From NCBI GenBank assembly GCA_945947155.1, contig CAMEXM010000011.1, forward strand, positions 1-39,265: a stretch of 39,265 bases of DNA. The letters are read 5' to 3'. The notes beneath the pieces are model-generated. The model did not search any database, was not told the DNA's origin, and saw only the letters and a list, made by a program, of their open reading frames with translations. Shown here one piece after another: positions 1-39,265 of this stretch. The translations under genes and the position numbers were made by a program. Source of the DNA: Polynucleobacter meluiroseus. GTDB lineage: Bacteria > Pseudomonadota > Gammaproteobacteria > Burkholderiales > Burkholderiaceae. The number at the start of each line of letters is the position of its first letter. The stretch's first letter is position 1.

Positions 1-270
1 CATTGCGCCCTCAACTTCGGTAGCTAATAAATCGAGGTCAGCTTGAGTAGACTGCTCAACATACAGCGGGTGGATGCCAAGGGTATAAACCAAGCCTGGC
101 ATCGCCACCGCATATTGCGTTACGAGCCTTCGGATGTTCGCTGCATCGCTGGACTTCACTGCCGGCAGCAATATCCCTTGTACCTGATTTTTTGCGGCAG
201 CCTCAATGACTTCGCCTAAATGCGATGCGAATTCAGGAGCGTCGAGATGGCAGTGGGTATCAAGCCACAT
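1..270 (-). CDS. TatD family hydrolase, N-terminal part (gene runs off the left edge)
   Basis: Reverse-strand reading from ATG at 270: MWLDTHCHLDAPEFASHLGEVIEAAAKNQVQGILLPAVKSSDAANIRRLV...YTLGIHPLYVEQ; N-terminal D-T-H-C-H-L metal-binding motif and GIHP motif typical of TatD. Confidence 0.85.
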   Translation of the reverse strand, partial: MWLDTHCHLDAPEFASHLGEVIEAAAKNQVQGILLPAVKSSDAANIRRLVTQYAVAMPGLVYTLGIHPLYVEQSTQADLDLLATEVEGAM

Positions 271-273
271 GCC

Positions 274-975
274 TTAGTTAACCTCAATTGGAATGGGATT
301 TAAATTACCATGGTCCAGTCGCAAGATACGATCGCAGCGGCGCGCTCGAATCGGATCGTGGGTGACGATCACAAATGCAGTCCCTTGCTCTTTAGCCACA
401 TCCAGCATTAAATCAAATACGCCATCGGCTGTCTCGGTATCCAAGTTACCGGTTGGCTCATCCGCTAGAACGCAGGCGGGGTTACCTACCAAGGCACGCG
501 CTACTGCAACGCGTTGGCGTTCGCCACCAGAAAGCTCACCCGGAGTATGCATGACGCGCTTTTGTAGTCCGACGGCCATCAACATGGCATTCGCTCGCTC
601 AAGCGATTCGTCTTTGCTTAAGCCTCGGATCCGCAGCGGCAACGCAACGTTCTCAGCCGCCGTGAATTCATCCAAGAGATGGTGAAATTGGTAAATAAAG
701 CCCAAGTATTGATTACGAAGTCGATCCAATGCCGAAACGCTGAGACGACTTAAATCCGAACCTGCTAAGGTCACTTGACCCGCACTCGGCGTATCAAGGC
801 CACCCAGTAAATGCAGCAAGGTGCTTTTACCCGAGCCAGACGCGCCCACAATCGCTACTTTTTCCGACTGCGCTACATCCAGGTCAACAGCCTTGAGTAC
901 GTCGACCGCGCTAGTGCCCTTGCCATAGGTCTTGGCAAGACTACGTGCATTTAAAACCAATGGGTGATCACTCAT
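274..975 (-). CDS. lolD: Lipoprotein-releasing ABC transporter ATP-binding protein LolD
   Basis: Walker [10 protein letters not shown], signature [15 protein letters not shown], Walker [12 protein letters not shown]; adjacent to LolC/E-type permease, overlapping 8 nt. Confidence 0.93.
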
Positions 976-2230
976 AACGCAATGCCTCCGCAGGCTGCAC
1001 CTTTGCTGCGCGGCGGCTGGGGTACAGCGTGGCTAAAACAGAGAGGCCAAATGCTATGAATCCGACCGTAAGCACATCATTTAAGCGAACGTCGGATGGT
1101 AGCTGACTTATAAAGTAAATGTCGCGTGGTAAAAATTGCACGCGGAAGATTGCTTCAATCGTTGGCACAATCACATCAATGTTAAGTGCCACGAGTAAGC
1201 CCAGTCCAACACCACCGAGCGAGCCCAGCAAACCAATCGCCAGGCCCTGAATTAAAAAGATCCGCTGGATTAAACCTGGGCTTGCCCCCATGGTTCTCAA
1301 AATGGCGATATCAGCCTGCTTTTCATTGACGGTCATCACCAAGGTCGAAACTAGGTTAAATGCAGCAACCGCAATAATGAGCGTCAAGATAATGAACATC
1401 ATTTTCTTTTCAGTCTGCACCGCTGCAAACCAATTGCGATTGGAGCGTGACCAGTCAGTCACCCATAAAGCTTGGGGCACAAGACTGGCTAATTGATTGG
1501 CAATTTGGGGGGCGCGTTGCATGTCGTCTACCTTAACGCGCAGACCAGATGGATCCCGTAAGCGCAATAAGGCTGCGGCGTCTTGCCAATGCAAAATAGC
1601 TAAAGAACTGTCGTATTCATAGTGGCCACTGTCGACCACGCCCACTACATTGAGGGCGCGCATTCGGGGCATTACTCCGGCTGGCGTCAAATCACCCTCT
1701 GGAACAATTAAGTTGACACGATCGCCTAAACGTACGCCAAGCATATTGGCTAACTGCGCGCCCAGCACTACGCCAAAACTTCCGGGGCGCAGATCGGTAA
1801 TCTCACCCGCCACAAATTGCTTGGGTAAATCCGAGACCCGACCTTCTTCCGTTGGCGATACGCCGCGTACGGCAACCCCGCGCATCACCTCACCGCGACT
1901 GAGCAAACCCTGGGAACTCACCATAGGGGCCACACCAAGCACATGGGGCTGACTGGCCACCTTTGCTGAAAGCGCCTGCCAATCCGGCAAACCATCTGGA
2001 GCAGTAATTTCAATATGGGAGAGCACCGAGAGCATGCGATCGCGCACTTCTTTCTGGAAGCCATTCATAACCGACAGCACGACGATGAGGGCTGCAACCC
2101 CAAGGGCAATGCCTGCAGTCGATATCCCGGAGATAAAAGACAGGAAGCCATCGCGCTTGCCTACCGCTTTACTGCGCCGTGAACGGGTATACCGCAGGCC
2201 AATTTCCAGTTCGATGGGGACTTTAAACAT
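968..2230 (-). CDS. lolC: Lipoprotein-releasing ABC transporter permease (LolC/LolE family)
   Basis: 420 aa; N-terminal [46 protein letters not shown] typical of LolC/E; C-terminal FtsX-like TM region. Confidence 0.9.
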
Positions 2231-2277
2231 ATCCTTAGTTTAGTGAATAGTGACGACCTAGCTGGAGAAATGGGTAA

Positions 2278-3240
2278 ATGCCACCTAAAATCAGAAGAAT
2301 GACAACAAAAAGACGATTTACCCTTCTTCTATCGGGCGACGATGCTGTGGCTGATTCCTTACAGACCGCACCCACACGGGGCTTGCCACACGAGCGATTC
2401 TTGCTCGGCGATACCGTCCCGGTAGCCCCATTTGAATTGCTTGGACTACAAGGCGGCACTATTGATCCTAATACCGTGTTCGCTTGTATACAGCCAGTTC
2501 ACCTGCACGCCACCCGCGACCATTTGGTGTTGATGCACCCAGATCACATTCCACTCACCGCCCCTGAGTCGGCCGCCTTGCTCGCAGAGGCAAAGCCCCT
2601 ACTTCAAGACGAATTCAAAGCCGACGTTATTGCTGCTGATCCGCAGCACTGGTTCATTACCCCAGCGCGATTTGCTAGCTTAGCAACCCACTCGGTCGAC
2701 CAAGCCCACGGTCGCAATATTGATTGGTGGTTGCCGCGCGATACCGCAGAAGCGGGTACAGCACGAGCTTGGCGTAAATTACAAAATGAGATTCAGATGC
2801 TGTGGCACATTAGCCCGATCAACGAAGTACGCCATGCCAATGGTCAGCCTGCCATTAACTCGATCTGGATTAGCGGCATCGGCTCTATTGGCGATTTACA
2901 GGCTCCGGACGATATTCAAACGGCAAGCCACATCATCACTGACCATCTGGTTTTAAAGGGGCTAGCTGTCCATCTCCATATTCCCCATCGCAGTGATCCC
3001 ACTGCCGACGCCCTGATCGGTGGGTTTGCTTGGCTCAAGAATCCAGCTGCACTTTGGCCGATGTTGCAATCTGCTTTGCTAGATGAAACACTCGACGAAC
3101 TCGAGTTGATTGACTTTCCGAATGGCGCTCTGCGTAGACGCACCATTCAAAAGAATGATGTCAAAAAAGGATCCTGGGCATTTTGGCGCGCGCCCACATT
3201 ACTCAGCTGGCAAGAAATAATGGGGTCCAAAGCAGCATGA
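2278..3240 (+). CDS. RpfE-type regulatory protein / phosphoglycerate mutase-like hypothetical conserved in Betaproteobacteria
   Basis: 320 aa ORF upstream of and overlapping recJ by ATGA; sequence resembles the conserved gene usually found upstream of recJ in Burkholderiales (motifs PINEVRHANGQPAINSIWISGIG). ATG at 2299 is an alternative start. Confidence 0.6.
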   Translation: MPPKIRRMTTKRRFTLLLSGDDAVADSLQTAPTRGLPHERFLLGDTVPVAPFELLGLQGGTIDPNTVFACIQPVHLHATRDHLVLMHPDHIPLTAPESAALLAEAKPLLQDEFKADVIAADPQHWFITPARFASLATHSVDQAHGRNIDWWLPRDTAEAGTARAWRKLQNEIQMLWHISPINEVRHANGQPAINSIWISGIGSIGDLQAPDDIQTASHIITDHLVLKGLAVHLHIPHRSDPTADALIGGFAWLKNPAALWPMLQSALLDETLDELELIDFPNGALRRRTIQKNDVKKGSWAFWRAPTLLSWQEIMGSKAA

Positions 3241-5003
3241 TGACTTCCGTCTTTCGGCAGCGCGAATTTTCGGCAGAAGCGGCGGGCGCTCTTACTGCGG
3301 AAGGCCTACACCCCCTGCTGGCTAGACTCTATGCCGCTCGGGGCGTATCCAATAGCGATCAACTCGCCTTGGAGCTCAAGCATTTAATCTCGCCAACACA
3401 ATTAAGCCAGTGCCTCTCGACCGCCTCTATGCTTGCTGACGCCCTTGCGGAGAAGAAGCCGATGCTGGTTGTCGCAGACTATGACTGTGACGGCGCAACT
3501 GCGTGCGCTGTTGCCGTTCGTGGCCTGCGCTTACTCGGTGGCCAGAACACGAATATTCATTTTTTAGTACCCAATCGCTTTACGATGGGCTACGGCCTCA
3601 CACCCGATGTGGTGGATCTTGCCGCCACACAATCGCCGAAGCCAGCAATTCTGATTACGGTGGATAACGGCATTGCCAGCGATGCGGGTGTCGAGCGTGC
3701 ACGCGAGTTGGGTATGGAAGTCATCATCACAGACCATCACCTACCAGGCGACTGCATACCCAATGCGTTGGCAATCGTAAATCCCAACCAAACGGGTTGC
3801 GGCTTTCCCAGCAAGGCATTGGCCGGCGTTGGCGTGGTGTTTTATTTGCTAATTGCCTTACGTGCCGAACTCCGGCAACGCGGCACCTTCACGACAGATA
3901 CCCAACCCAAGATTGAAGATTTACTCGATTTAGTCGCCTTGGGAACCGTAGCCGATGTTGCGCAGCTGGACTATAACAACCGCATTTTGGTTGCCAATGG
4001 ACTACGGCGTATGCGAAAGAACATTGGACAGCCAGGCATTGCAGCCTTGTTCAGCGTTGCGGGTCGCGATATTCGCAAAGCCACAGCCGGTGATTTGGGT
4101 TTTGCAATTGGCCCCAGACTCAATGCTGCTGGACGCCTAGCCGATATGACTTTGGGAATTCAGCTGCTACTGGCAGACGATGCCGATGTCGCACTGCGCA
4201 TCGCCCAAGAACTTGATCGCATTAACCGGGAGCGCAGGGTAATTGAGGGCGGCATGCAAGAAGCCGCATTAGGGCATTTAGCAGGGGAGCAATTGGATGG
4301 TCTTGCAGCAGCCCGCTCCGCCCTATGCCTGTGGAATGCAAACTGGCATCAAGGCGTAGTCGGCATCGTCGCCTCTCGACTCAAAGAGCGCTTCAATCGC
4401 CCCGCCATCGTATTTGCCCCAGCCAATACTGAAGACACGCAGTCGCAATTGCGTGGATCGGGCCGCTCCATTAGCGGATTTCATCTGCGGGATGCATTGG
4501 ATTTAGTTTCCAAGCGCGAGCCTGGCCTCATTCTCAAATTTGGTGGTCATGCCATGGCAGCCGGCCTAACGATTGATCAAACCAACTTTGCCCGCTTTGA
4601 TGCCTGCTTTCAGGAAGTTGCCGATGAATTACTCGATGATGCGCTCTTAGCAAGGCAACACATTCACGATGGCGGCCTACGCCCCGATGAATTGACTGCA
4701 GAGATAGGCGACCTGTTGGCAGAGGAACTGTGGGGCCAAGGCTTCCCACAGCCGGTCTTTTATGGTGAATTTGAAGTGATTAGCCAATCCTTAATGAAAG
4801 AAAAACACCTGCGACTGCAACTGAGGCCTATCGGTAGTGACCCAGGGGACAAGCCGGTGGGTGGGGTGTGGTTTAACCACACCCAAACCCTGCCAGCACG
4901 GGCGCATTTAGCTTACCGCTTGGTTGCAGATCGGTTCGGCGGTCAAACCCGGGTACAACTCATGATTGAGGCCTTGGATGAAGGGAATGGGACGGATGCC
5001 TAA
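3237..5003 (+). CDS. recJ: Single-stranded-DNA-specific exonuclease RecJ
   Basis: DHH motifs VVADYDCDGATACAV, ITVDNGIAS, ITDHHLPG; GGHAMAAGLTI. Start taken as ATG 3237 (ATGA overlap with upstream gene) rather than 3183. Confidence 0.93.
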   Translation: MMTSVFRQREFSAEAAGALTAEGLHPLLARLYAARGVSNSDQLALELKHLISPTQLSQCLSTASMLADALAEKKPMLVVADYDCDGATACAVAVRGLRLLGGQNTNIHFLVPNRFTMGYGLTPDVVDLAATQSPKPAILITVDNGIASDAGVERARELGMEVIITDHHLPGDCIPNALAIVNPNQTGCGFPSKALAGVGVVFYLLIALRAELRQRGTFTTDTQPKIEDLLDLVALGTVADVAQLDYNNRILVANGLRRMRKNIGQPGIAALFSVAGRDIRKATAGDLGFAIGPRLNAAGRLADMTLGIQLLLADDADVALRIAQELDRINRERRVIEGGMQEAALGHLAGEQLDGLAAARSALCLWNANWHQGVVGIVASRLKERFNRPAIVFAPANTEDTQSQLRGSGRSISGFHLRDALDLVSKREPGLILKFGGHAMAAGLTIDQTNFARFDACFQEVADELLDDALLARQHIHDGGLRPDELTAEIGDLLAEELWGQGFPQPVFYGEFEVISQSLMKEKHLRLQLRPIGSDPGDKPVGGVWFNHTQTLPARAHLAYRLVADRFGGQTRVQLMIEALDEGNGTDA

Positions 5004-5030
5004 AGGCCGCTTCACTTTATAATCAGCAGC

Positions 5031-6135
5031 ATGGAAGCCGAACAATTAAACCTTATCTCCAATACTCTTCACGATCTGCTCATACGCGAGCAAGCACTTC
5101 GGGGGTATCTTTGACTATGACGTCAAGTCACGTCGCCTAACGGAAGTTAATTCCATACTGGAAGATCCCACAATTTGGGATGACCAAAAGCGAGCCCAGG
5201 CACTCGGTAAAGAAAAAAAATTATTAGACGGGGTGGTCTCCACCCTTACTAACCTCAACACGAATATCACCGGCGCCCTCGAATTATTTGAGATGGCCAA
5301 AGAAGAAAGTGACTTTGAGACCTTAAGCGCAATTGAGCTTGATACCGAGAGTTACAGCAAAATTATTGCAGCCCTTGAGTTTCGTCGGATGTTTCACAAT
5401 GAGATGGATCCCTGCAATTGCTTTATTGACATTCAGGCGGGTGCCGGCGGAACGGAGGCTTGCGATTGGGCGAGCATGCTGTTTCGCCAGTACCTTAAGT
5501 ATTGTGAACGCAAAGGCTACAAAACGGAGATCCTAGAAGAATCCGATGGTGACGTTGCTGGCATTAAGAGTGCCACTATCAAGATTGATGGAGAGTATGC
5601 CTATGGCCACCTCCGCTCCGAGACTGGGGTACATCGATTAGTGCGTAAATCCCCATTTGACTCATCAGGCGGTCGCCACACCTCCTTCGCCAGTATCTAC
5701 GTTTACCCTGAAATCGATGATTCGATTGAGATCGACGTCAATCCGGCCGACATTAGAACCGATACCTACCGCGCTTCGGGCGCTGGTGGTCAGCACATCA
5801 ATAAAACCGATTCTGCCGTTCGCTTAACCCACTTGCCGACTGGCATTGTGGTGCAATGCCAAAATGACCGAAGCCAACACCGTAATCGTGCTGAGGCCAT
5901 GACCATGCTGAAGTCACGCCTGTATGAACACGAGATGCAAAAACGCCGCGTCGAGCAAGATAAGCTAGAGGCTAATAAAACCGATGTGGGTTGGGGTCAT
6001 CAAATCCGATCGTATGTTTTAGATCAAAGCCGAATTAAAGATTTGCGCACCAACGTCGAGATTTCTAACACCCAAAAAGTGTTGGATGGCGACCTCGATG
6101 CCTTTATTGAAGCCAGCCTGAAGCAAGGCGTTTAA
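5031..6135 (+). CDS. prfB: Peptide chain release factor 2, programmed +1 frameshift
   Basis: Zero-frame ATG 5031 [27 protein letters not shown] then TGA at 5112-5114 in CGGGGGTATCTTTGAC; +1 frame continues [22 protein letters not shown] into the 5233..6135 ORF with [54 protein letters not shown]. Confidence 0.96.
5101..5115 (+). promoter_or_regulatory. prfB: Programmed +1 ribosomal frameshift site of prfB (internal SD-like GGGGG + CUU UGA C)
   Basis: GGGGGTATCTTTGAC immediately before the frame change; in-frame TGA at 5112-5114. Confidence 0.95.
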
Positions 6136-6158
6136 TTACTCTGATTAGCTCAAACCCC

Positions 6159-7709
6159 ATGAACGATAAAACCCAAACTCCAGACAATGTGCCAGAAGCC
6201 TTAGATGAAAACCACATCATCTCCGAGCGCCGTGAAAAGTTAGCGCAGCTGCGTGCCAAAGGCGTTGCCTTTCCGAATGACTTTGTCCCCACCCACCATG
6301 CAGCCGATTTACATGCGCACTACGATGGCTTCAATAAAGAAGAGTTGGCCGCCAAGAAGGTGATGGTCAAAGTAGCTGGGCGTATGGTTTTAAAACGCGT
6401 GATGGGCAAAGCCAGTTTTGCAACCATTCAAGATCGCACAGGGCAAATTCAGTTTTACATTAGCGATGAAATCAGCAGCGCTGATATTCACAATGCATTC
6501 AAACACTGGGACATGGGCGACTTTATTGCGGCCGAGGGGCATTTATTTAAAACCAATAAGGGTGAACTCTCGGTGGAGTGCAGCAGCTTGCGACTCCTCA
6601 GTAAATCGCTGCGCCCCCTACCCGATAAGTTTCATGGCCTCTCTGATTTAGAGACGAAGTACCGCCAGCGTTACGTTGATCTGATCGTTAGTCCGGATAC
6701 CCGCGCGACCTTTGTCTCCCGCAGTAAAGCCATTGCTTCATTACGTCGCCACATGCTGGAAGCCAACTTCATGGAGGTTGAGACCCCCATGCTCCACCCC
6801 ATTCCCGGCGGAGCAACAGCAAAACCATTTACGACTCACCACAATGCACTCGACATGCAGATGTTTTTACGTATCGCGCCCGAACTCTACCTCAAGCGTT
6901 TAGTCGTCGGCGGCTTTGAACGTGTTTTTGAAATCAATCGTAATTTCCGCAACGAAGGTGTTAGCCCCCGTCACAACCCTGAATTTACGATGATGGAGTT
7001 TTATGCAGCCTATACCGACTACAAATGGTTGATGGACTTTACCGAGGGTTTGATTCGCGCCGCTGCAATTGATGCGCAAGGTACCGCAACCCTCACCCAC
7101 CAGGGCCGTCCGCTGGATTTAAGTAAACCGTTTCAACGTTTGACCATTACCGAGGCCATCCTAAAATATGGCCCTGACTCCAAAAAGAGCTATACCCCTG
7201 ACCAACTGGAGGACGCTGAATTCATTCGTGCCGAACTCAAAAAAGGGGGCGAGGATGTTAATGCGCCGGCACTTAAGAATGCGGGCATTGGCGCCTTGCA
7301 GCTAGCTTTATTTGAACTGGTCGCTGAACACCATTTATGGGAGCCAACTTACATCATCGACTACCCGATTGAAGTTAGCCCCCTCGCCCGTGAATCCGAT
7401 ACTCGCCCTGGCGTTACAGAACGTTTTGAGCTCTTCATCACTGGCCGTGAAATTGCCAATGGCTTTTCTGAGCTCAATGACGCGGAAGATCAGGCGCGGC
7501 GCTTTCAGAAGCAAGTGGAGCAAAAAGAAGCAGGCAATGAAGAAGCCATGTACTTTGACCACGACTTTATCCGCGCACTGGAGTACGGCATGCCTCCAAC
7601 CGGCGGCTGCGGTATTGGCATCGACCGGCTGGTGATGCTGCTCACCGATGTACCTAATATTCGTGACGTAATTTTGTTCCCCCATTTGCGCCGCGAAGAA
7701 GACCAATAA
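6159..7709 (+). CDS. lysS: Lysine--tRNA ligase (class II)
   Basis: 516 aa; class II aaRS motifs [53 protein letters not shown]. Confidence 0.96.
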
Positions 7710-7724
7710 AACGGAATTGAATGA

Positions 7725-8282
7725 ATGATGCTGCTAGAGATTGCCAACTTAATTTCTGAAATCGCCATCACGGTCATTGGTGGTGCATGCCTATTGCGTT
7801 GCTATTTGCAATACCTTAAATTCAATTTATCACCGCACTCAGGCAATCCGATTGGCCTCTACTTGATGCCACTGACAAACTGGCTGGTGATGCCCCTGCG
7901 CAAAGTGATTCCAAGCGTCGGGCGCATTGATAGCGCCTGCGTATTAGGAGCTTATTTAATTGTGCTTGCCAAACTGCTCTTGCTCGGGCTTTTGCTGGGT
8001 AGTATTCCACCCATTCTTAGCCTGCTCATCGGCTCCGTTTTAGAGCTCATCGGCCTTATCTTATCGATCTTAGTTGTCTTCATCATCGCCAATGTAGTCT
8101 TGTCGTGGGTTGGCCGTGGATCGCCAACGCAATACATGCTGGCTGAGATACTTAATCCACTGCTCGCCCCCATTAAACGCATCATGCCAAGCTTGGGGCC
8201 ACTGGATTTATCACCGCTCATCTTGCTGGTTTTAATTCAGATAGCACAGATTGTATTAAGCAATATTGCGCGCATCCTTTGA
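7725..8282 (+). CDS. YggT family membrane protein
   Basis: 185 aa hydrophobic; duplicated YggT-type segments (NPIGLYLMPLTNWLVMPLRKVIPSVG / LAEILNPLLAPIKRIMPSLGPLDLSPLILLVLIQ). Confidence 0.88.
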   Translation: MMLLEIANLISEIAITVIGGACLLRCYLQYLKFNLSPHSGNPIGLYLMPLTNWLVMPLRKVIPSVGRIDSACVLGAYLIVLAKLLLLGLLLGSIPPILSLLIGSVLELIGLILSILVVFIIANVVLSWVGRGSPTQYMLAEILNPLLAPIKRIMPSLGPLDLSPLILLVLIQIAQIVLSNIARIL

Positions 8283-8420
8283 CTTCAATTACCCAGGCTA
8301 AAGGCATGAGTGCTACCAATTTTCAAACGTCTGTGAATGGGGAACGGAAGAAGTTTAGCGATATTGTGAAGATTGCAAGAGTAGGGCAATAGTCGCAATC
8401 TAAAGTCAAAAGTGCTTCTA

Positions 8421-9506
8421 TTAATTGACTGAGAGTTCCACGGTCAGTTTAGTGCCGGGAACAATAATGCCGCCCCGATTACCTGGCTCTACGGAACCCC
8501 ATCTAGCGGCAAAATAGTCGGGCAGTGGTTTCCCATCAAGCGGTGCTATCCATAGTCTTAATAAATGGCGCTGACGCTCCGGTTCGGGCCAATTTTCAAA
8601 ATCACTTCGTGAATGAAAAATCTGATGGTTGTGAATAATCTGAATATCACCTGGCTCAAAACTCATCGGCAGAATCAATTTACCTTCTGCAATAATTTCA
8701 TCCAACAAATTCATTACATCAATTTGTTTTTGGGTAAGTCGCGGGGCCTCTGGAAAATTAGTTTGAGCAGATTCAATATAGGGCCGAATATACACACACG
8801 ATAATTCGCCCTGATACCAACTAAAAATGGGCATATCAAACCAAGGGTTCAGGCCTGCAGGCACCTCACCACGGCGATCGGTGGGATAAGGCATAAAAAG
8901 CGCCTCTAGTAAATCTGGCCGTCTTCGAGCAATTTCATTGTATGCACTCATGGAACTCGCTAAATACGATTCGCCACCCTGCTTGGCCTTTTGCAGACAC
9001 AACAGCGCTACGAAATCGGCGGAGTCTGTATGAAATTCTAATTTTTTATTGGTCTGATAGAAGCGGGTTTTACTGTCAGCAATGTCGGCACCCTGATCTC
9101 GAACATGACCTAATAAGTGCCCCTTTGCGTTGTTGCTTCTCAAGCTACCTAAATGACAGCCCAGCCCAAGATAGATAACAGAAGCAAGTTTAATGCCGAG
9201 CTCTTGAACCGGGATTCCCCTCAGCAGTACAAAACCACGTCCCTCTAAGAGCTCTTTTGAGATATTGTTGATTAAAGTACAAATGGTTGGCAGTGGAAAG
9301 TCATCTTTCGTAATTTGCTCTAATGGCTTCTCCAAGCTTAGAAAATGGAGGGCTGCATGATGCAATTCGGCGAGCTGATTTTGAGTCCACTCTATTTTCC
9401 AAGATTGATCACTTTCCATTTCAGCCCCAGTCCAAATGCTGGAGCCACTAACTTGCATAGGAAAATCGTCAGGTATTTTAATTTCTCTATTGATATTATT
9501 AAGCAT
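8421..9506 (-). CDS. TauD/TfdA family Fe(II)/2-oxoglutarate-dependent dioxygenase
   Basis: 361 aa; HxD motif in LEFHTDSADF, distal IIHNHQIFHSRSDF and RHLLRLW region characteristic of the TauD superfamily. Confidence 0.8.
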   Translation of the reverse strand: MLNNINREIKIPDDFPMQVSGSSIWTGAEMESDQSWKIEWTQNQLAELHHAALHFLSLEKPLEQITKDDFPLPTICTLINNISKELLEGRGFVLLRGIPVQELGIKLASVIYLGLGCHLGSLRSNNAKGHLLGHVRDQGADIADSKTRFYQTNKKLEFHTDSADFVALLCLQKAKQGGESYLASSMSAYNEIARRRPDLLEALFMPYPTDRRGEVPAGLNPWFDMPIFSWYQGELSCVYIRPYIESAQTNFPEAPRLTQKQIDVMNLLDEIIAEGKLILPMSFEPGDIQIIHNHQIFHSRSDFENWPEPERQRHLLRLWIAPLDGKPLPDYFAARWGSVEPGNRGGIIVPGTKLTVELSVN

Positions 9507-9590
9507 AGAAATAATAAATTGAAATGCCTTACATAAATTTGGTGTGCGACTTTGTTAAGAGACCTAGATAGCTTAGGTTTTTATCTCGGC

Positions 9591-9617
9591 ATAAATTGGC
9601 CTTGTGAGCCAATTTAT
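9591..9617 (-). terminator. Inverted repeat downstream of the Bug gene (possible terminator/3' end stabiliser)
   Basis: ATAAATTGGC-cttgtga-GCCAATTTAT: perfect 10-bp arms, 7-nt loop; no convincing T-tract on the minus strand. Confidence 0.45.
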
Positions 9618-9634
9618 ACCAAAGAAAATGTAGA

Positions 9635-10636
9635 TTACTTTTTAAGATTAAGTTGGGCGCCAAGTTTGCTGTAAAGATCAAACTGCTCTTTAGCAAAGCT
9701 CTCGGTATCTCTGGGCGAGCGTATTGCTGGAATAGCACCCACAGTATCGTTACCCCGTATCCAGGCTGGATCTACCGCAACTTCTTTTAGTACGGCCTGC
9801 CATTTAGCGACTACTTCGGCAGGCAATCCAGGCGGTCCATAAAGCCCACTCCACCCCATGACTTGTTCCAGATTTGAAACACCCATTTCGCGTGCGGTAG
9901 GTACATCTGGGAAGTCTTTTAGACGACTTGCTGTGGAGGTTACGAGTGCACGCACAGTACCACCCTTAATCTGTCCAACTAGAGTGGTTAGGTTATTGCA
10001 GATAAACTGTACTTGCCCACCCAGTAATGCGGTTGTAGCTTCGCCGCCGCCTTTGTATGGAATCATCATAGCCGCTGTAGATGGCAAATTAAGCTGACTC
10101 AATACAACCTCGACCGCTAAGTGCTGGGTGGTTCCTGCTCCAGCACTTGCGTAATTCAATTTACCCGGATTTGCTCTAATTCCATTGATAAGGTCAGGAA
10201 ATGTTTTGTAGGGTGAATCGTTTTTTACAATACAAACTACCGGATTGAAATCCAATAATGAGATGAATGTAAAGTCATTCCACTTGTAGGGTGTACTGCT
10301 ATCCAGTGCTGGAGTAATCGCCTGAGAACCTCCACGCGATACTAACAAAGTGTATCCATCTGGAGCTGCAGTTCTTACCCGTTGCGAGCCGATCGTGCCT
10401 GAAGCGCCTGGGATGTTAGTGACGATTACTGGCTGCCCAATAAGCTTAGTAGCAACGGCCGAAAGATTTCTACCAGAAAAATCGCTGTCACCGCCAGCAG
10501 CATAAGGTGCCACTAATGTAACTGGCTTATTCGGATAGGTTTGAGCGTGTGAAAAACCAATACCCAGTAAAGTAACTAACGCTCCTGCGGATAGTAAGGC
10601 TGGTTTTAACAACAGTTGCTTTAAATTATTACCCAT
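9635..10636 (-). CDS. Bug/TctC family tripartite tricarboxylate transporter substrate-binding protein
   Basis: Start chosen at M23 of the 10702 ORF: signal peptide MGNNLKQLLLKPALLSAGALVTLLGIGFSHAQ, then YPNKPVTLVAPYAAGGDSDFSGR and PGASGTIGSQRV, NYASAGAGTTQHLAVE. Confidence 0.85.
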   Translation of the reverse strand: MGNNLKQLLLKPALLSAGALVTLLGIGFSHAQTYPNKPVTLVAPYAAGGDSDFSGRNLSAVATKLIGQPVIVTNIPGASGTIGSQRVRTAAPDGYTLLVSRGGSQAITPALDSSTPYKWNDFTFISLLDFNPVVCIVKNDSPYKTFPDLINGIRANPGKLNYASAGAGTTQHLAVEVVLSQLNLPSTAAMMIPYKGGGEATTALLGGQVQFICNNLTTLVGQIKGGTVRALVTSTASRLKDFPDVPTAREMGVSNLEQVMGWSGLYGPPGLPAEVVAKWQAVLKEVAVDPAWIRGNDTVGAIPAIRSPRDTESFAKEQFDLYSKLGAQLNLKK

Positions 10637-10788
10637 CTTATGGCTCCAGTAAGAACATTGAAAAGGTGAGTTCACATTAGCAAGCGTATGAGGGAGATGC
10701 AATACGAGTAATCCCCTAATTACCTTATTTTTTATCGCAATACAGTCTCTTTACCGGAACCCGCAGGCTGAGGCGCGCCGCTGCCAGC

Positions 10789-11565
10789 CTACTTCTCCAC
10801 AAAAGCACGCTCAAAGACATAGTCACCGAGCTGCCCAAGGCTTGGGGACACCACAAAGCCCCTAGCATCGAGCATGGCGCAGGTCTCTTTTAGCATGGCA
10901 GGGCTACCGCAAATCATGCCGCGATCGGTTTTGGTATCTAGGGGCGGCAAGCCAATGTCTTTGAAGAGCTGACCCGACTCGATAGCAGTCGTCAGGCGTC
11001 CGGTTTGCTTAAATGCCTCGCGGGTGACTGTGGGGTAGTAAATCAACTGGTTTTGCACGAGCTCGCCAATATACTCATCTTGGGTGAGCTCATTCTTGAT
11101 GTATTCGCCGTAGGCCAACTCATTCACCAGGCGCACTCCATGAATGAGCACGACTTTCTCAAAGCGCTCATAGGTATCCGGATCACGAATGATGCTCATA
11201 AAGGGAGCTAAGCCGGTGCCGGTACTAAAAAGGTAGAGGTGTTTCCCGGGATTAAGGTCATCAATCACAAGGGTACCAACCGACTTTTCACTCACCAAAA
11301 TAGGATCGCCGACCTTGATGTGCTGCAGACGCGAGGTTAAGGGGCCATCAGGCACCTTAATGCTTAAAAACTCAAGATGCTCAGCGTAGTTTGGACTGGC
11401 AACACTGTATGCCCGTGCCAAAGGCCTACCATCGACTTCGAGGCCAATCATCAAGAAATGGCCATTGCGAAAGCGCAGGCCTTGATTGCGGGTAGTAGTA
11501 AAGCTAAAAAGGGTGTCGTTCCAATGGTGAATCGATAGAACAGTTTCGGTATTATAGGTAGCCAT
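10789..11565 (-). CDS. fpr: Ferredoxin--NADP(+) reductase
   Basis: 258 aa; RAYSVASPNY FAD motif, STGTGLAPFMSIIRDPDTYERF, MICGSPAMLKET, terminal YVFERAFVEK. Confidence 0.9.
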   Translation of the reverse strand: MATYNTETVLSIHHWNDTLFSFTTTRNQGLRFRNGHFLMIGLEVDGRPLARAYSVASPNYAEHLEFLSIKVPDGPLTSRLQHIKVGDPILVSEKSVGTLVIDDLNPGKHLYLFSTGTGLAPFMSIIRDPDTYERFEKVVLIHGVRLVNELAYGEYIKNELTQDEYIGELVQNQLIYYPTVTREAFKQTGRLTTAIESGQLFKDIGLPPLDTKTDRGMICGSPAMLKETCAMLDARGFVVSPSLGQLGDYVFERAFVEK

Positions 11566-11625
11566 ATAGCGTACAAAAAAATAGGGATTTCTTCAATGAT
11601 ATACGGTTAAGCAATCCGCATTGTC

Positions 11626-12375
11626 CTATAGCAGGGCCAAGACACCCAAATTAAATGCCGCGTTCACAATTAGTAAATACAGGCAAAACTTTTTGATCGC
11701 ACTGGCAGATAATTCCCGCCGCTCTAGCAAGATCTTAGCCAATAACATGCCAAAAAAATAGGCCGGCAGAGCAAATAATAACCAAGGTAACCAAGCGATA
11801 CCGCCTCCCATTAAGCTAGCGGCAACAATCGCTAATAAACAAACGCCGGAAACAAATTGGGAAAGCAAGGCCCTTGAGCGCTCAAACTCCAGGCCGCTGG
11901 CGTTTAAATAAAGCGCCACAGGAGGGCCGCCGATGCCACATGAACCCAAGAGCAGACCGGATAAAGCGCCAATAAGATAGTCCCTAAATGCGGAAAGCGT
12001 GATCGCCAAATTGACTCGTATTAGCAAAAAAATAGAAAATGCAATCACTACAATTCCAGTTGTAATTTTGAGCGCAGTCAGTGGAACAACCCCGCCCAAA
12101 AAAATACCAAAGGGCAACAGTATTGCAGCTAAGACCCACATTCGATATAGGCTTGGAATGTCCTCTTTGTTAACCTTCCACTGGGTAAAGAGCCACATGC
12201 CGCCAAGCAGCTCGGCGGACATCACAATGGGAAGGAAAAAAGGAACTGGGAAAAACCACATCAGCAGTGGCGACATGATGAGTGCCCCGCCAAACCCGCT
12301 GAGACGACGCACGAGCCCGCCTAGAGCAGCCGAAAACAACAGGATACTTGCTGTAATCCAGCTAAATTCGATCAC
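11626..12375 (-). CDS. TSUP family anion transporter (TauE/SafE sulfite exporter-like)
   Basis: 249 aa, polytopic; duplicated TSUP motifs (VRRLSGFGGALIMSPLL; GALSGLLLGSCGIGGPPVALYLNASG). ATGA overlap with upstream ABC ATPase. Confidence 0.83.
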   Translation of the reverse strand: MIEFSWITASILLFSAALGGLVRRLSGFGGALIMSPLLMWFFPVPFFLPIVMSAELLGGMWLFTQWKVNKEDIPSLYRMWVLAAILLPFGIFLGGVVPLTALKITTGIVVIAFSIFLLIRVNLAITLSAFRDYLIGALSGLLLGSCGIGGPPVALYLNASGLEFERSRALLSQFVSGVCLLAIVAASLMGGGIAWLPWLLFALPAYFFGMLLAKILLERRELSASAIKKFCLYLLIVNAAFNLGVLALL

Positions 12376-13148
12376 ATAGTCACACTATCGTCGTGCTCTC
12401 CAGAAATAAGATCACGAATTTGCTTTCGGATGACTAAATAATCTGGCGAATCTTCAATCATTTTTCGAGGCTTAGGTACTCGGATAACGCTTTTGACACG
12501 GCCCGGACGGCGCGTCATCACAACAATCACATCCGATAAATTAATTGCCTCTTCAATGCTATGCGTTACCAAAACAACGGTTTTACTTTCCTCATCCAGG
12601 ATTCGTATCATCTCGGATTGCATCATTGATCTATTTTGCGCATCCAGCGCTGCAAATGGCTCATCCATTAGCAATACCGTGGGATCTACTGCTAAGGCCC
12701 TTGCAATCGAAACGCGTTGCCGCATCCCTCCAGAGAGTTGATGTGGGTAATGCTCAACGAATTGACTTAAGCCAACCAAACTAGCGAAGTGGTCAACGAT
12801 GCGTTTTATTTCAGCGCTGGCCATGCGTTTAATCTTGAGGCCAAATGCAATGTTTTCATAAACGGTAAGCCAAGGAAATAAGGCATAGTCCTGAAAAACC
12901 ATCGCACGATCCGCGCCAGGAGCCGTCACGCGCTGGCCTGCACACTCGATATAACCCGCCGTAGGGACTTCAAACCCAGCAATTAAATTTAACAGGGTTG
13001 TTTTGCCACAGCCACTATGGCCAAGGATGGAGTAAAACTCATTCTTATTCACCTCCAAAGAAACATCATCAAGGGCAAGTACTTCTTGCCCTTTTGAATT
13101 CAGGGATGGGTAAATTTTCTTTACTTTTTCTACTTTGAGTGCAAGCAT
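12372..13148 (-). CDS. ABC transporter ATP-binding protein (nitrate/sulfonate/taurine type)
   Basis: Walker A GHSGCGKTT, LSGGMRQRVSIARAL, LLMDEPFAALD; VVMTRRPGRV typical of SsuB/TauB/NrtD-like ATPases. Confidence 0.9.
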   Translation of the reverse strand: MLALKVEKVKKIYPSLNSKGQEVLALDDVSLEVNKNEFYSILGHSGCGKTTLLNLIAGFEVPTAGYIECAGQRVTAPGADRAMVFQDYALFPWLTVYENIAFGLKIKRMASAEIKRIVDHFASLVGLSQFVEHYPHQLSGGMRQRVSIARALAVDPTVLLMDEPFAALDAQNRSMMQSEMIRILDEESKTVVLVTHSIEEAINLSDVIVVMTRRPGRVKSVIRVPKPRKMIEDSPDYLVIRKQIRDLISGEHDDSVTM

Positions 13149-13161
13149 TTTCTTATTGTAT

Positions 13162-13935
13162 TTATGAGTTTAAGGATCTAGCCCAAGGCATCAGGGTCTT
13201 CGCACTGTAGCGAATAATGCGATCGAGGCAAAGGCCAATGACACCGATCGCCAACATGCCGGTTAAGATGAAATCGGTGCGCAAGACGGTTCGGGCGTCA
13301 TTGATAAGAAAGCCAAGCCCAGAATTTGCGCCCACCAGCTCTGCTGCAACCAAAGCCATCCAGCCAACTCCCAATCCAATCCGAATACCGGTCGTAATCT
13401 GCGGAAGAGCCGCTCTCAGGTTCACCCGGGTAATCACACTCCAATTGCCCGCTCCTAAACAGCGTGCAGCACGAATTAAGCTAGGCTCCACATTCTTAAC
13501 AGCATCAATCGTATTTAAGAGAATGGGGAAAAATATGCCCAAAAAGATAATGAACTGATTTTGTACATTACCTACCCCAAACCACAAAATACTCAATGGA
13601 ATCCAAGCAATTGGCGGGATCGGGCGCAGGATTTCAATAATGGGATCCACTTGTTCGTTGAGCCATTTAAAGCAGCCCATGGTGATTCCCAGTGGAATAG
13701 CGACGCTCGCATAACAAAAGGCGATAAATTCCCGCCTTAAGCTGTCGCGAACGTGCTTCCACAATTCTCCGGACGCACTTAACTCCATGGCCCCACTAAG
13801 CACACCTGAAGGCGGGGGTAATAGCGTTGCTTGGGTTTTATCAAGGACAAACCGGCTGGCAAACTCCCAGCCAGCCAGTAATATCAACAGCAAAACCAAG
13901 CGCCGGAACTGCAACAAAGAACGGAGGTAATTCAT
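13162..13935 (-). CDS. ABC transporter permease (SsuC/TauC-like)
   Basis: 257 aa; EAA-type segment AARCLGAGNWSVITRVNLRAALPQITTGIRIGLGVGWMALVAAELVGANSGLGFLI; overlaps SBP stop by 1 nt (TAATG). Confidence 0.9.
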   Translation of the reverse strand: MNYLRSLLQFRRLVLLLILLAGWEFASRFVLDKTQATLLPPPSGVLSGAMELSASGELWKHVRDSLRREFIAFCYASVAIPLGITMGCFKWLNEQVDPIIEILRPIPPIAWIPLSILWFGVGNVQNQFIIFLGIFFPILLNTIDAVKNVEPSLIRAARCLGAGNWSVITRVNLRAALPQITTGIRIGLGVGWMALVAAELVGANSGLGFLINDARTVLRTDFILTGMLAIGVIGLCLDRIIRYSAKTLMPWARSLNS

Positions 13936-15218
13936 TATTTTTTAAATGCCTTATTGTCGAATGACCAATCTTTGGTTAAGTCACCTTTTTCAGGGAATGG
14001 CTGCGGCTTAGTTGTATTCAATGGCGTTGCATACCTTGGATACGGTATTTTGTCCATTGGAGCGGACCAGTTAGCAGGTAGGAATGGTGGTAATTTTGGA
14101 ATTGCCCAACCTACTTTCGAGAAGGTATTGTCCATAAAGCGCGCGTCTACCGCAGCAATAAATGTGGATGCCGACGTTTTATTTTGAATCCGCTTATTGT
14201 CAAACAGCCATTCATAAATTGGCTCATTTGCACGGCCCCAGAACAATGGAATCGGATAAAGATACGTTGGCTTATCCAAGTTGTTGTACATCTTTATCTG
14301 CGCAAGAAGAATTTCAGGGGAGAAATTCTTCAAGTTTGGATCCTCTTGCATCGCTTTCACAGCAGCATCTGGATTTTTGCGAATCCAAAGAGTGGCCTCA
14401 ACAATAGCATCAGTAAATGCCTGCACTACGTCTGGTGCATTATCAATAACCTCTTGGCGGACGTAAAAAGATGAGCCGTAAATATTGTATGGATAGCTAT
14501 CATTAATAATGCGGGCATTCTTACGCTCTTTCACCATAATGGTTGGCGTTGGATCCCATGGAACAACCGCATCAATACCCTTAGGCATGGCCATTTGCTC
14601 GCCTGGAGGCATGTTCTTCAAAATAATATCTTTGCCGATGACAAGACCGTGGGCCTTGGCTGCCGCCTGAATATAAAACTCCGCAGAAGATCCGGTTACC
14701 AATCCAATCGTTGCCGGCTCTTTTCGATTTTTGAAATCATCAATGGTTTTAATTGGTGAATCCAATGGCACCAGCATAGCGTGCATCAAATTAACGTTGA
14801 TGATCGCTATGGTTTTAACCGGGACATTTTTATCAATTAATGTAGTGAAGGGGAAATTTCCACCATTACCAAATTGGAATCGACCAGAAATGATGACTTC
14901 ATTAATCGCTGGACCCGATGGAAAAGCCTGAAACTTCGCATCGATACCTCTTTTAGATAAAAGTCCTGTTTTATCCATTACTAAATTAATTGTATTTTGA
15001 CCCGACCATGGCGGCTGGAATGCAACCTGAATCGGCCACCAACCTTTTTCTTTCAACCATGCGATTGACTTGGGGGAAACTTTTTCGTATGCATTTTCAG
15101 GCCAACCGTAGTTGGTAAATTTAGTTGCATCTTGTGCAAAGGCCGGTAAAGATGCTCCTGAAAATGCGCCAAGTGCAGCAATCACTAAAACGCGTCGCTT
15201 AAAATTAAATTCTTGCAT
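13935..15218 (-). CDS. ABC transporter substrate-binding protein (SsuA/TauA/NrtA NMT1-like superfamily)
   Basis: 427 aa with signal peptide MQEFNFKRRVLVIAALGAFSGASLPAFAQ; first gene of the SBP-permease-ATPase-TSUP set; NMT1-like periplasmic fold sequence pattern. Confidence 0.8.
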   Translation of the reverse strand: MQEFNFKRRVLVIAALGAFSGASLPAFAQDATKFTNYGWPENAYEKVSPKSIAWLKEKGWWPIQVAFQPPWSGQNTINLVMDKTGLLSKRGIDAKFQAFPSGPAINEVIISGRFQFGNGGNFPFTTLIDKNVPVKTIAIINVNLMHAMLVPLDSPIKTIDDFKNRKEPATIGLVTGSSAEFYIQAAAKAHGLVIGKDIILKNMPPGEQMAMPKGIDAVVPWDPTPTIMVKERKNARIINDSYPYNIYGSSFYVRQEVIDNAPDVVQAFTDAIVEATLWIRKNPDAAVKAMQEDPNLKNFSPEILLAQIKMYNNLDKPTYLYPIPLFWGRANEPIYEWLFDNKRIQNKTSASTFIAAVDARFMDNTFSKVGWAIPKLPPFLPANWSAPMDKIPYPRYATPLNTTKPQPFPEKGDLTKDWSFDNKAFKK

Positions 15219-15332
15219 TTTTAATCTCCATTTGTTTATTCATAAAACACGAGTCGACCGAAAAACCCTGTACTGCCACAAAAACCATCATACCGCTTTC
15301 ATAAAAGCAAAAACCTACTCCAACTGCACCTA

Positions 15333-16796
15333 TTAAACCGAGATGGTTAACTCTACACCACCCCATTTTGTTCTAATCTTTTTATATTCTTTTTGCCGCG
15401 TTAAATACTTCAGTAATTCAGACGGCGGATTCAATTGAGACCCTTGTTTCAAGGCTTGTATCGTTCCATCCTGTAATCCCATTGCTAGATTTTCAGGATA
15501 AAACGCATGCAAACACAACTGCTCTCTGCTGATGCCCTTGCCCCATTTTTTTCTGAGGCCTGGTAATGCCGGAGCCACCTTATCGCCAGCCCTCACACTC
15601 GCATCATAATCTACGCCAGCGCGCTCCATAACAAGGGGCGACGGTGTGCCCGCAAGCCTGCCATAGTGCCCTTTTAGATATAGCTTTACCTCGTCTGGAA
15701 TCGTTTTATAGCGCTCACCCTGCACTACATTGAGGACGGCTTGGGTAACGATGTATTGTGCAAACGGACTGACTAGAATGGGGTAGCCGAGGTCTTTACG
15801 AACTTGCGCTGTTTCTTCTAGGATTTCTTGTTCGCGATGCGAGATGCCCAGGGTTTGCAATTGAGCACGAAGATTGGAGATCATGCCGCCAGGAATTTGA
15901 TGCTCATACAAGGCGGGGTCGTAATCCGCCTTCATCCCCCTAGATAAGCCATCGCGCGTACATACCCAGTCGAAATAGTCATCGACGTTTTGCAATGCAG
16001 CACGGTTCATATTGGGCGCCCGTCCTAATTTGTGGGCACTATCCAGCACATCGATTACGGAAGGCAAAGAGGCCCCATTAGCCAGGCAATCCGTTGCAAC
16101 ATACCCATAGGCAAATCCAGCCTTGATTGCTTCTTCATATACCAGTGGCGCCAAACCGGACTGGCAATGGGAATGCAGCTTGAGCGGAATCCCTTTTGCC
16201 GCTTTTACGATTGCCGGAAATAAAGTTTTTGCCCGTTCTGGCGTTAAAAGGCCGGTTGGGTCTTTGACTGAAATGTAATCGACTTTCATTTCAACCAGCT
16301 CTTTCGTTCGAGCCACAAAATAATCGTCATCATGCACTGGGCTGAGTGCATACGTCAGCATTGCATTCACTAACATGCCATTTTTCTTACCAACCTGCAC
16401 CGATGACAGGATGTTGCGATTGTCATTCAATGCATCGTAGACGGTTAACACACGCACGCCGGATTCAGCCAAAAGCTCAATATTGAGGGCAACCACATCG
16501 TCCGGAAAGAGCTCAAACGTATAAATACTCTGGCCGCGCGTCAGTGCGTCCGTTGGCGTAGCAAAGCGATTACTCAGAAAGGCCATTCGCTTCCAAGGAT
16601 CCTCCCTTAAAAAACGAACCATGACATCAAACACAGCGCCACCTAAGATATTGATATAGGCATACCCCGCTTTATCCGTATCCTCCATGGCTGGGTACAT
16701 TTGCGCCGTTGTCATGCGCGTTGACCACAGGCATTGATGCGCATCCCTGAGTGTGACGTCAATCAATTGAAATGGCTTGCCTTTGCTGGCGCTCAT
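15333..16796 (-). CDS. Biotin-dependent carboxyltransferase, pyruvate carboxylase B / oxaloacetate decarboxylase alpha-type
   Basis: 487 aa; DVTLRDAHQCLWSTRMTT start, ISVKDPTGLLTPERAK, LHSHCQSGLAPLVYEEAIKAG, PGGMISNLRAQL and PYC_OADA C-terminal region; ATGA overlap with the biotin carrier gene. Confidence 0.88.
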   Translation of the reverse strand: MSASKGKPFQLIDVTLRDAHQCLWSTRMTTAQMYPAMEDTDKAGYAYINILGGAVFDVMVRFLREDPWKRMAFLSNRFATPTDALTRGQSIYTFELFPDDVVALNIELLAESGVRVLTVYDALNDNRNILSSVQVGKKNGMLVNAMLTYALSPVHDDDYFVARTKELVEMKVDYISVKDPTGLLTPERAKTLFPAIVKAAKGIPLKLHSHCQSGLAPLVYEEAIKAGFAYGYVATDCLANGASLPSVIDVLDSAHKLGRAPNMNRAALQNVDDYFDWVCTRDGLSRGMKADYDPALYEHQIPGGMISNLRAQLQTLGISHREQEILEETAQVRKDLGYPILVSPFAQYIVTQAVLNVVQGERYKTIPDEVKLYLKGHYGRLAGTPSPLVMERAGVDYDASVRAGDKVAPALPGLRKKWGKGISREQLCLHAFYPENLAMGLQDGTIQALKQGSQLNPPSELLKYLTRQKEYKKIRTKWGGVELTISV

Positions 16797-17467
16797 TTCA
16801 GCTCCAAGATCATGAGGGGTTGTCCAGACTCAATGGAGGCACCATCATCAACCAAAATACTCACCACTCGACCAACGCAGCCTGCTTCAATGGTATTGAG
16901 CAACTTCATTACCTCGACAATGCAAAGTGCAGTATCTGCCTGCACTTCATCGCCGACCTCCACAAAAGGGGGCAAGCTTGGATTTGGTCTTCTAAAAAAA
17001 GTACCCACCATTGGGCTCGTTATGAATCGTTGATTAGGTGCAAGCGCTAACCCCGCATTCGACGGTCTATTTACTTCTAAAATAGGTGCAGGGCTAACGG
17101 GGGGGGCAGGTATTGTCGCAATCCGCTCAATCGGCTGGCCTTGCGGTGCAGCAGCTACGGCTGGAATCGAGCCATTTCCAACGTTAATTTCGATCTCGAA
17201 GGCATCCGTTTTATAAGCAAAGGTATTAAAGTTGCCAGAGTCTTTGATTAATGAAATGAGCTCTTTCACCTCTTTCATACCAAAAGACGTGTTTTGGTCT
17301 GCCAAAGCAGTTGCGGTACGGGTATTTTTTGAAGGGCCCTTCACGGCAGTTTTGCCCCCCGAGGCAGGCCTGGAGGGCTTCGGCTTAGAAACCGTTGCTT
17401 GCGTTTTTTGTTTCGACTGACTGGGTGGTGCTGCAGCGACACTCTTTTTTAGTTTTTTTGTAGGCAC
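16793..17467 (-). CDS. Biotin carboxyl carrier protein (AccB-like)
   Basis: Lys/Ala/Ser/Pro-rich N-terminus, then TSPMVGTFFRRPNPSLPPFVEVGDEVQADTALCIVEVMKLLNTIEAGCVG with VMK biotinylation site. Confidence 0.9.
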   Translation of the reverse strand: MPTKKLKKSVAAAPPSQSKQKTQATVSKPKPSRPASGGKTAVKGPSKNTRTATALADQNTSFGMKEVKELISLIKDSGNFNTFAYKTDAFEIEINVGNGSIPAVAAAPQGQPIERIATIPAPPVSPAPILEVNRPSNAGLALAPNQRFITSPMVGTFFRRPNPSLPPFVEVGDEVQADTALCIVEVMKLLNTIEAGCVGRVVSILVDDGASIESGQPLMILELK

Positions 17468-17471
17468 TTTG

Positions 17472-17540
17472 CGTATCGTTTGATATATATATAATGAAAT
17501 GTAACGTATCGTCAGATGAAATGATTTAAGGGTATATACC
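17472..17540. promoter_or_regulatory. Candidate divergent promoter/operator region between biotin carrier gene and IclR gene
   Basis: Direct repeats CGTATCGT at 17472 and 17505 (33 bp apart) and perfect palindrome GGTATATACC at 17531-17540 between divergent genes. Confidence 0.45.
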
Positions 17541-17585
17541 TAATTAAGCGGCCTCACAATACTTTAATATCGTAAACATCACTCT

Positions 17586-18389
17586 ATGACTAATTTACAA
17601 GCAGCCGCAGCAGATATTGACGCCAAAGCGAGCATGGCCGAAAAGGTGCTTTTGATCCTTGAGATGGTGTCGCATTCTGAAATTCCCCTGACGCTTGAAA
17701 ATGTATCCACTGGTCTAGGGCTTGCAAAGCCAACTGCATTCCGACTTTTAAACACCTTAAATACGCTGGGATTTATTGAGCGCGATTTTAGCGGTCGACG
17801 CTTTCAGCCGGGGGTTCGATTGCGCTCGATTGGGACCAGCATGCTATTTTCCGACCCAATTCGTGCTGAGCGAATAGCGGCAATGAAATTATTAGTTGAT
17901 CAAATCGGGGAAACGTGCAATTTTAATATTCTGGATGGCAATGAGGTTGTCTACATCGATCGTATTGAAACGAATGCACCCATTCGCCTTCATATCAGCG
18001 CTGGAATGCGTGTACCACTGCATTGCACTGCAAGCGGCAAGTTATTTTTATCGCAAATGAGTCCGGCGCAAATTGAGCGCACCCTGGGTACGGGTCCATT
18101 TGAAAAATTTACTAGCAAAACGCTGTTGAACTTAAAAGAACTACTCCCCAGCTTAACGAAAATTAAAAACCAAGGTTACGCAATTGATCAATGCGAATAC
18201 CTTGATGGCTCCATTTGCATTGCCATTCCGGTACTAGATAGTAAAAATAAAATGTTCGCAGCAATTGCGGCGCACGGCCCATCATCTCGGGTCTCGGTTA
18301 AAACCGTAAAAACATTTATACCCCACTTAGAACAAGCTGCTTTATCGATCCGAAAGAGCATGTCTGATACCCCTTCTCAACCTGATTAA
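17586..18389 (+). CDS. IclR family transcriptional regulator
   Basis: 267 aa; wHTH LTLENVSTGLGLAKPTAFRLLNTLNTLGFIERD; effector domain LHISAGMRVPLHCTASGKLFL. Confidence 0.9.
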   Translation: MTNLQAAAADIDAKASMAEKVLLILEMVSHSEIPLTLENVSTGLGLAKPTAFRLLNTLNTLGFIERDFSGRRFQPGVRLRSIGTSMLFSDPIRAERIAAMKLLVDQIGETCNFNILDGNEVVYIDRIETNAPIRLHISAGMRVPLHCTASGKLFLSQMSPAQIERTLGTGPFEKFTSKTLLNLKELLPSLTKIKNQGYAIDQCEYLDGSICIAIPVLDSKNKMFAAIAAHGPSSRVSVKTVKTFIPHLEQAALSIRKSMSDTPSQPD

Positions 18390-18406
18390 TCCCATTTGGA
18401 GTTTTC

Positions 18407-19246
18407 ATGACAAATTCAAGCCCCGTAATTATTACTGTAGCGATTACCGGCGCAATCCCTCGGAAAAAAGACTGTCCAGGCCTACCAGTCACGGTCTCCG
18501 AACAAATCGAAGAGACGCATAAAGCCTATGAAGCAGGCGCAGCCTTAGTCCACTTGCATGTGCGAAAGCCAGATGAGAGCCCGAGCTCCGATCCCGATCA
18601 GTTTGCAAAAGTCCAAGAGGGCATAAAAAAACATTGCCCGGATATGATTATTCAATTTTCTACCGGTGGCAGAGGTCAAGATCAAGCATTGCGAGGCGCA
18701 ATGCTGTTTCATCGTCCTGATATGGCATCTTTAGCCACTGGATCGGTCAATTTTCCCAATGGCATTTATGAGAATCCGCCGACTTTTGTTGATGGGCTTG
18801 CGAATGAAATGAATAAGTACGATATCAAGCCAGAGATTGAAGTATTTGATATGGCGATGCTCTACAGTGCTGCAGACTTGATCAAAAGGGGGCTGCTTAA
18901 AGCGCCCGCTCATGTTCAGTTTGTGATGGGTGTGCCCAACGCCATGCCAGCAAAACGCAGTATCTTGGAATTTCTGGTGAGCGAGTTAAAAGAGATCATG
19001 CCAGATGCAACATGGACTGCGGCTGGAATTGCAAGGCACCAGCTTGCTGTCAATGAATGGGCGCTTGAAATGGGTGGCCATGCTCGTACCGGTCTGGAAG
19101 ATAATATTAAATATGACCAGACGCGTGTCGCAAAAGACAATGCGGAATTAGTCTCACGTGTTGCTGAGTTGGCTACTAAATACAATCGACCTGTTGCGAA
19201 CGCAACGCTAGCACGTGAAATCTTAGGCCTGAGAGCGGCTGGGTAG
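18407..19246 (+). CDS. BKACE family (DUF849) beta-keto acid cleavage enzyme
   Basis: 279 aa; VAITGAIPRKKDCPGLPVTVSEQIEETHKAYEAGAALVHLHVRKPDESPSSDP with Zn-binding HxH, PEIEVFDMAML, ALEMGGHARTGLEDNI typical of DUF849. Confidence 0.9.
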   Translation: MTNSSPVIITVAITGAIPRKKDCPGLPVTVSEQIEETHKAYEAGAALVHLHVRKPDESPSSDPDQFAKVQEGIKKHCPDMIIQFSTGGRGQDQALRGAMLFHRPDMASLATGSVNFPNGIYENPPTFVDGLANEMNKYDIKPEIEVFDMAMLYSAADLIKRGLLKAPAHVQFVMGVPNAMPAKRSILEFLVSELKEIMPDATWTAAGIARHQLAVNEWALEMGGHARTGLEDNIKYDQTRVAKDNAELVSRVAELATKYNRPVANATLAREILGLRAAG

Positions 19247-19252
19247 CCTCGA

Positions 19253-20857
19253 ATGCAAGACAATCAGTTTGACTATATTGTGGTTGGCGCTGGATCGTCG
19301 GGTTGCGTTCTAGCAAACCGCCTGTCAAAAGAGAATGTCAATTCGGTTTGCTTAATTGAGGCAGGGCCAAAAGATAGCTCGCCGTGGATTCACCTACCGA
19401 TTGGGTATGGGAAAACCATGTGGGATCCAAAGGTTAATTGGAAATTCGAAACAGAACCAGATCCTGGAATGAATCAGCGCAAGATTTACTGGCCCCGCGG
19501 AAAGTGCTTGGGTGGCTCGAGCTCCATTAATGGTTTGATTTTTATTCGCGGGCAAAAAGAGGACTATGACGGCTGGAAAGATCGTGGCAATACAGGCTGG
19601 GGCTGGGATGATGTCCTACCCTATTTTAAAAGGGCGGAAGGCAATGACCGCCTAGGCGAACCGCTCCATTCTAAAACTGGCCCCCTCAAGGCATCATCCA
19701 TTCCCAAAAAACACCCACTGGTAGAGTCATTCATAAAAAGTGCAGTCAACTTGGGCGTGCCAGAAACCGATGACTTTAATAACCTCACGCAAGAAGGCGT
19801 GGGCTACTACCAACTGAGCACCCATAAGGGCTTACGCTGTAGCACTGCAGTCGCCTACTTAAATCCGATCAAAAGTCGCAGTAACCTGACCATCTTGACG
19901 GATAGTCAGGTCATGCGCATTATCTTTGAAGGACGCCGTGCTGTTGCCATCGAATTAATGCGTCATGGTAAAAAACAAACGATTCGAGCGAATAAAGAAA
20001 TCATCCTAAGTGCTGGAGCCCTGCAATCGCCACAAATTTTGCAACTATCCGGAATTGGCCCAGCAGCACTCTTGCGCGAATTTAATATCCCCATCATTCA
20101 CGATCTTCCGGGCGTTGGCGAAAATCTACAGGACCACCTACAGTACCGTTTGATTTACGAGCTAAACCAACCAATATCAACCAATGTGCAGCTCTCATCG
20201 CTGTTTGGCAAAATAAAGATTGGTCTGGATTGGCTCCTATTTCGAGGCGGCCCACTTTCAATTGGAATTAATCAAGGCGGACTGTTCACTAAAGTGATGG
20301 ATTCATCGAGTACACCAGACATCCAATTCCATATGGCAACCTTATCGGCCGATATGGCAGGTGGAAATGTGCACCCCTTCCCTGGATTCACCATGTCCGT
20401 TTGTCAATTAAGGCCTGAGTCCAGGGGCCATGTGCGCATTCAATCAGCAGATCCTTTAGTGCCGCCGAAGATGGTTGCAAATTACCTCGCAACAGAACAC
20501 GATCGAAACACGAGCGTTGAGGCCGTTAAATTTGCGCGGAAAATTGCGCAGACCGAGCCGCTCAAATCGCTAATCACCAGGGAAATTAAGCCCAATAATC
20601 CGCAGAGCGATGCCGATCTATTGGAATTTTGCCGCAATAATGGTGCCACGATTTTTCACCCAACGGGTACATGCCAAATGGGCACAGACTCCGATCCAAT
20701 GGCCGTACTGGATTCTGAGTTGAGGGTGCGAGGCGTTACCGGATTGCGGGTAGTCGATTGCTCTGCAATGCCTACCTTACCATCGGGCAATACGAATTGG
20801 CCGGCCGTCATGATGGCTGAAAAAGCGGCAGACCTCATACTCAAGAAAAAAATATAA
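19253..20857 (+). CDS. GMC family flavin-dependent oxidoreductase (choline dehydrogenase-like)
   Basis: 534 aa; FAD motif DYIVVGAGSSGCVLANRLS, PRGKCLGGSSSINGLIFIRG, LSAGALQSPQILQLSGIGP, HPTGTCQMG, TNWPAVMMAEKAAD. Confidence 0.93.
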   Translation: MQDNQFDYIVVGAGSSGCVLANRLSKENVNSVCLIEAGPKDSSPWIHLPIGYGKTMWDPKVNWKFETEPDPGMNQRKIYWPRGKCLGGSSSINGLIFIRGQKEDYDGWKDRGNTGWGWDDVLPYFKRAEGNDRLGEPLHSKTGPLKASSIPKKHPLVESFIKSAVNLGVPETDDFNNLTQEGVGYYQLSTHKGLRCSTAVAYLNPIKSRSNLTILTDSQVMRIIFEGRRAVAIELMRHGKKQTIRANKEIILSAGALQSPQILQLSGIGPAALLREFNIPIIHDLPGVGENLQDHLQYRLIYELNQPISTNVQLSSLFGKIKIGLDWLLFRGGPLSIGINQGGLFTKVMDSSSTPDIQFHMATLSADMAGGNVHPFPGFTMSVCQLRPESRGHVRIQSADPLVPPKMVANYLATEHDRNTSVEAVKFARKIAQTEPLKSLITREIKPNNPQSDADLLEFCRNNGATIFHPTGTCQMGTDSDPMAVLDSELRVRGVTGLRVVDCSAMPTLPSGNTNWPAVMMAEKAADLILKKKI

Positions 20858-20877
20858 TTGCATGGCGTTTCCTTCCC

Positions 20878-20909
20878 TCGGCAGTAAACCCACAATCGAA
20901 CTCTGCCGA
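20878..20909. repeat. Inverted repeat TCGGCAG/CTGCCGA immediately 5' of the SulP start
   Basis: TCGGCAG at 20878-20884 and CTGCCGA at 20903-20909, 18-nt spacer, ending 5 nt before ATG 20915. Confidence 0.5.
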
Positions 20910-20914
20910 TACCC

Positions 20915-22198
20915 ATGAAACTATTTCCATTTTTGCAATGGTTACCCGAATACAAAAAACCAGGGGTCATTCGCGCTGATGTGCTAGCCGGCCTAACCGG
21001 CGCCATTGTTGTATTACCCCAAGGCATTGCATTTGCCTTGTTAGCTGGAATGCCACCCCACTACGGCCTTTACGCCGCTATGGTGCCCTGCCTGATTGCC
21101 GCACTCTTTGGCTCAAGCCGCTTGATGGTAACGGGTCCAGCAAATGCGATATCACTAACAACCATGGCGCTCATTGCCCCGCTTGCCTTACCAGAGTCGC
21201 CGCAATACGTTGTATTTGTTCTAACGCTTAGTTTTCTGGTGGGGGTCATTCAGCTAACCTTGGGTTTTAGCGGCATTGGTAAATGGGTAGAAAAGGTTCC
21301 ACACTCAGTCATTGTTGGATTTACAGCGGGGGCTGCTGTACTGATTATTAATAGTCAAGCTGGCACGCTCTTGGGTATGAATATTCCGCGCGGTATGGAT
21401 GTCATTGATACCCTAAAGGCGCTTAGTGCTCTCGCAATCAATGGCGATATGCAATGGCAATCGATTGCTTTAGTAATGATCACGCTAGGCATTATTCGCC
21501 TGTGGAGCCCCCTAAACAAATATGTACCTTCCATGTTAATTGCGGTGATTATTGGTGCAATTGCAGCCATCCTAATCGAGCTTGCTTTTCCCGAGATGAG
21601 TCCATTTAAGCGTGTCAGCAGCATTCCAGGGGCATTCCCACCAATATCATTACCAGACCTAAGTCTCCCCACCTTGCAAAAATTATTTGCCGCCACATTT
21701 ATCATGACCTTACTGGCCTCTACAGAGGCGATGGCGATTGCACGCGCGATTGCGTTGAAATCAAAAGATACATTCAATGCAAATCAAGAGTTCATAGGAC
21801 AAGGATTGGCCAATGTGGCAGGCTCATTTTTCTCAGCCTATCCCTCAAGTGGTTCATTTAACCGTACTGGCGTCAATTTGGCTGCGGGTGCAAAAACGCC
21901 GCTTTCTGCAATTTTTGCTGCTTTTTTCTTGATTATCATCCTGGCTTTTGTGTCGCCCCTAGCCAAGCACATTCCCTATGTTGTCATTGCCTCACTATTG
22001 TTGCTCGTGGCATGGAAGTTGATTGATGTTGAGCAAATTCGCCACGAGATCAAAGCAGGCAAAAGTGCTTGGGTGCCCATGTTGATTACCGCGATTGGAA
22101 CGGTAACGATTGCGCTGGAATGGGCGATTCTATTGGGTATTTTTTCATCTGCGGCGATACATAAAATGGTGGAACTTAGGCAAAAGAAAAAGAAATAA
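20915..22198 (+). CDS. SulP family inorganic anion transporter lacking a STAS domain
   Basis: 427 aa; LAGLTGAIVVLPQGIAFALLAGMPPHYGLYAAMVPCLIAALFGSSRLMVTGPANAISL; SAYPSSGSFNRTGVNLAAGAKTPLSAI; stops right after the last TM (HKMVELRQKKKK). Confidence 0.9.
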   Translation: MKLFPFLQWLPEYKKPGVIRADVLAGLTGAIVVLPQGIAFALLAGMPPHYGLYAAMVPCLIAALFGSSRLMVTGPANAISLTTMALIAPLALPESPQYVVFVLTLSFLVGVIQLTLGFSGIGKWVEKVPHSVIVGFTAGAAVLIINSQAGTLLGMNIPRGMDVIDTLKALSALAINGDMQWQSIALVMITLGIIRLWSPLNKYVPSMLIAVIIGAIAAILIELAFPEMSPFKRVSSIPGAFPPISLPDLSLPTLQKLFAATFIMTLLASTEAMAIARAIALKSKDTFNANQEFIGQGLANVAGSFFSAYPSSGSFNRTGVNLAAGAKTPLSAIFAAFFLIIILAFVSPLAKHIPYVVIASLLLLVAWKLIDVEQIRHEIKAGKSAWVPMLITAIGTVTIALEWAILLGIFSSAAIHKMVELRQKKKK

Positions 22199-22203
22199 GC
22201 GCC

Positions 22204-23748
22204 TTATTTAGATTCAACTAAGTCCAATAGCTTTAAGCGCTGTACCTTTCCTGATGGACCTCTAGGCAGATCATCCATAAACAGAATGAGCTTAGGCGTC
22301 CTGAGCTTACCTAGATTATCAAGGCAGAATTGAAGCATCTCCGATTCAGAGCAGGTCTGGCCCTCTTTTAGAATGATGCAGACCATAATGTCTTGACCGT
22401 AGTTTGCATCTGGTATTCCAACCGATGCTGCATCCAAAACTGCGGGGTGTTTCAAAACCACCTCATCAATTTCACGCGGCGCAATATTTTCACCGCCCTT
22501 AATAATCAATTCTTTCAGTCTGCCGGTAATGAAATAAAAACCATCGGAATCTCGCATACCCAAGTCACCTGTTTTCATCCAACCATCTGCATCAAATGCC
22601 TTCTTGGTTTCCGCTTCACCTTTGTAATATGCCTGCAATACGTTTTCACCTTTAAGGCAAATTTCCCCAGAAACCAGATCAGGTGCTGGATTTCCAGAAT
22701 CATCCACAATCTTTGCTGTGACTCCACAGGGAAGTCCGGGACTACCAAAGCGCCTACGCTCATCGTGTGGATTACAAAACACAATGGAGCAGGTTTCCGT
22801 CATGCCCATTGCTTCGATTACAGGCATTCCAAATAAAGCCTCAAACTCACGATGGTGCTCAGGTGGCAATGGGGCTGATGCTGAGCGGCCAAAACGAATA
22901 TGTTTAAGCTCGGCTATATCGGGCTTGCTGGCACCACTTTTTGCAGCATTAATTAAATACGCAATGATGGTGGGGACCATATTGATCCAGGTGCAGCGAT
23001 ATTGAATCGCTATTTTCCACCAGGTCGAGACCGAAAAATGATGGGGGGCCACAATCGATCCACCAGAAAAGAATGGCGTTATGGTTGAAATGACTTGGCC
23101 GTTGATATGGTAGATCGGGAGCGAGCTCAGGACAATATCCGCCGGAGTAAGCTGATGCCATTCGCCAATCGACTTGGCTGCATGCAATAAATTCCGATGC
23201 GTCAATATCACACCCTTTGGCGTGCCAGTAGTACCCGAGGTGTACATTAACAAAGCAGGATTATTTGGATCAATTTGCGGCAAGGGCAAGCGGGCCGATT
23301 GCAGAAAAGGTCCAGATTCAGAATCCGGATCTAATTCCACCAATGCAAAGACACGTTGGGTTTTTTTCAATGCCGCAAATAAGTTCTGCTTATTCTCTGG
23401 GGCATAAAACAATACCTCAATATCGCTATGGTCTAAAACCCAAGCCAGCTGATCTACTGGCGCCGACAGGTTCAGTGGTGTCACTACCCGACCGCAAACC
23501 ATCGTCGCAATAAAAACCGTTGTGGTCTGACGTCCATTGTGCATAAATATGCCCACATGGCCATTGGTGCTAATCTGGCGCTCCTTCAGCCAGCCCATAA
23601 AATGCTCAGCCTCTAAAGCCATCTGCCCATACGATAGTTTTTGAGCGGTCTCCGGAGCAAACAACAAGACATGATCGGGCTGTAGCTCGGCCCATTTAGC
23701 TAATACATGCGCAATGCTAGCGCCAGTGATATCCAATGTGTCCGCCAT
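22204..23748 (-). CDS. AMP-binding acyl-CoA synthetase (candidate sulfoacetate-CoA ligase, SauT-like)
   Basis: 514 aa; YTSGTTGTPKGVILTHRN, GMTETCS, GWMKTGDLGMRDSDGFYFITGRLKELIIKGGENIAPREID, PRGPSGKVQR. SauT-like role inferred from adjacent SauS-like gene. Confidence 0.8.
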   Translation of the reverse strand: MADTLDITGASIAHVLAKWAELQPDHVLLFAPETAQKLSYGQMALEAEHFMGWLKERQISTNGHVGIFMHNGRQTTTVFIATMVCGRVVTPLNLSAPVDQLAWVLDHSDIEVLFYAPENKQNLFAALKKTQRVFALVELDPDSESGPFLQSARLPLPQIDPNNPALLMYTSGTTGTPKGVILTHRNLLHAAKSIGEWHQLTPADIVLSSLPIYHINGQVISTITPFFSGGSIVAPHHFSVSTWWKIAIQYRCTWINMVPTIIAYLINAAKSGASKPDIAELKHIRFGRSASAPLPPEHHREFEALFGMPVIEAMGMTETCSIVFCNPHDERRRFGSPGLPCGVTAKIVDDSGNPAPDLVSGEICLKGENVLQAYYKGEAETKKAFDADGWMKTGDLGMRDSDGFYFITGRLKELIIKGGENIAPREIDEVVLKHPAVLDAASVGIPDANYGQDIMVCIILKEGQTCSESEMLQFCLDNLGKLRTPKLILFMDDLPRGPSGKVQRLKLLDLVESK

Positions 23749-23780
23749 AATAAAGAAAAGAAGTGGGTACTAAAGAAACC

Positions 23781-25187
23781 TTAGGACTTAGGGTGCTGAC
23801 TAAAATAATTAGCCAGCAAGGCCTCTACCTCGGGCACTTTTTCAGCAATGGGCCGCACTACACGGGTAGTGTTGAGATAGTGGCGATAGTTCATGTTGTC
23901 GGAGAAGTTATTTTTACCCCACGTACCACAGCCCATCGACAAAGAAAATGGCAGCCCATTTTCAAAGCTACCGCCCGTAGCAATGGCATGCGCTTGATTC
24001 ACAATAACTCGAGCAACTGGCAGATCACGGGCTAAATCAGCAGCCCTCTCCTCCATGACTGATCCGCTGCTTGCCGTATGCAATCCAACGGAATGCCCGG
24101 CGCCCTGATAGGCATAAACCTGTGCAACCAGTTTCTTGGCTGCCTGAAAATTGGCTGCCCGCCAGACTGTCAAAATAGGGCTTAGCTTTTCGCCTGAAAA
24201 AGGCGCGCTTGGGCCAAATCCGGTCTCTTCAACCATAAAAAAGCGTGCAGTGCTGGCTTTGGGATGTTGCAATTTAGCGCGCTCCGCAATCACTGCAGGA
24301 GACTGCGCAGTCAGCTTGGAGGTCAATTTTCCACCGCTAAACATCACATCGTGAAGGCGTTGCTTATCATTGGCATCCAAAAGCACGCCACCAGCACGCT
24401 CTAACGCATCAATCGCAGAGTCGTAAACAGCATCAAGTAAAACAGCGCCATTTTCACTAGAACAGCTTGTGGCGTTATCAAACGTTTTCGATTGGGTAAT
24501 TTTTTGTGCAGCACTATCCAGATTGGCATTCTCGTCAATGATCGCAAGGACATTACCAGCACCCACCCCAAATGCAGGCGTTCCACTCGTGTATGCAGAA
24601 CGGATATTGGCTTGAGAGCCAGTAGCGACCACCAAGTCAGCTAATCGCATCAGCTCGTGCGTAGCGTCTTTTGTAATTGTATCGGGCAGCATTTGTACTA
24701 AATCACGCGGCGCTTTCAATAGGTCCAGCTGGGCATGTACAAATTCCAATAAACGAAAACACGTTGATTGCCCTTTGGGGGATGGGGCAACCACGACTGC
24801 ATTGCGGCACTTTAGTGCATTCAAAATTTTATTGATTGGCGTTGCGCCTGGATTGGTTGAGGGCGTAATGGCAGCCACCACCCCTACTGGCCTTGCGTAC
24901 TCCGTAATTCCAGTGGCGGGATCGTGAGAAACAATTCCAACTGTTTTGGCATTTTGCAAATCCCGAACCAAGCCCAGCGTTTTACGAAAATTCTTTTTAA
25001 ACTTATCCGCTGCATCACCAAGCCCCGTATCACGGACCGCCAACTCAGCTAACTCGGTATTTCTGCCTGGCTCAAGAATCGCCCAAGCCACGGCAGAAAC
25101 CACCAAATCCACTTGTTCCTGTGTATAAGACTCGTATTCTGCTTGTGCAACACGAGCACGCTTAATAATGCTTTCAACTTCTGACAT
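23781..25187 (-). CDS. Acylating aldehyde dehydrogenase, candidate sulfoacetaldehyde dehydrogenase (acylating, SauS-like)
   Basis: 468 aa; CoA-acylating ALDH pattern ITPSTNPGATPINKILNALKCRNAVVVAPSPKG, GVGAGNVLAIID, catalytic Cys in NATSCSSENGAV. Substrate assignment from context. Confidence 0.75.
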   Translation of the reverse strand: MSEVESIIKRARVAQAEYESYTQEQVDLVVSAVAWAILEPGRNTELAELAVRDTGLGDAADKFKKNFRKTLGLVRDLQNAKTVGIVSHDPATGITEYARPVGVVAAITPSTNPGATPINKILNALKCRNAVVVAPSPKGQSTCFRLLEFVHAQLDLLKAPRDLVQMLPDTITKDATHELMRLADLVVATGSQANIRSAYTSGTPAFGVGAGNVLAIIDENANLDSAAQKITQSKTFDNATSCSSENGAVLLDAVYDSAIDALERAGGVLLDANDKQRLHDVMFSGGKLTSKLTAQSPAVIAERAKLQHPKASTARFFMVEETGFGPSAPFSGEKLSPILTVWRAANFQAAKKLVAQVYAYQGAGHSVGLHTASSGSVMEERAADLARDLPVARVIVNQAHAIATGGSFENGLPFSLSMGCGTWGKNNFSDNMNYRHYLNTTRVVRPIAEKVPEVEALLANYFSQHPKS

Positions 25188-25228
25188 AGGATCTTTACTA
25201 AATGTTTAACGAATTTTTTACTACGCTA

Positions 25229-26212
25229 CTAATCAACCTTAATATTGGCTGACTTCACAACCTGTTTCCACTTAGCGATTTCTTTTTTAACAACGCCTGA
25301 TAATTGCGCAGGTGAATCGCCCACTGCTTCTGCGCCTTGGCCTAACAATTTCTCTTTTACCTCAGGCTGAGCAAGGACATTTACAGCTGCTTTATTAATC
25401 CGATCAATGATTGCCTGTGGCGTTTTGGCTGGCACAAACATCGCATACCAAGAATCCACCTCAAAACCCTTAAAGCCAGATTCAACCATGGTGGGTACAT
25501 CTGGGAATACTGCAGACCGCTTTACCGTTGAAACGGCAAGCGCCCTCAATTTACCCGCCTTCACAAATTGTGCAGCTGCGGGGATCGAAACCCAGAGCAA
25601 TGGAACCTGACCAGCCATGACATCCGTTACTGCAGGACCGCCGCCCCGGTAAGGAATGTGCGTCATATCGACTCCCGCATCACTCGCCATCATTGCGCCT
25701 GCTAAATGCCCTGGCGATCCATTTCCGACCGATGCATATGAAATGCTGCCTGGCTTTGCTTTAGCCATCTCAATGAGCTCTTTCACCGTCTTCGCAGGGA
25801 AATTAGGGTTCGCAACCAAGATTTGAGGCAAGGAGGCAACGGTCACTACTGAAGAAAAATCTTTTTCAGTATCAAACGGCAGTTTTGGGTAGATGGCGGG
25901 ATTAATTGTGTGCGAAGAGAGCGTAAATAGAACGGTATAGCCATCCGAGGGCGATTGCGCCGCCAATGCTGAGCCAATTGACCCGCCGGCGCCGCCGCGG
26001 TTATCAATGATGACTTGCTGCCCTAGCTCTTTTGCCAACGGTTCTTGCACTATCCGCGCAATGACATCCGTTCCGCCGCCTGGTGGATAAGGAACGATCA
26101 ACTTAATCGGCTTGGTTGGCCAAGACTGCGCGTGCGCCAGGCCCGCAATTGAAACTCCAGAGAGGCATACCAGCGCACCAGATAGCCATTTCTTCATTTT
26201 TAACTTAGTCAT
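25229..26212 (-). CDS. Bug/TctC family substrate-binding protein
   Basis: Start chosen at M12 of the 26245 ORF (MTKLKMKKWLSGALVCLSGVSIAGLAHAQ signal); SWPTKPIKLIVPYPPGGGTDVIARIVQ, IDNRGGAGGSIGSALAAQ. Confidence 0.88.
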   Translation of the reverse strand: MTKLKMKKWLSGALVCLSGVSIAGLAHAQSWPTKPIKLIVPYPPGGGTDVIARIVQEPLAKELGQQVIIDNRGGAGGSIGSALAAQSPSDGYTVLFTLSSHTINPAIYPKLPFDTEKDFSSVVTVASLPQILVANPNFPAKTVKELIEMAKAKPGSISYASVGNGSPGHLAGAMMASDAGVDMTHIPYRGGGPAVTDVMAGQVPLLWVSIPAAAQFVKAGKLRALAVSTVKRSAVFPDVPTMVESGFKGFEVDSWYAMFVPAKTPQAIIDRINKAAVNVLAQPEVKEKLLGQGAEAVGDSPAQLSGVVKKEIAKWKQVVKSANIKVD

Positions 26213-26273
26213 ATAAACCCCTAGGAAATTATTTTTTGTCTCCAAGTCAAACCATACCTTATTCAGCTATCCT

Positions 26274-26353
26274 GAACAAGTTGTTTCGTATAAGTAAAAA
26301 CACTAATCATTTTTTACTATAAAATCAATTTGTTCCATTAAAATGAACAAATT
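26274..26353. promoter_or_regulatory. Candidate IclR operators between Bug and IclR genes
   Basis: GAACAAGTTGTTTC at 26274-26287 (imperfect palindrome) and AATTTGTTC-N9-GAACAAATT at 26327-26353 (perfect 9-bp arms); both contain GAACAA/TTGTT half-sites. Confidence 0.6.
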
Positions 26354-26377
26354 ATATTGTTTTGTGAGATTAATCCC

Positions 26378-27178
26378 ATGTTAGACCAGGAAATCGCCGA
26401 AATACTGGATTTGCCCAAAAAGGATGCTTCCAGCGAAAACTCATCCATGCTCAAAGGGGTTGTCATTCTCGAGGCCCTAGCAGCACTCAGGCAGCCTGCT
26501 ACCTTGGCACAATTGATGCAAATCACGGGCATGCCAAAAGCCTCATTGCATCGCACGCTGGCAATTTTTGAAGAAGCCAGCCTAGTCGTGCGCGAACCGG
26601 GCGGAAAAGCATACGCTCCTGGCGAGCGCCTCTCGAAGTTGGCGCTGGAGACCTTGTGCCACGATAGCGTCTCTAGCGTCCGTCACTCGATATTGCGTAA
26701 ATTAGTTGCCGATCTAAAAGAAACCTGCAACCTAGCAGTGCTTCGGCAAGGCGAACTCTTTTACCTCGACCGAGTTGAGGCAAACTGGGCGCTACGACTG
26801 CACCTTCCCCCTGGCACCGTACTGCCACCCCATTGCAGCGCGAGCGGCAAGCTATTACTTGCCTATAAACCAATGGAAGAGAGAACGCGCTTATTAGACA
26901 ATCTTCCGCTTGAGCAATTTACCCACCGCACTATTACCGATCGTGACCTTCTTGAGTCTGAATTAGATCGTATTCTTAGCACGGAATATGCAGTCGATAA
27001 TGAAGAATACGTCTTAGGTGTCTCTTGTGTAGCCGTGCCAGTGAAAGATAAACATGGGGATGCTGTGGCGGCCATCGCCATTCATGCCGCTACTGCGCGC
27101 CTGCCCCTAAACCAAGCAATGGAATACATTCCGCAACTGCGTGAAGCGGCTACCCGCATTTCCAACACGCTTGGTTGA
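26378..27178 (+). CDS. IclR family transcriptional regulator
   Basis: wHTH ATLAQLMQITGMPKASLHRTLAIFEEASLV; effector domain LRLHLPPGTVLPPHCSASGKLLL. ATG 26378 preferred over TTG 26357 of the supplied ORF. Confidence 0.9.
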   Translation: MLDQEIAEILDLPKKDASSENSSMLKGVVILEALAALRQPATLAQLMQITGMPKASLHRTLAIFEEASLVVREPGGKAYAPGERLSKLALETLCHDSVSSVRHSILRKLVADLKETCNLAVLRQGELFYLDRVEANWALRLHLPPGTVLPPHCSASGKLLLAYKPMEERTRLLDNLPLEQFTHRTITDRDLLESELDRILSTEYAVDNEEYVLGVSCVAVPVKDKHGDAVAAIAIHAATARLPLNQAMEYIPQLREAATRISNTLG

Positions 27179-27194
27179 TGAGTGAATCCCAGTC

Positions 27195-28097
27195 ATGCTC
27201 GAAAAATACCCACACCTCAACTTATTAATTAAGGAATCACAGGGCCAAAAAAGGCTGGGGGTCGTTTTTCCATTGAATCAGCCGTCACTCGAAACAGTGG
27301 CACAACTGCAAAAGTACGAACTATGCACTCCCGTCTTAATAGGGCCAAAACTGGAAATCGAGGCGCTTGCAGCACGTGTGTCACTCACGCTGGATGGCAT
27401 TGAGATTATGGATACCCCCAATGACCCAATCGCAGCAGCGAAAACAGCCGTTACCCTCGCGAAGTCAGGCAACGTGTCTGCGCTGATGAAGGGCTCTCTC
27501 CATACGGAGGATTTAATGGGGCCGGTGGTTGGTAAGGATGGTCTAAGGACAAACCGCAGAACCAGCCATATTTTTTTATTCGAGCTCCCCAGCTATCACA
27601 AGCTCCTAGGCATCAGCGATTGCGTAGTCAATATCGCTCCGTCTATTGAGCATAAAAAAGATATTTTGCTTAATAGCCTTGAGGCACTTTTCAAACTCGG
27701 GATAACGAAACCAAAAGTAGCCATCGTTGCCGCGACCGAAGTGGTTAATCCTGCTATGCAAGCAACGCTGGATGCCAAAATGTTAGTTGATCTTCAGCAG
27801 GACAATGCATTCTTTCCAGGCGCCCTCATCGAAGGCCCCTTTGGATTTGATAATGCTATTTCTGCGAGTTCTGCGGCAACCAAAGGAATTCAGTCTGCGG
27901 TTTCCGGCGATCCCGATCTGCTTCTGGTGCCTGATTTAGGGGCTGGAAATATTCTGTATAAATCACTTGTTTATATGGCGGGAGCGGAGTGTGCTGGCGT
28001 CATCCTCGGCACCGCAGTACCCATTATTTTGACGTCACGGTCAGACTCTGTTTTTTCTCGAGTGGCCTCCACCGCATTGGCAATGCGCCTAGCTTAA
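27195..28097 (+). CDS. Phosphate acyltransferase (phosphate acetyl/butyryltransferase family)
   Basis: 300 aa; SALMKGSLHTEDLMGPVVGKDGLRTNRRTSHIFLFELPSYHKLLGISDCVVNIAP, LLVPDLGAGNILYKSLVYMAGAECAGVILGTAVPIILTSRSDS typical of PTA/PTB fold. Confidence 0.88.
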   Translation: MLEKYPHLNLLIKESQGQKRLGVVFPLNQPSLETVAQLQKYELCTPVLIGPKLEIEALAARVSLTLDGIEIMDTPNDPIAAAKTAVTLAKSGNVSALMKGSLHTEDLMGPVVGKDGLRTNRRTSHIFLFELPSYHKLLGISDCVVNIAPSIEHKKDILLNSLEALFKLGITKPKVAIVAATEVVNPAMQATLDAKMLVDLQQDNAFFPGALIEGPFGFDNAISASSAATKGIQSAVSGDPDLLLVPDLGAGNILYKSLVYMAGAECAGVILGTAVPIILTSRSDSVFSRVASTALAMRLA

Positions 28098-28127
28098 AAC
28101 TAAATTTACTTCCAGAGACAAGAGAAC

Positions 28128-31004
28128 ATGTTTAAGATTTTTTCAAAAGACCCCATCCACGACCCAATTCACAGTCAAGCGCCAGCAACCGAGATAAAGA
28201 CAACGACCTGCTATATGTGCGCTTGTCGATGCGGCATCCGAGCCCACCTGCGCGATGGTGAACTGGTCTATATTGATGGCAACCCAGATCACCCCCTGAA
28301 CCAAGGCGTTATCTGCGCAAAAGGATCTGCGGGCATCATGAAGCAGAAATCCCCAGCACGAATCACAAAGCCCCTTCTGCGAAAAAAAGGCAGCGACCGC
28401 GGTGCTGGTGAGTTTGAGGAAATTAGCTGGGATAAGGCATTTGAGCTACTCACTCAGCGCCTGCAAAAAATTCGGGAGACTGATCCAAAGAAATTCGCCC
28501 TATTTACAGGTCGCGATCAGATGCAAGCATTAACCGGTCTTTTTGCCCGTCAATTTGGTACGCCGAATTATGCAGCGCACGGTGGATTTTGTTCGGTCAA
28601 TATGGCTGCCGGCATGATCTACACCATTGGCGGCAGCTTTTGGGAGTTTGGCGGACCCGACCTTGAGCATGCAAAGTTATTCGTCATGATTGGTACTGCG
28701 GAAGACCATCACAGCAACCCAATGAAGATAGCGCTTTCTAAATTCAAGCGCTCCGGTGGCCGCTTTATTTCGATTAACCCGGTTCGCACTGGTTATTCCG
28801 CCATTGCAGATGAGTGGATTCCGATTAAGCCCGGCACTGACGGCGCCTTATTTATGGCGCTAATGCATGAACTGATTCGCAAAGAACAGTATGACGCTGA
28901 TTTCCTCAAGCGCTATAGCAATTCTGGTCAGCTGGTTTGCCTTGATAAGGGCCCCGAAGAAGGCCTCTTCTTATTCGATCCAGACTCGGATCCCATTAAC
29001 GCCGATTTGCCGCATAACAAATACGTTTGGGATGCAAAGACCCAAGGCGCTAAGCCGTGCTTTGAAAAAGGTGTTTCGCCAATTTTATGCGGTGAATTCA
29101 TCATGGGACCAGGCCCGCACCAAGGTAAAAAAGTTGCTCCTGCTTTTGAATTGTTACGTCGGCAGGTTGAAAAAACCACTCCCGAATGGGCGTCTTCGAT
29201 TACTGGTATTCCAACTGCACGCATTGAAAAGCTAGCGGAAGAAATTGCGTTTAGTGCATTCAAACAAGCATTTGAGCTCCCCGTTACATGGACTGATGCA
29301 TGGGGTGAAGAGCACCAAACGGTAACTGCTAGGCCGGTTGCATTTCATGCCATGCGCGGATTAGCTGCCCACTCGAACGGCTTTCAAACCACGCGCGGAT
29401 TAGCGGTGCTGATGTCCCTAATCGGCACCATTGATAGACCAGGTGGTTTTAGACATAAGGCGCCTTACCCACGTCAAACTCCGCCTAATGTGAAACCCCC
29501 CTCATCTGAGGATGACATTAAACCCAATACACCTCTAGGCAAAGCGCCTTTAGGGTGGCCAACACAACCGGAAGACCTTGCTTTAGATAAAAACGGAAAT
29601 GCACTGCGCATTGATAAAGCATATACCTGGGAGCACCCACTGGCAGCCCATGGATTAATGCATAACGTCATTACCAATGCCGTAAAAGGGGATCCCTACT
29701 CGATTGATACATTAATGATCTTCATGGCCAATATGTCATGGAACTCCACGATGAATACCATGGAAGTACGTGAATTACTCAATAGTAAAAACCCCGATGG
29801 GGAGTTTAAGATTCCATTCCTGGTAGTTTGCGATGCCTTTCAATCCGAGATGGTTGACTTTGCTGATCTTGTTTTGCCGGACACAACGTATCTAGAACGC
29901 CATGACGTGATGAGCATGCTTGATCGACCCATCTCCGAATACGATGGCCCAGTCGACTCAGTACGCATCCCAGTACTTCCACCCACCGGTGAATGCAAGC
30001 CTTTCCAAGAGGTGTTAATCGAACTCGCATCGCGCCTAAAATTCCCCGCCTTCACAAGCGAAGACGGCAGCAGGAAATTTATCGATTACCCGGACTTCAT
30101 CACGCGATTTGAGACAGCGCCTAATTCGGGCATTGGCTTTTTAGCGGGTTGGCGCGGTAAAGACGGTGAAAAAAGCCTCCGTGGAGAGCCCAATAAAGAC
30201 CAATGGCAGCGGTATGCTGAAAACAATTGTGTATATCAACACCATATGCCAGTTGAGCATCAATACATGCGCAATTGGAACCGGGGCTACTTGGACTTTA
30301 GTAAAGCAAACGCACTACGCCAAAAAAATGACCCCATCATGATTGCAATCTATTCTGATATTTTGCAAAAATTCAGGCTAGCTGCAAAAAGGCAGCGCAA
30401 AGGGGCAGCACCCCCTGAGCATCTAAAGTCACGCATTCTGAAATACTTTGATCCATTGCCATTTTGGTACCCACCACTCGAAGATGAAGTGACAGACTTA
30501 AATGAATTCAGTCTGAATGCGATTACCCAACGACCGATGGCCATGTACCATTCATGGGACTCCCAAAACGCCTGGCTAAGACAGATTCACAGCCACAACT
30601 ACCTTTACGTCAATACAAAAACTGCGCTAGAGCATGGCATTAATGATGGTGCCTGGATGTGGATTGAGTCCCAATGGGGCAAAGTGAAATGCATGGCGCG
30701 TCACTCTGAGGCAGTAGATCCCGGTACGGTCTGGACGTGGAATGCAATCGGTAAAGCAGAATCGGCATGGAGTCTTGATCCGGCATCGGATGAGTCCAAA
30801 AAAGGTTTCTTGCTAAACCACCTCATTACAGAAGAACTCTCTCTTGGTGGATTTTCAGTAAGCAACTCTGATCCGATTACTGGGCAAGCCGGCTGGTATG
30901 ACGTACGCGTCAAACTCGCTGCGGCCGGAGAAAATGAACCCGAGGAAACGTGGCCACAAGTGAAGGCACATCGAGTCCCCGGCATGATTAAAAATAAATC
31001 GTAA
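28128..31004 (+). CDS. soeA: Molybdopterin oxidoreductase, SoeA-like sulfite dehydrogenase catalytic subunit
   Basis: 958 aa; TTCYMCACRCGIRAHLRDGELVYIDGNPDHPLNQGVICAKGSAGIM [4Fe-4S] region; no twin-arginine signal peptide (cytoplasmic), followed by FeS and DmsC/NrfD-type subunits. Confidence 0.8.
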   Translation: MFKIFSKDPIHDPIHSQAPATEIKTTTCYMCACRCGIRAHLRDGELVYIDGNPDHPLNQGVICAKGSAGIMKQKSPARITKPLLRKKGSDRGAGEFEEISWDKAFELLTQRLQKIRETDPKKFALFTGRDQMQALTGLFARQFGTPNYAAHGGFCSVNMAAGMIYTIGGSFWEFGGPDLEHAKLFVMIGTAEDHHSNPMKIALSKFKRSGGRFISINPVRTGYSAIADEWIPIKPGTDGALFMALMHELIRKEQYDADFLKRYSNSGQLVCLDKGPEEGLFLFDPDSDPINADLPHNKYVWDAKTQGAKPCFEKGVSPILCGEFIMGPGPHQGKKVAPAFELLRRQVEKTTPEWASSITGIPTARIEKLAEEIAFSAFKQAFELPVTWTDAWGEEHQTVTARPVAFHAMRGLAAHSNGFQTTRGLAVLMSLIGTIDRPGGFRHKAPYPRQTPPNVKPPSSEDDIKPNTPLGKAPLGWPTQPEDLALDKNGNALRIDKAYTWEHPLAAHGLMHNVITNAVKGDPYSIDTLMIFMANMSWNSTMNTMEVRELLNSKNPDGEFKIPFLVVCDAFQSEMVDFADLVLPDTTYLERHDVMSMLDRPISEYDGPVDSVRIPVLPPTGECKPFQEVLIELASRLKFPAFTSEDGSRKFIDYPDFITRFETAPNSGIGFLAGWRGKDGEKSLRGEPNKDQWQRYAENNCVYQHHMPVEHQYMRNWNRGYLDFSKANALRQKNDPIMIAIYSDILQKFRLAAKRQRKGAAPPEHLKSRILKYFDPLPFWYPPLEDEVTDLNEFSLNAITQRPMAMYHSWDSQNAWLRQIHSHNYLYVNTKTALEHGINDGAWMWIESQWGKVKCMARHSEAVDPGTVWTWNAIGKAESAWSLDPASDESKKGFLLNHLITEELSLGGFSVSNSDPITGQAGWYDVRVKLAAAGENEPEETWPQVKAHRVPGMIKNKS

Positions 31005-31022
31005 TCAACCCATTTATTAACT

Positions 31023-31712
31023 ATGAATCAAACCATGAATCCCAAAAATGAAACCGCGGATCACAAGAAGCAACTGGCGCTTGTCATCGATCTTAATGTC
31101 TGTGTTGGTTGCCATGCTTGCGTCACCTCTTGCAAGGAATGGAATACCTCAGGCTCTGCTGGGCCGCTAAGTGATCTTAATGCGTATGCAGCAAATCCCA
31201 GCGGTACTTTCTTTAATCGGGTGCAGACCTACGAGGCTGGAATTTTTCCAAACACGCAAACCGTTCATTTTCCAAAATCGTGCCTGCACTGCGAAGAACC
31301 CCCTTGTGTTCCAGTCTGTCCAACTGGGGCAAGCTATAAACGTGAAGAAGATGGCATTGTTTTGGTGGATTACGACAAGTGCATCGGTTGTAGTTACTGT
31401 TCATGGGCTTGCCCATACGGCGCCAGGGAGCTGGATCAAGAGCGCCAAGTAATGACTAAATGCACCCTCTGCGTAGATCGCATCTACAGCGAAACATTAC
31501 CCGAATCCGAGCGCAAGCCTGCTTGCGTATTAGCATGCCCAACGAGTGCACGGATTTTTGGAGACGTTCATGATCCGAAGTCCGATGCCAGCATAGCCAT
31601 TCAAGAACGCTCTGGCTATGCACTGATGCCTGAATGGGAAACCCAGCCAGCAAACCATTATTTACCGCGCTCCATTATGGAAACAATTGAAGCCGCAAGG
31701 AAAGACAGCTAA
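31023..31712 (+). CDS. soeB: 4Fe-4S ferredoxin subunit, SoeB-like
   Basis: 229 aa; four Cys clusters: CVGCHACVTSCKEW, CLHCEEPPCVPVCPTGAS, CIGCSYCSWACPYGAR, CTLCVDRI/CVLACPTSAR. Confidence 0.82.
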   Translation: MNQTMNPKNETADHKKQLALVIDLNVCVGCHACVTSCKEWNTSGSAGPLSDLNAYAANPSGTFFNRVQTYEAGIFPNTQTVHFPKSCLHCEEPPCVPVCPTGASYKREEDGIVLVDYDKCIGCSYCSWACPYGARELDQERQVMTKCTLCVDRIYSETLPESERKPACVLACPTSARIFGDVHDPKSDASIAIQERSGYALMPEWETQPANHYLPRSIMETIEAARKDS

Positions 31713-32647
31713 TGCGCCCACAATTTTCAATCGTTTTTTTTACAACCCTAGCTGGCATGGCGCAGGGCTTACTGTTTTCCTTGGCAATCCTTGATTTTCC
31801 AGTGCAAATCTTTACGCAATCCTTTTTATCTACTTTCGCTTTTCCAACCGCACTCGTATTGCTTGGACTGGGACTGATTGCATCCTTCTTCCATCTTGGT
31901 AGACCTGAGCGGGCTTGGCGTGCAGCGATGATGTGGCGCACCTCCTGGCTTTCACGGGAGGTCATTGTGCTTCCCGTGCTGATTGCAGTCACCGTTCTGG
32001 GATTACTCTACTCTCTGACAAATGAAATTCCATCTTGGTTGTGGATTGCAATTGTGATTACCACCATATTGCTTTGGATCTGTACCGCAAAGATCTATCA
32101 ATGCATTCGCTTTATTCAGGAATGGTCACATCCCTCCACGCTGATGAACTTCACTCTGCTAGGAATAACATCGGGCTGGATGCTATTGGGAGTACTTGTC
32201 GGGCTTTCGGATGGCGCTAAGGAATTCCCTCTCAATAGCGTGATGTCAGGCATCTCTTTTATTCTGCTGTTTGTAGCATTTAATTTAAAGCTCTGGATTT
32301 GGCGCCGTAACCGCAGCTTGCGTCCAAAATCAAATCTGGCATCAGCGACCGGGATCAAAGGTTCAAACATTCGCCAGACCTCAATGGGTCTGATGGGCGG
32401 CAGCTTCAACACCCGAGAATTTTTTCACCACCAAACTGAGCATGCCATTAGCAATATCCGTAAGATAGTGCTCCTGTGTGCTTATATATTCCCCATGATA
32501 TTGGTGGCTTATTCCATTTCTTCCCCATCAAGCGTTATTTTTATTCTAGCCTTGGCCATTCATTTCATTGGTCTGATTGCCGAACGTTGGATGTTTTTTG
32601 CAGAAGCCAATCACCCTCAGAATTTATATTACCAACGGGTTTCTTGA
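31712..32647 (+). CDS. soeC: DmsC-family membrane anchor subunit, SoeC-like
   Basis: 311 aa polytopic; GLGLIASFFHLGRPERAWRAAMMWRTSWLSREVI and AERWMFFAEANHPQNLYYQ; 1-nt TAATG overlap with soeB. Confidence 0.82.
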   Translation: MRPQFSIVFFTTLAGMAQGLLFSLAILDFPVQIFTQSFLSTFAFPTALVLLGLGLIASFFHLGRPERAWRAAMMWRTSWLSREVIVLPVLIAVTVLGLLYSLTNEIPSWLWIAIVITTILLWICTAKIYQCIRFIQEWSHPSTLMNFTLLGITSGWMLLGVLVGLSDGAKEFPLNSVMSGISFILLFVAFNLKLWIWRRNRSLRPKSNLASATGIKGSNIRQTSMGLMGGSFNTREFFHHQTEHAISNIRKIVLLCAYIFPMILVAYSISSPSSVIFILALAIHFIGLIAERWMFFAEANHPQNLYYQRVS

Positions 32648-32668
32648 TCTTGTATTTGGTTAAGCGTA

Positions 32669-33241
32669 ATGGATGACTACATAAATCAACTCATTCACGG
32701 ACGAGTCCATGTATCGCCTAAACGCTTAATTCAACCAGGCCCTTCGCTCGAGCAGAAACTCCAGATATTGCATGCGGCTAAAGCAGCGCCAGACCATGGC
32801 AGACATACGCCATGGCACTTTTATGAAGTGAGTGAATCAAGCCGAACATTGCTGGGTGATGTCTTTAGAGATTGCCTACTAGACCGAGATCCTCTAGCAA
32901 CCCCCCTTCAACTGGATGAAGCTCGAGAAAAAGCCTTTCGAGGCCCCCTCCTATTATTGGCCGCAGCCAATTTAAACGATACCGAAGATGGCATTACGCC
33001 ACATGAAAAAATGATTTCGCTCGGGTGTGCCATTCAAAACATTTTACTTATGGCGCACGCTCTCGGTTTCGGCGCTGGATTATCGAGCGGCAAAGCAATA
33101 CAGAGTGAGCGTTTCAGAGAGCTTTTCAAACTATCCACCAATACGATGCCTACTTGCTTTATTACCATTGGTACAGTATCAAAAAATAAGCCCGGCAACG
33201 CTCTGCGGCCAGACTTATCTGTTTACCACTCCATATTTTAA
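32669..33241 (+). CDS. Nitroreductase family protein
   Basis: 190 aa; AAKAAPDHGRHTPWHFYEV, SLGCAIQNILLMAHALGFGAGLSSGKAIQSERFRELF pattern of small FMN nitroreductases (YdjA-like). Confidence 0.78.
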   Translation: MDDYINQLIHGRVHVSPKRLIQPGPSLEQKLQILHAAKAAPDHGRHTPWHFYEVSESSRTLLGDVFRDCLLDRDPLATPLQLDEAREKAFRGPLLLLAAANLNDTEDGITPHEKMISLGCAIQNILLMAHALGFGAGLSSGKAIQSERFRELFKLSTNTMPTCFITIGTVSKNKPGNALRPDLSVYHSIF

Positions 33242-33296
33242 AAAGATCCCCACAGCAGCAAGCATCTGAGAAATTTCAATAACGATAAATTAATGC

Positions 33297-33917
33297 TCAA
33301 TCGTTTACGTTACGTGGATCGGTTGATAAAAAAGAGGGTCTAAGGGTCAACTTAGAAAAATAAACATCCAGATTAGGATGATCAGCGCGCCAATTCATTT
33401 CAGGCAAACGAAAGTCTAACCAATCTAGCGCACAACCAACAGCGATATCTGCGAGCGTAAACTTATTTAAGTTGCAATACTCAGATGTTGCTATTGAATC
33501 AGCCAAATACTTCAAAGATACTTGAACTTTGCTTAGCTGCCTTTCAATCCATTCCTCATTTTGCTGCGCCGTGGGTCTCATCATTCTTTCCCGGCGCGCC
33601 AAAATAGCCGCATCTAAAAGTCCGTCGGCCAGGGCCTCAAAGGTCTTTACTTGGGCTTTTTCCAAGTTTAATTGAGGAAGTAGCGGATTGATTCCGCTCA
33701 TGCCATCTATATAGTCAGCAATAACCGATGAATCAAATATAGGATTGCCATTAGAGAGTAATAGACAAGGTATTTTGCCGAGCGGATTAATTTCATGAAG
33801 TTTGGTATTTACATTCCAACCATCCTCAAGTAGCAAAGAATAAGGAATTTCCTTCTCTATAAAACAAATTCTCACTTTTCTTGAAAAAGGACTGGTAGTT
33901 GAACCGACTAATTGCAT
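33297..33917 (-). CDS. Glutathione S-transferase family protein
   Basis: From M40 of the 34034 ORF: MQLVGSTTSPFSRKVRICFIEKEIPYSLLLEDGWN...NPLGKIPCLLLSNGNPIFDSSVIADYID; thioredoxin-fold GST N-domain and KFTLADIAVGCALDWLDFR. Confidence 0.88.
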   Translation of the reverse strand: MQLVGSTTSPFSRKVRICFIEKEIPYSLLLEDGWNVNTKLHEINPLGKIPCLLLSNGNPIFDSSVIADYIDGMSGINPLLPQLNLEKAQVKTFEALADGLLDAAILARRERMMRPTAQQNEEWIERQLSKVQVSLKYLADSIATSEYCNLNKFTLADIAVGCALDWLDFRLPEMNWRADHPNLDVYFSKLTLRPSFLSTDPRNVND

Positions 33918-33927
33918 CTTAATAGAG

Positions 33928-34653
33928 CTACCCTCCACCCAAATTATTAAAGTAACGGTATTTACTGGAATGGATATAGCGAATACGCATATCCACAGGT
34001 TTTCCCTTATATGCGTATGCAACTCTGTTAACACATAGAAGGGGTAGATTAATTTTTAGTTTTAGCAATTTTGATATGTACTCATTACCAGGAATCGCCT
34101 CTATTGTTTCGCTGATATTGAGAACAGTAATACCATAAACCCTCTGGAATAAGCCATAGAGCGTTTCATTTCTATTCGAAAAAAAACTTTCACTTAAGTT
34201 TGGAAACATTTTTTCAGATAAATAGATTTCATCGACTATTGCAGGTTGATTTCTAAAGCTGAGTAGCGTTTTTACTCTATAAATTTTTTCATAGGGCTTA
34301 ATCGCCAGTTTTTTTGCAATTACTTTGCTGGCACGTATTTTTTCAAAGGATAGCAGTTTTGAATTAGGCAGTTCACGAACTCCCTCAGAACTCTCGATCC
34401 TAAAAAATACGTTCAACATGTAATCAGGCGTATGGCTAACAACAAATGTACCCCTGCCTTGCTCTCTGACGAGGATGTTTTCTGCAACCAATTCATTGAT
34501 TGCCCGCCGAATTGTTCCGATACTGACTTGATAGCGAGAAGCTAAGATAGGCTCACTGGGTATAGCCTGATTGTGGCGCCATTTATTTTGACGAAGCAAT
34601 TCAGTAAGGGCGTACTTTACTCTCTTGTATGCAAACTCAGTTGTTTTAACCAC
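33928..34653 (-). CDS. GntR family (HutC/UTRA) transcriptional regulator
   Basis: 241 aa; wHTH AIPSEPILASRYQVSIGTIRRAINELVAENILVREQGRGTFVV; UTRA-like C-terminal domain. Confidence 0.88.
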   Translation of the reverse strand: MVKTTEFAYKRVKYALTELLRQNKWRHNQAIPSEPILASRYQVSIGTIRRAINELVAENILVREQGRGTFVVSHTPDYMLNVFFRIESSEGVRELPNSKLLSFEKIRASKVIAKKLAIKPYEKIYRVKTLLSFRNQPAIVDEIYLSEKMFPNLSESFFSNRNETLYGLFQRVYGITVLNISETIEAIPGNEYISKLLKLKINLPLLCVNRVAYAYKGKPVDMRIRYIHSSKYRYFNNLGGG

Positions 34654-34692
34654 GGTTTATCGCCAACCCAAAAGTTATCTGGAAGTAATTAT

Positions 34693-34812
34693 TCATATAT
34701 ATGACTTATTCAACTATTGTAACCCCGATGTAAATGAATAATGTAAAAATAATTCAATAAAAACAATTGCTTAGTATTTTTTAGCCCCAAATTTGCGGGG
34801 AATTGGCCAATT
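34693..34812. promoter_or_regulatory. Divergent promoter region with two perfect palindromes (candidate GntR operators)
   Basis: TCATATATATGA at 34693-34704 and AATTGGCCAATT at 34801-34812, each about 40 bp from one of the two divergent start codons. Confidence 0.45.
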
Positions 34813-34847
34813 GTCATCCCATGTCAAAGTGGCTAATATGAATCGAG

Positions 34848-35921
34848 ATGAAATCACTCGAATCCATTACTCTCCATCGGATTGAGCTACCTTTGAAGGT
34901 GCCCTATAAACTGGCATTTGGGCCCGTTACCCATTTTGATACATTGATCGTCAGTGTGACAGATGCCAATGGGAGTCAAGGATTCGGTGAAGCAACCATT
35001 CTTACTGGCTATACACAAGAGACTATTACAGGTAGCTGGGATTTAATTCAAGAACTTGCAAAAAAATTAATAGGGCAATCCGAAGAGTCAAATCAACACC
35101 TTCTAGATCAATATATAGCAAGCGATCCGTTTACAGTGACAGCCCTGGCTTCAGCGATTGAGCTGGCTAAGTATAAAAGTGAATTTCTTAATCAATCCAT
35201 TGCATCAGTCCCCATACTCGGAGTAGTGAATGCGGAAACCCTTGAAGAACTTGAGCTTGAAATCGAGAACCTGTTATCGAACGGATTCAAAACCCTCAAA
35301 GTTAAGGTTGGATTTGATGTAGACAAAGATAGCTTGAAAGTGAAGAATGTTCAAAAAGTCTTAAAGGATCGGGCACAAATTCGGCTCGATGGTAATCAAG
35401 GCTATTCGAGAACTGAGGCCATTCGCTTTATCGAGCAACTAAATCCATCAGGAATAGAGCTGTTTGAACAGCCGTGTCACGCTGATGATTGGGATTCCGC
35501 TTTGGCAATTTCAAAAATCGCGAATGTACCGATGATGCTGGATGAGTCCATTTATGGGCTTGAAGATATACAGAGAGCGGCAGATTTAAATATCGCCACC
35601 TACATTAAGGTCAAGCTCATGAAATTTGGCTCCTACAAAAACTTAAGCAATGCCCTTACTCTCATATCTAATTTGGGAATGAAGCCTGTTCTCGGTAATG
35701 GCGTTGCAGGCGAAATCGGCTGCTGGATGGAAGCACTCGCTGCAAGAACACATATTACGAATGCTGGTGAAATGAATGGCTTTATGAAGCCAATCTCCTC
35801 CATCCTGCAAAATCCCCTTCAATTCAAAGATGGTTGCATCTCACTTGAACCATCCTACCTTCCCAATATTGACTTCAATTTAGTCCAGAAGTTCCAGATT
35901 TTTTCTAAGCAATATTACTAA
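34848..35921 (+). CDS. Mandelate racemase/muconate lactonizing enzyme (MLE subgroup) family, enolase superfamily
   Basis: 357 aa; KxK motif FKTLKVKVGF, metal ligands in IRLDGNQGYS, GIELFEQPC, MMLDESIYG, second Lys in YIKVKLMKFG. Confidence 0.87.
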   Translation: MKSLESITLHRIELPLKVPYKLAFGPVTHFDTLIVSVTDANGSQGFGEATILTGYTQETITGSWDLIQELAKKLIGQSEESNQHLLDQYIASDPFTVTALASAIELAKYKSEFLNQSIASVPILGVVNAETLEELELEIENLLSNGFKTLKVKVGFDVDKDSLKVKNVQKVLKDRAQIRLDGNQGYSRTEAIRFIEQLNPSGIELFEQPCHADDWDSALAISKIANVPMMLDESIYGLEDIQRAADLNIATYIKVKLMKFGSYKNLSNALTLISNLGMKPVLGNGVAGEIGCWMEALAARTHITNAGEMNGFMKPISSILQNPLQFKDGCISLEPSYLPNIDFNLVQKFQIFSKQYY

Positions 35922-35932
35922 ACGAGAAAAAT

Positions 35933-36922
35933 ATGCGCGCAATCCAAATTGATGAGTTCGGTGGGCCAGACAAATTAATAGCAAAAGACATTCCTATACC
36001 TACCCCAGAAGAAAATGAGGTAGTCGTTAAATTAGAATACTCTGGAATTAACTATATGGACGTGTATATGCGTAATGGTTCATATGCAAAATCCCATACG
36101 TATCAAACGCCCTTGCCTATGACTGTTGGCATGGAGGGTGCCGGAACAATTCATGCGCTTGGGAAAAATGTTACGGGATTCAAACTAGGAGAACGAGTCG
36201 CATATTGTCTTTCTAGAGGAAGCTATGCAGAATATGCGGCAGTCCCCGCATGGAGACTTGTCAAGATTCCGGAATCAGTAAACAGCAGTAATGCTGCAGC
36301 ATTAATGCTTCAAGGCCTCACGGCACATTACCTTACTAATTCAGCATATTCTCTTACAGCGAATGATTCCTGCTTGATTCATGCCGGCGCTGGTGGGGTG
36401 GGTCAACTTGTAATCCAACTAGCTAAACTCAAAGGCGCTACTGTGATCACTACCGTAGGCAGTGAAGAGAAGGCAGAAATTGCAACGAAATTAGGGGCAG
36501 ACCATACTATTCTTTATCGCGAATTAGATTTTCAGAAAGAGCTAATGCGAATTACTGAAAATCAGGGCGTCAACGTTGTATATGATTCCGTTGGAAAAGA
36601 TACTATCGACCGAAGTATTCGATGCCTACAAAAAAGAGGGTTATGCGTCATGTTCGGCGCAAGTTCAGGCCAAGTAGCGGGCATTGCGCCCTTAGCTTTG
36701 GCTGAAGCTGGCTCCATTTACTTCACTCGCCCACATCTAGCAGACTATATTCCAAACACTGAAGTTATCAATCAAAGAATGGGTGAAATTTTCTCTTTGA
36801 TTTCAGATGGAAGGTTACACGCCTCAATACATGATGTATATCCGCTATCCGAAATCCAAAAAGTCCATGAATTGCTTGAATCTCGAGCAACTTTAGGTAA
36901 GTTTCTTTTGAACGTAGCATAA
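35933..36922 (+). CDS. NADPH:quinone reductase-like MDR family oxidoreductase
   Basis: 329 aa; GINYMDVYMRNGSY, GMEGAGTIHALGKNV, LIHAGAGGVGQLVIQLAKLKGATVI typical of zeta-crystallin/QOR. Confidence 0.9.
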   Translation: MRAIQIDEFGGPDKLIAKDIPIPTPEENEVVVKLEYSGINYMDVYMRNGSYAKSHTYQTPLPMTVGMEGAGTIHALGKNVTGFKLGERVAYCLSRGSYAEYAAVPAWRLVKIPESVNSSNAAALMLQGLTAHYLTNSAYSLTANDSCLIHAGAGGVGQLVIQLAKLKGATVITTVGSEEKAEIATKLGADHTILYRELDFQKELMRITENQGVNVVYDSVGKDTIDRSIRCLQKRGLCVMFGASSGQVAGIAPLALAEAGSIYFTRPHLADYIPNTEVINQRMGEIFSLISDGRLHASIHDVYPLSEIQKVHELLESRATLGKFLLNVA

Positions 36923-36940
36923 AACCGAAGGAGTCCAACG

Positions 36941-37897
36941 ATGAAAAATTTAATAAAAAGCATTATTACCCTCTTATTGCCTCTCGTTTCACTGCTATAT
37001 ATAAATCCCATATATGCTCAAAAAGGATATCCAGCAGGTCCAATCGAATTGATTGTTCCTTGGGGACCTGGAGGTGGAGCAGACGTCATGGGCAGGTTGG
37101 CTGCAAGATGGCTTGAAAGTGATTTAAAAACGAACGTTGTCGTTCAGAATGCTGCAGGCGCAACCGGCAGTATTGGCCTAAATAAAATGATCCGAGAGGG
37201 AGCGACAGGCTACTCTATAGGGGTTATGACTGGCGATACGCTTTCCTTGGATGCGTTTCCTAAATCTGCATTTAGCTACAGTGAGGTAACACCCTTGGCT
37301 GTGATAATTCGCCAGCCCTCAGGCCTCTTCATCAACTTTGATAGCCCTATCAAATCCTGGGATGATTTAATTGCTGCAGCAAAACGAAAGCCAAACTCAA
37401 TCAATGTTGCTATTACAGGCCCCAATAGCCCTGATGAATCTACTGTCAATTATTTAGGCACAAAGGGTGTCAATTTGGTTAGCATCCCTTATCCAAAACC
37501 AGCAGAACGTTATATCGCTGTACTCGGCAACCAAGTAGAACTGTTATATGAACAAGCCGGCGATATCCGGGGTCATCTAGAGGGTAAAAAACTTCGTCCT
37601 CTGATTTTTTTCGCATCAAAGAGACTCCCCCCTCCCTTTGCAGACATACCAGTATCGAGCGATTACGGATACGATATTTTATTGCCGCAAACACGTTCAA
37701 TTGTGGCAAAAAAAGGGGTAGATCCTAAGACTTTACAAATACTTGCAAATTCTCTAAATAAATTTTCTACCACGCCTGAATTTATTAATTACTTAAGAGA
37801 ACAATACGCCTTACCAGATAGCTACATCCCAATGGCTGAAGCCAATGCCTTTCTTGAAAATGAGTTAGCAATCTTCAAAAAACTTACGACTAAATAA
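36941..37897 (+). CDS. Bug/TctC family substrate-binding protein
   Basis: 318 aa; signal peptide ...LLYINPIYAQ, YPAGPIELIVPWGPGGGADVMGRLAARW, VVQNAAGATGSIGLNKM. Confidence 0.87.
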   Translation: MKNLIKSIITLLLPLVSLLYINPIYAQKGYPAGPIELIVPWGPGGGADVMGRLAARWLESDLKTNVVVQNAAGATGSIGLNKMIREGATGYSIGVMTGDTLSLDAFPKSAFSYSEVTPLAVIIRQPSGLFINFDSPIKSWDDLIAAAKRKPNSINVAITGPNSPDESTVNYLGTKGVNLVSIPYPKPAERYIAVLGNQVELLYEQAGDIRGHLEGKKLRPLIFFASKRLPPPFADIPVSSDYGYDILLPQTRSIVAKKGVDPKTLQILANSLNKFSTTPEFINYLREQYALPDSYIPMAEANAFLENELAIFKKLTTK

Positions 37898-37908
37898 GGG
37901 AAAGAGGA

Positions 37909-38322
37909 ATGTCGCAGAAAACCATTGTTACCGGAGTCATAGGCTCGGATACCCATATTGTTGGAAATCGAATTATTTCAATGGCTTTAGAGAAAGCTGG
38001 TTATAAAGTTATCTCACTAGGCGCGTTAACACCTGCTAAAGATTTTGTAAAAGCCGCAATTGAAACTAAAGCGGATGCAATTCTGGTGTCGTCTTTATAT
38101 GGTCAGGGAGAATTAGACTGTCGCGGCTTTCGTAGCTTATGTACTGAAGCTGGTCTTGATGGTATTTTGCTTTATGTGGGTGGTAACCTTGTGGTTGGAA
38201 AGCGGTCTTGGGATGAAGTTAACGCTATGTTCTTAGATATGGGTTTTGATAGGGCCGCTCCACCAGGAACTAGATTAGAAGACATTCTTTCCTGGCTGGA
38301 GCAGGACCTGGGAAAACAATAA
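37909..38322 (+). CDS. glmS: Glutamate (methylaspartate) mutase small subunit, cobalamin-binding
   Basis: 137 aa; DTHIVGNRIISMAL (DxHxxG B12-binding motif), ALTPAKDFVKAAIETKADAILVSSLYGQGELDCRGF, ILLYVGGNLVVGK. Confidence 0.92.
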   Translation: MSQKTIVTGVIGSDTHIVGNRIISMALEKAGYKVISLGALTPAKDFVKAAIETKADAILVSSLYGQGELDCRGFRSLCTEAGLDGILLYVGGNLVVGKRSWDEVNAMFLDMGFDRAAPPGTRLEDILSWLEQDLGKQ

Positions 38323-38343
38323 CTAAACGATGATGTTGACCCC

Positions 38344-39265
38344 ATGAGCGAGTTCGCCCTCTTGATCGATTTTGGTAGCACTTACACCAAATTAAGAGCC
38401 ATTTATTTAGATGAGGCCAAAATCCTTGGATCCAGTCAAGGACCCTCTACTGTTACAACCGATATTAATGTTGGCATGGAGCAGGCCCTCAATAGCTTAA
38501 AAAATAGTCTTGGAAGCCTTCCACCATTTAAGTATCGCCTCGCCTCGAGTAGTGCGGCTGGTGGGCTAAAAATGGTCACGATTGGCTTAGTTAAAGAGCT
38601 CACGGTCGAGGCAGCCAAACGTGCAGCACTTGGTGCTGGCGCAAAATTGGTTGGCATTTTTGCTAACAGACTCAACTCTTCAGATTTAAAACAGATCATG
38701 GACTTAAATCCAGACATCATCCTACTGGCCGGTGGAACAGATGGCGGAGACTCTCAGGTTGTTATCCATAATGCAAAAAAGCTGGGGGAAAGCTCCTTAG
38801 ATTGTCCATTTATTTATGCTGGTAATCGGTCTGCAGTGGATGAAATAAGCCATGCATTTGCACATAAAAATCTGGTAATAACAGAAAATGTTATGCCGGA
38901 ATTTAATGTACTGAATATCGAACCTGCAAGGGCGGCTATTCGGGATATATTTATTAATCGAATCATCTACGCAAAAGGCATCGATAAAGCAAAAAATCAG
39001 TTTGATCATCTGCTTATGCCAACCCCATCGGCTGTCATGGAGGGTGCACGTCTGATAGCCGATGGCTATAACGACAGTACTGGGTTGGGAGAGTTGCTTG
39101 TGATTGATCCTGGCGGCGCCACAACCGATGTCCACTCGATCGCTACTGGTAACCCGTCAACTCAAGGGATTATTCAGCGAGGGCTACCTGAGACCCGTGT
39201 TAAACGAACCGTAGAGGGTGACTTAGGAATGCGCCATAACGCAGTTACGATTCTAGAGACTGTCG
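38344..39265 (+). CDS. glmL: Glutamate mutase reactivation/assembly protein GlmL/MutL (truncated at the right edge)
   Basis: Own translation from ATG 38344: MSEFALLIDFGSTYTKLRAIYLDEAKILGSSQGPSTVTTDINVGMEQAL...DIILLAGGTDGGDSQVV...LLVIDPGGATTDVHSIATG; absent from the supplied ORF track because it has no stop in the window. Confidence 0.9.
   Translation, partial: MSEFALLIDFGSTYTKLRAIYLDEAKILGSSQGPSTVTTDINVGMEQALNSLKNSLGSLPPFKYRLASSSAAGGLKMVTIGLVKELTVEAAKRAALGAGAKLVGIFANRLNSSDLKQIMDLNPDIILLAGGTDGGDSQVVIHNAKKLGESSLDCPFIYAGNRSAVDEISHAFAHKNLVITENVMPEFNVLNIEPARAAIRDIFINRIIYAKGIDKAKNQFDHLLMPTPSAVMEGARLIADGYNDSTGLGELLVIDPGGATTDVHSIATGNPSTQGIIQRGLPETRVKRTVEGDLGMRHNAVTILETV

Follow-up and report, generated by a model that had tools for sequence, protein, structure and literature searches.

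A carboxylase–BKACE gene module next to sulfonate catabolism genes in Polynucleobacter and its possible role in a route to sulfoacetyl-CoA

Gene content of the island

The stretch of DNA analysed, called here the window, covers 39,265 nt of a freshwater Polynucleobacter-type genome, in which two divergent operons encoding a carboxyltransferase (CT), a biotin carrier (BCCP), an IclR regulator, a BKACE and a GMC alcohol dehydrogenase adjoin the SauS, Pta and SoeABC genes (Table 1). The sequence-only reading had described divergent units with GMC, BKACE, biotin carrier and a PycB/OadA-type CT around an IclR gene; this layout is borne out, all five ORFs being intact at the coordinates listed and their families confirmed by NCBIfam profiles. 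Its SauS-like dehydrogenase is likewise confirmed by the NF047625 score. The BCCP and CT genes overlap by 4 bases, and the same strand then carries a sulfonate-type ABC transporter and the TauE-like gene. On the other side, the IclR and BKACE genes are separated by 17 bases, and BKACE and GMC by 6 bases. The gene for the SsuA-family binding protein lies immediately 3′ of CT in nearly all Polynucleobacter loci and in several other beta loci, and TauE homologues adjoin CT repeatedly in other taxa, one of them being confirmed by Pfam PF01925.

Table 1. Features of the island and its flanks, with the basis of each assignment
Feature	Position	Strand	Basis
TauD/gamma-butyrobetaine-dioxygenase-like protein, flanks the island	8421..9506	-	weak NCBIfam matches
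TauE-like transporter, 249 aa, probable sulfite exporter (predicted), last gene of the carboxylase operon	11626..12375	-	similarity and position; matches no NCBIfam family
ABC transporter ATPase, SaoA/nitrate/taurine type	12372..13148	-	NCBIfam profiles
ABC permease, SaoP/TauC type	13162..13935	-	NCBIfam profiles
ABC substrate-binding protein, SsuA family, score under SsuA cut-off	13935..15218	-	NCBIfam profiles
CT, PycB/OadA/5S fold, distinct SPFAQ subfamily	15333..16796	-	NCBIfam PRK09282, 406 bits (cut-off 402)
AccB-like biotin carrier, biotin Lys in EVMKLL	16793..17467	-	BCCP TIGR00531, 119 bits (cut-off 115.2)
TCGTCAGATGA, near-palindrome	17509..17519	.	lies between the divergent operons; part of a conserved block (15 related loci)
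IclR-family regulator, BhcR/PcaR-like	17586..18389	+	NCBIfam profiles
BKACE (DUF849)	18407..19246	+	NF053568, 451 bits (cut-off 350)
GMC flavin alcohol dehydrogenase	19253..20857	+	PRK02106, 614 bits (cut-off 605)
SulP-family transporter, 427 aa	20915..22198	+	SulP model of 565 positions; match stops at 420
AMP-forming acyl-CoA ligase, SauT-like by position	22204..23748	-	family profile match
SauS, acylating sulfoacetaldehyde dehydrogenase	23781..25187	-	NF047625, 738 bits (cut-off 600)
TctC-type solute-binding protein	25229..26245	-	matches no NCBIfam family; named by eye from sequence
Second IclR regulator, SauR-like by position	26357..27178	+	NCBIfam profiles
Phosphate acetyl/butyryltransferase (Pta)	27195..28097	+	NCBIfam profiles
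SoeA-type sulfite dehydrogenase, molybdopterin subunit	28128..31004	+	general DMSO-reductase-family matches only
SoeB-type iron-sulfur subunit	31023..31712	+	NCBIfam profiles
SoeC-type membrane subunit	31712..32647	+	by position; matches no NCBIfam family

The near-palindrome is a possible IclR operator. It is conserved in the first intergenic stretch only and absent from the second, and no operator common to both IclR genes was found. Neither a biotin carboxylase (BC) nor an xsc gene is present within the window. An AccC interrupted by a contig end is encoded elsewhere in the same genome, as is Xsc (TIGR03457, 1066 bits for a cut-off of 676.4). The Xsc gene is placed about 2 kb past the window end, on the joining contig C18, since the window ends with the 40 bases that open this contig (one mismatch) and a mutL-like frame spans the join.

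Active sites of the carboxyltransferase and BKACE

The CT clears only the broad domain model PRK09282, narrowly, and stays below the cut-offs of the pyruvate carboxylase/OadA equivalogs (TIGR01108, 363 versus 756.5; PRK12999, 198 versus 965). It matches 5ks8 at an E-value of 1e-78 and has the fold and metal site common to pyruvate carboxylase B, OadA and transcarboxylase 5S, the metal ligands D18, K178, H208 and H210 being kept throughout the alignment of 90 sequences (for D18, in all 89 that reach the position). R87, which corresponds to Arg606, the residue of L. lactis pyruvate carboxylase (PC) in contact with pyruvate, is also retained in 90/90 sequences. Other positions of the pocket differ from these enzymes throughout the family. 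The catalytic Thr867 of L. lactis PC is replaced by Ser343 and the biotin-contacting Ser870 by Ala346 in this CT and in all 90 relatives, GGAT becomes GGAV, and RGQNxxGY becomes RGQSxxTF, with a Tyr to Phe change (90/90); none of the three pyruvate/oxaloacetate CTs used for comparison has these substitutions. The residue roles are those described for the CT site of L. lactis PC (PMC9581989). The subfamily branches outside the PycB/OadA/5S clade, with 100/100 support.

The BKACE keeps its metal-site and catalytic residues, presumably those of the motifs VHLHVR, STGG and GGHARTGLEDN, which align to Kce 2y7d. The model that it clears, NF053568, is named for 3-oxoadipate, and the CT-linked, TRAP-linked and Roseovarius copies all score above its cut-off.

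HpeCBA acts on phosphorylated acetovanillone and 4-hydroxyacetophenone, carboxylating their methyl ketone groups (PMC9618137), and the chemical precedent set by HpeCBA and XccBCA makes methyl-ketone carboxylation by such enzymes plausible. The aryl methyl ketone carboxylases HpeCBA, XccBCA and AcvCDE likewise comprise a carrier, a BC and a CT (PMC9618137), whereas the window itself has no local BC. Likened by description, they would share the proposed chemistry, from methyl ketone to beta-keto acid, and the position of the present CT subfamily outside the pyruvate/oxaloacetate clade adds to the likeness. After HpeCBA has acted on phosphorylated acetophenones, a phosphatase and other cleavage enzymes take over; the present island, in contrast, has no kinase or phosphatase and is distinguished by its sulfonate setting, its conserved anion-binding Arg and a BKACE as the cleaving enzyme.

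Distribution and gene neighbourhoods

Within the genus, CT was found in 31 of 186 genomes, SauS in 42 and Xsc in 41. SauS and Xsc are both present in the 18 good-quality CT-positive genomes of the genus (18/18), against 12 of 126 CT-negative genomes. In a sample of 300 genomes of the family, SauS accompanies CT in 15 of 15 genomes, for 83/300 overall. The Fisher p values of 2e-15 (genus) and 2e-9 (family) ignore phylogeny and are descriptive figures only. Across CT-positive genomes from Alpha-, Beta- and Gammaproteobacteria, SauS scores above cut-off in 39/40 and Xsc in 38/40, and in the control genomes each does so in 0/14. The co-occurrence across genomes that had been proposed as a check is thus found for the carboxylase, in the genus as in the three classes. 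In the SauS tree, the CT-linked label requires 7 changes, at least 5 of which are forced by starred branches; this range of 5 to 7 derives from a single tree with some long branches. Since several label changes are needed, the CT–SauS coupling appears to have been gained or lost repeatedly. Two genomes (G025 and G034) contain two SauS each, the second copy being the one inside the CT cluster.

Carrier, BC, CT, BKACE, SauS and TauE genes are clustered in several lineages. Two beta loci (L115 and L117) contain a BCCP-BC-CT-ABC-TauE-SDR-SauS operon with a divergent BKACE, and L115 has an extra biotin synthase. The order is CT-BKACE-SauS in two gamma loci (L053 and L067), whose displayed neighbours include no recognisable acyl-CoA ligase, and BC-CT-SauS-TauE plus a divergent BKACE-BCCP in Roseovarius (L212). 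Acidocella (L210-L211) has the full set, including Pta and Xsc, and on a Sphingobium plasmid (L255) the genes for carrier, BC, CT and a BKACE-family protein follow one another. An SDR adjoins the carboxylase in many other taxa. Of the 40 CT loci from outside Polynucleobacter that span 12 kb or more, 31 contain BC, only 28 have a BKACE of at least 50% identity within reach, and only 12 have SauS within reach. No BC was found in the Polynucleobacter islands, of which those of the cultured P. hirudinilacicola (L006) and P. nymphae (L019) are complete. A transcarboxylase working without BC is given a low probability, since the BC gene adjoins CT in most relatives.

BKACE occurs without CT in 7 of the 12 good-quality CT-negative, SauS-positive Polynucleobacter genomes, adjoining a TRAP transporter in four of the seven (G346, G432, G363 and G449); second BKACE copies are located elsewhere. 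In close relatives whose BKACE is 96–97% identical, the TRAP transporter replaces ABC-CT-BCCP-IclR and runs on the same strand into BKACE-GMC.

In most Polynucleobacter islands the GMC gene comes immediately after BKACE, which would fit a shared role. The sequence-only reading had placed this enzyme at the start of the carboxylation route, which in that form is not supported, GMC being found beside a TRAP transporter without CT, as DctPQM-BKACE-GMC-SulP (G432, G363 and G449), and once also without BKACE, as DctM-GMC-SulP (G349). Because GMC and BKACE persist next to TRAP genes in the absence of CT, and GMC even in the absence of BKACE, GMC may be an isethionate dehydrogenase. Published isethionate loci contain iseKLM (TRAP) and iseJ (PMC4334477), IseJ being a flavin-dependent dehydrogenase feeding Xsc (PMC6453916). 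The TRAP and GMC genes of the CT-negative relatives match this arrangement, a likeness by gene order, whereas the window has an ABC transporter and the carboxylase in place of the TRAP transporter. In Acidocella, a GMC of 52% identity adjoins Xsc, and an SDR adjoins the carboxylase. An IseJ-type enzyme making sulfoacetaldehyde directly, outside the carboxylation line, is the somewhat favoured reading of GMC, and it rivals only the first step. A GMC making the ketone substrate of the carboxylase is rather unlikely, and the alcohol step is the weak link of the proposed route.

Proposed route to sulfoacetyl-CoA and its alternatives

The overall best explanation, with a probability of about 0.6, would be a carboxylase–BKACE route to sulfoacetyl-CoA that continues through SauS and Xsc. 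The carrier and CT (15333-17467) would form a biotin-dependent carboxylase together with a BC; for the latter, this genome would draw on its housekeeping AccC, and most other taxa on a dedicated AccC-like subunit. The target of the carboxylase would be the methyl group of a small anionic sulfonated methyl ketone, most likely sulfoacetone, which would either enter through the neighbouring sulfonate ABC transporter or arise intracellularly from the corresponding alcohol. The beta-keto acid produced, 4-sulfoacetoacetate in the case of sulfoacetone, would react with acetyl-CoA on BKACE to yield sulfoacetyl-CoA and acetoacetate, the latter re-entering metabolism through the 3-oxoacid CoA-transferase of the genome. 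SauS would reduce sulfoacetyl-CoA to sulfoacetaldehyde, which Xsc would convert into sulfite and acetyl phosphate; Pta would then turn acetyl phosphate into acetyl-CoA, and sulfite would be oxidised by SoeABC or exported by TauE.

What the sequences establish is the make-up and conservation of the gene set, its association with SauS and Xsc, the intact catalytic residues and the common changes in the pocket; any reaction of a sulfonate with the carboxylase or BKACE, as well as the identity of the ketone, is what we infer from them. The carboxylase–BKACE module is conserved with SauS, Xsc and TauE in three classes, and the sulfoacetyl-CoA link is therefore well grounded, as is the earlier proposal that it joins the two halves of the island in one route. 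A functional tie of this module to SauS/Xsc sulfonate catabolism is highly probable. Carboxylation of a sulfonated methyl ketone is the probable source of the BKACE substrate, and sulfoacetone in particular has slightly less than an even chance of being that ketone.

Sulfoacetate catabolism involves sauRST in Cupriavidus necator. SauCD-SauS fulfils this function in Bilophila (PMC12890257). The present gene set has in common with these systems a SauS above cut-off, an acyl-CoA ligase, an IclR regulator, Pta and Xsc, whereas the proposed route would be a second way to reach sulfoacetyl-CoA, one that dispenses with the sulfoacetate-CoA ligase. In carnitine catabolism, the 3-dehydrocarnitine BKACE acts on a C4 beta-keto acid bearing a charged group at C4, with an acyl-CoA as product. 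That route involves a quaternary ammonium and no carboxylase, in contrast to the sulfonate and carboxylase proposed here.

A large pool of aquatic and soil carbon and sulfur consists of organosulfonates, whose known entry routes start from taurine, isethionate, sulfoacetate, sulfolactate, cysteate and DHPS. It is tentatively proposed that a carboxylase of sulfoacetone or a related sulfo-ketone and a 4-sulfoacetoacetate-cleaving BKACE form a new, widespread aerobic route to sulfoacetyl-CoA in Alpha-, Beta- and Gammaproteobacteria. In the open-licence literature, nothing was found on BKACE with sulfoacetate or on sulfoacetone, nor any account of this route. If true, entry by carboxylation would extend sulfonate catabolism to a new class of substrates, assign a function to a carboxylase subfamily whose members are today annotated as pyruvate carboxylase subunit B, and provide a natural role for a BKACE subgroup. 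It would also imply a natural C3 sulfonate pool, of sulfoacetone or 2-hydroxypropane-1-sulfonate; we know of no measurement of such a pool and of no natural source of sulfoacetone. The hypothesis is open to direct test, with small substrates that can be made and cultured Polynucleobacter and Roseovarius strains.

Other origins of the BKACE substrate have to be weighed against carboxylation. An imported beta-hydroxy acid such as 3-hydroxy-4-sulfobutanoate could be oxidised by GMC in a carnitine-like manner, the carboxylase serving otherwise, for example to recapture spontaneously decarboxylated ketone. The survival of the nearly identical BKACE where TRAP genes have replaced the carboxylase speaks for it; however, no genes of the set are better conserved in other taxa than CT, BC and BCCP, CT as query picks out genomes with SauS and Xsc, and the ABC transporter travels with CT, so that this origin appears unlikely.

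Less probable still is that the CT belongs to a conventional pyruvate carboxylase or oxaloacetate decarboxylase serving anaplerosis, with the BKACE cleaving 3-oxoadipate. The best family models of the CT are indeed PycB/OadA, the BKACE model is a 3-oxoadipate equivalog, and a protein near the Acidocella cluster (c18) reads as PEP carboxylase, named by eye. However, the separate clade and the family-wide alteration of conserved Thr, Ser and Tyr positions argue against a plain pyruvate carboxylase, which is put low given these changes, and such an enzyme would leave the strict link of CT to SauS and Xsc unexplained. The lowest probability goes to a chance neighbourhood, the two halves being adjacent merely through the gathering of acid- and sulfonate-utilisation genes in one island. 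TctC transporters, varied gene content and partial islands within the genus are compatible with such gathering, but the linkage recurs within operons, in separate SauS lineages and in three classes. This recurrence in the SauS tree, together with the nesting of CT within SauS and Xsc at the genome level, makes chance adjacency very improbable.

Gene layout and the carboxyltransferase

The five reading frames on which the sequence-only reading was built (15333-20857) are present, uninterrupted and of the families claimed, as judged from the frames and family models. The minus-strand operon runs biotin carrier (BCCP), PycB/OadA-type carboxyltransferase (CT), SsuA-type binding protein, permease, ATPase and TauE-like exporter. 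Divergent from it, the plus-strand operon comprises IclR, the beta-keto acid cleavage enzyme (BKACE), the GMC dehydrogenase and SulP. Beyond SulP lie an acyl-CoA ligase and SauS (NF047625, 738 bits for a cut-off of 600), followed by another IclR gene, Pta and a SoeABC-like complex.

The source assembly (1.87 Mb, 93% complete), of which the window is contig C11, carries xsc outside the window and none within it; its closest relatives with a name belong to Polynucleobacter. Since the window's final 40 bases differ at one position from the initial 40 of contig C18, and the junction falls within a mutL-like frame, Xsc most likely belongs to the same island, about 2 kb past the window end; it likewise lies inside the island in relatives (G290, L209). 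The mutase stretch spanning this junction is low in GC and accompanied by a GntR regulator and a muconate-cycloisomerase-like protein.

Coordinates of the features discussed
Feature	Location	Strand	Remark
CT	window 15333-16796	-	
BKACE (DUF849)	window 18407-19246	+	
GMC	window 19253-20857	+	
prfB	window 5233-6135		frame begins at model position 57, in keeping with the release factor 2 programmed frameshift
Methylaspartate mutase S, MutL-like protein, mutase E	window 37909-39264 and G000:C18:1-1987 (L110)		between sulfite dehydrogenase block and xsc
Second BKACE	G000:C31:6993-7814 (L250)		74% identical to the window's; beside TctC genes
Biotin synthase	L115 5503-6510		extra gene between BKACE and IclR of the carboxylase cluster
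TIGR00366 gene	L212 9719-11089		below model cut-off; after SauS and TauE
Sphingobium yanoikuyae plasmid run	L255 2019-7476		single run: BKACE-family gene, Tm-1-like gene, carrier, biotin carboxylase, CT, HAD phosphatase

The window CT retains its metal ligands and the equivalent of Arg606 of L. lactis pyruvate carboxylase, which contacts pyruvate (PMC9581989). All 90 aligned relatives have Ser in place of the Thr lying between biotin and pyruvate and Ala in place of the biotin-contacting Ser, with altered GGAT and RGQNxxGY stretches. The subfamily falls outside a clade of three pyruvate/oxaloacetate enzymes (support 100/100). CT is read from these features as a probable working carboxyltransferase with a reshaped pocket still binding an anion.

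Linkage to SauS and Xsc

CT homologues were drawn from 80 genome contigs. Across three proteobacterial classes, SauS exceeds its curated cut-off in 39 of 40 CT-bearing genomes and Xsc in 38, and the proposed co-occurrence thus holds for the carboxylase. Within Polynucleobacter, both are present in all 18 good-quality genomes that carry CT and in 12 further good-quality ones without it: the CT distribution is nested within theirs. A family sample of 300 gave SauS in all 15 CT-bearing genomes. The p values are descriptive only, as relatives are not independent; more weight falls on the occurrence in three classes.

The order ABC / CT-BCCP / IclR-BKACE-GMC / ligase-SauS-TctC is conserved in most Polynucleobacter loci; more distant loci outside the genus have their own AccC-like biotin carboxylase (BC) adjoining CT. 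Two Burkholderiaceae of other genera, including that of L115, have a co-directional BCCP-BC-CT-ABC-TauE-SDR-SauS set from which BKACE diverges, and a second SauS elsewhere, apart from the cluster. Gammaproteobacterial loci read CT-BKACE-SauS, with no acyl-CoA ligase recognised within about 5 to 10 kb each side (one farther off is possible). A Roseovarius locus has BC-CT-SauS-TauE with divergent BKACE-BCCP, and Acidocella the full set, Pta and Xsc included. In Alphaproteobacteria an SDR accompanies the carboxylase, often with an amidase and a TAXI-TRAP transporter. CT-linked SauS occupies several places in the SauS tree, requiring 7 changes, at least 5 of them forced by well-supported branches; unless the genes act together, such repeated linkage is difficult to account for. 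Comparative genomics (co-occurrence, shared operons, SauS tree) thus backs the earlier joining of carboxylase and BKACE to the SauS side, and a link of this module to SauS/Xsc sulfonate catabolism is well supported.

In L022, L030, L053, L065 and L078-L080 the carboxylase is accompanied by a second DUF849 protein that is only distantly related (27-31% identity). In L251 (genome G365) ABC, CT, GMC, SauS and ligase lie in short frames with BKACE whole; the island looks broken, apparently through decay or indel errors.

Proposed route and the place of GMC

BKACE enzymes yield R-CO-CoA and acetoacetate. The CT complex would carboxylate a sulfonated methyl ketone, and from the carboxylated product BKACE would next release this pair, R being most simply sulfomethyl because SauS is next in line. 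Such carboxylation is the best explanation for the source of sulfoacetyl-CoA (probability roughly 0.6); sulfoacetone, the simplest guess for the ketone, has slightly less than even odds. Acetoacetate would be usable, since the genome encodes 3-oxoacid CoA-transferase A and B. The TIGR00366 gene of L212, presumably short-chain fatty acid transporter-like, might move it.

Ketone carboxylation is established for HpeCBA, a complex of the same type, which acts on phospho-acetovanillone and phospho-acetophenone (PMC9618137). The Sphingobium BKACE-family gene is annotated as 3-keto-5-aminohexanoate cleavage protein and is 32% identical to the window BKACE; carboxylase and BKACE family are therefore paired in another setting too, possibly a methyl-ketone (acetophenone) route ending in BKACE cleavage. 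The enzyme kind and the pathway kind are each known on their own; no description of their combination turned up in the searchable literature, with most subscription journals outside its scope.

GMC, previously assigned the alcohol-oxidising step, fits this route poorly. G432 and G363 carry a BKACE with 96-97% identity to that of the window; there DctPQM takes the place of ABC-CT-BCCP-IclR and leads in the same direction into BKACE-GMC-SulP. G346 lacks CT and has TRAP together with IclR-BKACE-GMC-TauE; in G349, DctM-GMC-SulP remains and BKACE is missing. These arrangements suggest that the carboxylase is dispensable for GMC and, less so, for BKACE. Published isethionate loci are organised in this way, with a TRAP transporter next to a flavin dehydrogenase where Xsc is present (PMC4334477, PMC6453916). 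Because GMC occurs without the carboxylase in this arrangement, its participation in the proposed route is unlikely. The second BKACE of the window's genome also adjoins a ThDP-family enzyme 27% identical to Xsc, as in G382 (L252).
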